Positions 1 through 48,797 of a DNA stretch of 48,797 bases are shown one piece after another. The stretch spans positions 1 to 48,797 of the forward strand of contig JALEHU010000126.1 in the NCBI GenBank assembly GCA_022770365.1. Reading direction: 5' to 3'. Source of the stretch: Blautia sp. (GTDB lineage: Bacteria > Bacillota > Clostridia > Lachnospirales > Lachnospiraceae). A program made the translations under genes and the position numbers. A model generated the notes under the pieces. That model did not search any database. It saw nothing but the letters and a program-made list of their open reading frames with translations, and had not been told where the DNA came from. The first letter of the stretch is position 1, and each line of letters starts with the position of its first letter.

Positions 1-75
1 TTCGCACACAAAAGATGGTAATTTATAGATATGTTGATACGGAACTATTTATTTTAAGAAAGGAGTATTTACAAA

Positions 76-1389
76 ATGAAAAGAAAAGTAGTCAGTATTT
101 TATTAACAGGAGCTATGCTGGTTTCTATGCCGGCAGCACAGATATTTGCGGAAGAGGCTGAAGGCGGCGAGCAGACCGTTGTCAGAGTACAGTCCTGGAA
201 TCCGGGAGAAGATCCGTACCGTGATGAGATGATCGCCATGTTTGAAGAGGAACATCCGGATATTAAAATTGAATACACATTTATGCCTTATACCGATCAT
301 GTGGAAAAACTGAAAGTTGATCTTTCTGCAGGGGATGCAGCGGATGTATTCGGTGTACAGACTGGCGCAATGTACAATGAATTCCGTGATTTTGAGGAAG
401 ACCTGACACCATATATGGTGGAAGAATATGGAGAAGACTGGTTATCCAACTACAATGAATATGCTATGTCGCTTCTCAAGGGAGCAGATGACAAATACTA
501 TGCAATGCCTCTTGGACTGAGCTATGCAGGATATATCTGGGCAAATATGTCCTACTTTAAAAAATATGACCTGGCATTACCGACAAATTATGAAGAATTA
601 AAGGCTGTATGCCAGACCTTCCGTGACAACGGAGAATATCCTCTGGTAATCGGTGCAAAAGATTCCTGGATCAACATTGATATGTGGATGAACATTGCCG
701 GAGATGTCAATGCAGAAAAACTGTATTCTGCAATTGAAGGAGAAACTCCGTTTACCGATGAAGACCTTGTTCAGTCATTTGCAATCTGGCAGAACTGCTT
801 CAAGGATGGTATTTTCCAGGATGGAGCGCTCGGTGTAGGAATGTATTCTGATTCCACAGATATGTATCAGAAGGAAGGTTCTATACCGATGATCACCAAC
901 GGTTCCTGGGCACTGGGTGCATATATGGATGGTGATGAGCAGAGCCAGGCGGTATATAATGGTGAAGGTTCTGATCATGAAGTGTTCCTGCTTGACTGGA
1001 ACGGTGACGGACAGATCGCACACTGTGCAGAGGCAATTGATGTTTCCTTTGCTATCAATAATCAGTCTGAGGTAAAAGATGCTGCATGGACATTTGTAGA
1101 CTGGATGATCAACAAAGGTGCTGATTTCCTGATCAACGGACATCTGCAGTATATGCCGGCTCGCAACGATATGGAACTGAGTGTGGAAGGCCTGAATGAA
1201 GATGGTATGGCTAATATGAACTATGTGGTTGAACAGGGCAAAAACAATGTCGGCGGATACAGAGAAATGGCATATGCAGAACTGAAAGAAGTCATTATCA
1301 ACGAGCTTACAGAACTTGCACTGGAAAGTGTAACACCGGAAGAAGCAGCACAGATTATTGAAGATGCTTCTCAGGCACAGGAAAGATAG
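76..1389 (+). CDS. Carbohydrate ABC transporter substrate-binding protein
   Basis: This is an extracellular solute-binding protein of the family 1 carbohydrate type, 437 aa. It would capture a sugar or oligosaccharide outside the cell and deliver it to the two permeases that follow. A good ribosome-binding site (aaaggag) lies about ten bases before the ATG. Residues 1-25 form a signal peptide (MKRK, hydrophobic core, then an Ala-rich end). The mature part begins with the usual pattern of a beta strand followed by an acidic segment (WNPGEDPYRDEM). No cysteine occurs in the signal region, so there is no lipobox, which is odd for a binding protein of a Gram-positive. The substrate cannot be read from the sequence. 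A terminator-like hairpin follows it, so this gene is probably expressed more strongly than the permeases. Confidence 0.9.
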   Translation: MKRKVVSILLTGAMLVSMPAAQIFAEEAEGGEQTVVRVQSWNPGEDPYRDEMIAMFEEEHPDIKIEYTFMPYTDHVEKLKVDLSAGDAADVFGVQTGAMYNEFRDFEEDLTPYMVEEYGEDWLSNYNEYAMSLLKGADDKYYAMPLGLSYAGYIWANMSYFKKYDLALPTNYEELKAVCQTFRDNGEYPLVIGAKDSWINIDMWMNIAGDVNAEKLYSAIEGETPFTDEDLVQSFAIWQNCFKDGIFQDGALGVGMYSDSTDMYQKEGSIPMITNGSWALGAYMDGDEQSQAVYNGEGSDHEVFLLDWNGDGQIAHCAEAIDVSFAINNQSEVKDAAWTFVDWMINKGADFLINGHLQYMPARNDMELSVEGLNEDGMANMNYVVEQGKNNVGGYREMAYAELKEVIINELTELALESVTPEEAAQIIEDASQAQER

Positions 1390-1402
1390 TGATACTGATA
1401 CG

Positions 1403-1436
1403 AAAGGCTGTCTGACACCGGCAGCCTTTTGTTTTT
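1403..1436 (+). terminator. Intrinsic terminator or attenuator after the binding-protein gene
   Basis: An 8-bp perfect stem (AAAGGCTG / CAGCCTTT) is followed by GTTTTT. It lies between the binding protein and its permeases, a common place for partial termination that keeps the binding protein in excess. Confidence 0.65.
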
Positions 1437-1445
1437 GACAACAGC

Positions 1446-1480
1446 TTCACGCACCGGCAGGCGGTTCTGCCGGTGGTGAA
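1446..1480 (+). repeat. Intercistronic hairpin next to the permease ribosome-binding site
   Basis: CACCGGCA and TGCCGGTG form a perfect 8-bp stem around an 8-base loop. The stem extends by TTCAC/GTGAA with one bulged G. It ends exactly where the AGGGGGAGG ribosome-binding site of the next gene begins. It may protect the upstream mRNA end or limit permease translation; this is inference. Confidence 0.5.
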
Positions 1481-1496
1481 AAGGGGGAGGACCGAT

Positions 1497-2399
1497 ATGC
1501 TCTTAAACCGCAGAAAAAAAGACAGTCTGACCAGTTTCTTATTTGTTGTTCCGCTTCTGGTTCTGTTTCTGATATTTTTTGCCTATCCGATCATCTATAA
1601 CATTATTATCAGTTTTTATGATTGGAACGGCGTCAGCCTGACGAAGACCTTCAGCGGATTTGATAATTACAAAAAACTTCTGGCAGATCCGGTTATGTGG
1701 AAATGTTTTAAGAACTTTTTCTGGATCGCAGTTTCCACAACTTTAATTCAGTCAGCATTGGGAATTATTCTTGCATCTTTTTTTATCAGGAAAATCAGAT
1801 TATCCGGATTTTACAGAATTCTGTTTTATCTTCCGGCAATTTGTACAACAACCATTGTAGGAACTGTATTTTCAAAAATATTTGAAACAAACCGCGGCTA
1901 TCTGAATGTGATGCTGAGAGCCATTCATCTGGATTTTCTCTGTCAGCCGTGGCTGGCAACACCGAAGACGGTAATGGCATGTCTGATCTTCGTGAATATA
2001 TGGCAGTGGACAGGTTACAGTATGCTGATGTATTACACAAACATGCTGAACATTCCGCAGGATCTCTATGAGTCGGCAACCATTGACGGTGCCGGAAGTT
2101 TTAAACAGTTTATTTATATTACGTTTCCGCTGCTGAAGGGAACGCATATTACCCTGATTCTTCTGGATATTCTCGGGGCTTTGAAGTTCTTCGATCTTTC
2201 TTATGTACTGACAAAGGGCGGACCGGCTCATGCAACAGAAACATTTTCCACGTATATTTATACGAAATCGTTTAATACCTTTAAACAGGGAGAAGCATCT
2301 ACTATTGTAGTATTTATGTTTATCATTGCAATGGTTCTGACTGTTTTGCAGCTCAGATTCTATTATAAAAATGAGAAAGAGGAGATGAACGGCCGATGA
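1497..2399 (+). CDS. Sugar ABC transporter permease, first subunit (MalF/UgpA type)
   Basis: This is a membrane subunit of a carbohydrate ABC importer, 300 aa with about six membrane segments. The start is placed at the ATG lying six bases after AGGGGGAGG; an in-frame GTG 24 bases upstream sits before that ribosome-binding site and is less likely. The first membrane segment (FLFVVPLLVLFLIFFAYPII) and the cytoplasmic EAA loop (ESATIDGAGSFKQF, near residue 195) are typical of the family. The EAA loop contacts the ATPase. No ATPase gene is present in this operon, so a shared MsmK-type ATPase encoded elsewhere probably energises it. The gene overlaps the next permease by four bases. Confidence 0.9.
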   Translation: MLLNRRKKDSLTSFLFVVPLLVLFLIFFAYPIIYNIIISFYDWNGVSLTKTFSGFDNYKKLLADPVMWKCFKNFFWIAVSTTLIQSALGIILASFFIRKIRLSGFYRILFYLPAICTTTIVGTVFSKIFETNRGYLNVMLRAIHLDFLCQPWLATPKTVMACLIFVNIWQWTGYSMLMYYTNMLNIPQDLYESATIDGAGSFKQFIYITFPLLKGTHITLILLDILGALKFFDLSYVLTKGGPAHATETFSTYIYTKSFNTFKQGEASTIVVFMFIIAMVLTVLQLRFYYKNEKEEMNGR

Positions 2400-3190
2400 A
2401 AAATTCTTTGCCTTACAGAATTATTACACAGATCATATGTCTCATTGTGCTGGTCATTGTGATGTTTCCATTATGCCTGATGATTGAAAAATCCTTTGCA
2501 GTAAACGGTTTTGGAAATTATGTGAAAGTATTTGAATACTTTAATCTGATTCCGAATGTGATCACCAGTATTATCGTAGTGGGAGGCACGCTTCTGGTAG
2601 TCGGAGTGGTTGTTTCCATGGCATCTTTTGCTTTTTCGAAACTGCATTTTCCGGGGAAAAGAGCTGTTTATTATCTGCTTCTTACAGGGATGATGATTCC
2701 CACATCCGCACTGATTTTCCCATTGTATCAGATTGTACGGGGGCTTCAGCTGAACAATACCGGATGGTCATTGATTTTTCCTTATGCAACAGCCAGCGCA
2801 TGTTTTAATCTGATGATACTGACAAATTACTATAATGCACTTCCGGATGAATTGATTGATGCAGCCAGAATAGACGGTGCAGGAAAATGGAAAACATTCC
2901 GGATGATCATGCTTCCAATCGCAAAACCGGGACTTGTATTTATTCTGATTCAGACGTTCCTGACGTCCTGGAATGAACTGCAGATGGCCATGATCTTTAT
3001 TAATGATACTTCCAAACAGCCAATGTCTGTTGTGCCGCTGCGTTTTGCCCAGACAACAACAAGTACAGGCTTTACGATCAACAATTTGTTTGCAGCCTGC
3101 ATTATCTGTCTGTTCCCGATTGCTGTATTCTATACGCTTGCATCCAGACAATTGATGGAGGGTCTGACAGCAGGGGCAGTTAAAGGATAA
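2396..3190 (+). CDS. Sugar ABC transporter permease, second subunit (MalG/UgpE type)
   Basis: This is the partner permease, 264 aa with about six membrane helices. It starts in an ATGA overlap with the stop of the first permease, preceded by gaaagaggag inside that gene, so the two are translationally coupled. The EAA motif reads DAARIDGAGKWKTF, as in MalG-type subunits. The protein ends GLTAGAVKG, the usual C-terminus of this subfamily. It is short at the N-terminus compared with the typical 270-290 aa, with the first membrane helix starting almost at once. It should form a heterodimer with the preceding permease. Confidence 0.9.
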   Translation: MKNSLPYRIITQIICLIVLVIVMFPLCLMIEKSFAVNGFGNYVKVFEYFNLIPNVITSIIVVGGTLLVVGVVVSMASFAFSKLHFPGKRAVYYLLLTGMMIPTSALIFPLYQIVRGLQLNNTGWSLIFPYATASACFNLMILTNYYNALPDELIDAARIDGAGKWKTFRMIMLPIAKPGLVFILIQTFLTSWNELQMAMIFINDTSKQPMSVVPLRFAQTTTSTGFTINNLFAACIICLFPIAVFYTLASRQLMEGLTAGAVKG

Positions 3191-3195
3191 TATTT

Positions 3196-5076
3196 ATGAA
3201 CAAAAATGCTTCGTATAAAAAAAGCAGTATTGCCAAAAGAATCAGTTTTACAAATATCATTATATTTCTGTTTGTGTCACTGCTCAGTATCCTGGGTACA
3301 CTTCAGCTGAATATTCAGTATCATGTCAGCAGAGATGCAAAAATGATGGATGTTTATATTTCCAATACACTGAATTCTGTGGATAATAAACTCAAGGATA
3401 TGGGAAGGGTCTCACTGATTGCGTTTTCAGACAATAAAGTGCAGCAAATCCTCAAAGGATCCGGTTATACATACAAAGAAGAACTGGCGAATGAAGAATA
3501 TCTGAAAAATTTGTATTCTTCGCTGATTTCCATTCGGGATGATATTAAGGGGATTTATATTTTTAATAACGAAACCATGGTCTTTTTCCGTGATTCCGCT
3601 TCTCCTTCTCTTGGATTGGAAAGAAATGTTGATGAGTTTTTTCAGGAAGTAAAAAGTAATGCTGATTTTGAAACAAACATTTCAGGATGTCATTTATATA
3701 TGGATGGATTTCCGGAGGGCTTTCGGTATTCGGATACATATAAAAATGATATTTTCCAGAGAAATAATATTTATCTGGTGAGACCGATACGAAGTTTTTC
3801 TCCTTATGAAATTATCGGATATATTGCACTTCGGACACCAATCCGAAAGATGAAAGATATATGTGATGAATATCTGGAAAAAGATATTTCCTATATCATT
3901 GCAGATGAAAATAATCGTATTGTCTGCTGCTCAGATGAGAATACGATTGGTGAGAGTCTGTCTGAATATGATTCGGATCTTATGGCAGAAATTACAGCCT
4001 CAAAAGGTTCTTTCAGTACAACAATGGATGACAGAAAATATCTGTGTTCCTATCAGAAATCAAACTACAGTAATATGCTTCTGATAACAATGAAAACATA
4101 TTCCTCGATTTTTGGTGAGATAAAGGAACTGCTGATCTGGTGTGTTCTTCTCGCTATTTTGTGTTCTGTTATTGTTCTGATCAGTGTTTCAAAAATGACC
4201 AGGAAAAATCTGAAACGTCTTGTTGATTTTTCTGTGGAAGTTGAGAATTTTCAGCCGGATGACCTGACGAACTATTATGAAATCTATCAGATGGATGAAG
4301 TGGGTATTCTGAAAAATTCATTTAATAAAATGATTGACCGCATCAATAAGCTGGTCATTTCGGAATATCGCGCGCGTGATCAGCTGCAGAAAGTGGAAAT
4401 CTCTGAACAGAAAATGGCGATGCTTTATCTGAAACAGCAGATAAATCCTCATTTTCTTTACAATACTCTGGATATGATACGATTGAAAGCAGCTATAAAT
4501 GGAGATGCAGAAGTTTCTGAAATGCTGATGAAACTGGTGAAATTTTATCGCCTGAGTACCCGTGTGCATTCATCCATGGTGACAGTAAAAGAAGAAGTGG
4601 AAATGCTGGATGCCTACATGAGTCTGATGTGTTACCGGTATTCGGAACTGAACTATCAGACAGAGATTTCGGAAGAGGTTCTGGGGCTGGAAATCCCGAA
4701 TTTTACCCTGCAGCCGCTTCTTGAAAACAGTTTGATGCATGGTTTGAAGGATCGGCGATATTGCGGAACAATCACTTTGAAAATATTCAAAGAGCGGGCG
4801 GAAGAACAGGTGCTTTCCATCTGGATTATTGATGACGGAGTTGGAATTTCTCAGGAAAAACTTGACGAACTGAATGGTTACAGCGATGAAAATGCCGAGA
4901 GTATCTATCGGACACAGTTCGAGGTTCAGGGGGAAGCGACGCATCTGGGAGTGGTGAATGTGATCAGCCGTCTGAAGCTTTATTATCAGGATAACTGCAG
5001 CATCCGTTACTCGAAAAATGAAACAGGCGGTACCAGTGTCAATATTCAGGTTAAGTTGGAAAGTGATGAAAAATGA
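3196..5076 (+). CDS. Two-component sensor histidine kinase (LytS/YesM type)
   Basis: This is a membrane sensor kinase of 626 aa. Membrane helices lie at about residues 19-38 and 311-332, with a roughly 270-residue extracellular sensing domain (Cache-like) between them. A HAMP linker (about 333-390) follows, then the His_kinase core with QQINPHFLYNTLD, where H419 is the expected phosphorylated histidine. A HATPase region has its N-box near LQPLLENSLMHGL. This domain order is that of YesM-type kinases, which sit beside sugar ABC operons and pair with AraC-type response regulators. The response regulator overlaps its 3' end by four bases. It probably senses the sugar, or the loaded binding protein, at the cell surface and controls the preceding transporter; that target is inference from position. 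Confidence 0.92.
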   Translation: MNKNASYKKSSIAKRISFTNIIIFLFVSLLSILGTLQLNIQYHVSRDAKMMDVYISNTLNSVDNKLKDMGRVSLIAFSDNKVQQILKGSGYTYKEELANEEYLKNLYSSLISIRDDIKGIYIFNNETMVFFRDSASPSLGLERNVDEFFQEVKSNADFETNISGCHLYMDGFPEGFRYSDTYKNDIFQRNNIYLVRPIRSFSPYEIIGYIALRTPIRKMKDICDEYLEKDISYIIADENNRIVCCSDENTIGESLSEYDSDLMAEITASKGSFSTTMDDRKYLCSYQKSNYSNMLLITMKTYSSIFGEIKELLIWCVLLAILCSVIVLISVSKMTRKNLKRLVDFSVEVENFQPDDLTNYYEIYQMDEVGILKNSFNKMIDRINKLVISEYRARDQLQKVEISEQKMAMLYLKQQINPHFLYNTLDMIRLKAAINGDAEVSEMLMKLVKFYRLSTRVHSSMVTVKEEVEMLDAYMSLMCYRYSELNYQTEISEEVLGLEIPNFTLQPLLENSLMHGLKDRRYCGTITLKIFKERAEEQVLSIWIIDDGVGISQEKLDELNGYSDENAESIYRTQFEVQGEATHLGVVNVISRLKLYYQDNCSIRYSKNETGGTSVNIQVKLESDEK

Positions 5077-5801
5077 ATTTATGCAGAGTGCTTTTGGTAG
5101 ATGACGAGGCAATGATACTGGAGGGCTATCAGAAAGTATTTGACTGGAAGCAATACCAGTGTGAGATCGTCGGTACAGCCATGGATGGAGAAGAAGCAGT
5201 AATAAAAGCCGGAGAATTACAGCCCGATATCGTGATCATGGATATCAATCTTCCGAAACTGAACGGGCTGGAAGCCATCAGGGAAATCCAGAATCAGGCG
5301 GAAGAGGGATGCCAGATTTATGTGGTAGTTGTGACCGGATATGATGATTTTTCTTATTGCAGAGAAGCATTGAGACTGAGGGTTTCAGATTTTATTTTAA
5401 AACCCATTGATTTTGAAAGTTTTGTACCGGTGATCAGAGGCCTGGTGGAAAAAGTGATGAGCAATCCTCGTCGAAGACTGTCTGTATCCGGAACGCTGGG
5501 GAAAATCATCACATGCATGGAAGAAAATCTGGAAGAGAAAAATGTCAGTCTGACTCTGCTGGCGGAACAGATGGAGATGAATCCGGCTTATATCAGCCAG
5601 TTATTTAAGAAGGAACTGGGCATCGGTTATCATGCATATCTGAATGAGATGCGTGTGGAGCGGGCTAAAAAATACCTTACGGAAAGCGATGAATCCGTGA
5701 CTGTGATCGCAGAAAAAGTGGGATTTGGCGATTACCGTGTTTTTACTAAAGTATTTAAAAGTATTGTGGGGGAAACACCTTCGCAGTTTCGGAAACGATA
5801 G
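5073..5801 (+). CDS. Response regulator with AraC-type DNA-binding domain (YesN type)
   Basis: This is the cytoplasmic partner of the preceding kinase, 242 aa. The receiver domain covers about residues 1-120. It has the acidic pair D10-D11, the phosphate acceptor D57 in IVIMDINLPKLNG, a threonine in VVVTGYDDF and the lysine in FILKPIDF. An AraC/XylS domain with two helix-turn-helix units occupies about 145-242 (LAEQMEMNPAYISQLFKKEL, then VTVIAEKVGFGDYRVFTKVF). It is shorter than many YesN proteins because the linker between the domains is minimal. The ATGA overlap with the kinase gene indicates coupled translation. It probably activates the sugar transport operon of which it is part. Confidence 0.92.
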   Translation: MNLCRVLLVDDEAMILEGYQKVFDWKQYQCEIVGTAMDGEEAVIKAGELQPDIVIMDINLPKLNGLEAIREIQNQAEEGCQIYVVVVTGYDDFSYCREALRLRVSDFILKPIDFESFVPVIRGLVEKVMSNPRRRLSVSGTLGKIITCMEENLEEKNVSLTLLAEQMEMNPAYISQLFKKELGIGYHAYLNEMRVERAKKYLTESDESVTVIAEKVGFGDYRVFTKVFKSIVGETPSQFRKR

Positions 5802-5910
5802 TATTGCAGAGATACGATCTTTGCAGATGAGGGAAAAAGATATTGTGAAAATAAACTTTTCACAGATGAGAAAAATAAAATTCCAGATAAGGAAAACGGG
5901 AGGCAAAACT

Positions 5911-7470
5911 ATGATTTTAAAGTATGAAGAATTCAGAGACAAAATGACAGGATGCTGGGTCGGCAAGAATGTGGGAGGTGTGCTTGGTGCTCCGTTTGAG
6001 TGTACACGTTCCATTCCGAATGTAGATTTTTACATTCAGGATCTTACTATGGGACCGCCTGCCAATGATGACCTGGACCTACAGATCGTATGGCTGGCAG
6101 CAGTGGAACGTTACGGAAGAAATGTAAATGCATCGATTTTGGGTGAATACTGGCTTTCCTATGTAATCCCCAACTGGGTGGAATATGGTACGGGGAAAGC
6201 AAACCTGAAAGCCGGACTGGTACCTCCGATGAGTGGAGAAGTGGATAATACCTATAAGGACAGCAATGGATGCTGGATCCGTTCCGAGGTCTGGGCATGC
6301 CTGGCACCGGGACATCCGGAGATTGCAACCAGATATGCATATGAAGATGCCATCGTAGATCATGCAGGCGAGGGAATGTACGGGGAAATCTTTACGGCTG
6401 CTCTTCAGAGTGCCGCATTTGTGGAAAGTGACCGGGAAAAACTGGTGGAGATCGGTCTTTCCTATATCCCGGAAGACAGTATGATGGCCAAAGCAATCCG
6501 CAAAGCAGTGGAATGCTATCATAATCATGTGGATTATCTGGAAGCAAGAAAGTTGATTCACAATACAGCTCCCGGTACTTTTGGAATCCAGGGAAAGAAA
6601 CTCAGTGAAATTCCGGAAAAAGACAATGAAGGAATGGAGATTGGTGCACCGGGATTTGATGCTCCTGAAAATGTGGCATTTGTGGTACTTGGTCTGCTGT
6701 ACGGGGAAGGTGATTTCGGAAAGAGCCTGATCTATGCCAATAACTGCGGGGAAGATACAGACTGTACCTGTGCAACTCTGGGAGCACTGCTGGGAATCAT
6801 TTATGGTGCATCCGGACTGCCGGAGAAATGGACCAGCCCGTTAAATGACAAGATCGTGACTATGTGCATTGATAAGACCAGCCGTGGAATCTGGGTACCG
6901 GATACGGCTACCGAACTTGCGGAACGTATTCTGCGTGATGTTCCGGGCTTCCTGGGGCAGGATCTCTGTGATGTATTTGCACCGGGCGGCATGGAAATTC
7001 AGTGCCTCGAGGGCGAGGAACTGTTCTGCAGCAAAACCACGGATTATCTTCCGAGAATCAATGGAAACGGCATATCAGAAGAACTGCCGATCCGTGATCT
7101 TTGTGCCCTTCCATCCTATGTTGCAAGATATCAGTTCCCGGCATTCAGTGTGATGATCGATTATGAGGATTCGGTATTCTTCAAACGCGGAGAGACCAGA
7201 AAATTCAAGGTGAAAGTTGTGAATTCCAATACCATGAGGGAACAGCAGTGGGTCAGGATCAAACTGTATCTTCCGGATGGCGTGGAAGCAGTGGGAGCCT
7301 GTGTTGCAGAGCTTCCGCTGAATAATCTGTATCTGGCCTGCGCGGAGAAAGAATTTGAACTCAATACAGAAGCATTTACGGAGAGCCGCCTGGAACTGAT
7401 CGTGGATATTTCTCTGACAGGAAGACATTCCAGCGGACCGGTGAAGGTGGTTCTGTTCGCGGGTAATTAA
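5911..7470 (+). CDS. ADP-ribosylglycohydrolase-fold enzyme in a sugar operon
   Basis: This 519-aa protein belongs to the ADP-ribosylglycohydrolase (DraG/ARH) family, whose dinuclear Mg site hydrolyses ribosyl N- or O-glycosidic bonds. The start is the ATG eight bases after GGGAGG; a longer open frame upstream overlaps the regulator gene and lacks a ribosome-binding site. Visible family marks are the Gly-rich N-terminus (GCWVGKNVGGVLGAPFE), the first acidic motif N52-D53-D54 (Thr-Asp-Asp in classical members) and the second, G280-E-D-T-D284-C-T, close to the usual GGDTDT. The catalytic fold ends near residue 360. The last ~120 residues look like a beta-sandwich. Association with an importer and a sugar kinase suggests it splits an imported riboside or similar glycoside. 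That role is inferred, and protein de-ADP-ribosylation is not excluded. Confidence 0.8.
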   Translation: MILKYEEFRDKMTGCWVGKNVGGVLGAPFECTRSIPNVDFYIQDLTMGPPANDDLDLQIVWLAAVERYGRNVNASILGEYWLSYVIPNWVEYGTGKANLKAGLVPPMSGEVDNTYKDSNGCWIRSEVWACLAPGHPEIATRYAYEDAIVDHAGEGMYGEIFTAALQSAAFVESDREKLVEIGLSYIPEDSMMAKAIRKAVECYHNHVDYLEARKLIHNTAPGTFGIQGKKLSEIPEKDNEGMEIGAPGFDAPENVAFVVLGLLYGEGDFGKSLIYANNCGEDTDCTCATLGALLGIIYGASGLPEKWTSPLNDKIVTMCIDKTSRGIWVPDTATELAERILRDVPGFLGQDLCDVFAPGGMEIQCLEGEELFCSKTTDYLPRINGNGISEELPIRDLCALPSYVARYQFPAFSVMIDYEDSVFFKRGETRKFKVKVVNSNTMREQQWVRIKLYLPDGVEAVGACVAELPLNNLYLACAEKEFELNTEAFTESRLELIVDISLTGRHSSGPVKVVLFAGN

Positions 7471-7495
7471 TGGATTGGATATGAAGGAATGGACG

Positions 7496-7519
7496 AAGCT
7501 GCACCTTTGTGTGCAGCTT
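7496..7519 (+). terminator. Terminator-like hairpin between the glycohydrolase and ROK genes
   Basis: A perfect 9-bp inverted repeat (AAGCTGCAC / GTGCAGCTT) with a 6-base loop is followed by TGTTTG. The T-tract is weak, so partial termination or an mRNA-stabilising role is more likely than full termination. Confidence 0.45.
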
Positions 7520-7594
7520 TGTTTGAATTTGGACAGGGTGCTGTCTGTTTTGAAGAATTTGATTCTGATATTGCGGAACACAGGGAGGGACACA

Positions 7595-8557
7595 ATGGAA
7601 CGGGGATGCGTTGGAATTGATATTGGAGGAACATCTGTTAAGCTGGGAATGTTTGATGAGGAAGGAACATTGCTTGAAAAATGGAGCATTCCAACAAACA
7701 GAAATCAAAATGGTGCAGAGATTATTCCGGATATTGCAGCATCTGTGAGCCGGAAACTGAATCAGCTGGAAGTAAATCCGGCACATCTGACAGGAATCGG
7801 CGTCGGTGTTCCGGGGCAGGTATCAGAAGATGGAATGGTATTGCTGGCGGAGAATCTCGGATGGAAAAATGTTCCGCTTATGAGAGAACTTTCAGAACGG
7901 ACAGGTCTCCCTGTCTGTGCAGAAAATGATGCGAATCTGGCAGCTTTGGGAGAGTCCTGGAAAGGGAGTGCCGGACATTGCCACAGTATGATGTTTGTTA
8001 CTCTGGGAACGGGAATCGGCTGCGGAATCGTAGTAAAAGGTCAGATCCTTACCGGTGTGCATGGTGCGGCAGGTGAGATCGGGCATATGCATGCAGAAGA
8101 CCATATGCCGGAGCAATGTGTCTGCGGAAAATACGGCTGTCTGGAGCAGCTTGCGTCAGCAACGGGACTTCGGTGGATGGGAGAGCGTGCACTGGAAAGG
8201 TCGACAAAGCCTTCTTTGCTGAGAGAAGGAGAAGTGTCTGCGAAAACGATTTTTGAGGCGGCAGGAAAAGGAGATGTCCTGGCAGTACGGGTGGCGGAGC
8301 AATTCGGAAAATATCTGGGGAAAGCCCTGGCGGACTGCACCTGTGTACTGAATCCTGAGGTGATCGTGATCGGCGGAGGAGTGGCAAAAGGCGGTCAGAT
8401 TGTGCTGGACTATATCGAAAAATATTACAGACAGTATGCATATCAGCCGTTTGGAGAAACGAAGCTTAAGCTTGCGTCTCTTGGAAATGATGCCGGTATT
8501 TATGGTGCTGCGCGTCTGGCGATAACGTCTGAAAGCTTGATTAAGCAAGTACAATGA
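7595..8557 (+). CDS. ROK family sugar kinase (glucokinase-like)
   Basis: This is a 320-aa ROK-family kinase that would phosphorylate a hexose such as glucose with ATP in the cytoplasm. The start is the ATG following GGGAGGGACACA. A 40-codon upstream extension has no ribosome-binding site and crosses a hairpin, so it was discarded. The phosphate-binding motif GIDIGGTSVKLG is at the N-terminus, and the catalytic region has CAENDANLAALGE. The zinc-binding cluster EIGHMHAE...CVCGKYGCLEQ is intact, and the C-terminal adenosine motif is VIVIGGGVAKGG. There is no N-terminal helix-turn-helix, so it is an enzyme and not a NagC-type repressor. It is the last gene of the first sugar operon and would feed the released sugar into glycolysis. 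Confidence 0.88.
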   Translation: MERGCVGIDIGGTSVKLGMFDEEGTLLEKWSIPTNRNQNGAEIIPDIAASVSRKLNQLEVNPAHLTGIGVGVPGQVSEDGMVLLAENLGWKNVPLMRELSERTGLPVCAENDANLAALGESWKGSAGHCHSMMFVTLGTGIGCGIVVKGQILTGVHGAAGEIGHMHAEDHMPEQCVCGKYGCLEQLASATGLRWMGERALERSTKPSLLREGEVSAKTIFEAAGKGDVLAVRVAEQFGKYLGKALADCTCVLNPEVIVIGGGVAKGGQIVLDYIEKYYRQYAYQPFGETKLKLASLGNDAGIYGAARLAITSESLIKQVQ

Positions 8558-8645
8558 TCCGTATTTTCCGAATATTACGATGGGATGGGATCCGTCTCCC
8601 CGTACAATTCCATACATCTTATTGAAAGATCAATACGAATTACGG

Positions 8646-8674
8646 TTGAGTTTTCTTTGATACTCCGATATAAT
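8646..8674 (+). promoter_or_regulatory. Sigma-A type promoter for the Rpn-like gene
   Basis: TTGAGT and TATAAT are separated by 17 bases, about 45 bases before the start codon of the following gene. The -10 box is perfect. Confidence 0.6.
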
Positions 8675-8720
8675 GAATTTGTGCAGAATGCATTTCTGCC
8701 ATACAGATGAAGGAGTACTT

Positions 8721-9245
8721 ATGGCAGGGAAACAATTTAAAGATCTGGATTTAAAGGATGCTTTTCTTTTTGCAGCGGCATTGCAGGATGCGGAAACGTG
8801 TCAGATGATTCTTGAGATAATCCTTGGAGAGAATCGGTGCCTGGAGCGTGATTTCAGTCTGGGAGATGAAACATTCAGGATTTTTCTGAATACCCGCGGA
8901 AACAATGATCGGGAAGTTCCGAAACTTCTGGTGGATTTCCTTCATTACGTTGAGAAAAGTAATGATGAATATGTGGGAACTGTATCAGACGAAAAAATCG
9001 GACAGCTCCATGAGAAGATCCGAAAGCTGAAGGAGAGCAGAGAATGGGAGGCAAGGTATATGACATTTGAAAGGCTTCTTCAGAAATCTGAGGAAAAAGG
9101 CCGAGAGGAAGGTCTCAAGGAAGGTCAGCAGAAAATTCTGAAGGTGATGGAATGTATGATTGCATCCGGAGAGGCAGAAAAGATTCCTGAACTTACGAAA
9201 GATGAAACACTTCTGGAACAGATGTTAAAAAAATACAATTTGTGA
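8721..9245 (+). CDS. Internally deleted Rpn/PD-(D/E)XK transposase-family protein
   Basis: This 174-aa protein resembles the ends of the Rpn (recombination-promoting nuclease, PDDEXK_2) family, which is normally near 300 aa. The start follows GAAGGAG by five bases. The N-terminus (KDAFLFAAALQDAETCQMIL, continuing to an LGE) matches the family start. It then jumps directly to the conserved late segment GDETFRIFLNTRGNN. The intervening ~130 residues, which carry the Asp and Glu-x-Gln nuclease residues, are missing in frame. The C-terminus keeps the family's charged helix (EEKGREEGLKEGQQ). It still has a promoter and ribosome-binding site, so a protein may be made, but it should lack nuclease activity. 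The deletion was judged from memory of the family and not by alignment. Confidence 0.65.
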   Translation: MAGKQFKDLDLKDAFLFAAALQDAETCQMILEIILGENRCLERDFSLGDETFRIFLNTRGNNDREVPKLLVDFLHYVEKSNDEYVGTVSDEKIGQLHEKIRKLKESREWEARYMTFERLLQKSEEKGREEGLKEGQQKILKVMECMIASGEAEKIPELTKDETLLEQMLKKYNL

Positions 9246-9266
9246 GAAAAGTCTGTAAACATCTTT

Positions 9267-9292
9267 AGTCAGCCGCAAAAAAGCGGCTGACT
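9267..9292 (+). terminator. Hairpin after the Rpn-like gene
   Basis: AGTCAGCCGC and GCGGCTGACT form a perfect 10-bp stem with an A6 loop. Neither strand has a good T-tract, so it is a weak terminator or a 3'-end stabiliser. It lies between convergent genes. Confidence 0.5.
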
Positions 9293-9398
9293 GTCACAAA
9301 ATAATCCCCGATATATAAAAGTATGGCAGATGCATTCTGCAATCAATAACAGAAGAAGAGTTGAATAAGATACAGAAAAAAATATGATACAGAGCATA

Positions 9399-10220
9399 CT
9401 AATTTTTCATCAGATATGCATATTTACGCATTTGTGCAATTAGCAGCTGTTCCACGCGTCTGCGAAACTCGACCGGATAGAATTGCGCAAGCTGATGTGA
9501 TTCTTCCTGAATATTTCTGAGCGTAAAATGAAAATACATCTGGACTCCGTATAAAGCCTCCGCTTCTTCCAGCTGGGTATCGAAGTCAGAACTAAACGGT
9601 TTAGCTTCTATTTTCTTCAGGCAATCTTCAACAGACAGATTAATGGGATAGTCCTGCCGTATGTCTGCAAAAAGGCAAAGCCCCTGGTCAAAAAGCGGAC
9701 TTAATGAATACTGCTGTGTTTCTTCATCATAAATAACGGCAATATTATTCGTATGCCGGTCTTCGTTCAGAAAAAAGGCGTCAACTTCCAGCATTGCAGT
9801 GATATATGGACCAAAGTTGTTTATGTGAGTAATCTCTTCTGTTTTTTCTACCAGATATTGAATGCGTTCCGATATATCTGTAAACGCTGAGAGTTTGATC
9901 GCCAGACTTTCTCCTGTATATTGACGATGCAATTTTTCAAGGGGTATCAGCATTTGATTTTTGCATAAAAAATCCCTGCTGGAACAGCCGCGGACGAAAT
10001 TTTCATTATATTTAATCTGAACGGGCTCATAAACTACAAAAGGATATAGTAATGTGCTTTTTTGAAGAAGATGGGAGATAAGAACTTCAGAGAAACTCTC
10101 ATATCCCATATAGTCTGCTTTATACCATATGTTGTCAATTTTCCATTTGAGCTGATCACCTTTGGAGGTGTGTCCTGTTTTGTGAAGAGGGGAATATGCA
10201 TCAAGCTGAATTCTTTGCAT
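9399..10220 (-). CDS. HipA-like kinase-fold protein
   Basis: This 273-aa protein resembles the HipA C-terminal serine/threonine kinase domain. HipA toxins phosphorylate aminoacyl-tRNA synthetases or other targets. The start chosen is the ATG ten bases after AAGGAGG; an ATG immediately beside that site is too close. Kinase-like marks are a possible nucleotide-binding lysine region (K34-A-D-Y-M-G-Y with E46), the catalytic segment D147...N152-E-D154-R-H156-T-N-N159, and the metal-binding D178 in SPLFDQG. The separate N-terminal HipA subdomain is absent, so it is a minimal form. It lies five bases after a helix-turn-helix gene, in the arrangement of a HipBA-like module. Toxicity is not shown; a housekeeping or regulatory kinase role remains possible. 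Confidence 0.75.
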   Translation of the reverse strand: MQRIQLDAYSPLHKTGHTSKGDQLKWKIDNIWYKADYMGYESFSEVLISHLLQKSTLLYPFVVYEPVQIKYNENFVRGCSSRDFLCKNQMLIPLEKLHRQYTGESLAIKLSAFTDISERIQYLVEKTEEITHINNFGPYITAMLEVDAFFLNEDRHTNNIAVIYDEETQQYSLSPLFDQGLCLFADIRQDYPINLSVEDCLKKIEAKPFSSDFDTQLEEAEALYGVQMYFHFTLRNIQEESHQLAQFYPVEFRRRVEQLLIAQMRKYAYLMKN

Positions 10221-10225
10221 TGCAA

Positions 10226-10840
10226 TCATACCTCCTTCTTTATAATCATAATCCACTGATGATCTCCTTCCATACGTCCCTGTGTTTTCTCAATAATTAA
10301 TAAAGGATCATAAAACGGAAGACCCATTTCTTTCAATATAGATTTCGCATGATCACGTGTCCTGGGAAAACATCTGTCTTCCAGAAAATATTCAAAATCA
10401 TCCCAGTCCGGATGTTCTACTACTCCGAATGCACGGAGCGGAATCTGATCGGTATAGTTTTGAATAGTGATTTTTTCGTGTTTGAAGTCGATGTCGATGG
10501 TTGTACAGAGGTTATCACGATTCATGAAGTTCATACGCATTTTTACATCAGGATCATCACTGAAATGGTGTGCACGTTTGATCTGACTATAAATTGTCTG
10601 ACGGGAAACATGATATTTTTTTGCAATATCTGTAATTTTTATACCCTGCTGCTGCAGTGCCAGGATCTGTGCAATCTGCTGCTCGGTAAAGGAATTTTTT
10701 CTGCCGGCGGAATGTTTTACACAGGGAGATTCTTCAGCTGTACGATGGCAGCAGGCTGCATCTCTGGCAATCTGGCGAAGTCTGACAGGGTCTGTTGTTC
10801 CGAATATTTCCATGATTTGATGTTCAAATTCTGTTTTCAT
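10226..10840 (-). CDS. Helix-turn-helix protein paired with the HipA-like kinase
   Basis: This 204-aa protein begins after an AGAGGTGAG ribosome-binding site. Residues about 52-90 form a resolvase/Hin-type helix-turn-helix (QGIKITDIAKKYHVSRQTIY). The C-terminal half (about 95-204) is a separate domain rich in aromatic and acidic residues (HPDWDDFEYFLEDRCFPRTR; LPFYDPLLIIEKTQGRMEGD) that I do not recognise as a named family. The N-terminal 45 residues contain three cysteines and a histidine. It is the first gene of a two-gene operon. A palindrome covers its promoter, so autorepression is likely. It could be the antitoxin-like partner of the kinase, though it is much larger than HipB. Confidence 0.7.
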   Translation of the reverse strand: MKTEFEHQIMEIFGTTDPVRLRQIARDAACCHRTAEESPCVKHSAGRKNSFTEQQIAQILALQQQGIKITDIAKKYHVSRQTIYSQIKRAHHFSDDPDVKMRMNFMNRDNLCTTIDIDFKHEKITIQNYTDQIPLRAFGVVEHPDWDDFEYFLEDRCFPRTRDHAKSILKEMGLPFYDPLLIIEKTQGRMEGDHQWIMIIKKEV

Positions 10841-10861
10841 GCGCTCACCTCTTATTTTTTG

Positions 10862-10890
10862 AGTATAGCATGCAGTGAAAATAGTGTCAA
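10862..10890 (-). promoter_or_regulatory. Consensus promoter of the HTH/HipA-like operon
   Basis: Read on the minus strand, TTGACA and TATACT are spaced by 17 bases. The promoter points towards the HTH gene, and the -10 box ends about 20 bases before its start codon. The -35 box lies inside the palindrome described next. Confidence 0.8.
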
Positions 10891-10935
10891 GAAATTATTA
10901 ATTGACACTATTGACATAAATTATTGATTGACACT
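10881..10935. promoter_or_regulatory. Palindromic operator with extra half-sites over the HTH/HipA promoter
   Basis: ATAGTGTCAA (10881-10890) and TTGACACTAT (10902-10911) are perfect 10-bp inverted arms around 11 A/T-rich bases. Further TTGACA-type half-sites follow at 10911 and 10928 (TTGACACT). One arm contains the -35 box, so binding by a dimer would block RNA polymerase. Confidence 0.7.
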
Positions 10936-11014
10936 TTTTGATATCGGGAAGCTGCTGTTCACTCTGTTTACAGCAGCATCTGGGATTTCTTTGTATACAG
11001 ATCATGGAATAAAA

Positions 11015-11025
11015 TATGATACAAT
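11015..11025 (+). promoter_or_regulatory. Possible promoter of the PstS-like gene
   Basis: TATGAT at 11015 lies 18 bases after TTGTAT (10991). Overlapping it is an extended -10 (TGaTACAAT, 11017-11025). Either could serve the gene starting at 11116; the choice cannot be made from sequence. Confidence 0.4.
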
Positions 11026-11115
11026 AAATTATCTGAAAGCGCGTGAAGAAATGAAACATGGTAACTGTTCAATAGGTTAATTAATATCTGTGAGGATATG
11101 CAAGGAGGAAAGCGT

Positions 11116-12006
11116 ATGAAGCGTAAAACAATGAATTATTTTGCAGCAATTATGTCCGGGATGATGATTTTTGGTGTATGCCAGGCGGAAGCGGGTGAGC
11201 AAAAAGTACCAAAGCCCCGGATGTCTTACGAAGAATATCCGCGGATCGACGGTTCTCTGGCATGTGTACCGCTCTGTGAGGCACTTGCAGTGGAGATGAC
11301 CGGATGTACAGATGCGCAGGCAGAGGAAACAATGGAGGATTTTACCAACACAAATCCATGTTATCTGCAGCTTGCACAGGGAAAAACAGATATTCTTCTG
11401 GCATATGAACCGGCAGACAGCACGAAAGAGGAACTTAAGAATTATGACCCGCTGGATATGGACCCGGTGGGGAAAGATGCGCTGGTATTTATTGTGAATG
11501 AAGATAACCCTGTGGAGAATCTGACACAGCAGCAGGCATATGATATCTATACCGGGAAGATTACCAACTGGAGCGAAGTCGGCGGTGACGATATTGAAAT
11601 CAAAGCCTTCCAGCGGCCGGAAACAAGCGGGAGCCAGACTATGATGCGCAAGCTTCTGATCGGGGATGCCCGGATGGCAGATGCAGAAAAAGAGATGATC
11701 GCATCCGGTATGGATGATATCATTGAAGCGCTGAAAAAATATGATAATTCCGCCAATGCACTGGGGTATTCGGTATACTATTATGCATCGGAAATGTTCC
11801 GCCAGCCGGGACTGAAATTCCTTCAGGTGGATGGTGTGGAGCCGGATAACGAGACCATAAAATCCGGAGAATATCCATTGATCAATGAGTTCTATTGTGT
11901 CACAAATGAGCAGTCCGATGAACGTGCCAAAGAGATCAAGACATGGCTTTTGTCGGAGGAAGGACAGGATTTTGTGGAGGGATGCGGGTATGTTCCGGTT
12001 ATGTAG
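11116..12006 (+). CDS. Secreted PstS-like substrate-binding-domain protein
   Basis: This 296-aa protein resembles the PstS phosphate-binding fold (PBP-like domain). The start is the ATG after AAGGAGGAAAGCGT. A signal peptide covers residues 1 to about 24, ending VCQAEAGE. The ligand-loop analogues are IDGSLACVPLCEALA and PETSGSQTMM, with PVGKDALVFIVNEDNPVENL and YTGKITNWSEVGG between them as in PstS proteins. No PstC, PstA or PstB gene is nearby, so it is an orphan binding protein. It may act as a sensor, a scavenger or the donor to a distant transporter. The gene overlaps the following secreted repeat protein by 17 bases, which points to coupled expression and possibly a joint function. Phosphate specificity is unproven. 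Confidence 0.75.
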   Translation: MKRKTMNYFAAIMSGMMIFGVCQAEAGEQKVPKPRMSYEEYPRIDGSLACVPLCEALAVEMTGCTDAQAEETMEDFTNTNPCYLQLAQGKTDILLAYEPADSTKEELKNYDPLDMDPVGKDALVFIVNEDNPVENLTQQQAYDIYTGKITNWSEVGGDDIEIKAFQRPETSGSQTMMRKLLIGDARMADAEKEMIASGMDDIIEALKKYDNSANALGYSVYYYASEMFRQPGLKFLQVDGVEPDNETIKSGEYPLINEFYCVTNEQSDERAKEIKTWLLSEEGQDFVEGCGYVPVM

Positions 12007-13534
12007 ATCAGAGAAAAAAGGATCTTTTTTGCAGGGATTTATCATAATTGCTGCGGCAGCGGCATGTAGTCTCCTTACAGGAAGGGAGTGTCTGGGGGCT
12101 GAAGTTGTTACGATTGCTCCCGGATCATCCAGAACGATTGCAGGTACCGCTTCCCCTGATGAAGCAGCGGTTTTAAATGAACTTCCAATCTGTGATGAAG
12201 ATGAATATGTCCTTCTTTCTGTCGGGGATAATTATGCGGAAATTTATGACAGCCAGGGGAACTATCTGTCCAGATGCCGTACATATATGGACGGTTCTTA
12301 TTCTGCCTGTACAATAAAAAAACAATATGTTCTGGATTATACAGATGATAAGATATGGAGCGTATACAGTATGCCGGAGCTGAAAACGATTGGAGAATTT
12401 TCTGCGCAGGATTATCAGATTCAGACATACGGGGAGGTCTTTCTGGTCACCGAAGAACATACAGGTGATTTTACCCTGTATGATAGCAGCGGCAGCATTC
12501 TGTATGCATCCGGAGCCGGTCAGGATGCGGATGCAGAGAATCCATCCGGACAATGTCAGGGCAGGATTCTTATGCTGGATGACGGGTATCTGATTGGTTC
12601 CTGCAGATTGATGGATGGTGAATATTCTATTGCTGACGGACCGGTATGGGTAAGCAGAGACGGACAGCAGAGCAGAGAAATTACAGATGCATATCTGACG
12701 GAAGAATTTGCCGACTGGAGTCTTCAGGAATTCGGGAATTATGTGCTTGTTTTTGACTGGAATGAAGAAAGAGGATCAATTTATGATCTGGATGGAACGC
12801 TCCTTCTTGACAGTGTGGTATCTCATTTCAGCCAGTACACGGATGATGAATTTTATTCGGTTTATAATTCTAATGAGAACTTCCGGATTTCTCTGGCAAT
12901 GCAGGAAATGGACGGCATGTGTGTGGTTTATAACACAAATCTGGAAGAATGCGGAATCGTGGATGTTACAGAGAATGGTTACTGGGATTACGGATATGCA
13001 GGAGGGTTTATCAAAGGAGTATCTTACCGGCAGCTGGATGGAAGAGCATGCGCAGGTTTTGTAAAGTATCAGAATTCCTGCTGGTGTCCTTATGCGGATA
13101 CTGAAGATGGATGCGTGATTTATGTAGATGGTGAGCTGCTTCCCATTTCCCTGGATGAGGGAGAGAATGTAACGCAGCTTAATGAAGCCTATCTTGTTAA
13201 AGGACATTATGTGGATGGTATTTATTCAGAACTCCTTGTTGACCGCCAAACAGGAGAGCTTTTGGCAGAATCCGGCTGGAGTGAAACCGGAAATATTTAT
13301 TTTACATTGGGCACAGATTATTGTATCATAACAGAAGAAACGGAGAGCGATGACGGTTCTCAGACGAAGACGATTATCCGGGATAGCCGGAACCGAATCT
13401 GTTATGAATCGGAGAATGCGAAGGCTTATCCGTGGAAAAACGGATACATTGTCCTGAACCGGGGAATCTACCATGGAATCGCTGACCGAAGCGGCAGCTG
13501 GATCATAAAAACAGTGAATGGCTGGGAAGAATAA
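11990..13534 (+). CDS. Secreted beta-propeller-like (WG-repeat-like) protein of unknown function
   Basis: This 514-aa protein is exported: residues 1-35 carry basic residues, a hydrophobic stretch (FIIIAAAAACSLLTG) and a likely cleavage after CLGA. The start ATG follows GGAGGG by eight bases and lies inside the end of the PstS-like gene. An open frame extends a further 35 codons upstream, but no ribosome-binding site supports it. The mature part has repeated units ending in Asp-x-x-Gly turns (YDSQGNYLSR, YDSSGSILYA, YDLDGTLLLD), each preceded by beta strands. This resembles WG/KWG repeat or beta-propeller proteins. I do not recognise an enzymatic motif. Its partner upstream suggests a cell-surface role in ligand sensing or binding. 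Confidence 0.6.
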   Translation: MFRLCRSEKKGSFLQGFIIIAAAAACSLLTGRECLGAEVVTIAPGSSRTIAGTASPDEAAVLNELPICDEDEYVLLSVGDNYAEIYDSQGNYLSRCRTYMDGSYSACTIKKQYVLDYTDDKIWSVYSMPELKTIGEFSAQDYQIQTYGEVFLVTEEHTGDFTLYDSSGSILYASGAGQDADAENPSGQCQGRILMLDDGYLIGSCRLMDGEYSIADGPVWVSRDGQQSREITDAYLTEEFADWSLQEFGNYVLVFDWNEERGSIYDLDGTLLLDSVVSHFSQYTDDEFYSVYNSNENFRISLAMQEMDGMCVVYNTNLEECGIVDVTENGYWDYGYAGGFIKGVSYRQLDGRACAGFVKYQNSCWCPYADTEDGCVIYVDGELLPISLDEGENVTQLNEAYLVKGHYVDGIYSELLVDRQTGELLAESGWSETGNIYFTLGTDYCIITEETESDDGSQTKTIIRDSRNRICYESENAKAYPWKNGYIVLNRGIYHGIADRSGSWIIKTVNGWEE

Positions 13535-13555
13535 CAGGTATTGGAGGAAAAGAAA

Positions 13556-13752
13556 ATGGATGGAAAATTTATCAAAAAGGCAGTATCAAAGGCACTTTTG
13601 AAGCAAATTTAAATGGGGAAAAGAGGATTCTCGGTCCTGGAGAATGCTTTTATATTGAGGCTGATGTACCGCACGGACTGATTGCTCTGGAGGATGACGG
13701 TGTGATTCTGGATATCTTCACTCCTATGAGGAAAGATTTTGTGAAAGAGTAA
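13556..13752 (+). pseudogene. Cupin-domain gene remnant
   Basis: The frame ending at the TAA of 13750-13752 encodes a recognisable cupin C-terminus (LGPGECFYIEADVPHG, then DIFTPMRKDF), with the His of the second cupin motif. No start codon is available in that frame. The ATG at 13556, which has a good GGAGG site, opens a different frame that stops after 18 codons. A frameshift or loss of the first half has therefore broken the gene. Only about 64 of the usual ~110 residues remain. Confidence 0.65.
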
Positions 13753-13839
13753 TTAAGAAAAATCTGATGAAGTAATAGAACGGAGTTTTTCAGACAGAAA
13801 TGAGACGGGGTGAGACATCACAGAAAGGATGAAGCAGTC

Positions 13840-14385
13840 ATGGAGATTTTGGATGTGGTAGATGAACGGGGGATTCCAACCGGAGAGCAGACAGAGAGGG
13901 AAAAGGCACATGCCCTTGGGATCCGTCACAGAACTTCCCATGTGTGGATCGTACGCAGAAAGAACGAAAGACTGCAGATTCTTCTCCAGAAAAGAAGTGA
14001 CAATAAAGACTCTTATCCCGGCTGCTATGATATTTCCAGTGCCGGTCACATCCCGGCTGGAGTAGACTTTATTCCGTCAGCGATTCGGGAACTCAAAGAA
14101 GAACTGGGATATGAAGCCAGAGCGGAAGAACTGATCCTGTGCGGTCAGAGACATTTTGAATTTCAGAAGGAATTCCACGGAAAACCTTTTTATGACAACC
14201 AGGTAAGTAATGTCTATGCATTGTGGCTTGACTTGGAATCGGAGGACTTTATCCTGCAGAAGGAAGAAGTTTCGGAAGTAAGATGGTTTGACCTTCAGGA
14301 GTGTATGGAAAAAGTAGAAAATAACGAGATTCCCAATTGTATTTTTACAGAAGAACTGGAAATGGTAAGAAAAAAGATTTCCTGA
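13840..14385 (+). CDS. Nudix hydrolase
   Basis: This is a 181-aa Nudix hydrolase of the isopentenyl-diphosphate isomerase-like/YfcD branch, which hydrolyses nucleoside-diphosphate-linked substrates. The ATG follows AAAGGATG; the open frame extends ten codons upstream without support. The N-terminus (DVVDERGIPTGEQTEREKAH) is typical of the branch. The Nudix box runs from GHIPAG to RELKEELGY. The REx2EE core is intact, but the first Glu of the GX5E element is replaced by Val, with an Asp beside it. The catalytic glutamates are kept, so activity is still likely. A strong terminator follows directly, so it ends its transcript. Confidence 0.85.
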   Translation: MEILDVVDERGIPTGEQTEREKAHALGIRHRTSHVWIVRRKNERLQILLQKRSDNKDSYPGCYDISSAGHIPAGVDFIPSAIRELKEELGYEARAEELILCGQRHFEFQKEFHGKPFYDNQVSNVYALWLDLESEDFILQKEEVSEVRWFDLQECMEKVENNEIPNCIFTEELEMVRKKIS

Positions 14386-14393
14386 TAGTGCGC

Positions 14394-14441
14394 AAAAGCA
14401 GTCAGACTCCTCATGAATGAGGCGCCTGACTGCTTTTGTTT
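14394..14441 (+). terminator. Intrinsic terminator after the Nudix gene
   Basis: AAAAGCAGTCAG and CTGACTGCTTTT form a perfect 12-bp stem. A small inner CCTCAT/ATGAGG stem sits in the loop, and the sequence runs on into TGTTTG. It can work in both directions. Confidence 0.8.
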
Positions 14442-14603
14442 GTCCATAAAAAATCAATATCATACATCCGGATGACAAGAAATGACATATCAAATCAGGA
14501 AGAAACGTAGTATAATACAGCGCAGTAAGCCATTTCCGGGGTGACAGGAAGTACATTGGCTATTTTTTAAAATATCATGATGATACCAGGAGAGATGAGA
14601 AAC

Positions 14604-15965
14604 ATGAGAGATCGTTTGTTTTCAGATAAAATTTTCTGCAGAAAGCTGTTTCAGCTTACGCTGCCGATCGCGCTGCAGAGTCTGATGCTGGCTTCTGTGG
14701 CTGCGGCAGATGCGATTATGCTTGGAAGTGTCAGACAGGATTCCATGGCAGCTGTTTCACTGGCAACACAGATACAGTTTATCCAGAACATGGCATTGAG
14801 TACTATTGCCGCAGCAGCGGGAATTCTTGGTGCCCAGTACTGGGGGAAAGGTGACAAAAGGACAGTTCAGGATGTTTTCTGTATCAGTCTGCGGTACTGC
14901 GGAGGTATTTCCCTTCTGTTCTTTTTAGGATGTGTCTTTTTTCCACGTTATCTGATGCAGATTTTTACCAATGAAGAAGTGCTGATATCCATCGGGATCC
15001 GGTATCTTAGGGTGGCTGGATGGTCTTATCTGCTGACTGGCATTTCCCAATGCTATCTGGCCATTATGAAGGTCAGTGAGCATGCATCGAAGACGGCTAT
15101 GATCAGTTCAGGAGCAGTTTTGCTGAATATTGTTCTGAATGCTGTGTTTATTTTCGGATTGTTCGGGCTCCCGGCAATGGAAGTACAGGGAGCAGCACTG
15201 GCGACACTGATCGCAAGAGTGGTGGAACTGGTATGGTGTGTTTCCTGTTCGCTGAAGGAAGGGTATATCCGTCCGGACTGGAGCCGCTTTTTTAAGAGGA
15301 ATCCTCTTCTGTCATCGGATTTTCGGAAATGTGCTTTGCCTTTAGTGGGAGCCGGCCTGTTCTGGGGTGTGGGATTTACTTCCTATACAGCGTTTATGGG
15401 ACATATGGGAACAGATGCGGCTGCAGCGAATTCTGTAGCGTCTGTAGTCAGAGACCTGATCTGTTGTCTCTGCAACGGGATCAGCAGCGGCGGCGGAATT
15501 CTGGTGGGACACGAGCTGGGCGCCGGGAATCTCAAACGGGGAAAGCTGTATGGCGACCGTCTGGTGAAGCTGGCTTTTCTGTGCGGAATTCTGTCCACGG
15601 GGATTATGTTTCTGGCAACACCGGTGGTATTGTATTTTGTGAAGCTTACTGACCAGGCAGGAAAGTATCTGGTTGGTATGATGGTGATTATGGCGGTTTA
15701 TATGATCGGGCGTGCGGTGAATACGATTATTATCAATGGAATTTTCGCGGCAGGAGGAGATACGATGTTTGACCTGTACAGTCTTGCTGTGAGTATGTGG
15801 GGGCTCGCGGTTCCCCTGGCTGCAGCAGGAACTTTCCTGTTTCACTGGCCGGTACTGGTGGTGTATGCCTGTACCTGCCTGGACGAGGTTGGAAAAATTC
15901 CGTGGGTTATGATACATTATAAGAAATATATCTGGGTGAAGGACCTGACAAGGGAGATAAACTGA
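14604..15965 (+). CDS. MATE family efflux transporter
   Basis: This is a 453-aa multidrug and toxin extrusion protein with about twelve membrane helices. Such proteins export cationic or other small molecules using a Na or H gradient. Of three nearby in-frame ATG codons, the third is chosen because AGGAGAG lies nine bases upstream; starts at 14577 or 14595 would add nine or three residues. The family pattern is seen in LFQLTLPIALQSLMLASVAA at the N-terminus, in AVSLATQIQFIQNMALSTIA, and in the second-half repeat (KCALPLVGAGLFWGVGFTSY). A TATAAT box at 14511 has no clear -35 partner. The substrate is unknown. The GNAT gene and a second MATE gene follow in the same direction. Confidence 0.88.
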   Translation: MRDRLFSDKIFCRKLFQLTLPIALQSLMLASVAAADAIMLGSVRQDSMAAVSLATQIQFIQNMALSTIAAAAGILGAQYWGKGDKRTVQDVFCISLRYCGGISLLFFLGCVFFPRYLMQIFTNEEVLISIGIRYLRVAGWSYLLTGISQCYLAIMKVSEHASKTAMISSGAVLLNIVLNAVFIFGLFGLPAMEVQGAALATLIARVVELVWCVSCSLKEGYIRPDWSRFFKRNPLLSSDFRKCALPLVGAGLFWGVGFTSYTAFMGHMGTDAAAANSVASVVRDLICCLCNGISSGGGILVGHELGAGNLKRGKLYGDRLVKLAFLCGILSTGIMFLATPVVLYFVKLTDQAGKYLVGMMVIMAVYMIGRAVNTIIINGIFAAGGDTMFDLYSLAVSMWGLAVPLAAAGTFLFHWPVLVVYACTCLDEVGKIPWVMIHYKKYIWVKDLTREIN

Positions 15966-16033
15966 GATATACAGATACAGAAACAGAGCAGACAGGCATA
16001 TCGGTGAAAATGCTCATAATTGGAGGATGAAGA

Positions 16034-16546
16034 ATGGAATTTATTTTGGCACAGACAGAACATCTGGAAGAGATGTGCAGGATTACCGCCGAGGCGAAGG
16101 CACAGCTGAAAAAACTGGGCCTGGATCAGTGGCAGAAGGGCTATCCTTCCAGAGAAATCTGGGAGGAGGATATCAGGACTCAGATGGCATGGCTTGTGGT
16201 GGAAGAGAACAAGATATTGGGTGTGTTTGCCTTTCAGACAACCCCGGATGTTTCTTATGGAGAGATTGACGGCAAATGGCTGGCTGACGGGGAATATGCT
16301 TCCATGCACAGGGTCTGTGTGTCTGATCACAGTAAGGGAAAAGGTGTTGCCGGAAAGATGTTTGCCCATGGATTTGCCATGGCCGGCAGTCTTGGTTTTC
16401 CTTCTGTGCGTATTGATACGCATCCCGGGAATCTGCCCATGCAGCGGGCTCTCGGGAAAGCCGGATTTCTGCGCTGCGGAACGATTTATCTGAAAGGCGG
16501 CTGTGAGGACGGGGATGCCCGGATCGCATTTGAGAAGGTTCTGTAA
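16034..16546 (+). CDS. GNAT family N-acetyltransferase
   Basis: This 170-aa cytoplasmic acetyltransferase has the acetyl-CoA binding motif A around residues 93-115 (HRVCVSDHSKGKGVAGKMF, the Gly-rich turn of the family). Motif B follows, with an Asp-Thr-His before the Gly-Asn-Leu-Pro-Met segment and ALGKAGFLRCG. A strong ribosome-binding site (TTGGAGGATGAAGA) precedes the ATG. The acceptor cannot be predicted. It lies three bases before a MATE gene and 68 bases after another one, so acetylation and export of a toxic compound is one possible link. That link is inference. Confidence 0.85.
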   Translation: MEFILAQTEHLEEMCRITAEAKAQLKKLGLDQWQKGYPSREIWEEDIRTQMAWLVVEENKILGVFAFQTTPDVSYGEIDGKWLADGEYASMHRVCVSDHSKGKGVAGKMFAHGFAMAGSLGFPSVRIDTHPGNLPMQRALGKAGFLRCGTIYLKGGCEDGDARIAFEKVL

Positions 16547-16549
16547 GAT

Positions 16550-17887
16550 ATGAATAATGCAACGAAGGATATGACAACCGGTAATTGTATGAAACTGATA
16601 GTTGGATTTTTTATACCTATTCTTGCCGGTAATTTTTTTCAGCAGTTTTACAGCTTTGTGGATTCGGTGGTAGTTGGCAAAGGGATTGGTGACGCGGCAC
16701 TTGCGGCAGTGGGAAATACAGGTTCCGTGAATTTCCTGATCCTGGGATTTGCCATTGGACTGACAGGCGGACTGGGCATCTGTATTTCTCAGTCATTCGG
16801 CGCAGGGAAAACAGAAAAACTTCGCAGGGAAATTGCCATGTCGGTGATCGTCTGTCTGGTGACCGGTATACTGCTCACGATTCTGAGCCTGACTTTTATG
16901 CGCAGGCTTTTTCTGTTTCTGCAGACACCGGAGGATATGCTGACCGATACATTGAATTATTTCAGAGTCATACTGATCGGAAGTACCGTTACCATCTTTA
17001 ATAATTTTGCCATGACGCTGCTCCGGTCGCTGGGAAACAGCAGAGTGCCGCTGATTTCTATGGTGATCTCCTCTGTGGTCAATATCGTACTGGATGTGAT
17101 TTTTGTATTTCCATTGCATATGGGAGTGTTTGGTGCAGCTCTGGCAACGGTTCTGTCTCAGGTCCTGTCGGTTTTGTACTGTTTTCATTATATACGAGCA
17201 CTTGAGAATGTGCTTCCGCAAAAAAAGGACTGGAAACTCAGCGGGGAAATTCTGAAAGAACTGGTTCTGAAGGGACTGCCGGTGGCAGTGATGAATTCGG
17301 TAACTGCTTTTGGAGGAATGGTGCTGCAGTATTTTGTGAATGCCATGGGTACCGGATATGTGGCTGCCTATGCGGCCTGCATGAAGCTGTGTTCCCTTTT
17401 TGAGCAGGCCGGAATCGCGGTAGGTCTGGCGATTCTGACTTTTACAGGACAGAATTTCGGTGCAGGGAGATTTGACCGGATTCGCCAGGGAGTAAGAGAT
17501 GGTGTGATTCTCTCGATTATCGTGAATATTCCGATTTCCCTGGCTCAGCTTCTGATTCCGGAAATCATCACCTCTTTTATGCTGAATGATGCGGTGATCA
17601 TCTCTTACACAAGAGAGTTCCTGTTTCTGACGGGAATTGCGGTTTTTCCGCTGGGCTGGCTTTTCGTGTTCCGCAACGCCTGCCAGGGGATGGGAAAAAC
17701 AGTTCTGCCCATGCTGTCCGGTGTGCTGGAAGTAGTTATGCGTGTGGCGACAGCGCTTCTTCTTGTGCCCGGGCTGGCATTTGCCGGTGTTGCCATTGCC
17801 GAGGTGTCCGCATGGATCGGGGCATTTGTGATGCTGATGATTACTTATGAGATATATTATGCCGGGTTTGCGAAAAGGGAAAAGTGA
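16550..17887 (+). CDS. MATE family efflux transporter, second copy
   Basis: This is a 445-aa MATE exporter with about twelve membrane helices. It starts three bases after the GNAT stop codon, with its ribosome-binding region inside that gene (gagaagg), so the two are cotranscribed. Family segments are FFIPILAGNFFQQFYSFVDS near the N-terminus, GGLGICISQSFGAGK, and the second-half repeat LKGLPVAVMNSVTAFGG. It is clearly different in sequence from the transporter at 14604 and closer to the Lachnospiraceae NorM-like group from memory. Which compound it moves is not shown by the sequence. Confidence 0.88.
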   Translation: MNNATKDMTTGNCMKLIVGFFIPILAGNFFQQFYSFVDSVVVGKGIGDAALAAVGNTGSVNFLILGFAIGLTGGLGICISQSFGAGKTEKLRREIAMSVIVCLVTGILLTILSLTFMRRLFLFLQTPEDMLTDTLNYFRVILIGSTVTIFNNFAMTLLRSLGNSRVPLISMVISSVVNIVLDVIFVFPLHMGVFGAALATVLSQVLSVLYCFHYIRALENVLPQKKDWKLSGEILKELVLKGLPVAVMNSVTAFGGMVLQYFVNAMGTGYVAAYAACMKLCSLFEQAGIAVGLAILTFTGQNFGAGRFDRIRQGVRDGVILSIIVNIPISLAQLLIPEIITSFMLNDAVIISYTREFLFLTGIAVFPLGWLFVFRNACQGMGKTVLPMLSGVLEVVMRVATALLLVPGLAFAGVAIAEVSAWIGAFVMLMITYEIYYAGFAKREK

Positions 17888-17962
17888 ACGGGCGGAGTGT
17901 TATAGTAATTTGAGCAGGAATCATATTTCAGAAAAAGAAATGGTGTGATAAGTGAAAATATC

Positions 17963-17971
17963 TGGTATACT
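17963..17971 (+). promoter_or_regulatory. Extended -10 promoter before the AAA-ATPase-like gene
   Basis: TGgTATACT is an extended -10 element about 23 bases before the start codon. No -35 box is recognisable at the right distance. Confidence 0.5.
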
Positions 17972-17993
17972 GTAAAAAAGGAGGGTATGCCGG

Positions 17994-19718
17994 ATGAATG
18001 TCAGGAAAAAAATGCTTCCCATTGGGATTGAAGATTTTACAGAAATTCGCAAAGGCGAATTTTATTATATAGATAAGACCGGAATGATAGGGGAACTTTT
18101 GGATAATCAGGGTAAAGTAAATCTTTTTACACGTCCCAGAAGATTCGGGAAATCCTTAAATATGAGTATGCTGAAAAGTTTTTTTGACCTGAGTGGAGAT
18201 CAAAAAATTTTCCAGGATTTAAAAATATCTGAAGAAAAATCGCTTTGTGACAAGTATATGGGGAAATTTCCGGTAATCTCTATTTCTCTGAAAGGAGTAA
18301 ATGGGATACATTATGAAAATGCACGTGCTATGATGTGTGCAGCCATTGGAAAAGAGGCAATGCGTTTTCCGTTTCTGTTGGAAAGTGAAAAGCTGACGGA
18401 AAGAGAAAAAGAAACCTATGCTCAGCTGACGAACGTAGATAAAGAAGGTCACGAGCTTTTTCAGATGTCAGATGCTGTGCTGGAAGAAAGTCTGCATACT
18501 CTTTCGGAACTCCTGGAGAGGCATTATGGAAGTAAAACCGTAATTTTAATCGATGAATATGATGTCCCGTTGGCAAAAGCTTCTGAACAGGGATATTATG
18601 ATCAGATGGTTATGCTTCTGCGGAATATGTTCACTCAGGCACTGAAGACCAATGAAAGTCTGCAGTTTGCAGTTCTGACAGGTTGTATGCGTATCGCAAA
18701 AGAGAGTATCTTTACCGGGCTGAATAATCTCCGCGTCCTGTCAATTACAGATGTCCGTTTTGATGAGTATTTTGGATTTACAGACCGGGAAGTCAGAGAT
18801 CTTCTGGAATACTATGAACTTTCGGATCATTATGAAACAATTCGGGAATGGTATGATGGTTATCGGTTCGGAGATGTGGAAGTATACTGTCCATGGGATG
18901 TCATTAATTACTGTGATGCTTTGAGGGCCGATTCCGGGGCACAGCCGAAAGATTACTGGTCCAATACCAGCGGGAACGATGTTGTCAGGCGTTTCATACA
19001 GGAAGCTGACAATGGAGCGACAAAGAGAGAAATCGAAGCATTGGTTGCCGGTGAAATCATTAGAAAAGAGATACATCAGGATTTGACTTACCGTGATATG
19101 TATCAGAATATTGGCAATATCTGGAGTGTTCTTTTTACGACCGGTTATCTGACACAACGAGGGAAACCTGATGGGGATTACCTGTTTCTGGCAATTCCGA
19201 ATATGGAGATACGAAGAATATTTACCAGACAGATTATGGAATACTTCAGAGATCATATAAAAAAAGACGGTGAGTCTGTAAATATGTTTTGTGAAGCTTT
19301 GAAAAATGGAAACACAAAGGATGCTGAAAAACAACTGCAGGCATATCTTCGAAAAACAATCAGTATTCGTGATACATTTGTAAAGAAAAAAATGAAGGAG
19401 AATTTCTATCATGGTATTCTTGTGGGATTACTTGGTTTCAAGGAATCCTGGAGTGTTTTTTCCAACAAAGAATCCGGAGAGGGATACAGTGATATTCTGG
19501 TAGAGATTGATGAAGAACAAACTGGAATTGTGATTGAAATGAAATACGCAGAAGATGGTGATCTTGAATCATCCTGCAGAGATGCTCTTGAACAGATTGC
19601 AAAGAATCGTTATGAAGAACAGCTGCTGGATGATGGGATGGAACATGTTTTGAAATATGGGATTTCCTGTTACAAGAAACGATGTAAAATCGTACGGATG
19701 CAGGAAACCAAAGAGTAA
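17994..19718 (+). CDS. AAA-ATPase-like / PD-(D/E)XK nuclease-like protein
   Basis: This 574-aa protein combines an AAA-ATPase-like domain (PF09820 type, about residues 6-225) with a C-terminal PD-(D/E)XK nuclease-like domain (PF08011 type, about 490-560). The ATG follows AAGGAGGG by eight bases. It opens with IGIEDFTEIRKGEFYYIDKT, characteristic of the family. The P-loop analogue is RPRRFGKS and the Walker B analogue VILIDEYDVP. The C-terminal domain has GYSDILVEI and IVIEMKYAE, giving the D...E-x-K pattern. The family is widespread and highly duplicated in gut Bacteroidetes and Firmicutes. Its function is not established, with mobile-element or defence roles suggested. It is monocistronic, between an extended -10 promoter and a shared terminator. 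Confidence 0.85.
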   Translation: MNVRKKMLPIGIEDFTEIRKGEFYYIDKTGMIGELLDNQGKVNLFTRPRRFGKSLNMSMLKSFFDLSGDQKIFQDLKISEEKSLCDKYMGKFPVISISLKGVNGIHYENARAMMCAAIGKEAMRFPFLLESEKLTEREKETYAQLTNVDKEGHELFQMSDAVLEESLHTLSELLERHYGSKTVILIDEYDVPLAKASEQGYYDQMVMLLRNMFTQALKTNESLQFAVLTGCMRIAKESIFTGLNNLRVLSITDVRFDEYFGFTDREVRDLLEYYELSDHYETIREWYDGYRFGDVEVYCPWDVINYCDALRADSGAQPKDYWSNTSGNDVVRRFIQEADNGATKREIEALVAGEIIRKEIHQDLTYRDMYQNIGNIWSVLFTTGYLTQRGKPDGDYLFLAIPNMEIRRIFTRQIMEYFRDHIKKDGESVNMFCEALKNGNTKDAEKQLQAYLRKTISIRDTFVKKKMKENFYHGILVGLLGFKESWSVFSNKESGEGYSDILVEIDEEQTGIVIEMKYAEDGDLESSCRDALEQIAKNRYEEQLLDDGMEHVLKYGISCYKKRCKIVRMQETKE

Positions 19719-19722
19719 TCAG

Positions 19723-19755
19723 AGAGGAAGTGATTCGAAATGAGTCACTTCCTCT
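19723..19755. terminator. Bidirectional terminator between convergent genes
   Basis: AGAGGAAGTGA and TCACTTCCTCT form a perfect 11-bp stem followed by TTTC on the plus strand. It separates the AAA-ATPase-like gene from carB on the opposite strand. Confidence 0.6.
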
Positions 19756-19775
19756 TTCAATTATTCCGATATTAC

Positions 19776-22700
19776 TTAAGCTTCCAGATCAGTAATCTCA
19801 CTGTGAAGCTGCTGCAGTGATTTTATCTCGCTGCTTCTGTGCGTCTTGACATACCCGATTCCCTCTGCGGTTGCTCTGGCAGCGGCAATGGTGGTCATGT
19901 ACGGAACTTTGGCTTTGATAGCGGCTTTGCGCAGGTAGCTGTCATCATTGACGCTGTCTTTGCCGATCGGAGAGTTGACGATCAGGTCGATTTCTCCGTT
20001 GGTGATCATATCCAGGATATTCGGGCGGCCTTCGTAAAGTTTTTTGACTCTCTCGGCAGGAATTCCTGCGGCAGTGATCAGATCGTAAGTCGTTCCGGTT
20101 GCCACAATGCGGAAACCGTCTTCATGGAATTTCTGTGCAACTTCCACGACTTCTTCTTTGTCCTTGCGGTTCACGGAGATCAGTACGGTTCCCTCTAACG
20201 GAAGCTTCAGCTGGGTTGCTTCCTGAGCCTTGTAGAAAGCCTCCCCGTAGGATGCAGAAAGTCCGAGAACTTCGCCTGTGGAGCGCATTTCCGGTCCAAG
20301 GATCGGGTCTACTTCCTGGAACATATTGAACGGGAATACGGCCTCTTTGACACCGTAATACGGGATATTCTGTTCTTTCAGAGCAGGCACCGGGGATGGA
20401 CGTCCGGTAAGCTCGGAAGTAATGATGTCGGTGGCAACCGGCACCATGCGGATGTTGCAGACTTTGGATACCAGCGGTACGGTACGGGAAGCTCTGGGGT
20501 TGGCTTCCAGAACATAAACCTTGCCGTTTTCGATGGCGTACTGCATGTTCATAAGACCTTTGACATGCATTTCTTCTGCAATTTTTCGTGTATATTCCTT
20601 GATGGTCTGTACATTTTCCGGGGAAATATGAACAGACGGAATGATGCAGGCGGAGTCTCCGGAATGAACGCCGGCAAGCTCGATATGCTCCATAACAGCC
20701 GGAACAAAAGCGTCTGTGCCGTCACTGATGGCATCTGCCTCGCATTCCATGGCATGATTCAGGAAACGGTCGATGAGAATCGGTCGGTCAGGGGTAACAC
20801 CGACTGCGGCCTTCATGTAGCCGGTCATGCTTTCATCATCATAAACCACTTCCATACCGCGTCCGCCCAGAACATAGGAAGGACGGACCATGACAGGATA
20901 GCCGATTTCTTTGGCGATATTCAGGGCTTCCTCCACAGTAGTGGCCATTCCGGATTCCGGCATGGGGATTTCCAGCTTGTCCATCATTGCGCGGAAAAGA
21001 TCGCGGTCTTCTGCAAGGTCAATGACAGAAGGAGAGGTACCCAGGATTTTTACACCGTTTTTCTCCAGATCTGCGGCAAGATTCAGAGGAGTCTGTCCGC
21101 CGAACTGCGCGATGACGCCGAGAGGCTTTTCTTTGCGGTAAATGCTCAGGACATCTTCCAGAGTCAGAGGCTCAAAATACAGTTTGTCTGAGGTATCGTA
21201 GTCTGTGGATACTGTCTCCGGATTGCAGTTGACGATGATCGTCTCGAATCCAAGCTTCTTAAGTGCCAGGGAAGCATGTACGCAGCAGTAGTCAAATTCG
21301 ATACCCTGGCCGATACGGTTGGGACCGCCGCCGAGAATCATGATCTTCGGTTTGTCCTGGGAAATCGGATTTTTGTCCGGGGCATTGTAGGTGGAGTAGT
21401 AGTAAGCGCTGTTTTCTGTACCGCTTACATGAACGCCTTCCCATGCTTCTTCAATGCCGAGAGAAATCCTGCGGTCGCGGATGGATTCCTCGGAAATCTC
21501 CAGAATCTGGCTTAAATATTTGTCAGAGAAGCCGTCTTTTTTGGCCTTAATAAGAAGGTCATCGGACGGCAGGGAACCTTTGGATTTCAGAAGGGTTTCT
21601 TCCTCTTCCACCAGCTCTCTCATCTGTTCGATAAAGTAAGTTTTGATCCTGGTAAGTTCAAAAATTTCTTCTGTGGAAGCGCCTTTGCGGAGTGCTTCAT
21701 ACATAATGAAATGACGGTCGCTGGACGGAGTTCCCAGAAGTCTTAAAAGTTCGTCTTTGGACATGGAATCGTAATTCCGTGCATGACCGAGACCGTAGCG
21801 GCCTGTTTCCAGACTGCGGATGGCTTTCTGGAAGGCTTCCTTATAGGTCTTGCCGATGCTCATGACTTCGCCAACGGCACGCATCTGAGTGCCCAGTTTG
21901 TCTTCTACGCCTTTGAATTTTTCAAAAGCCCAGCGGGCGAATTTAATTACTACATAATCGCCGTCCGGCACATATTTATCCAGTGTGCCGTATTTGCCGC
22001 AGGGGATATCTTTCAGGGTAAGTCCCGTGGCGAGCATTGCGGAAACAAGTGCGATGGGGAAGCCTGTCGCCTTGGATGCAAGTGCAGAAGAACGGGATGT
22101 TCTCGGGTTGATCTCGATGACGATGATACGGTCGGAAACCGGGTCATGGGCAAACTGTACATTGGTTCCGCCGATGACTTCTACGGATTCTACGATTTTA
22201 TACGCCTGTTCCTGAAGGCGTTTCTGACATTCCTCTGAGATGGTCAGCATTGGTGCGGAACAGAAAGAGTCACCTGTGTGGACACCTAAAGGATCGATGT
22301 TTTCGATGAAGCATACGGTGATCATGTTGTTGTCTTTGTCACGGACAACTTCCAGTTCCAGCTCTTCCCAGCCGAGAATGGATTCCTCTACCAGAACCTG
22401 GCCCACAAGACTGGCCTGGAGACCTCTGGCACATACGGTTTTCAGTTCCTCTTTGTTGTAGACGAGACCACCGCCTGCGCCGCCCATGGTATAGGCAGGA
22501 CGGAGAACTACCGGGTAGCCCAGTTTGTCTGCAATAGCAAGAGCTTCGTCAACGCTGTAGGCAACTTCACTTCTTGCCATTTCGATGCCGAGTTTGTTCA
22601 TTGCATTTTTGAATTCGATACGGTCTTCGCCGCGTTCAATGGCATCCGCCTGTACGCCGATGATTTTGACGTTGTATTTGTCAAGAATTCCGGCTTTGTT

Positions 22701-23006
22701 TAATTCTGCGCACAGGTTCAGGCCGGACTGGCCTCCCAGGTTGGGAAGGAGCGCGTCCGGGCGTTCTTTCTTAATAATCTCTTCCAGACGTTCTACATTC
22801 AGTGGCTCGATGTAGGTAACGTCAGCAGTCTCCGGGTCGGTCATGATGGTGGCCGGATTGGAATTCACCAGGACGATCTCGTATCCAAGCTTGCGAAGTG
22901 CTTTGCAGGCCTGGGTACCGGAATAGTCGAATTCACAGGCCTGTCCGATGACGATAGGGCCGGAGCCGATAATAAGTACTTTATGAATATCTGTTCTTTG
23001 TGGCAT
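19776..23006 (-). CDS. carB: Carbamoyl-phosphate synthase large subunit
   Basis: This is CarB, 1076 aa, which makes carbamoyl phosphate from bicarbonate, ATP and ammonia supplied by CarA, for pyrimidine and arginine synthesis. The start is the ATG after GAGGAGGAAATCGAC. The longer open frame upstream, to 23057, crosses this site and the promoter. Both ATP-grasp halves are complete: KVLIIGSGPIVIGQACEFDY and RPAYTMGGAGGG in the first, KIMILGGGPNRIGQGIEFDY and RPSYVLGGRGMEV in the second. The C-terminal ~130 residues are the MGS-like regulatory domain. The length is as in E. coli. The small subunit gene carA, usually adjacent, is not beside it: the upstream neighbour is a divergent transporter and the downstream neighbour is convergent. 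No PyrR or arginine-type attenuator is visible in the very short leader. Confidence 0.97.
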   Translation of the reverse strand: MPQRTDIHKVLIIGSGPIVIGQACEFDYSGTQACKALRKLGYEIVLVNSNPATIMTDPETADVTYIEPLNVERLEEIIKKERPDALLPNLGGQSGLNLCAELNKAGILDKYNVKIIGVQADAIERGEDRIEFKNAMNKLGIEMARSEVAYSVDEALAIADKLGYPVVLRPAYTMGGAGGGLVYNKEELKTVCARGLQASLVGQVLVEESILGWEELELEVVRDKDNNMITVCFIENIDPLGVHTGDSFCSAPMLTISEECQKRLQEQAYKIVESVEVIGGTNVQFAHDPVSDRIIVIEINPRTSRSSALASKATGFPIALVSAMLATGLTLKDIPCGKYGTLDKYVPDGDYVVIKFARWAFEKFKGVEDKLGTQMRAVGEVMSIGKTYKEAFQKAIRSLETGRYGLGHARNYDSMSKDELLRLLGTPSSDRHFIMYEALRKGASTEEIFELTRIKTYFIEQMRELVEEEETLLKSKGSLPSDDLLIKAKKDGFSDKYLSQILEISEESIRDRRISLGIEEAWEGVHVSGTENSAYYYSTYNAPDKNPISQDKPKIMILGGGPNRIGQGIEFDYCCVHASLALKKLGFETIIVNCNPETVSTDYDTSDKLYFEPLTLEDVLSIYRKEKPLGVIAQFGGQTPLNLAADLEKNGVKILGTSPSVIDLAEDRDLFRAMMDKLEIPMPESGMATTVEEALNIAKEIGYPVMVRPSYVLGGRGMEVVYDDESMTGYMKAAVGVTPDRPILIDRFLNHAMECEADAISDGTDAFVPAVMEHIELAGVHSGDSACIIPSVHISPENVQTIKEYTRKIAEEMHVKGLMNMQYAIENGKVYVLEANPRASRTVPLVSKVCNIRMVPVATDIITSELTGRPSPVPALKEQNIPYYGVKEAVFPFNMFQEVDPILGPEMRSTGEVLGLSASYGEAFYKAQEATQLKLPLEGTVLISVNRKDKEEVVEVAQKFHEDGFRIVATGTTYDLITAAGIPAERVKKLYEGRPNILDMITNGEIDLIVNSPIGKDSVNDDSYLRKAAIKAKVPYMTTIAAARATAEGIGYVKTHRSSEIKSLQQLHSEITDLEA

Positions 23007-23028
23007 GTCGATTTCCTCCTCTTGGCTT

Positions 23029-23057
23029 ATTATATATGGAGCATGAGGGAAGGGCAA
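23029..23057 (-). promoter_or_regulatory. Promoter of carB
   Basis: On the minus strand, TTGCCC and TATAAT are 17 bases apart. The -10 box lies 22 bases before the carB ATG, so the leader is only about 15 bases and leaves no room for an RNA attenuator. Confidence 0.7.
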
Positions 23058-23113
23058 GAAAAATCTGTACGGAATGATGAATATAAATTTTTTATTAAAT
23101 ATACGCGAAGAGA

Positions 23114-23142
23114 TTGACTAATAGTCATTTTTGGTATATATT
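23114..23142 (+). promoter_or_regulatory. Promoter of the MMPL/heptad-repeat operon
   Basis: TTGACT and TATATT are spaced by 17 bases, about 80 bases before the MMPL start. Operator-like repeats cover the -35 box and lie about 20 bases downstream of the -10 box. Confidence 0.65.
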
Positions 23143-23174
23143 CATTCGATGAATCGGGAAATGACCAATAGTCA
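23115..23174. promoter_or_regulatory. Twin operator-like palindromes
   Basis: TGACTAATAGTCA (23115-23127, a perfect 5-3-5 palindrome) and TGACCAATAGTCA (23162-23174, one mismatch) are nearly identical. The first overlaps the -35 box and the second lies after the -10 box. Such pairs are typical of a TetR-family repressor. No regulator gene is adjacent, so it must be encoded elsewhere. Confidence 0.65.
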
Positions 23175-23221
23175 TAAAATGAAAAAGACAAGAAAAATAT
23201 ATAAGGAAGAAGGAAGAATCA

Positions 23222-25321
23222 ATGGTAAAGGTAGGAAAAGGAATTGCCAGGCATCGAAAGCTGATCATCCTCATCAGTCTGCTGCTTCTGATACCCTCTG
23301 TAATGGGATTTGCGGCAACCAGGGTCAACTATGATGTGCTGAGTTACCTGCCTGATACCCTGGAGACTGTGAAAGGCCAGGATATTATGGTGGATGAGTT
23401 TGGTATGGGAGCATTTTCCATGATCGTGGTGGAGAACATGGAAATGAAGGATGTCGCTGCGCTGAAAGAAGAAATCGAGCAGGTGGATCATGTGGAAAAT
23501 GTTCTGTGGTATGACAGTGTGATGGATATCAGCGTTCCGGTGGAAATGCTTCCGGATAATCTGAGAGAAGGCTTTTTCCGGGGAGACGCCACGATGATGA
23601 TCGCCTTGTTTGACAATACCACATCTTCTGATGATTCCATGGATGCAGTCACCGAGATGAGGAAAATTGTCTCAAAAGATTGCTTTATCAGCGGTATGAC
23701 AGGAATCGTTACAGATATCAAGGCGCTGGCTTTAAAAGAAATGCCGGTATATGTGGTCATTGCGGCCGGTCTGGCATTTGTGGTGCTTTTGTTTGCCATG
23801 GATTCCATCGTAGTGCCGGTCCTGTTTCTTCTGAGCATCGGAATTGCAATTCTGTACAATATGGGAAGCAATGTGTTTCTGGGGGAAATTTCTTATATTA
23901 CACAGGCCCTGACAGCGGTCCTTCAGCTTGGTGTGACGATGGACTATTCTATTTTCCTGCTGAACAGCTATGAGGACAATAAGAAACGCTTTCCGGGTGA
24001 TGACGAGAGAGCAATGGGGCATGCCATTGCCAATACATTCAAGTCGGTTGTGGGGAGCTCTGTGACGACCATCGCGGGATTTGTGGCTCTTTGCTTTATG
24101 ACATTTGCACTGGGAAGAGACATGGGAATTGTAATGGCAAAAGGTGTTGTCATCGGTGTGATCTGCTGCGTTACGCTGCTTCCGTCACTGATCCTGACCT
24201 TTGATAAGGCGATTGAAAAAACAAGACACAGAAACTTATTGCCGGGTTTTGACAAAGCATCAAAGTTTATTACCAGGCATTACATTATCTGGCTCGTGTT
24301 GTTTCTGGTTCTGCTCTGGCCGGCTATTTACGGAAACAATCATATGCAGATCTATTACAATATTGATAAATCCCTTCCTTCCAGTCTGGCCAGTAACGTG
24401 GCCAATAAGGAGCTGGAAGATGTTTTTGATATGAATACCGTCCATATCGCACTCCTGAAAAACGGAATGGATGCAAAAGAAAAAACAGAAATGCTTCAGA
24501 AAATTGAAGAGGTGGATGGTGTACAGTGGGCACTGGGAATCAATTCCCTGGCTGGCCCTTCTATCCCGGAATCCATGATCCCGGAGAAGCTTCGTTCCAT
24601 GCTGCAGAGTGAGAATTATGAGCTGCAGTTTATCTGTTCCAGGTATCGTACTGCAACAGATGAAGTCAACCAGCAGATAACCGAAATTCAGGAAATTGTA
24701 AAAAGCTACAGCCCGCAGTCCATGGTGATCGGTGAGGCACCGCTTACCAAAGACCTGGCGGATGTCACAGATGTGGATCTGAAAAATGTAAACACGATAT
24801 CTATTGCGGCGATTTTTATCATCATTATGATCGTGTTCAAATCCATATCCCTGCCGGTAATTCTTGTTTCTGTCATTGAATTTGCCATCTGCATTAATAT
24901 GGCAATTCCATATTATCAGGGAATCACGCTTCCGTTTGTCGCGAGCATTGTGGTCGGTACCATACAGCTTGGCGCAACCGTGGATTATGCGATCCTGATG
25001 ACCAGCAGATACCAGAAAGAACGGCACCTTGGAAGAACAAAAAAAGAGGCTGTTTCCATCGCTCACAAAGCCAGCATGAAATCCATTATCATCAGCGGAT
25101 GCAGCTTTTTTGCAGCAACGATCGGAGTGGTTCTGTACTCTCAGGTAGACATGATCAGTTCCATCTGCACCCTGCTTTCCAGAGGCGCCATTATCAGTAT
25201 GCTGGTAGTACTTCTGGTACTTCCTGCAATGTTTATGGTATTTGATCCGATCATCTGCCATACATCCATAGGCTTTCTTCCGCCGAAGAAAAAACATCAT
25301 CAAAAAACGCAGGAAATTTAG
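23222..25321 (+). CDS. MMPL/RND family transporter
   Basis: This 699-aa membrane protein belongs to the MMPL branch of RND transporters, which use the proton gradient to move lipids, surface glycolipids or hydrophobic drugs. The ATG follows a GGAAGAAGGAAG region. Its two homologous halves each have one N-terminal helix, an extracellular domain of about 120-150 residues and a five-helix bundle. Each bundle keeps the Asp-Tyr pair used for proton relay: GVTMDYSIFL in the first half and GATVDYAILM in the second. The C-terminus is Lys/His-rich and cytoplasmic. The next gene, 21 bases downstream, encodes a large secreted repeat protein that is probably its partner. The twin operators upstream suggest induction by a ligand of a repressor. 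Confidence 0.9.
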   Translation: MVKVGKGIARHRKLIILISLLLLIPSVMGFAATRVNYDVLSYLPDTLETVKGQDIMVDEFGMGAFSMIVVENMEMKDVAALKEEIEQVDHVENVLWYDSVMDISVPVEMLPDNLREGFFRGDATMMIALFDNTTSSDDSMDAVTEMRKIVSKDCFISGMTGIVTDIKALALKEMPVYVVIAAGLAFVVLLFAMDSIVVPVLFLLSIGIAILYNMGSNVFLGEISYITQALTAVLQLGVTMDYSIFLLNSYEDNKKRFPGDDERAMGHAIANTFKSVVGSSVTTIAGFVALCFMTFALGRDMGIVMAKGVVIGVICCVTLLPSLILTFDKAIEKTRHRNLLPGFDKASKFITRHYIIWLVLFLVLLWPAIYGNNHMQIYYNIDKSLPSSLASNVANKELEDVFDMNTVHIALLKNGMDAKEKTEMLQKIEEVDGVQWALGINSLAGPSIPESMIPEKLRSMLQSENYELQFICSRYRTATDEVNQQITEIQEIVKSYSPQSMVIGEAPLTKDLADVTDVDLKNVNTISIAAIFIIIMIVFKSISLPVILVSVIEFAICINMAIPYYQGITLPFVASIVVGTIQLGATVDYAILMTSRYQKERHLGRTKKEAVSIAHKASMKSIIISGCSFFAATIGVVLYSQVDMISSICTLLSRGAIISMLVVLLVLPAMFMVFDPIICHTSIGFLPPKKKHHQKTQEI

Positions 25322-25342
25322 TCAGAAAAGGAGTTGTTCTAT

Positions 25343-28321
25343 ATGAATAGAAATCGAAAAATCGTAACAGCAGCCCTCGCCGCAGGAATGTCTGCAGTCA
25401 TCGGTGTAAGTCCGGCTCTGGCTGCAGGAAATACAGCCGGAAACGAGATTACAAAGGAAGAAACCGTATATGTAAATGCAGATGCAGATGGAACGGTGCA
25501 GGAGATCATAGTTTCAGATTGGCTGAAAAATTCCGGCGGAGCAGGAACCGTAGAAGATGTTTCAGACCTGGAAAATATCAAAAATGTGAAGGGAAATGAA
25601 ACCTTCACCCAGGATGGCAAAAGCATCACCTGGAATACGGAAGATAATGACATTTATTATCAGGGAACCACAGATAAAGAGCTTCCGGTAGCTGTAAATA
25701 TCCGGTATTATCTTGACGGAAAAGAAATCTCCACGGAAGATCTGGCGGGGAAATCCGGGCACCTGAAAATGGCAGTTTCCTATATTAACAAAGAGAAAAA
25801 TGTCGAGAAAATCGATGGCAAAAACACAGATATTTATTCTCCGTTTGTCATGGTGACAGGGATGTTTCTTCCTGCAGAGAAATTCAAAAATGTGACAGTG
25901 GAAAACGGCAGGGTGATCTCCGATGGAAGCCGTGATATTGTGATCGGTTATGCCATTCCCGGTCTGAAAGAAAGTCTGAAGCTTGACGGGGAGCTGGAAA
26001 AAGAAATCGATATTCCGGAAAGCTTTACACTGGAAGCTGACGTGACAGAATGTGAAATTGATTCTACATTTACGGTTGGTCTGACGGACATACTGAAGGA
26101 TCTTGACCTGGAAGATGTGGATGAAATAGATGACCTGAAAGATGCGCTGAAGGAACTTTCCGATGCATCTGAGGAGCTGGTAAAAGGCAGCGGGGAGCTT
26201 TATGACGGAATCGGTACACTGTACAAGAAATATAAAGAATTTGCAGACGGCGTGAAGGAAATGCAGTCCGGAGCATCCAGGTTAAACGATGGTGCAAAAG
26301 AGCTGAAGTCAGGTGCAGATACGCTGGAAGATGGTGTTTATGCCTATACGTCCGGAGCAGACAGTCTTGTATCTGGAGTAAAAGAATATACCGGAGGAGT
26401 GGGAACGATTTCTGACAAAATCCGGGAATACGGATCAGGAGTGACGGCTTTTACAGCAGGAGTGAAATCCTATGTAAGCGGAAGCGAAAAAGTCACAGAA
26501 GGAGTATCTGGATACGTGGATGGTACAAATACTCTTGCGGATGGCATAACTCAGTTCGCAGCTCAGGCTGAGCCTTTAATGAACGGGCTTGAGCAGTTTG
26601 CACAGGGGAGCGGAAACTTTGCCGACGGTGCACAGGAATATGCGGATGGAACAAAGGAATTTGCCGATAAAGCGGGAGCTCTTGAAGCAGGTCTGGACAG
26701 TGCGCTGCAGGGAGTTGAAGAGTATACCACAGAAGGCGTGGGCAAAGTCAGAGAGGGAGTCAGTCAGTATACAGGAGCTGTCAGTCAGGCGGCAGAAGGA
26801 GCAGCAGCATTAAATGAAGGGGTATCGGCGCTTCCCCAGGCAATGGACACCATTGAAAATGGTCTTGGAAATACAGTCAGCGCAGCAGATGAGCTGGAAG
26901 AAAAAAGCGGGAGTCTTGCCGAAAGTCTGAACGGGATTGCCGGACAGATACGTGATGCAGCTGCTGCTTTGAGCAGTTCAGGAGCGGACGTGGATACTTC
27001 CGGTCTCACAAACGGGGCAGGAGCTGTGCAAAGCAGTATGGAAAGTGTACAGAGCGGTCTTGGTACTGTATCCGGCGGTCTGGATACAGCAAGTGCTGCC
27101 ATTGATGTCCTCAGCAGTATTGATACCTCACAGCTGGATGAGGGAACACAGGCGGCGATCAATGAGGCAATTGCAGACATTTCCAGTGGCGTGGGTACAG
27201 CAAGAGGCGGTGTGGACACTGCGCAGTCCGGGGCTGCTGGGGCAGGTGACGGAGCCGGTGCCATTGCGGATGCGGCAGGGCAGATTGCAAATGCTGTAAG
27301 TCAGGCGGGAGATGCCTCTGCGCTTGCAGATACTTTGAACAGCGCGGCAGCAGGAATTGAAGCCTGTGCATCCGGAACTTCTCAGATTTCCGGAGGAATC
27401 GGACAGCTCGGAGACAGCCTGAGCAGCCTGCAATCCGGAGTTTCTCAGGCATCAGCCGGGTTTTCTCAGGCATCAGCTGGAACAAAGAACTTAAATGAAG
27501 GGTTAAGTGCTCTGGCATCTGACACACAGCTTTCACGGGGAGTGGAGGAATTGTATGCAAAAGGACAGGAACTGAATGCAGGAGTACAGCAGCTTTCCGA
27601 AGCTTTGCCTCAGCTGCAGGACGCATCGTCAAGGCTGTCGCAAGGCGCACAGGAACTGAAAGAAGGTGCCTGCGCACTGAAAGATGGATATTATGGAGAA
27701 AATGGTCTTCAGTCAGGAATTCAGACAGCTGCCGGTGCTTCTGACGCACTGGTAAAAGGAGCAGCGACCCTGAAATCTTCCGGCAAAGAACTGGCCAAAG
27801 GTGCAAAAGAGCTGCAGAGTAACAATTACAGCCTGCTTCTGGGAGCAAATCAGCTTGAATCTGCAACCAGACAACTGAACAGTGGTATTTCCGAAGTCAG
27901 CGGAGCAACGAACCAGCTATTAAGCGGAGCCAGCCAGCTGAGCGCGAACAGCAAATCTCTGAAAAACGGAGCCAGCCGGCTTGCTGACGGAAGCAGCACG
28001 CTTGCATCCGGAACAGCAAGTCTGGTAAGCGGAGTAAATCAGCTTGCCGATGGAAGCAAACAGGTACAGGATGGTATCAAAGAACTGAAAGACGGTGCGA
28101 AGGAGCTGAAAGAGGGACAGGAAAAATTCGACGGGGAAGGTATTCAGGAACTGAAGGATACTCTCGAGGATGGTCTGGATGCGATTCTTGACCGCCTGGA
28201 TGCACTGCAGTCCGATAATGTAACCTATACCAACTTTACGGATATAGACGGATCTATGGAAGGAGAAGTGAAGTTTATTATAGAGACAGCGCCGATAAAG
28301 ATTTCGAATGATGAAAAATAG
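25343..28321 (+). CDS. Large secreted heptad-repeat protein (YhgE/Pip-type repeats)
   Basis: This 992-aa protein starts at the ATG nine bases after AAGGAG. Residues 1-28 form a signal peptide ending in SPALAAG. A beta-rich N-terminal domain reaches about residue 245. From there to about 935 it consists of x-x-x-Leu-x-x-Gly heptads (LNDGAKELKSGADTLEDG is one run) of the kind found in YhgE/Pip proteins. These should form long helical bundles. The middle part is more Ala/Ser/Gly-rich. Unlike YhgE, no membrane helices follow: the end is a short acidic beta segment. It is therefore a free or loosely bound extracellular partner. Cotranscription with the MMPL gene suggests a periplasm-like conduit or adaptor across the thick wall, which is inference. 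Confidence 0.8.
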   Translation: MNRNRKIVTAALAAGMSAVIGVSPALAAGNTAGNEITKEETVYVNADADGTVQEIIVSDWLKNSGGAGTVEDVSDLENIKNVKGNETFTQDGKSITWNTEDNDIYYQGTTDKELPVAVNIRYYLDGKEISTEDLAGKSGHLKMAVSYINKEKNVEKIDGKNTDIYSPFVMVTGMFLPAEKFKNVTVENGRVISDGSRDIVIGYAIPGLKESLKLDGELEKEIDIPESFTLEADVTECEIDSTFTVGLTDILKDLDLEDVDEIDDLKDALKELSDASEELVKGSGELYDGIGTLYKKYKEFADGVKEMQSGASRLNDGAKELKSGADTLEDGVYAYTSGADSLVSGVKEYTGGVGTISDKIREYGSGVTAFTAGVKSYVSGSEKVTEGVSGYVDGTNTLADGITQFAAQAEPLMNGLEQFAQGSGNFADGAQEYADGTKEFADKAGALEAGLDSALQGVEEYTTEGVGKVREGVSQYTGAVSQAAEGAAALNEGVSALPQAMDTIENGLGNTVSAADELEEKSGSLAESLNGIAGQIRDAAAALSSSGADVDTSGLTNGAGAVQSSMESVQSGLGTVSGGLDTASAAIDVLSSIDTSQLDEGTQAAINEAIADISSGVGTARGGVDTAQSGAAGAGDGAGAIADAAGQIANAVSQAGDASALADTLNSAAAGIEACASGTSQISGGIGQLGDSLSSLQSGVSQASAGFSQASAGTKNLNEGLSALASDTQLSRGVEELYAKGQELNAGVQQLSEALPQLQDASSRLSQGAQELKEGACALKDGYYGENGLQSGIQTAAGASDALVKGAATLKSSGKELAKGAKELQSNNYSLLLGANQLESATRQLNSGISEVSGATNQLLSGASQLSANSKSLKNGASRLADGSSTLASGTASLVSGVNQLADGSKQVQDGIKELKDGAKELKEGQEKFDGEGIQELKDTLEDGLDAILDRLDALQSDNVTYTNFTDIDGSMEGEVKFIIETAPIKISNDEK

Positions 28322-28386
28322 TATCAGGATTAAAATATAATTTTTAGTGTCATAGAATTAAAACCGATTTCCTGTGAGGAATGATA

Positions 28387-28433
28387 GGGCTGTAAGAAAT
28401 CTCTGAAAAGGGATTTGTTGCAGCTCCTTTTTT
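28387..28433 (+). terminator. Intrinsic terminator after the heptad-repeat gene
   Basis: A long imperfect stem (left arm GGGCTGTAAGAAATC, right arm GATTTGTTGCAGCTC) with G-U pairs is followed by T6. Confidence 0.65.
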
Positions 28434-28525
28434 GCAGAATTTTGATGTCAACAGATTGCTTTGAAAAAACAAGAAACTATACAATATATACAATGATTAT
28501 TAAAATGATTTTTACAAAAGTGATA

Positions 28526-28554
28526 TTTACAGCGCAAAAGAATGGTGATATAAT
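28526..28554 (+). promoter_or_regulatory. Promoter of the mannoside-type operon
   Basis: TTTACA and TATAAT are 17 bases apart, with a TG before the -10 box (extended -10). The start codon is about 150 bases further on, which gives a long leader. The 28322-28703 gap also holds the terminator above and the inverted repeats below. Confidence 0.75.
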
Positions 28555-28587
28555 GTCATTATCAAGTGATTCGAGTGCAAATCAATA

Positions 28588-28674
28588 ATAATTAAATTGT
28601 AATTATAAAATAAATTTAATTATAGAATTTTTGATTTGTGTCGAACAAACTGTACCGTGCGTGAAGAGGTACAG
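28588..28674 (+). repeat. Two inverted repeats in the leader of the mannoside-type operon
   Basis: ATAATTAAATT (28588-28598) and AATTTAATTAT (28613-28623) are perfect 11-bp arms. CTGTACC (28650-28656) and GGTACAG (28668-28674) are perfect 7-bp arms with an 11-base spacer. They may be regulator sites or RNA structure. The second lies about 17 bases before the ribosome-binding site. Confidence 0.5.
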
Positions 28675-28703
28675 AAAAGTATATCTTAAAAAGGAGAATG
28701 GAT

Positions 28704-29996
28704 ATGAAAGCAAAAAAAATGATGGCATTATTGATGAGCGCTGCCTGTGTTACTTCTATGTGTGCCGGTGCATTTACCGTAGAGGCGGCTGAATCGACAG
28801 GAGAGGTTTTACACATGATGACTTATGTTGATCCTCAGTCGAATGACCCTGCTCAGGAAAAAATCTATGAGGTTTATGAGAAATTTACCGAAGATACCGG
28901 TATCGAGATCGAATATGAGATCGTACCATGGGATGAGTCCGAATCAAAGCTGGTTATTGCCAACCAGTCAGGAGCTGCTCCTGACATCGCACTGGTCAGC
29001 TCACAGAAACTGGCTTCCCTGGTGAATGCAGGTGCGCTTCAGCCGATGGATGAGTACATTGACAGAGACCTTAACAGAGACGACTTTGTGGAGGCTGTAT
29101 GGAATGCAGGAACTTACTCCGGAGACGGACAGGTATACTGTATGCTTTCCTCAGCACACACCAGAGGTATCTGGTATAACAAGAACTATGTATCAGATGA
29201 AGAAGCTCCGGAGACATGGGATGAAGTTGTTGAAGTAGCTAAGAAAGCTATGGCAGAGAATGAAGGCATTTACGGCTTCGGCTTCTGGGGAGGTTCTCAT
29301 TATGCAGCAGTTGAGCTGACGATTGGACCTCTGACCTGGGCAGGCGATGGACAGTTATCCAATCCGGAAGACGGATCTGCAGCATGGGCAAATCAGGAAG
29401 TGGCAGACGCTATCCAGTTTATGTCCGATTGCTACAATGTGCATAAGATCACACCGGAAATCTGTATGAATGTTTCCGATTACAGTACAGATGTAACTCA
29501 GCAGTTTGCGGCAGGCAACATCGCAATGATTCTTGACGGTTCCTACATCAAATCCAGACTGGAAGCATCTGATAACGCAGGTAATTTTGGATTCGTTCCG
29601 TATCCGGCTAAGACCGAAGGCGGTTCTCATCCTCACTTCTCCAATGGATGGGCATGGGGTATTCCGAGAAATGCAGAGAATCCTGATCTGGCATGGGAAT
29701 TCATCAAGTGGTTCAGCCAGACCGATATCCAGGTTCAGCACTCTTTAGTTGAGGGTGGTCTGCCTATCGTGAAAGCAGCAGCAGATGATCCTGCATTCAG
29801 TGATGAGCTTAGCCCGCTGTTCTTTGACAACCTTCAGTACGGCAGAAGCATGGATCCGTGGCTGTATTATCAGGAAGCACAGGAAACACTGGCAATCGCA
29901 GGTGCTACCTACTGTCTGGATCCTGAAAAACAGGATTTGAATGCTCTCCTGCAGGAATCACAGGATCAGTTTAATGATCAGTACTACAGTGAATAA
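28704..29996 (+). CDS. Carbohydrate ABC transporter substrate-binding protein, second operon
   Basis: This is a 430-aa family 1 sugar-binding protein. The second of two in-frame ATG codons is chosen, because AAGGAG touches the first. The signal peptide is MKAKK followed by a hydrophobic core. Cysteines at 15 and 21 do not sit in a clean lipobox, and a type I cleavage near TVEAAE looks at least as good. The mature part has the usual TYVDPQSND start, an EIEYEIVPWDESESK segment and the WAWGIPRNAENPDLAWEFI hinge motif. The following permeases, GH38 mannosidase and mannose-type isomerase suggest the ligand is an alpha-mannoside or a mannose-containing oligosaccharide. A strong terminator after it should make it the most abundant product of the operon. 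Confidence 0.9.
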   Translation: MKAKKMMALLMSAACVTSMCAGAFTVEAAESTGEVLHMMTYVDPQSNDPAQEKIYEVYEKFTEDTGIEIEYEIVPWDESESKLVIANQSGAAPDIALVSSQKLASLVNAGALQPMDEYIDRDLNRDDFVEAVWNAGTYSGDGQVYCMLSSAHTRGIWYNKNYVSDEEAPETWDEVVEVAKKAMAENEGIYGFGFWGGSHYAAVELTIGPLTWAGDGQLSNPEDGSAAWANQEVADAIQFMSDCYNVHKITPEICMNVSDYSTDVTQQFAAGNIAMILDGSYIKSRLEASDNAGNFGFVPYPAKTEGGSHPHFSNGWAWGIPRNAENPDLAWEFIKWFSQTDIQVQHSLVEGGLPIVKAAADDPAFSDELSPLFFDNLQYGRSMDPWLYYQEAQETLAIAGATYCLDPEKQDLNALLQESQDQFNDQYYSE

Positions 29997-30009
29997 GAAT
30001 TAGGGGATG

Positions 30010-30055
30010 TTGTGGGACATTTCCATGCTCCATGGAAATGTCCCACAATTTTTTT
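30010..30055 (+). terminator. Strong hairpin terminator or attenuator after the second binding protein
   Basis: A perfect 18-bp stem with a 3-base loop is followed by T7. The permeases downstream have no clear promoter of their own, so partial read-through is likely. Confidence 0.85.
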
Positions 30056-30121
30056 GCTTTTATTGTACCAAAAACCCATTGTAAATACCTTTGAAACCAT
30101 GGGAAAGGAGGAAAATATTAT

Positions 30122-31003
30122 ATGTTCCATACAAAGAAAACATCGAAGCTGCCCTATTTCCTTGTGGCTCCGGTAATGATTTTACTGCTCTTATTTTCCT
30201 ATCTGCCGTTTCCATATACATTATATTTGTCTGTAAATGAAACGAAGCCGATTACAGGAGAACTGCAGTTTGTAGGCATCAAAAATTTCAAACGGCTTTT
30301 CCGAAACAAAGATTTCTGGGAAAGCCTGGGAAACACAGGTTATTATGTGATTGTTACTACCATACTGGTGATCGTACTGGGTGTGATCGTAGCCCTGATC
30401 CTTAACAGTAAGATTAAGGGAACCAGTGTTTATATGTCTATTTTATTTGTTCCCTGGATCGTGTCGGACGTAGTTGCCGGTTTCTGTTGGAAATGGCTGT
30501 TAAATCCGGATTTCGGTCTTCTGAATGCCCTTTTTGAACCTTTTGGCATCCGAGCGAGCAATTTGCTTATGAAGCCGCAGTACGCCATGCTGAGTCTGAT
30601 CATGGTAACGGTATGGAAGCAATTGGCGTATTCTACCATTCTTCTTCTGGCGGGACTTCAGAACGTTTCCAACGATCTGATAGAAGCGTCGAAGCTGGAC
30701 GGATGTAATGGCTGGCAGTCTTTCTGGAGAATCACATTCCCTATCTTCAGCCCGATTTTACTTGTAACGGTGCTTCTGGATATGATCAACTTTATCAGTC
30801 AGTCCGGACTTGCGCTGGTGCTGACAGGCGGCGGCCCTTTGAGAAGTACGACAACGCTGGCGTTATATCTGTACGATGAAGCCTTTGATAACTTCAAGCT
30901 GACCAATGCCTCTACAATCTCCATGATGATGGCGCTTCTTAATATTGTCGTTGTTTGTTTATACTTTTATACCAATAAAAAGAGCAGAGAGAAGGTGGAC
31001 TGA
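30122..31003 (+). CDS. Sugar ABC transporter permease, second operon, first subunit
   Basis: This is a 293-aa MalF-type permease with about six membrane helices. The ATG follows AAAGGAGG by about ten bases. The first helix is YFLVAPVMILLLLFSYLPF. The EAA loop is EASKLDGCNGWQSFWRITFP, near residue 190, and the TGGGP motif follows before the last helices. As in the first operon, no ATPase gene accompanies the permeases, so a shared ATPase is expected. The stop codon overlaps the next start by one base (TGATG). Confidence 0.9.
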   Translation: MFHTKKTSKLPYFLVAPVMILLLLFSYLPFPYTLYLSVNETKPITGELQFVGIKNFKRLFRNKDFWESLGNTGYYVIVTTILVIVLGVIVALILNSKIKGTSVYMSILFVPWIVSDVVAGFCWKWLLNPDFGLLNALFEPFGIRASNLLMKPQYAMLSLIMVTVWKQLAYSTILLLAGLQNVSNDLIEASKLDGCNGWQSFWRITFPIFSPILLVTVLLDMINFISQSGLALVLTGGGPLRSTTTLALYLYDEAFDNFKLTNASTISMMMALLNIVVVCLYFYTNKKSREKVD

Positions 31004-31842
31004 TGAGACGGGGAAGTGCAAGAAAAATGGCAATAGGAGCAGGAAAGCATCTCATTATGGTGCTGGTTTCCATGTTCATGCTGCTCCCCCTTGTGTGGGG
31101 ACTGATAACCTCTTTTAAACCCCAGAGTGAGATCTTCAAATATCCGCCGAAATTTTTTACGGGACTGACTCTGGAAAATTATATTCAGGCGTTCCAGAGA
31201 GAAGGTCTGGGACGATATCTTGTGACGACCATCGCATTGGCTGTGATTTCTACAGTTATCGGAATCCTGTTTGCGACTTTTGCGGCTTACATTTTTTCAC
31301 GGTATTCATTCCGGGGAAAACTTTTCTGCACCACTTTTGTAGTGCTGCCTATGCTGATTCCGGGTCTTGTGAACCTGATTCCTTTGTTCAGTGTGTATTC
31401 CAGAATGGGTTTGAGAGATAACTTTATTGGACTGGTACTGTTGTATTTGCCCGGTATTATGCCATTTTCCATTATGGTACTTCAGAATTATCTGCGGGCG
31501 GTGCCGTTTACGCTGGAGGAAGCTGCAATGATTGACGGCTGCAGCCGGTGGCAGATTCTCACGAAGATTATTCTGCCGGTGATCGTTCCCGGCGTTATCG
31601 CAGTAGCTATGATTGGATTCGTAAATATCTGGAATGAGTTTATTATCACCTTGATCTTTACATCAGGCCGTGGGCTGCGTACTGTAACGCTGTCTCTGTT
31701 CTACATGGTGAATGCGAATAATGTGAATTACGGTGTCGTCTGTGCGGTGGCCTTTGTCAATATTATTCCGGTATTGATTATTTTCTTAATTTTCCGGAAG
31801 CAGTTTATCGGCTCTATGATCGATGGAGCAATCAAAGGATAG
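31003..31842 (+). CDS. Sugar ABC transporter permease, second operon, second subunit
   Basis: This is a 279-aa MalG-type permease with about six membrane helices. It starts in a TGATG overlap with the previous gene, so the two are translationally coupled. The EAA loop reads EAAMIDGCSRWQILTKIILP, and the C-terminus ends SMIDGAIKG, as expected for the subfamily. Together with the preceding subunit it should form the channel for the sugar bound by the protein encoded at 28704. The next gene, a URO-D-like protein, begins 12 bases after its stop, so transport and catabolism are cotranscribed. Confidence 0.9.
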   Translation: MRRGSARKMAIGAGKHLIMVLVSMFMLLPLVWGLITSFKPQSEIFKYPPKFFTGLTLENYIQAFQREGLGRYLVTTIALAVISTVIGILFATFAAYIFSRYSFRGKLFCTTFVVLPMLIPGLVNLIPLFSVYSRMGLRDNFIGLVLLYLPGIMPFSIMVLQNYLRAVPFTLEEAAMIDGCSRWQILTKIILPVIVPGVIAVAMIGFVNIWNEFIITLIFTSGRGLRTVTLSLFYMVNANNVNYGVVCAVAFVNIIPVLIIFLIFRKQFIGSMIDGAIKG

Positions 31843-31854
31843 GAGGAAATGCAA

Positions 31855-32952
31855 ATGACAGGAAGAGAACGTCTTTTGGCTGCTCTGGATCGGAAATGTC
31901 CGGACCGGCTGCCTGCAACAACTCATCATTTGATGGATTATTTTCTGAATACCTATATGGGCGGAACCGATAAGCAGACTTTTTTCCGGGAGATGGGACT
32001 GGATCCGATTTTCTGGGTAGATGATCTGATTTATACGGAAGAACAGCAGGAAAACTGGCGTATTGAGAAGGAAGAGCTCAGTGATCCTCAGTACCGCACC
32101 ATCCGCTATACCATACACACACCGGTAAAACCGCTGACGATGGTGCTTCAGTACAATCAATACACTCAGTGGCTGAAAGAACACCTATTAAAAGACAAAA
32201 AAGACATTGAAATCCTCGCACGGTATATGCCAAGCCCAAGAGCCGGACGGGAAACCGTGAACCGGGCGGCAAGTGAACACCCGGATTGCCTGATTCGCGG
32301 TACAGTGCCCTGCTTTGATATCTTTGGACAACCGGGATGCTGGCAGGATCTGGCCTGTATCTATGGCATCCAGGATTTGATCATGGAGACTTTCGATGAT
32401 CCGGAATGGGTGAAGGAAGCTCTTCAGATTTTACAGAAGAGGAAACTGGACTATATCGACACACTTGATGGATGTAAGTATGATATTCTTGAACTGGGAG
32501 GCGGTGATGCGTCTACCACCGTTATTTCCCCCGCAATTTTTGATGAGTTTGTAGCGCCCTTTGACGCACCTGTTGTTTCAGCTGTACAGAAAAAAGGAAT
32601 CCGTGTGGTATATCATACCTGCGGCGGTATGATGCCTATCCTGGAAAATATTGCAGATCTGGGTGTAAACGCGATGGAGACCTTTACCCCTGTAAATATG
32701 GGCGGAGATACGAATCTTGCGGAAGCAAAACAGAGAATCGGCAGCAGAGTCTGCATGATCGGCGGTTTTGACCAGTTCCATTATTTCACGGGATGTACGC
32801 CGGAAGATACCAGAAAGATGGTAAGACAGTGCTTTGAGGAAGCCGGAGAAGGCGGAGGCTTTATTCTTTCTCCGTCGGATCACTTCTTTGACGCGGATCC
32901 GGAACTGATTCGTGCTTTTGCGGACGAGGCGGCTCGTTGTATTTATAAATAA
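31855..32952 (+). CDS. Uroporphyrinogen-decarboxylase/MtaA-like protein, first copy
   Basis: This 365-aa protein has the URO-D fold also used by cobalamin- and zinc-dependent methyltransferases (MtaA, MtbA). The second of two close ATG codons is chosen because it lies eight bases after AGGAGG. It opens with MTGRERLLAALDRK, the usual URO-D-like start. H254 and C256, in VVYHTCGGMMPIL, match the His-x-Cys zinc motif of the methyltransferases. The later position where those have a Cys reads SPSDHFF here. Residues for porphyrinogen decarboxylation are not evident, and no haem gene is nearby. It lies between the sugar permeases and the alpha-mannosidase, so a role in sugar metabolism is likely. Removal of a methyl group is one guess. 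The reaction is unknown. Confidence 0.8.
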   Translation: MTGRERLLAALDRKCPDRLPATTHHLMDYFLNTYMGGTDKQTFFREMGLDPIFWVDDLIYTEEQQENWRIEKEELSDPQYRTIRYTIHTPVKPLTMVLQYNQYTQWLKEHLLKDKKDIEILARYMPSPRAGRETVNRAASEHPDCLIRGTVPCFDIFGQPGCWQDLACIYGIQDLIMETFDDPEWVKEALQILQKRKLDYIDTLDGCKYDILELGGGDASTTVISPAIFDEFVAPFDAPVVSAVQKKGIRVVYHTCGGMMPILENIADLGVNAMETFTPVNMGGDTNLAEAKQRIGSRVCMIGGFDQFHYFTGCTPEDTRKMVRQCFEEAGEGGGFILSPSDHFFDADPELIRAFADEAARCIYK

Positions 32953-32982
32953 AGAAGAGACATAAGGAGGCTCTTTGCGTAA

Positions 32983-35802
32983 ATGGAAAAATATCTGGAA
33001 ATGAAGAGAAAAGCAAATAACCATTATTGGGCACAGAGAATTCTTACCCAGATGGGATATTTGTACAAGGTGATGGAGGCTGAGGAGAGAGCGGTTCCCG
33101 ATCAGCTGAACGATACAGAAAACTGGCTGTATGAAGAGTACAAAAGAGATGGCAGTATCACAGAAACTGTGGCAAAGAAAGCGGAAGAAATGCTGAAAGG
33201 TCTGGAAAAAGATGCAAAGCGTTACAGCATGATCTTTGCCGGACATGCGCACATTGATATGAACTGGATGTGGGGATTTCAGGAGACCGTAAACCTGACG
33301 ATCGATACATTCCAGACGATGCTGAATTTGATGGAGGAATACCCGGAATTCACGTTCTCTCAGTCTCAGGCATCTGTATACGAGATTATTGAAAAATACT
33401 GTCCTTCTATGCTCCCGGAGATTCGCAGAAGAGTACAGGAGGGAAGATGGGAAGTGACAGCTTCCACCTGGGTAGAGCCGGATAAAAATATGAGCGGAAC
33501 AGAAAGTATGTCCCGTCATATCCTGTATACGAAGACTTATTTGTCTGATCTGCTTGGAATCTCTCCTGATTCCATCGAACTGGATTTTGAGCCGGATACA
33601 TTTGGACACAGTGAATGTATACCGGAAATCCTGAACCAGGGCGGTGTAAAATATTATTATCACTGCCGCGGATTTGAAAAGTATACTCTGTACCGTTGGC
33701 GTGCTCCTTCGGGGAAAGAGGTGCTTGTAAACCGGGATAATGCCTGGTATCTGGGCCCGGTGGAGTATGACAGAGTGCTCCGGCTGCCTCAGTACAGCAA
33801 AGAGAATCACTGTGATGTTCTGCTGTATGTGTACGGAGTAGGTGATCACGGCGGCGGACCTACCAGGCGTGATATTGAGAAGATCATAGATATGAAGCAA
33901 TGGCCGTTTATGCCCAATATTCGTTTCGGTACGTTCCATGAATTCTTCCATGAGATTGAGAAAGTAAAAGAAAACTTCCCGGTTGTGGACAGTGAGCTGA
34001 ACTTTGTTCTGACCGGGTGTTATACCACCCAGAGCAGAATCAAGCTGGCGAACCGGACCGGAGAGGATAAGCTGTACGATGCAGAAGCTCTCTGGGCGGC
34101 AAGCGGTGTTCCTGATGAAATGGCAAATCAGGGAAAGAAAGCTTTTGAGCAGGCATGGAGAAAGATACTGTTTAATCAGTTCCACGATATTCTTCCGGGT
34201 TCTGGTGTGATTGAGACAAGAGAATATGCGATGGGACAGTTCCAGCAGGCAATGTCATACTGCGGCGGTTATGCCAATCGTGCTATGAAGGCTATCAGCG
34301 AGAAGATTGACACCACTTTGTGGGGCGGCGAGGACTGTGCGGATTCCCGCTCGGAAGGAGCCGGCGTGGGATACGGCACCGGTATTACATCCGGACAGTG
34401 GGGGAATGCAGGAAGCAATGATTTTGGATTTACCAATGCTCACAGAGGAAACGGTGATACCCGTGTATATACGCTGTTTAACACCACACAATACGAGCGG
34501 AAAGAGCTTGCGGTTGTTACCTTGTGGGATTGGGAGTATCCGGAAGAGGAGATTTCCGTTCTCAATAAGGATATGGAAGAACTTCCTGTGCAGATTCTGG
34601 AGCAGGGGACTCATTACTGGCAGCATCAATATATTAAGCTGGCATTCCCGGCTTCCGTGCCGGCCTTTGGATATAATACTTACTGTGTCAGGAGAAAACC
34701 GCTGACATCTGAGATTATACCTCCATTTACAGATCCGCGTGTACACAGGATGGAAGATGGTCTTATCACTCTTGAAAATGATGAGATATGCGGAAAATTT
34801 GACTCAGAGACTATGAAGCTGGTTTCTCTGGTCAATAAGAGAACCGGCGAGGAGTTTATAAAAGAGCCCTCAGGTTACTTCCGTTTTGTGGAGGAAGACG
34901 ATGTAAATGCCATGACTGCATGGATTGTGGGCGGTTATACAAAGGTTGTTGATATTAATGAAACCGTTCCGGTGCGCGTGATTGACCGGCATCAGGATGG
35001 ACTGCGCAAATGGCTGACCTACGAGATGAAATTCCGCGAATCCTCTCTGAATGTGAAGATTATTCTGGATGAAGGCAGCAAGATCTTCCGTTTCGAGGTG
35101 AATGCGGACTGGCATGAAATTGGAAGAAAGGGTAAGACCATTCCTCAGCTTCAGTTCTATGCTCCGGTTGGATATGAAGTAAAGAATTATCTTTACGATA
35201 TTCCGGCAGGCAGCAAGGAGCGGGGAGAGCTTGGACACGATGTTCCCGGTATTTATTTCCAGGCGGCTGTTCCTGAAGAGGACAGAGGCTGCATGATGCT
35301 TACGACAAACTGCAAATATGGTTACAGGGGGGTCGGTCAGGCAATGACAATAGATCTTATCAGAGGTGCTTATGACCCTGATCCTTATCCGGAGCTGGGC
35401 ATTCATGTGATGAATTTAGGTCTTGGCATCCAGGAAAAGGCAGAGTGGGGCAAGCTGTTGGAAGCAGGGTATCTGTTCTCACATTTCCTGTATCCTTATT
35501 CCAATACTATTCACAAAGGTGAGGCAGCAGCAGAACACAGTTTCATGAAAGTTGAAGGAGATGTAAAGATTGCTGCATGGAAGCTGGGCGAAGCGGACAA
35601 TACCTGGGTGATAAGAATGTATCATAGCCATAAGAGGTCAGAGCAGGTTAAAATTACGGCAGAAAGAGCCATCGTCAGAGCGGAATTTACAGATCTTCTG
35701 GAACGTCCGCAGGGTGATCAGACCGTGAATGTTAATGCAGATGGCAGCGTGAAATTTGAGCTTCCGGCATGCAGTATTCGTACAATAAAATTAGCCTTTT
35801 AA
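32983..35802 (+). CDS. Alpha-mannosidase, glycoside hydrolase family 38
   Basis: This 939-aa enzyme of family GH38 hydrolyses alpha-linked mannose with retention, using a zinc ion. The ATG follows AAGGAGG by 12 bases. There is no signal peptide, so it acts in the cytoplasm on imported substrate. The catalytic domain holds the zinc motif GHAHIDMNW (H88, D92) and the nucleophile D205 in FEPDTFGHS. Another expected zinc ligand is in NQFHDILPGSG. The rest is the usual long beta-sandwich C-terminal region (about 490-939). The length is within the bacterial range. Two URO-D-like genes flank it at close spacing, forming one transcript with the transporter. The linkage specificity is not readable from the sequence. 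Confidence 0.92.
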   Translation: MEKYLEMKRKANNHYWAQRILTQMGYLYKVMEAEERAVPDQLNDTENWLYEEYKRDGSITETVAKKAEEMLKGLEKDAKRYSMIFAGHAHIDMNWMWGFQETVNLTIDTFQTMLNLMEEYPEFTFSQSQASVYEIIEKYCPSMLPEIRRRVQEGRWEVTASTWVEPDKNMSGTESMSRHILYTKTYLSDLLGISPDSIELDFEPDTFGHSECIPEILNQGGVKYYYHCRGFEKYTLYRWRAPSGKEVLVNRDNAWYLGPVEYDRVLRLPQYSKENHCDVLLYVYGVGDHGGGPTRRDIEKIIDMKQWPFMPNIRFGTFHEFFHEIEKVKENFPVVDSELNFVLTGCYTTQSRIKLANRTGEDKLYDAEALWAASGVPDEMANQGKKAFEQAWRKILFNQFHDILPGSGVIETREYAMGQFQQAMSYCGGYANRAMKAISEKIDTTLWGGEDCADSRSEGAGVGYGTGITSGQWGNAGSNDFGFTNAHRGNGDTRVYTLFNTTQYERKELAVVTLWDWEYPEEEISVLNKDMEELPVQILEQGTHYWQHQYIKLAFPASVPAFGYNTYCVRRKPLTSEIIPPFTDPRVHRMEDGLITLENDEICGKFDSETMKLVSLVNKRTGEEFIKEPSGYFRFVEEDDVNAMTAWIVGGYTKVVDINETVPVRVIDRHQDGLRKWLTYEMKFRESSLNVKIILDEGSKIFRFEVNADWHEIGRKGKTIPQLQFYAPVGYEVKNYLYDIPAGSKERGELGHDVPGIYFQAAVPEEDRGCMMLTTNCKYGYRGVGQAMTIDLIRGAYDPDPYPELGIHVMNLGLGIQEKAEWGKLLEAGYLFSHFLYPYSNTIHKGEAAAEHSFMKVEGDVKIAAWKLGEADNTWVIRMYHSHKRSEQVKITAERAIVRAEFTDLLERPQGDQTVNVNADGSVKFELPACSIRTIKLAF

Positions 35803-35824
35803 GGGGTAAAGGGAGGTGCTCAAT

Positions 35825-36925
35825 ATGCAGAGCAGAGAGCTGGTAAATCGGACGATTGCCAGAAAAAATACCGGTACGCATGCCTTCTGGGTAGGGCATC
35901 CCACCGATGATGCAAAAGAGATTTACTATCAGGCGGTAGGTATTAAAGAAGAAGAGGCTACAGAGCAGGAGATTCAAAATGATATCGCCAGCAAGACCAA
36001 GCATTATACCACGAAATCCGGAAAACCGGAGATAGATTTCAATCTGAAGATCGGTTCTGATATGACCTGGATCAGTCCGGAGCTGGATCTGGGAGCGTGG
36101 AGACATCCGGAAGGAAAACCCATGTGGGACTGCTTTACGGATGAACATAAAAGCTTAAATACCGGATGTATCTTTGCGGAATGTGAAGATGTGGAGGAGA
36201 TTGAACGCTTCCCATGGCCGAATCCGGACTATCTTGACTTTACCAAGTGTCTGGAAGATACAAAATATGCTTATGATAAAGGTCTGGCTGTATTTGGCGG
36301 AATGTGGTGTCCTTTTTTCCATGTGATGTGCGATTTCTTTGGAATGGAAAATTATTTTATCAAGATGTATACGGACCCGGAGGTGATCCATGCGGCTACC
36401 AGAAAAATCGTTGATTTTTATCTTGTGACCAACGGACGTTATCTGGACGCTGCGGCTCCGTATTTAAGCGCGGCATTTTTTGGAAATGATCTGGGCAGTC
36501 AGTTAAGCCTTCTGATCAGTCCGGAGATCTTTGATGAATTTATCCTGCCTTATATGCAGGAGATTATCGACCAGATCAAAGGGAAGGGCCTGAAAGTGGC
36601 AATGCATTCCTGCGGCTCTATCGATATGATCATCCCCAGACTTCTGGATGCCGGTGTGGATATCCTTCATCCTTTGCAGGCCAAGGCTGTAGGAATGGAT
36701 GCGGAGAATCTTGCGAAAAAGTATGGCGGAAAAGTCACTTTTTTAGGCGGTGTGGATACTCAGCAGCTTCTTCCTTTTGGAACACCGGAACAGGTGAAGG
36801 AAGAAGTAAGAAGACTGAAAGACCTCTTCAAGGGAGACTTTATTGTATCACCCAGCCATGAAGCTCTTCTGCCGAATGTTCCCTTTGAGAATGTAATGGC
36901 TATGAGTGAGGCTGCGAAGGAATAA
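35825..36925 (+). CDS. Uroporphyrinogen-decarboxylase/MtaA-like protein, second copy
   Basis: This 366-aa protein is a second, clearly divergent member of the URO-D/MtaA superfamily. The ATG lies eight bases after GGGAGG; a GTG nine bases upstream falls within that site. The His-x-Cys motif is present in VAMHSCGSIDMI (H261, C263). The later motif reads SPSHEALLPN, parallel to SPSDHFF in the first copy. The barrel end has FLGGVDTQQLLPFG. It follows the alpha-mannosidase by 22 bases and precedes the sugar isomerase. Two members in one sugar operon suggest consecutive steps or a heteromer. No corrinoid protein, the usual partner of MtaA-type enzymes, is present. Function is unknown. Confidence 0.8.
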   Translation: MQSRELVNRTIARKNTGTHAFWVGHPTDDAKEIYYQAVGIKEEEATEQEIQNDIASKTKHYTTKSGKPEIDFNLKIGSDMTWISPELDLGAWRHPEGKPMWDCFTDEHKSLNTGCIFAECEDVEEIERFPWPNPDYLDFTKCLEDTKYAYDKGLAVFGGMWCPFFHVMCDFFGMENYFIKMYTDPEVIHAATRKIVDFYLVTNGRYLDAAAPYLSAAFFGNDLGSQLSLLISPEIFDEFILPYMQEIIDQIKGKGLKVAMHSCGSIDMIIPRLLDAGVDILHPLQAKAVGMDAENLAKKYGGKVTFLGGVDTQQLLPFGTPEQVKEEVRRLKDLFKGDFIVSPSHEALLPNVPFENVMAMSEAAKE

Positions 36926-36966
36926 GCGGAAGCCGGGCAATATGTGAGGAGTAAACAGGAGATAGT

Positions 36967-37653
36967 ATGAAAAGATCTGAAATTAATCAAATTATAAAAG
37001 ATGCTCTGATTTTTTTTGAAGAGCAAAACGCAAAGATTCCGCCTTTCGTTCTTTGGACGCCTGATGAATGGAAGAACAAAGGGGACGAAGCAGGAGAAAT
37101 CCGTGATAATATGCTTGGATGGGACATTACAGATTACGGACAGGGTGATTTTAATAAAGTCGGACTGCTGCTGGTAACATTAAGAAACGGGAATCAGCAG
37201 AGAACTGATATTTATCCGAAACCATATGCAGAAAAACTGATGATTGTCCGCGAGGAACAGGTTACACCTATGCATTATCATACATATAAAATGGAAGATA
37301 TCATTAACCGGGGCGGCGGAAATCTGGTTGTAAAATTATACAATTCCACGGAAGATGGAAGTCTTGCGGATACCAGCGTCCATGTTTCCATGGATGGAGT
37401 GGCGCATGTATATCCGGCTGGAACGGAGCTGATCCTTCATCCGGGAGAAAGCATTACGATGACTCAGGGATTATATCATCGTTTCTGGGGCGAAAAGGGA
37501 AAAGGAACGGTTCTGGTTGGTGAAGTTTCCATGTGCAATGATGATAATGCCGACAATCATTTTTATGATACTGTCGGAAGATTTCCTGAAATTGAAGAAG
37601 ACGAAGAGCCCTTATATCTTCTGTGCAATGAATATCCTGATCCGGTAAAATAA
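36967..37653 (+). CDS. D-lyxose / D-mannose isomerase, cupin type
   Basis: This 228-aa protein resembles D-lyxose ketol-isomerases, Mn-dependent cupin enzymes that interconvert D-lyxose with D-xylulose and D-mannose with D-fructose. Expected metal ligands are H103, H105, E110 (in TPMHYHTYKMEDIINRGGGN) and H171 (GLYHRFWGE). The start ATG has only a modest AGGAGATAGT site. The length and end match the family. Position after a GH38 mannosidase makes free mannose the likely substrate, giving fructose for the kinase downstream. Lyxose cannot be excluded. It is probably the last gene of the transport/hydrolysis transcript before the regulator. Confidence 0.85.
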   Translation: MKRSEINQIIKDALIFFEEQNAKIPPFVLWTPDEWKNKGDEAGEIRDNMLGWDITDYGQGDFNKVGLLLVTLRNGNQQRTDIYPKPYAEKLMIVREEQVTPMHYHTYKMEDIINRGGGNLVVKLYNSTEDGSLADTSVHVSMDGVAHVYPAGTELILHPGESITMTQGLYHRFWGEKGKGTVLVGEVSMCNDDNADNHFYDTVGRFPEIEEDEEPLYLLCNEYPDPVK

Positions 37654-37767
37654 AGATATTTATCAGTAAATGGCAAAAAATGGTTTTAAGTATCTGTTTT
37701 TTGCGATAGAATAAAAGATAATGCAACATATAGTTTTTTATTTTGATGCTGGTAAAGAGATAGTATT

Positions 37768-38988
37768 ATGAAAAACAGAATTAATAGCAGAGTCATGAGG
37801 GAGAATAATGCCCTTTTGATTATGGAAATCATCATGAAACTCGGTCCGATATCGAGAAGCGAACTGACGCAGTTAGTAGGACTGACGCAAGTGTCAGTCA
37901 TTAACATTACGAACGAACTGCTGGAAGCGGGAATTCTTGAACAGGTTGGTATGACAAATGGATCCGCCCAGGGGCGTAAAGCGATTGTGCTGGATGTAAA
38001 CCCAAAGCGTTTTTATAGTTTATGTCTGGTTCTCAGAGTGGAGGAAATGGTATGCGGGATATCGGATCTTCGGGGGAATATTCTGGATACCATCAGAATT
38101 GAATATCCTGCAAGGCTGTCATCAGGAGAACTTCTGGATGAAGTGGAACGTATGATAGAAGAATTACTGTGCAGAAGTGAGATATCCAGAGAGAAAATAC
38201 TTGGATTGGGGATTGCTGCTCCGGGACCTCTGGATGTACAGACAGGAACGATCGTAAACCCTCCTAATTTTCCTTATCTGCAGAATCTTCCAATTAAAGA
38301 AAAGCTGGAAAAACGACTGGGCTTTCCTGTCTGTCTGGATAAAGAAACAAATCTTGCAGCGCTTGCCGAGTATTATTATGGCATGGCTAAAAACTATAAA
38401 ACATCATTTTTTGTCAGCATTTTTAATCTGGGTATTGGCGGAGGACTGATATCCGGCGGTGAAATCTTTCATGGATTCAGAGATGGTGCCGGTGAGATTG
38501 GACATGTAATGGTAGATTCTGCCGGCCCAAAATGCAGATGCGGCAATTACGGTTGTCTTGAAACAATGATATCAGAAGATTATGTGATATCTGAAGTAAA
38601 AAAGATGCTGAAACTTGGAGTGGGTGATATCGTGGTTAATGGTATTGACACGATCACACTAGAAGATGTTTTTGCCAAGAGTCATCTTCCCGGAATGAAC
38701 GTATTTCATACTGCTGTTGATAAAATGGTTTCGTATCTTTCCCAGGCACTGGGAATTATTATTAATCTGTATAGTCCGGAGCTGATTATGATCGGCGGTG
38801 TAATTCCTGATATGGATCCCATGTTTGTGGACCTGGTGGCGGAGAAAGTTCATAAAAGATCATATCCTTCGCACTGTAAAGATGTTGTGATCAGGAAGTC
38901 AGAATTTGGAAAAGATGTTTTTCTTATGGGTGCTGCAGCTCTTGTACAGAAAAAATTTCTGGTGAATGTTCTTCCGCAGAGCCTGTGA
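37768..38988 (+). CDS. ROK family transcriptional repressor (NagC/XylR type)
   Basis: This 406-aa protein has an N-terminal winged helix-turn-helix (about residues 10-70, GPISRSELTQLVGLTQVSVI) fused to a ROK sugar-binding domain. The domain contains LGLGIAAPGPLD, the GIGGGLISGGEIFHG loop, a zinc cluster CRCGNYGCLE and IMIGGVIPDMDP. Such proteins repress sugar operons and release DNA when they bind the sugar or its phosphate. It sits between the isomerase and the kinase/aldolase genes, so it probably controls this locus. The 114-base gap upstream has no clear -35/-10 pair that I would defend and no obvious long palindrome. Confidence 0.88.
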   Translation: MKNRINSRVMRENNALLIMEIIMKLGPISRSELTQLVGLTQVSVINITNELLEAGILEQVGMTNGSAQGRKAIVLDVNPKRFYSLCLVLRVEEMVCGISDLRGNILDTIRIEYPARLSSGELLDEVERMIEELLCRSEISREKILGLGIAAPGPLDVQTGTIVNPPNFPYLQNLPIKEKLEKRLGFPVCLDKETNLAALAEYYYGMAKNYKTSFFVSIFNLGIGGGLISGGEIFHGFRDGAGEIGHVMVDSAGPKCRCGNYGCLETMISEDYVISEVKKMLKLGVGDIVVNGIDTITLEDVFAKSHLPGMNVFHTAVDKMVSYLSQALGIIINLYSPELIMIGGVIPDMDPMFVDLVAEKVHKRSYPSHCKDVVIRKSEFGKDVFLMGAAALVQKKFLVNVLPQSL

Positions 38989-39068
38989 TTATCTATAAAG
39001 GGGCAGATAAGAATTGTAAATTCTACAGGGGCTGCAGAAAAACACTATGATCTTGTGAGGTGATATGA

Positions 39069-40193
39069 TTGAATAAAAAAGTAATTGCAGCAGGACATAT
39101 CTGTCTGGATATTACACCGGTGTTTCATGGAACAAATGTGAACAGGCTGGATGATATTTTATCTCCCGGAAAACTGGTGCATGTAGGTGCACCGGATATT
39201 CATGTGGGAGGATCTGTGTCAAATACGGGACTTGCTATGAAGATTCTCGGAGCAGATGTGTCACTTGCTGGTAAAGTCGGGGATGATGCTTTTGGTATTC
39301 TTGTGAAACAGGCGCTGCAGGAGCAGTATCATGCTGCGGATGGATTAATTATCGGGAGAGGTGAATCAACCTCTTATTCTGTAGTAGTGGCTATACCGGG
39401 GATTGACAGGATTTTTCTGCATAATCCGGGTGCAAATGATACTTTTACAGCAGATGATATTTCCGGGGAAAGCTTAAAGGAAACCGCACTGTTTCATTTC
39501 GGTTATCCGCCTCTGATGAGAAATATGTATCTGAATGAAGGAAGTGAACTGATAAAAGTTTTTGAGAAAGCAAAAGCGCAGGGTGCAGCAACATCATTGG
39601 ATATGGCATCAGTGGATCCGGATTCGCCGGCAGGGAGTGCTGACTGGGAGAAGATTCTTCAAAGAGTACTGCCGTATGTGGACTTTTTTGAACCAAGTGT
39701 GGAAGAGCTGTGTTATATGCTGGATCCCGAACGCTTTGCGGATTGGAAGAAAAGGGCTGATGGCCGGGATGTGACGGAAATTCTGGATATTGACCGGGAT
39801 GTCCGGCCGCTTGCTGATAAGTGTATGGAAATGGGAGCCAGGGTTCTTCTTATTAAGTGCGGGACTCCCGGGATTTATTACCGGACAGCCGGGGAGAACA
39901 GGCTTCGGGAAATCAGTAAGCGGGTCTGCCTGGATTGTGCCGGATGGTCAGACCGGGAAGGCTTTGAGAAAAGCTATATTCCGGATAAAGTTCTGTCGGG
40001 AACCGGTGCCGGAGATACCTGCATAGCTGCTTTTCTGACTGCAATGCTGGATGGCTGTACACTTGAGGAATGTATGCACCTGGCAGCTGCCACCGGCGCA
40101 TCGTGTGTAGCCGCCTATGATGCACTGAGCGGTTTGAAGAGTTTTGAAGATCTCAGGAAAAAAATAAATGACGGATGGAAAAAGATCCAATAA
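39069..40193 (+). CDS. PfkB family carbohydrate kinase
   Basis: This 374-aa ribokinase-fold enzyme phosphorylates a sugar with ATP. Translation must begin at TTG (39069), preceded by GTGAGGTGA. The ATG four bases earlier opens a three-codon frame that ends in a stop overlapping the true start. Family motifs are GGSVSNTGLAMKILGADV near residue 48 and the catalytic anion-hole motif GTGAGDTCIAAFL with D316. It is about 50 residues longer than typical members, with an insertion around 222-245 and another around 285-305. Its place before an aldolase gene suggests it makes the phosphorylated ketose for cleavage. The substrate could be fructose, fructose 1-phosphate, or another ketose. Confidence 0.85.
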   Translation: MNKKVIAAGHICLDITPVFHGTNVNRLDDILSPGKLVHVGAPDIHVGGSVSNTGLAMKILGADVSLAGKVGDDAFGILVKQALQEQYHAADGLIIGRGESTSYSVVVAIPGIDRIFLHNPGANDTFTADDISGESLKETALFHFGYPPLMRNMYLNEGSELIKVFEKAKAQGAATSLDMASVDPDSPAGSADWEKILQRVLPYVDFFEPSVEELCYMLDPERFADWKKRADGRDVTEILDIDRDVRPLADKCMEMGARVLLIKCGTPGIYYRTAGENRLREISKRVCLDCAGWSDREGFEKSYIPDKVLSGTGAGDTCIAAFLTAMLDGCTLEECMHLAAATGASCVAAYDALSGLKSFEDLRKKINDGWKKIQ

Positions 40194-40231
40194 CATCAAT
40201 AAATGCCGGATGGAAAAAAGTCAATAAATTC
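40163..40231. repeat. Imperfect tandem duplication at the 3' end of the kinase gene
   Basis: Two units of about 35 bases, both built around AATAAATGmCGGATGGAAAAA, follow each other. The first encodes the last residues and stop codon of the kinase; the second lies in the gap before the aldolase. Confidence 0.7.
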
Positions 40232-40251
40232 AATAAAGGAGAATGGTTGTT

Positions 40252-41121
40252 ATGCTGGTAAACATGAACCAGGTATTGATTCCTGCAAAAAAAGGAAAAT
40301 ATGCAGTAGGTTTATTTAATGCAGTGAACCTTGAACTGGCCAGGGGGATTATTGCTGCTGCAGAATCTTTGCGCTCTCCTGTTATCATGGGGACTGCAGA
40401 AGTTCTTCTGCCTTACGGACCGTTGGAGGAGGTTTCCTATTATCTTCTTCCAATGGCAAAAAAAGCCAGTGTGCCTGTTGTTATTCATTTGGATCATGGC
40501 TTAAAGAAAGAAACCTGTCTGAAAGCTTTGGAACTTGGCTTTTCATCAATTATGTATGACTGTTCCACGGATTCTTATGAGGAGAATGTGGAAAAAGTAA
40601 GAGAAATGGCGGAAATCGCACATTCCTACGGGGCTACGATCGAGGGAGAGCTGGGACATGTGGGAGATACAGATGATAATTCCGGTGATCCGTCAAAGTT
40701 TTATACAGATCCGCTGGTGGCAAAAGATTTTGTGGAGAAAACGGGAGTGGACGCACTTGCGATTGCAGTGGGAACTGCCCATGGTGCCTACAAATTACCG
40801 CCGAAGCTGGATTTTGAAAGAATTCGTACGATTGCCAATACGGTTAATGTCCCGCTGGTACTTCACGGCGGATCCGGACTGACAGACAGCGATTTCAACC
40901 GTGCAATTCATGAAGGAATCAGCAAAGTAAATATTTTTACAGACATCAATGTTGCCGCAGTGGAAGCGGTCAAACAGGAAGCAGAGAAGAAAATGAAACT
41001 GTTTTCCAGCGTCAACAAAGCAAATGAAGTTCTTTCACATGATTCAAAAATGATAACAGATGCAGATGTGCAGAAAATCGTTCAGATGGTGATAGCGGAA
41101 CTCATTAAAAAAAGAAACTGA
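40252..41121 (+). CDS. Class II fructose-bisphosphate aldolase family protein
   Basis: This 289-aa zinc-dependent aldolase of the FbaA/GatY/IolJ family cleaves a ketose bisphosphate or ketose 1-phosphate to dihydroxyacetone phosphate and an aldehyde. The second in-frame ATG is chosen, because AAAGGAG almost touches the first at 40243. D81-H82 in IHLDHG, E133 in EGELGHVGD, H177 in GTAHGAYK and H205 in LHGGSG are the expected catalytic and metal residues. It follows the PfkB kinase and is the last gene before a strong terminator, so it closes the sugar route. Whether it acts on fructose 1,6-bisphosphate, tagatose or another sugar phosphate cannot be told from the sequence. Confidence 0.9.
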   Translation: MLVNMNQVLIPAKKGKYAVGLFNAVNLELARGIIAAAESLRSPVIMGTAEVLLPYGPLEEVSYYLLPMAKKASVPVVIHLDHGLKKETCLKALELGFSSIMYDCSTDSYEENVEKVREMAEIAHSYGATIEGELGHVGDTDDNSGDPSKFYTDPLVAKDFVEKTGVDALAIAVGTAHGAYKLPPKLDFERIRTIANTVNVPLVLHGGSGLTDSDFNRAIHEGISKVNIFTDINVAAVEAVKQEAEKKMKLFSSVNKANEVLSHDSKMITDADVQKIVQMVIAELIKKRN

Positions 41122-41179
41122 AAAAGAAACTGAAAATAAAACAGTATCATGGTTAAGATGTATGTTAACCGTGACATTG

Positions 41180-41227
41180 CGCAAAAAGCTCCTATGTATG
41201 ATTGCAGATACATAGGAGCTTTTTGCG
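41180..41227. terminator. Strong bidirectional terminator after the aldolase gene
   Basis: A perfect 20-bp stem with an 8-base loop contains A5 and T5 at its base. It closes the sugar utilisation locus. Confidence 0.85.
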
Positions 41228-41305
41228 TAAAAGAACAGATATACCAAATTCCAGGTCATCATTCTGATATTTTTATAAAGAATCTGGTTTCTGTTCATGT
41301 TCGAT

Positions 41306-41314
41306 TGGTATAAT
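41306..41314 (+). promoter_or_regulatory. Orphan extended -10 promoter before a decayed hydrolase
   Basis: TGgTATAAT is a good extended -10 element without a clear -35 box. The following 230 bases (41315-41546) contain no intact gene and no hydrolase N-terminus that I could recognise. Confidence 0.45.
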
Positions 41315-41546
41315 ATAAAACAAATGATTTTATAGATATCAGGGAAGAAAGGATATAGAGAAGATATTTAGCCGGAGGATGTTTGTACCAATACTTTAGG
41401 CTGGTGTATTACGCCTGGATGGATTATAATCAGTATTAGTAAGTATGATGAAGCGTATTTGATCAGGCTGTCATAATTGTCTATGGCAAAAGTCATGGGG
41501 GATTCCGGCGGTTTGATGTGATATGGAATGAAGATTGGAGAATGAT

Positions 41547-41885
41547 ATGAAAACGGAAGATCCTTTATGCCGGAAGCATATTTCCGCAGGCTTGTTTTAT
41601 CAGCTGATGGATGCTATGAGACGAACCGGAAAAAGGAGTACATACAAAAACTGGGATAAATCAGTTCCGGTTCTGCTGTTATCCGGTCAGCAGGATCCGG
41701 TAGGAGATTTCGGAAAAGGAGTACAGCAGGTAAAAAACAGCATGGATAAAGCGGGTTTAAGAGACGTAGAGGTCCATTTTTTCCCCGATGCGCGTCATGA
41801 TCTGCTTCATGAAGAAAAAAGCGGAGCTGCAAAGTCGGCAGTTGACACCATGCTGAAGTGGATTTCAGGAAAAACTGCTTCATAA
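41547..41885 (+). pseudogene. C-terminal fragment of an alpha/beta hydrolase
   Basis: The frame encodes about 112 aa matching the last third of a lysophospholipase-like alpha/beta hydrolase. It has the acid-bearing strand VPVLLLSGQQDPVGDFG and the catalytic-histidine region DARHDLLHEE. The nucleophile elbow (Gly-x-Ser-x-Gly) and the oxyanion part are missing, so it cannot be an active hydrolase. A GGAG site six bases before the ATG could still allow translation. An extended -10 promoter upstream is probably a relic of the full gene. Confidence 0.7.
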
Positions 41886-41950
41886 GCCGGGAGATTAAAG
41901 AGAAAAAGTTTAAGCCGGGAATTTAAGGAGAATAAATTTAAGGAGAAAAT
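41883..41950. repeat. Imperfect tandem repeats carrying multiplied ribosome-binding sites
   Basis: TAAGCCGGGA begins two consecutive units (41883 and 41911), and TTTAAGGAGAA occurs twice (41921, 41937). The result is several AAAGAG or AAGGAG sites in a row before arsC, of which the last serves the gene. Confidence 0.65.
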
Positions 41951-41953
41951 GAT

Positions 41954-42367
41954 ATGAGTAAACCCAAAATCGCCTTTATCTGTGTTCACAATTCCTGCCG
42001 GAGTCAGATCGCAGAGGCATTAGGCAGGCATCTTGCATCCGATGTATTTGAAAGTTATTCTGCGGGAACTGAGATAAAGAATTGTATCAATCAGGATGCG
42101 GTACGTCTCATGAAAGAAATATACCACATCGATATGGAGGCAGAAGGGCAGCATAATAAATTGCTGGAGAAATTGCCTCCTGTGGATGGAGTAGTCACAA
42201 TGGGATGCAATGTGCAGTGCCCGCTCCTGCCGTGTAAATGGAGAGAAGACTGGGGTCTGGATGACCCGACAGGACAGCCTGATGAGGTGTTTATTGAAAC
42301 AATCAGGCAGATTGAAGAAAAGATCCTTCAGCTGAAGGCCAGGCTGAGCATCGAGGGTGAACTCTAA
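41954..42367 (+). CDS. arsC: Arsenate reductase, low-molecular-weight phosphatase type
   Basis: This 137-aa protein resembles thioredoxin-coupled ArsC, which reduces arsenate to arsenite in the cytoplasm. The P-loop is C10-V-H-N-S-C-R16-S, following IAFI. The redox cysteines are probably C85 and C89 or C94 in MGCNVQCPLLPC. The aspartate of the phosphatase fold is in LDDPTGQPDE. An AAGGAG site lies before the ATG. No arsR, arsB or acr3 gene is adjacent, so export would rely on genes elsewhere. A protein tyrosine phosphatase role is less likely because the extra cysteines and the CNVQCP pattern are those of ArsC. Confidence 0.88.
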   Translation: MSKPKIAFICVHNSCRSQIAEALGRHLASDVFESYSAGTEIKNCINQDAVRLMKEIYHIDMEAEGQHNKLLEKLPPVDGVVTMGCNVQCPLLPCKWREDWGLDDPTGQPDEVFIETIRQIEEKILQLKARLSIEGEL

Positions 42368-42416
42368 CCCATTAATTCCGACAGTAAACTTACGCAATCG
42401 AACGTTATATAAAAGA

Positions 42417-42445
42417 TTGAAAGAATAGACAATGAATGATATAAT
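42417..42445 (+). promoter_or_regulatory. Promoter of the toxin-antitoxin pair
   Basis: TTGAAA and TATAAT are 17 bases apart, with TG before the -10 box. It lies about 30 bases before the antitoxin start. Confidence 0.8.
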
Positions 42446-42474
42446 TTGCATATATTAACCGGGAGGTGAATAAT

Positions 42475-42753
42475 GTGTTTGCATTACAGGAAACAATCAG
42501 ACCTTCAGCAGATCTGAGAAACCATTATAATGAGATATCAAAACAGTGCAGGGAAGGAAAAGAAGCAGTGATTATCACTGTGAATGGAAGAGGAGATACC
42601 GTATCTCTTTCTTATGAAGAATACAAAAATATGAAAGCAAGAATAGAATTGCTGGAAATTCTTACGGAAGCAGAAGATGATGTGAAGAACGGACGTGTTG
42701 CATCGATAAATGAAACCTTTGATGACTTACGGGCTATACTGCAGGAGGGTTAA
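42475..42753 (+). CDS. Phd/YefM-type antitoxin
   Basis: This is a 92-aa antitoxin of the Phd/YefM or RelB-like fold. The start taken is the GTG eight bases after GGGAGG; a GTG nine bases upstream is part of that site. The N-terminal half (PSADLRNHYNEISKQCREGK, then VIITVNGRGDTVSLSYEEY) is the DNA-binding dimer domain with its Arg-Asn-His-Tyr helix. The acidic C-terminal tail (TEAEDDVKNGR...FDDLRAILQ) should wrap the toxin. The gene is just ahead of the toxin gene, with a two-base gap, and likely represses the promoter upstream. Confidence 0.85.
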   Translation: MFALQETIRPSADLRNHYNEISKQCREGKEAVIITVNGRGDTVSLSYEEYKNMKARIELLEILTEAEDDVKNGRVASINETFDDLRAILQEG

Positions 42754-42755
42754 CT

Positions 42756-43073
42756 TTGAGGTACAATATTGTTCGTACTGATACAGCAGACGCTGGTATC
42801 CGAAAGATAGTACTATATATAGCACAGAATTTTGGTAATGAAGTAGCATTGAAGAAACTTGATGAAATTGAGGAAAGAATACTTAGACTGGGAGATGAGC
42901 CTTATATTGGAGTTGATCCCAGATATCCGGTATTAAAACGGCAAGGATATAGAGTATTGATCCTTGAAAAAGATCTTGTATTTTATAAGGTTGATGAGGT
43001 AAAAAAAGAAGTTGTCATATATGCAGTTGCAGACCAGAGACAGGACTATTTGAATATTATTCGGGGGCTTTAG
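42756..43073 (+). CDS. RelE/ParE superfamily toxin
   Basis: This 105-aa protein has the RelE/ParE fold. Translation begins at TTG, 13 bases after the start of an AGGAGGG site at the end of the antitoxin gene. Typical features are an N-terminal helix pair (ADAGIRKIVLYIAQNF, then KKLDEIEERI), followed by PYIGVDPRYP and the strand-rich end GYRVLILEKDLVFYKVD...VVIYAVADQRQDY. RelE members cleave mRNA on the ribosome and ParE members inhibit gyrase. The arginine in GYRVL and the C-terminal tyrosine-bearing end fit the RelE side better, but this is not decisive. A truncated spoIIID copy begins 16 bases after its stop. Confidence 0.83.
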   Translation: MRYNIVRTDTADAGIRKIVLYIAQNFGNEVALKKLDEIEERILRLGDEPYIGVDPRYPVLKRQGYRVLILEKDLVFYKVDEVKKEVVIYAVADQRQDYLNIIRGL

Positions 43074-43089
43074 TCTGTGAGGCTTTTCA

Positions 43090-43221
43090 TTGAAAGATTA
43101 TATCGAAGAACGTGCAGTTGAGATTGCGAATTACATTATCGAGACCAGGGCAACGGTGCGCCAGACAGCGAAGAAATTCGGGATCAGTAAGTCTACGGTA
43201 CATATGGTAGTAACAAAATAG
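43090..43221 (+). pseudogene. Truncated second copy of spoIIID
   Basis: From a TTG start, 38 codons encode exactly the same residues as the first 38 codons of the intact spoIIID at 43438, including the helix-turn-helix (KKFGISKSTVH). Five unrelated codons and a stop follow. The DNA is about 91% identical over 114 bases: ten differences, all third-position and silent, and the last 36 bases identical. The GAGGCTT ribosome-binding region is also shared. The sigma-E-like promoter of the intact gene is absent; instead the toxin gene lies directly upstream. The product, if made, would be a 43-aa helix-turn-helix fragment. Confidence 0.85.
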
Positions 43222-43378
43222 AACGGGGTAGGCGGAGAGCGTGTTGATGATACTCCGGTACACAAGGCGCTTCGTGAGACATTGGCAAACCCCAGGATAT
43301 GTTAGAACCGGTAAAAACAGATGCGCTTAGGTGGTGAGTCTGATCCTCGAAATAAATGTGACGAAAAAAACGCTGCCA
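43222..43378. other. Spacer between the spoIIID copies, no recognisable gene
   Basis: This stretch separates the truncated and intact spoIIID copies. In the frame of the truncated copy it stays open for 25 codons (GGERVDDTPVHKALRETLAN and a few more) before a stop. I do not recognise that sequence. It may be debris of another gene. Confidence 0.5.
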
Positions 43379-43408
43379 TTCATACCTTATTCTTCTTCTG
43401 CATACACT
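43379..43408 (+). promoter_or_regulatory. Sigma-E-like sporulation promoter of spoIIID
   Basis: TTCATACC and CATACACT are separated by 14 bases. The -10 matches the mother-cell sigma-E consensus (CATACAnT) and lies 30 bases before the TTG start. spoIIID is sigma-E-dependent in known spore formers. Confidence 0.65.
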
Positions 43409-43437
43409 GTAAAAACAGCGTCTTCGGAGGCTTATCC

Positions 43438-43695
43438 TTGAAAGACTATATCGAAGAACGAGCAGTGGAGATTGCAAATTATATTATTGAAACCAGGGCA
43501 ACGGTACGTCAGACGGCGAAGAAATTCGGGATCAGTAAGTCTACGGTACATAAGGATGTCACAGAACGCCTCACCCAGTTAAACCCGTCCCTTGCGCGGC
43601 AGGCAAGGACTGTTCTGGATGTAAATAAGCAGGAGAGACATATCCGCGGCGGTCTGGCCACCAGGGAGAAGTACCTGCGCCTTGAACACAGATAG
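43438..43695 (+). CDS. spoIIID: Sporulation transcriptional regulator SpoIIID
   Basis: This 85-aa DNA-binding protein controls mother-cell gene expression during sporulation. The start is the TTG seven bases after CGGAGG. An in-frame ATG at 43321 would add 39 unrelated residues and lies before the sigma-E-like promoter, so it is rejected. The sequence from LKDYIEERAVEIANYIIETR, through KKFGISKSTVHKDVTERL, to QERHIRGGLATREKY follows SpoIIID of Bacillus closely. It has the helix-turn-helix in the first half and the basic C-terminal helix. Its presence implies a spore-forming lineage. A truncated copy lies 217 bases upstream. Confidence 0.93.
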   Translation: MKDYIEERAVEIANYIIETRATVRQTAKKFGISKSTVHKDVTERLTQLNPSLARQARTVLDVNKQERHIRGGLATREKYLRLEHR

Positions 43696-43709
43696 AAATC
43701 GAAAAGATC

Positions 43710-43769
43710 AATGCATGGAATGCGATGCAGCAGAACTGGAACAGTGCATGGCATTCTGTGCATTTTTTT
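43710..43769 (+). terminator. Terminator after spoIIID
   Basis: AATGCATGGAATGCGATGCA and TGCATGGCATTCTGTGCATT pair over 20 positions with three mismatches and are followed by T7. Confidence 0.8.
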
Positions 43770-43848
43770 GTATACCGGTTGAAAATCCATGCCTGGGGTG
43801 CTAAAATTTGCTGGGTAAGTTTTGATAGAATATAAGAAGAGAAATCCA

Positions 43849-43890
43849 GACAATACAGATAAGACAATACAGATAAGACAATACAGAAAG
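43849..43890. repeat. Three tandem 14-base repeats
   Basis: GACAATACAGATAA occurs twice exactly (43849, 43863) and a third time with a changed end (GACAATACAGAAAG, 43877), just before the decayed MATE gene. Confidence 0.85.
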
Positions 43891-43900
43891 AAAACGTGAA

Positions 43901-44380
43901 ATGATGAATATTAATCTGACAAAAGGGCCTGTTATGCGCTCTATGCTGTGCTTTGCAGTTCCCATGATTCTGGGGAATCTGATGCAGCAATGCTACAATA
44001 TTGCGGGGATGAATATTCTTCTGGATCTGTGGTTTGTACTTGGGTTGAAGAGAGGCGCTGCAGGTGCTGCACAGGCTACCGTGATTTCGCAGTATCTATC
44101 AGGACTCGGGATTGCCGGATATACAATCGTAAAATGTCCCTGGCTTCGCCCGGACAGAAGCCACTGGCATGTGCGGCTGTGCTGTATCAGGGAAATTGCA
44201 GGTTTTTCAGTTCTGATGCTTTCCGCCATTCCATCTGTGGGGGTAACGGGAATCTGGTGGTCAGTGCCGATTGGCTGGATCCTGGCAGACATAACCGGAT
44301 TTATCATAGAATTGTGGAATAGTCTGTGTGTGGATGCGGGAATGGACGCCCATAAGCTTAAAACAGAAAATTCTCCTTGA
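43901..44380 (+). pseudogene. Decayed MATE transporter gene
   Basis: The reading frame (about 159 codons against a usual ~450) joins separate pieces of a MATE transporter. The N-terminal start is MMNINLTKGPVMRSMLCFAV. A middle piece resembles the fifth and sixth helices (ILLDLWFVLGLKRGAAGAAQ). The end resembles the last helices (GVTGIWWSVPIGWILADITG). The part between (CPWLRPDRSHWHVRLC) does not look like membrane protein and is probably out of frame or rearranged. At least one large internal deletion has occurred. It would not form a working exporter. Confidence 0.75.
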
Positions 44381-44400
44381 CGGAAAGACAGCGTTCTGCT

Positions 44401-44514
44401 AAAATCTTCTCGATATCAGGGAGTAGTTCGCATCTTTTGAAGATGTTATGTATCACGTCATCACGCCTTACAGGCCGGGATATATACTGAAATAAGAACG
44501 AGACTTTTATCGCA
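44401..44514 (+). ncRNA. Probable yybP-ykoY manganese riboswitch
   Basis: The leader contains GGGAGTAG (44419-44426), then ACGTCATCACG and CCGGGATATA, in the order of the yybP-ykoY aptamer. The outer stem pairs AAAATCTTCTCG (44401-44412) with CGAGACTTTT (44499-44508). That 3' arm is also the left arm of the following terminator. Stabilising the aptamer (Mn bound) would break the terminator and switch the antiporter on. Assigned by motif memory, not by a covariance model. Confidence 0.72.
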
Positions 44515-44543
44515 TTTTTGTGTGCGGTAAAAGTCTCTTTTTT
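44500..44543 (+). terminator. Riboswitch-controlled terminator
   Basis: GAGACTTTTATCGCA and TGCGGTAAAAGTCTC form a 15-bp stem (one wobble) followed by T6. It overlaps the outer stem of the aptamer, so the two are mutually exclusive. Confidence 0.8.
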
Positions 44544-44585
44544 ATGCTGAAAGGGAATAATGAAAAAAAGACAGGAGGAATCATA

Positions 44586-45518
44586 ATGGAGATTTTATTA
44601 CAGGGGATACTTTTGGCAGTGGGATTTTTTATGCTGGTAAAAGGTGCGGACTGGTTTGTGGACGGAGCCGCCGGGATTGCGGAAAAATTCGGTATACCGC
44701 ATCTGGTAATCGGGCTTACCATCGTGGCGATGGGAACAAGTGCACCTGAAGCTGCTGTAAGTATCACAGCAGCATTAAAAGGAAATTCCGGTATTACCAT
44801 TGGGAATATAGTGGGAAGCAATATCCTGAATGTTCTGATCATTCTCGGGATAGCTTCTGTGATCGTGCCGGTCAAAGTGGCAGAGTCCACAGTTAAAACT
44901 GAAATTCCGTATATGTTGTTTGTCACATTTTTACTGCTTTTGCTTGGCTATACAGGAAATGAAATTGTGCTGTGGGAAGGTGTGGTTCTCTGGGCGGCAT
45001 TTATCCTTTATCTTCTGTATCTGTTCCGAATGGCAAAGCAGAACAGGACGGAGTTTGATGAAGAGAAAGAAATCCTGCCGGTATGGAAGCTTTTGCTGAT
45101 GGTGGCAGCCGGACTTGTGCTGATCATGCTTGGAAGTGATTTTGCCGTAGATTCAGCGACAGAACTTGCGAGAATTTTTGGTATGAGCGAGCGTTTTATC
45201 GGTCTGACGATTGTCGCGCTTGGAACCTCTCTGCCGGAGCTTGTAACTTCTGTGGCGGCAGCACGCAAGGGAAAAGCGGATATTGCGATCGGAAATATAG
45301 TAGGAAGCAATATGTTTAATATTCTCTTTGTGGTTGGTACGACAGCGCTGATCACTCCGGTAGTATTTGAGTCAAAATTTGTCATTGATCTGCTGGTTTC
45401 AGCTGCGGCCGGATTCCTTCTGCTGATCTGTGTGGCAAAAGATCATAAACTCACAAGAACGGGCGGAACTATTATGCTTGTTTCTTATGCGGCGTATTTT
45501 GTGTATCTGATCAGGTGA
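44586..45518 (+). CDS. Calcium/sodium antiporter family cation exchanger (YrbG type)
   Basis: This 310-aa membrane protein of the CaCA superfamily exchanges Ca or a related divalent ion for Na or H. The ATG follows ACAGGAGGAATCATA; the open frame extends 22 codons upstream into the terminator and is rejected. Ten membrane helices are expected in two inverted repeats. Each has the ion-binding alpha-repeat: GLTIVAMGTSAPEAAVS with GNIVGSNILN in the first, GLTIVALGTSLPELVTS with GNIVGSNMFN in the second. Both key glutamates and Asn/Ser residues are kept. The upstream manganese-type riboswitch suggests that export of Mn, perhaps alongside Ca, is its physiological role. Confidence 0.9.
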   Translation: MEILLQGILLAVGFFMLVKGADWFVDGAAGIAEKFGIPHLVIGLTIVAMGTSAPEAAVSITAALKGNSGITIGNIVGSNILNVLIILGIASVIVPVKVAESTVKTEIPYMLFVTFLLLLLGYTGNEIVLWEGVVLWAAFILYLLYLFRMAKQNRTEFDEEKEILPVWKLLLMVAAGLVLIMLGSDFAVDSATELARIFGMSERFIGLTIVALGTSLPELVTSVAAARKGKADIAIGNIVGSNMFNILFVVGTTALITPVVFESKFVIDLLVSAAAGFLLLICVAKDHKLTRTGGTIMLVSYAAYFVYLIR

Positions 45519-45541
45519 TGGGCGGTATGAAGGAGCGTCGG

Positions 45542-45604
45542 ATGATTTATGGAAAACTGAACCGGAGAATAAAAGTCCGGTATGATTTAGGAGAGGGAAA
45601 ATGA
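45542..45604 (+). CDS. Possible 20-residue peptide gene
   Basis: An ATG six bases after AAGGAG opens a 20-codon frame (MIYGKLNRRIKVRYDLGEGK). Its TGA overlaps the next start codon in an ATGA junction. The peptide is strongly basic. It may serve only to couple translation of the next gene, or it may be chance. No homology is known to me. Confidence 0.35.
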   Translation: MIYGKLNRRIKVRYDLGEGK

Positions 45605-45849
45605 GACTGGAACGAGTACAGGAAGCATTAAAACAGAAAAACATTACCTATCAATATACGGAAGAAGACGGGTGCGGAAGTCTGGACTTTATGTTCCGCG
45701 GACTGAGCTTTCATGTGTGGGAATACCAGGATGAAGTATGGGGCGCGGAAACGAATGTTTTTTCTGCGGGACGGAGCCGTGAAGTAGAGGGGGATTATGA
45801 AAAGGTGATCTCCGATGAGATTTTGTCATGGCCGGATATGACGGCATAG
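45601..45849 (+). CDS. Conserved small hypothetical protein
   Basis: This is an 82-aa cytoplasmic protein with no signal peptide or membrane helix. The ATG follows AGGAGAGGGAAA. It is acidic and rich in aromatic residues (FHVWEYQDEVWGAETNVF), with a compact alpha/beta look: a start helix (ERVQEALKQKN), three strands and an end helix. I do not recognise a named family or catalytic motif, though similar short proteins occur near metabolic genes in Lachnospiraceae, from memory. The next gene is a GNAT acetyltransferase 18 bases downstream, in the same transcript. Confidence 0.65.
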   Translation: MRLERVQEALKQKNITYQYTEEDGCGSLDFMFRGLSFHVWEYQDEVWGAETNVFSAGRSREVEGDYEKVISDEILSWPDMTA

Positions 45850-45867
45850 AAAGAATGAGGTGATAAT

Positions 45868-46428
45868 ATGCAGCTGACAGATATTTTTGCAGAGGGAAGT
45901 CAATACAGAGAACAGGTTTATGCTCTTTATGAGGAAGCATTTCCTGAAGAAGAAAAGAAACCGCTGTCATTAATGGAAGCGCTCACAGCAGAGGGAAAAA
46001 TGGAAATGCTGGCAGTTACGGAAGGTGATGAATTTGTCGGGCTTGCCATGAACATGCTGGCAGAAAAAACAGCTCTTCTGGATTATTTTGCTATTGCTTC
46101 GGATAAGCGCGGCGGCGGTTATGGAAGCCGGGCAATCGCGGCACTTCTGGAACGGTTTCGTGATAAGAAATATATTTTTGAGATTGAAATGCAGGACGAA
46201 ACAGCCGTAAACGCCCTGGACAGAAAGCGGCGCAAGGCTTTTTATTTACGAAACGGGCTGAAAGAAACAGGACTTTTTGCAAATGTGTATCAGACAGACT
46301 TTGAACTTCTGACCCCGGATGGAAGTCTGACATTTGAAGAATATGTGGGAATGCTGAACTATATTCTGGGCGACGAAGGCGTACGGCTCCTGCATCCGCG
46401 TCTGATCAGACAGGACGCGGACTGCTGA
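45868..46428 (+). CDS. GNAT family N-acetyltransferase
   Basis: This 186-aa acetyltransferase starts after GAATGAGGTGATAAT. The substrate-side region is VYALYEEAFPEEEKKP, and the acetyl-CoA loop is RGGGYGSRAIAALLERF (motif A, about residues 76-92). Motif B corresponds to RRKAFYLRNGLKETGLF. This pattern is common in Firmicutes acetyltransferases of unknown acceptor. It shows only distant similarity to the acetyltransferase at 16034. It converges on the apbE gene with only 36 bases between them, and no convincing terminator is visible there beyond a short CCGGA/TCCGG hairpin. Confidence 0.85.
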   Translation: MQLTDIFAEGSQYREQVYALYEEAFPEEEKKPLSLMEALTAEGKMEMLAVTEGDEFVGLAMNMLAEKTALLDYFAIASDKRGGGYGSRAIAALLERFRDKKYIFEIEMQDETAVNALDRKRRKAFYLRNGLKETGLFANVYQTDFELLTPDGSLTFEEYVGMLNYILGDEGVRLLHPRLIRQDADC

Positions 46429-46464
46429 GAGGACAATTCCGGAATGAATCCGGTTCAGCTATAA

Positions 46465-47541
46465 TTATTCAGAGGTTTCGGTGAGAACGATATTTTTGTC
46501 AAAGTCTTTTGTATAATGCAGTTCATAATCATCTGTAATAAAAATAGCTTCCGTATCAGGAATGGCTTCGATAAAATCCATGCCCTTTTCGTATCCCAGG
46601 GCAAAACAGGCGGTGCTTAAGGCATCTCCGTCCACAGATTTGTTCGAAATAATCGTGACTGCGATGAGGTCATTCGCGTAAGGATATCCGGTTTTGGGAT
46701 TCAGAATATGATGATACAGGGTACCGTCTTCCTCAAAAAACCGTTCATATATTCCGGAGGATACTACTGATTTGTCTGTGATATCCATTGCAGCAACTGT
46801 TTCATTCCGGTCGGCAAAGGGTTTCTGAACACCGATCCTGAACGGGGTGCCATCCGGTTTTGCCCCGATGCAGAGCACATTTCCGCCAAGATTGATGGTA
46901 GCACTCTGAACTCCCCGGGAAACCAGGAAATCCTTGATTCTGTCGGCAATGTATCCTTTGGCAATGCCGCCCAGGTCGAATTCTGTATCGTCGGATTCCA
47001 GAGAGATATCCTGACCATCGATGGAAACACCCTGGATGCCGCATCTGGAAAGTACATCCCGGATGTCCGGATCAGCCGGAACAGAAGGCGTTTCGGAAGT
47101 GAAATCCCAGAGTTCTGTAAGGGGAGCAATGGCGATATCAAAAGCTTCTCCGGAATTCTGTGTCCAGGAAAGACCGATGGATAAAAGTTCTGCCAGATCT
47201 TCGGATATATGATAAGTGTGCGGGTGGCCCTGAACGGGTGCAAGCTTCCGATGGTTCAGCTGAAAAAGTTCGCTTTCGGAGGCGGTTCTGCTGAAGATTT
47301 TTTCGTATTTGTCGCAGAGTTCCATGCACTGTGTGAGCAGAGATTCATCTTTGGAATCATAAATGGTGATAGTGACAATGGTATTGAGCCTGAAATCGGT
47401 GGAACGGATGTAGTCTTTGGTTTCTTCAGAGGAAGCGGATTTCAGGGAAGAACATCCGGTCATGCTCATCGCCAGAAAAACAGCAGACAAAATGACAGTC
47501 AACTGTAAAATGCGGATGTGTTTAAGCGATATTTTTTTCAT
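46465..47541 (-). CDS. apbE: FAD:protein FMN transferase, lipoprotein
   Basis: This 358-aa ApbE-family enzyme transfers FMN from FAD to threonine residues of extracytoplasmic flavoproteins such as Rnf or Nqr subunits and flavin reductases. The start follows an AGGAG site. Residues 1-29 form a lipoprotein signal peptide with the lipobox SMTGC (C30), so it is anchored outside the membrane. ApbE marks include GEAFDIAIAPLTELWDF, the FDLGGIAKGYIADR segment, INLGGNVLCIG, and the HHILNPKTGYPYAND and SVDGDALSTACFALG segments that bind Mg and FAD. No Rnf or flavoprotein gene is adjacent, so its clients lie elsewhere. Confidence 0.93.
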   Translation of the reverse strand: MKKISLKHIRILQLTVILSAVFLAMSMTGCSSLKSASSEETKDYIRSTDFRLNTIVTITIYDSKDESLLTQCMELCDKYEKIFSRTASESELFQLNHRKLAPVQGHPHTYHISEDLAELLSIGLSWTQNSGEAFDIAIAPLTELWDFTSETPSVPADPDIRDVLSRCGIQGVSIDGQDISLESDDTEFDLGGIAKGYIADRIKDFLVSRGVQSATINLGGNVLCIGAKPDGTPFRIGVQKPFADRNETVAAMDITDKSVVSSGIYERFFEEDGTLYHHILNPKTGYPYANDLIAVTIISNKSVDGDALSTACFALGYEKGMDFIEAIPDTEAIFITDDYELHYTKDFDKNIVLTETSE

Positions 47542-47631
47542 GGAAAATCTCCTGTAAGTATTTTCAAATGATCATCAGCAACAATTATATCGTAAAAATA
47601 CATTCCTGAAAAGCCGTGAAAGGAGTATTAA

Positions 47632-47814
47632 ATGAAGAATATAAGTAACTGTGAATACTGTATGAATTATTCCTATGATGAAGATTATGAATGCTATACC
47701 TGTGAAGTAAATCTTGATGAGGATGAAATGGCACGTTTTATCTCCGGAAATTTCAGTCAGTGTCCGTATTTTCGTATGGGTGACGAATATAAAATAGTAC
47801 GGAAGCAAATGTAG
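47632..47814 (+). CDS. DUF6472-like small cysteine-rich protein
   Basis: This 60-aa protein starts after GAAAGGAGTATTAA. Four cysteines form two C-x2-C pairs (C7, C10, C21, C24), with a fifth at C44, which suggests a small zinc-binding fold. The rest is acidic (VNLDEDEMARFISGN) with an aromatic end (CPYFRMGDEYKIVRKQM). From memory it matches a short family conserved in Lachnospiraceae (DUF6472). Its function is not known. It lies directly upstream of the ribosomal L10 promoter region. Confidence 0.75.
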   Translation: MKNISNCEYCMNYSYDEDYECYTCEVNLDEDEMARFISGNFSQCPYFRMGDEYKIVRKQM

Positions 47815-47818
47815 GATT

Positions 47819-47875
47819 ATTTCAATAAACAAATACAGAATATTTCAAAAAACAAATGCAGAATATTTCAAAAAA
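47819..47875. repeat. A/T-rich 23-base tandem repeats before the L10 promoter
   Basis: Two consecutive 23-base units, each starting ATTTCAAtAAACAAATrCAG, plus a partial third, end five bases before the TTGACA box. Being A-rich and directly upstream of a ribosomal promoter, they could act as UP elements. Confidence 0.75.
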
Positions 47876-47878
47876 GTC

Positions 47879-47907
47879 TTGACAGCGCCGGATAAACATG
47901 CTATTGT
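47879..47907 (+). promoter_or_regulatory. Promoter of the rplJ-rplL operon
   Basis: TTGACA and TATTGT are spaced by 17 bases. The L10 leader RNA starts just downstream. Confidence 0.8.
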
Positions 47908-47914
47908 ATCCAGG

Positions 47915-48028
47915 AACGCTGCCGAAGACAGTAGGTGCCGTAAGGCATAAGGATCAAAACGCCTACCGAGGACTAAGTATTCTATCAGGATTACACAAGG
48001 TCTGACTGTCATGCAGTCGGGCTTTTTT
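47915..48028 (+). ncRNA. Ribosomal protein L10 leader with attenuator
   Basis: The stem GTAGGTG (47931-47937)/CGCCTAC (47960-47966) with an inner GCCGTAAGGC hairpin follows CCGAAGACA and precedes CGAGG, as in the Firmicutes L10 leader. A terminator (GTCTGACTG/CAGTCGGGC, T6, 48000-48028) ends the leader. Excess L10 or L10-L12 complex is known to bind such leaders and cause termination. Confidence 0.85.
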
Positions 48029-48069
48029 ATTGCGCGGCGGTATAAATCTATAAGGAGGTGTACCATTTC

Positions 48070-48591
48070 ATGGCAAAAGTAGAACTGAAACAACCAATCG
48101 TAGAAGAAATCGCAAACAGCATCAAAGACGCACAGTCCGTAGTTCTCGTTAACTACAGTGGTCTTACTGTTGAACAGGATACTATTCTTCGTAAGGAATT
48201 AAGAGAATCTGGTGTTCAGTACAAAGTTTACAAAAACACTCTGATGAACCGTGCTTTTGCAGGAACAGCATGTGAAAGCCTTTGCCAGCATCTGGAAGGA
48301 ACCAACGCTCTTGCGATTTCCACAACAGACGCTACAGCACCGGCAAGAATCCTTGCTAAATATGCAAAACAGTATCCGGCATTAGAATTGATCGCCGGTG
48401 TCGTTGAAGGCAACTACAACGATCAGGCAGGAATCCAGGCTCTTTCCCAGATTCCATCCAGAGAAGAACTTCTTGGCAAACTGCTTGGAAGCATCCAGTC
48501 TCCGATTACCAACCTGGCTCGTGTTCTTAATCAGGTTGCAGAAGCTGGCGGAGCAGAAGCAGCAATCGCTGCAAAAGGCGCTGAGGCTTAA
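48070..48591 (+). CDS. rplJ: 50S ribosomal protein L10
   Basis: This is ribosomal protein L10, 173 aa, the base of the ribosomal stalk that holds L12 dimers. The ATG lies nine bases after AAGGAGGTG; an in-frame GTG upstream is inside that site. The N-terminal rRNA-binding domain is typical (VEEIANSIKDAQSVVLVNYS, KNTLMNRAF). The C-terminal helix that binds L12 ends in an Ala-rich tail (EAGGAEAAIAAKGAEA). It is first in its operon here: rplK and rplA are not upstream, and the neighbour is a DUF6472-like gene. Expression should be controlled by the leader just before it. Confidence 0.97.
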   Translation: MAKVELKQPIVEEIANSIKDAQSVVLVNYSGLTVEQDTILRKELRESGVQYKVYKNTLMNRAFAGTACESLCQHLEGTNALAISTTDATAPARILAKYAKQYPALELIAGVVEGNYNDQAGIQALSQIPSREELLGKLLGSIQSPITNLARVLNQVAEAGGAEAAIAAKGAEA

Positions 48592-48674
48592 TTGACAGGC
48601 CCGGGCTCATTTATGAATGTATCCCGCATACAGAACGGGAAGAAAAATAAATTATCATATGGAGGGAAATTAAA

Positions 48675-48797
48675 ATGGCAAAATTAACAACAGAAGAATT
48701 TATTGCGGCAATCAAAGAATTATCCGTATTAGAGTTAAATGAATTAGTAAAAGCTTGCGAAGAAGAATTTGGTGTATCTGCAGCAGCAGGTGTTGTA
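48675..48797 (+). CDS. rplL: 50S ribosomal protein L7/L12, 5' part
   Basis: Only the first 41 codons are in the window. The ATG follows GGAGGGAAATTAAA. The sequence ([20 protein letters not shown], then [15 protein letters not shown]) is the N-terminal dimerisation domain of L7/L12 leading to the flexible Ala-rich hinge. It follows rplJ by 83 bases, as usual for the stalk operon. The gene runs off the end of the window. Confidence 0.96.

Follow-up and report, generated by a model that had tools for sequence, protein, structure and literature searches.

Among the described proteins closest to those treated here are corrinoid methyltransferases of the UroD superfamily. The MT I enzymes MtvB, OdmB, VdmB, MtoB and CdmB are presented, in the excerpts of PMC13222342 used here, as transferring a methyl group to a corrinoid protein in a system with an activating enzyme and an MT II component, and the substrates given there for members of known function are methoxylated aromatics and haloalkanes. 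Type 1 mlp clusters, with Mlp2, Mlp3, a corrinoid protein and Ram/RACE, are common across anaerobes and have been proposed for methyl-sulfur or methyl-selenium (Kountz and Balskus, PMC10418091, in excerpt); words starting with sugar, glycos or mannos are absent from its main text. In the open-licence papers searched, among the matches listed, none treating the demethylation of sugars via corrinoids was found, and a search of these papers gave none linking GH38 or mannosidase with uroporphyrinogen decarboxylase. Methyl ethers can block the ordinary catabolism of sugars, and oxygen-dependent demethylases are not usable by anaerobes.

The window, that is the whole analysed stretch of 48,797 nucleotides from a Blautia sp. 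contig, carries an array of ten genes on the forward strand, spaced by -1 to 125 bp, which may import and degrade O-methylated α-mannosides, with two of its products, the URO-D-like proteins A and B, demethylating methylated mannose via a corrinoid; judged from gene content and alignments, we consider the case for this reading evenly balanced. The array opens with the solute-binding protein (SBP_bac_1) of a sugar ABC importer (28698..29996; PF01547, 136.9 bits), followed by permease 1 (30122..31003; PF00528, 72.7 bits), permease 2 (31003..31842; PF00528, 74.1 bits), protein A of 367 aa (31849..32952), a GH38 α-mannosidase of 939 aa (32983..35802; PF01074, 172.7 bits), protein B of 369 aa (35816..36925) and a D-lyxose/D-mannose isomerase family protein (36967..37653; PF07385, 341.9 bits against a cut-off of 20.8), which scores 294.3 bits with NF051472, under the cut-off of 350. 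The mannosidase exceeds the cut-offs of PF01074, PF09261, PF07748 and PF17677 and stays below that of PF21260. Pfam matches and coordinates bear out the gene content, order and short gaps (125, -1, 6, 30, 13 and 41 bp, in order) claimed in the original prediction, whose array holds for these seven genes and had left out a ROK family, NagC/Mlc-like regulator (37768..38988; PF00480, 178.6 bits; NF047937, 217.3 bits, below cut-off), a PfkB family sugar kinase (39069..40193; PF00294, 88.4 bits) and a class II fructose-bisphosphate aldolase family protein (40243..41121; PF01116, 292.9 bits), which follow on the same strand after gaps of 114, 80 and 49 bp respectively.

Ahead of the operon, a promoter-like site on the forward strand (28526..28554; TTTACA-17-TATAAT with TG before the second hexamer, 11 of 12 consensus matches) is only suggestive, as the scan returned 32 sites against a mean of 25.3 in shuffled sequence. 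A 19-pair hairpin with a T-run on the same strand (30009..30049), in the interval between the solute-binding protein and permease genes, may act as an attenuator or mark an mRNA end; the terminator scan gave 10 sites overall against 10.4 in shuffles, with this stem by far the longest.

Proteins A and B, putative corrinoid methyltransferases, both pass the PF01208 cut-off of 23.9 bits (75.1 and 102.1 bits respectively). Their best NCBIfam models are MtaA-type methyltransferases, in each case below threshold, with 57.2 bits for A and 59.7 for B in NF040654 (cut-off 400) and 55.9 and 66.3 bits in TIGR01463 (cut-off 235.4). Sequence searches of the PDB returned MtaA (4ay7) as the sole match of A and in third place for B, which had uroporphyrinogen decarboxylase first; the profile of A likewise placed uroporphyrinogen decarboxylase first and MtaA second, and that of B matched MtaA alone. 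The predicted structure is weak for A (mean pLDDT 65, from six sequences) and fair for B (84, from eight). Both look like soluble proteins.

For a phylogeny, proteins of 290-470 aa matching the URO-D profile were collected, identical or contained ones being merged, and in the resulting tree of 76 proteins A falls into a clade of 16 rows and B into one of 26 rows, consisting of B1 and its sister clade B2, each with support 100/99. Shorter or broken proteins were left out, including the two pieces of the B protein at locus L025 and a 198-aa piece on contig C43 of the window genome. Another protein, at L111 in genome G398, is B-like in look with HSCG and SPSHE; it is absent from the tree because a longer ORF overlaps it, and is uncounted in the B1/B2 test (11 and 6 genomes). 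His-x-Cys-Gly is present in both proteins of the window, as H256/C258 in A and H264/C266 in B when the longest ORFs are numbered, the initially given H254/C256 and H261/C263 matching later start codons, and the SPSx motif noted along with it ends in Asp344 in A and His348 in B. At the likely third-ligand column stand Asp in 16/16 A rows and His in 26/26 B rows; one alignment of B sets Glu349 there and not His348. Since Asp344 and His348 sit in the column of the third Cys of other members, this ligand looks replaced, not lost. His-Cys-His occurs also in 8 of the 34 other URO-D rows, so that a His in this place does not set B apart. In O-methyltransferases of the superfamily, one or both Cys ligands are replaced by carboxylates or non-coordinating residues according to passages of PMC10418091; replacement by His does not figure in the quoted text. 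Strict membership in the MtaA group was rejected for A and B on the low model scores and on the third ligand, Asp or His, as the His-Cys-Cys zinc ligands are not present.

The operon is rare within the genus of the window, although the pair recurs outside it. With the B query at E 1e-60, 6 of 37 genus members including the window genome were found, the other five sharing 44-45% identity over partial length, and with the A query at E 1e-50 the window genome stood alone among the 7 genus members of the order sample. Neighbourhoods of other loci were assigned by Pfam for chosen genes and by similarity to reference proteins for the remainder. In the scan of named genomes, A and B are adjacent, or separated by GH38 alone, at 5 of 11 loci, one of them with a broken B: adjacent at L026, with GH38 in between at L024 and at L025, where B lies in two pieces, and in reverse order at L030, a Planctomycete MAG; the pairs at L024 and L031 stand beside the same importer type as in the window. 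Across 392 genomes of the order, A was found in 5, all of which also carry B (Fisher p 1.1e-7, ignoring kinship). As the pair recurs and A goes with B, the pairing exceeds chance. A gene pair private to the strain was rejected on the same recurrence. The original prediction had named the lack of this neighbourhood outside the strain as grounds for its refutation, and the presence of the neighbourhood in other families and one other phylum answers this point.

We give hardly any credence to a reading of the two proteins as uroporphyrinogen decarboxylases, or as degenerate copies of that enzyme, that play no part in sugar use. The M-x-QAGR-Y motif in the N-terminal part is important for HemE. 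None of the 42 A, B1 and B2 rows contains the corresponding MRQAGRY sequence of E. coli HemE, HemE has F-x-K at the position of H-x-C in A and B, and the HemE model TIGR01464 (cut-off 302.95) gives 21.3 bits for B and no match for A at E 0.001; HemE identity was rejected on these findings, against which stand the common PF01208 match and the first place of uroporphyrinogen decarboxylase in two of the four PDB searches. Invariant columns in A and B speak against decay. A real possibility, though one we rate clearly lower than demethylation of mannose, is that both are corrinoid methyltransferases with another substrate, either a methylated aglycone of lignin-like or phenolic nature or another methylated sugar on mannosides, in keeping with the aromatic and haloalkane substrates quoted above for MT I enzymes of this superfamily (PMC13222342, in excerpt). 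The A-clade genes of G763 and G622 (L127/L128) adjoin L-fucose isomerase in genomes without GH38, so that mannose is not the sole context; a ribose-type ABC importer was found at both B2 loci scanned for one (L046 and L130), the kinase at L046 being 48% identical over 164 aa to the PfkB kinase of the window, and a motif scan gave no GH38 match near the pairs at L026, L030 and L031 (Robinsoniella). Against this substrate range, the importer of the window is of sugar type and GH38 is enriched near both proteins, being no more than 10 kb from A at 5 of the 11 loci and equally close to B in 6 of the 18 genomes, against an expectation of about 0.3 in either case, ignoring kinship; moreover, A occurs with GH38 and a lyxose-isomerase-family gene at L039 and beside a GH130 gene at L035. 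No methylated mannoside tied to the host of the window was found.

A link to corrinoid comes from the neighbours of relatives of both proteins. In G105 and G167, which belong to one genus, the A relative (57-58%) is part of a same-strand array (L035/L036) of genes for a solute-binding protein, GH130, A, a PocR/AraC regulator, two corrinoid proteins, a URO-D/thioredoxin protein, RACo and CobW, with gaps of -14 to 92 bp at L035; some 11 kb from the array there is a B relative, one gene from a GH38. In G004 and G005, which share the genus of the window, genes for an MtrH-type protein and a corrinoid protein come after that of a more distant B relative, from B2. Corrinoid genes beside A were seen in this one genus only, and the MtrH-corrinoid link belongs to B2 and not to B1. 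RACo occurs in 17 of the 18 B genomes and in 153 of the 374 others (Fisher 4.7e-6, ignoring kinship), and 15 of the 18 B genomes, in a count within these alone, hold a stand-alone corrinoid protein. These arrays and the RACo count argue against a corrinoid-free sugar reaction, such as a metal-assisted rearrangement, epimerisation or C-C cleavage with the UroD barrel and His-Cys site in a new use, which we think unlikely; no positive evidence for the unrecognised sugar reaction first suggested as an option was found. What would favour it is the third ligand, Asp or His as against the Cys of known S-methyltransferases, the window genome, in which no stand-alone corrinoid protein was found, and the distance of corrinoid genes from most A-B loci: none is among the ten genes of the window operon, which for want of a corrinoid protein and RACo was rejected as a type 1 mlp cluster, none was flagged by motif scan at L024, L025, L026 and L030 (L025 and L026 being short contigs), and at L031 a transposase separates B from one that is 9 kb away. 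The corrinoid genes of L035/L036 might also make up an mlp-like cluster of their own, serving methyl-sulfur compounds, and be linked with A by accident, which we hold to be improbable. Its URO-D/thioredoxin protein has APGC at the third-ligand column and reaches 158.7 bits with TIGR01463, below cut-off, type 1 mlp clusters are frequent in anaerobes, as excerpts of PMC10418091 state, and the linkage is confined to one genus; the genes for the solute-binding protein, GH130 and A, on the other hand, lead into the cluster on the same strand, spaced by 29 to 73 bp, and the association of B genomes with RACo extends across the order.

The chief weakness of demethylation as the role of A and B is that no stand-alone corrinoid protein was found by PF02607 or PF02310 in the window genome, which is 85% complete: PF02607 matches a MetH-like frame of 978 aa only, PF02310 contributes two further frames and no more, one of 558 aa and one of 501 aa that scores under the cut-off, and PF02607 finds nothing in the genome of L025. 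The window genome carries acsBDCE and acsV, the CODH/ACS genes, and two RACo-type activases, one being AcsV and the other encoded on contig C43 with PocR and CobW. Support for processing of a methylated mannoside by the pair, as originally proposed, is indirect and comes from the missing HemE motif and score, the sub-threshold MtaA-type models, the corrinoid, RACo, MtrH and mannosidase neighbours of relatives and the recurrence, with the PDB searches divided evenly between MtaA and uroporphyrinogen decarboxylase as first match. The accompanying claim that corrinoid methyltransferases do not fit a mannoside operon was not supported, as they would fit if the sugar is O-methylated.

For demethylation of methylated mannose we infer a route in which GH38 would cleave the glycosidic bonds in the cytoplasm, and A and B, as MT I-type methyltransferases of the UroD superfamily, would each bind a methylated mannose, either as two methylated forms or positions or with A and B acting as a heterodimer. 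The ether oxygen could be activated at a metal site formed by His-Cys-Asp in A and His-Cys-His/Glu in B, and the methyl group would pass to Co(I) in a corrinoid protein whose gene lies elsewhere and whose activity RACo maintains, then to tetrahydrofolate and, in the host of the window, to acetyl-CoA; the freed mannose may be converted to fructose by the isomerase and enter the reactions of the PfkB kinase and the aldolase. More tentatively, and with less than even confidence, A and B could be the sugar-specific pair of an undescribed anaerobic corrinoid O-demethylation route, which receives corrinoid protein and RACo in trans from a separate hub and feeds glycan methyl groups into acetogenesis; its counterparts for other methylated sugars would be the URO-D-like genes of numerous further sugar operons. 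If A and B are sugar O-demethylases, this would account for the uroporphyrinogen decarboxylase annotation of a class of genes in anaerobe sugar operons, show how such bacteria can feed on methylated glycans, and connect the use of glycans with one-carbon metabolism and the production of acetate.

Compared with described systems, A and B share with MtaA, the methylcobalamin:coenzyme M methyltransferase (4ay7), the URO-D barrel and the aligned His-x-Cys-Gly, but where MtaA has its third Cys, A has Asp and B has His or Glu, and the two proteins are encoded in a sugar operon. With E. coli HemE they have the Pfam family in common, although HemE possesses MRQAGRY and lacks His-x-Cys. The MtvB, OdmB, VdmB, MtoB and CdmB systems, likened here by their description in excerpts of PMC13222342, resemble the B2 loci of G004 and G005 in the adjoining MtrH-type and corrinoid protein genes, whereas A and B come with a sugar importer, GH38 and a second URO-D protein. 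Type 1 mlp clusters, as excerpted from PMC10418091, likewise combine multiple URO-D-like proteins with a corrinoid protein and an activase, but in the 76-protein tree A and B branch apart from the URO-D/thioredoxin proteins.

The ten-gene operon spans 28698-41121 on the + strand and encodes, in order, a solute-binding protein (SBP), two ABC permeases (P1 and P2), the URO-D-like protein A (31849-32952), GH38, the URO-D-like protein B (35816-36925), a lyxose-isomerase-family protein, ROK, PfkB and a class II aldolase, with gaps of 125, -1, 6, 30, 13, 41, 114, 80 and 49 bp from 5' to 3'. The gene array of the original prediction is borne out, with the same genes in the same order on this strand; the His-x-Cys-Gly motif ascribed to both URO-D-like proteins is present, while the residue numbers given for it shift with the start codon chosen (here H256/C258 in A and H264/C266 in B). 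At 28526 there is a promoter-like site that agrees with the consensus at 11 of 12 positions. Between the SBP and permease genes (30009-30049), a 19-pair hairpin with T-run is what one would expect of a transcript keeping the SBP in excess.

Both proteins match PF01208 (URO-D), and the fold and general chemistry are already known. Identity with the uroporphyrinogen decarboxylase HemE was rejected, as TIGR01464 gives 21.3 bits for B (cut-off 302.95) and no match for A, and none of the 42 rows of A and of the B subclades B1 and B2 has the MRQAGRY motif of E. coli HemE, which carries F-x-K where A and B have H-x-C. None of the models of MtaA, MtbA and related methyltransferases scores above 70.7 bits, their cut-offs starting at 235.4. 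When the PDB was searched with single sequences, MtaA was the sole match of A, and B retrieved uroporphyrinogen decarboxylase, a designed protein and MtaA in this order; with profiles, A retrieved uroporphyrinogen decarboxylase (4.9e-6) before MtaA (2.4e-5) and B only MtaA. Because of this mixed ranking, PDB matches by themselves cannot tell the two kinships apart. By hhalign, A and B are relatives (probability 99.8, 22% identity); they occupy two distinct clades, of 16 and 26 rows with support 100/99 each, in a tree rooted for drawing only, with many long end branches and treekit warnings on several joins.

His-x-Cys is invariant in all 16 A and all 26 B rows. In an alignment of A, B and 34 other URO-D rows, the likely third-ligand column holds Asp in every A row, His followed by Glu in every B row, and Cys (SPGC or APGC) in 8 of the 34 others, including URO-D/thioredoxin proteins that match TIGR01463 below cut-off. 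MtaA was placed by pairwise alignments instead, in which Asp344 of A stands opposite the Cys of MtaA LAPGC; in the B profile alignment, ungapped there, this Cys falls opposite Glu349, so that His348 or Glu349 is the candidate third ligand of B. As 8 other, non-B rows share His-Cys-His, this combination is not special to B. According to Kountz and Balskus (PMC10418091), superfamily S-methyltransferases have the ligands His-Cys-Cys, while their O-methyltransferase counterparts carry carboxylates or non-coordinating residues in place of one Cys or of both, a pattern to which the Asp of A conforms and which a His in B would extend. Zinc is not universal in the superfamily, CdmB being active without it (PMC13222342, in part). 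In the URO-D/thioredoxin proteins of loci L035 (5592-6950) and L001, FVCG replaces the MtaA H-x-C-G, with Cys and [SA]PGC retained; judged by sequence, the His ligand seems to be missing.

A scan of named-genome contigs with B gave 11 loci, at five of which A and B are adjacent or separated by GH38 alone: SBP-P1-P2-GH38-A-GH38-B (L024), A-GH38-B (L025), A-B cut by a contig end (L026), SBP-P1-P2-A-B in Robinsoniella (L031) and B-A with a 4 bp overlap in a Planctomycete MAG (L030). The broken B of the L025 MAG lies in two frames of 124 and 211 aa (4740-5831), which may be a genuine interruption or an artefact of assembly; in Robinsoniella, a glycine cleavage gene set (12063-17843; GcvT and one GcvP half confirmed by Pfam) follows the pair after 400 bp. 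Among 392 genomes of the order, A occurs in 5 (E 1e-50) and B in 18 (E 1e-100), which include all five A genomes (Fisher 1.1e-7, related genomes counted separately); among 398 genomes of the phylum, A occurs in 5, the window's genome G000 included (E 1e-70). G105 and G167 share a genus, as do G199, G212 and G219, and the co-occurrence statistics ignore kinship.

Five of 11 A loci have a GH38 gene at most 10 kb from A (0.26 expected from per-genome GH38 counts, P 2e-6; two of the loci are on contigs below 7 kb), and six of 18 B genomes have one equally near B (0.29 expected, P 2e-7). The latter are 6 of 11 B1 and 0 of 6 B2 genomes (Fisher 0.037; kinship is ignored in all three tests), three of the six B2 genomes having no GH38 at all. 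A locus from another family, L126, reads GH38-SBP-P1-P2-A on one strand, with SBP and permeases assigned by similarity alone; L039 combines in one array a URO-D-like gene, A, GH31, a further URO-D-like gene, GH38, a lyxose-isomerase-family gene and DUF2961, its two extra URO-D-like genes being without Pfam match and assigned by a profile built here. Neighbouring URO-D-like pairs, their members often strongly divergent, also occur at L031 1-2225, L041 355-2846, L029 1550-3745, L125 13411-15554 and L139 5534-8019. At L121 (12913-14361) a Pfam-assigned sulfatase adjoins a B relative, with an equal-length frame in L122, which hints at otherwise modified mannans. In L127 and L128, the loci of G763 and G622, an A-clade gene is joined by L-fucose isomerase, a ribose-type importer (assigned by Pfam in L127 alone) and two more URO-D-like genes, perhaps a counterpart for a methylated deoxysugar.

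A link to corrinoids comes from G105 and G167, whose A relatives (58 and 57% identical) stand in a same-strand array of SBP, GH130, A, PocR/AraC, two corrinoid proteins, URO-D/thioredoxin, the corrinoid activase RACo and CobW (L035 by Pfam, gaps -14 to 92 bp; L036 by matching frames); some 11 kb from there stands a B relative, beside a sulfatase and one gene from GH38. G004 and G005 belong to the genus of the window; in both, genes for an MtrH-type pterin-binding protein and a corrinoid protein come after that of a B2 relative, with gaps of 14 and 146 bp (assigned by Pfam in G004 and by similarity in G005). RACo is encoded by 17 of 18 B genomes (exception G239) versus 153 of 374 others (Fisher 4.7e-6, kinship ignored); at least four of the 18 (G037, G243, G105, G167) have it no more than 20 kb from B. 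A stand-alone corrinoid protein, defined as an open frame below 320 aa and counted in B genomes solely, was found in 15 of the 18, the exceptions G000, G160 and G239 being 83 to 85% complete, and in four of the five named A-B genomes, the genome of L025 being the exception. In G425, G427 and G429 corrinoid protein and RACo stand together with no methyltransferase among nine annotated neighbouring genes (two without family), a setting compatible with use in trans.

G000 itself (3.0 Mb, 130 contigs, 85% complete; the window is its contig C44) is a likely acetogen, since contig C75 carries the CODH/ACS genes acsBDCE and acsV. Its locus L044 (C43, 21000-36101), with RACo, PocR, LacI, CobW, a URO-D/thioredoxin protein, a 198-aa URO-D fragment that shares 36% identity with B, and aldose 1-epimerase, is perhaps a second sugar-linked corrinoid locus, although no corrinoid protein was seen there. 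Genome-wide, PF02607 matched a 978-aa frame only and PF02310 added frames of 558 and 501 aa (the latter below cut-off), none stand-alone; this negative result, in an incomplete genome, is the main gap in the argument.

Relatives of UroD methyltransferases here share their loci with a sugar importer and mannosidases. The most economical explanation for all of this would be O-methylation of the imported sugar and removal of the methyl group by A and B, a reading of gene context that we hold to be evenly balanced and whose methyltransferase part is more secure than the substrate part. Several observations count against it: the corrinoid genes beside A come from one genus only; the MtrH link runs through B2; in G763 and G622 the A-clade genes keep company with L-fucose isomerase, and neither genome has GH38; of the five named A-B pairs, three (L026, cut by the contig end, L030 and L031) lack a neighbouring GH38 match; and uroporphyrinogen decarboxylase tops two of the four PDB searches. 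These points leave some room for a sugar reaction by A and B without corrinoid, which is nevertheless unlikely. Under demethylation, the two proteins may serve two positions or two anomers, or form a heterodimer.

Methylated mannose occurs in snail glycans and some bacterial O-antigens. It is also found in the mycobacterial 3-O-methylmannose polysaccharide (PMC9883506, in part). Among the matches listed from the open-licence literature searched, none described a sugar-operon URO-D pair with altered ligands. As described in a section of PMC13222342, methoxylated aromatics are demethylated or haloalkanes dehalogenated by systems made up of a UroD-superfamily methyltransferase (MT I), a corrinoid protein, its activating enzyme and a second methyltransferase (MT II); in contrast to these known systems, A and B keep company with a sugar importer and mannosidases.
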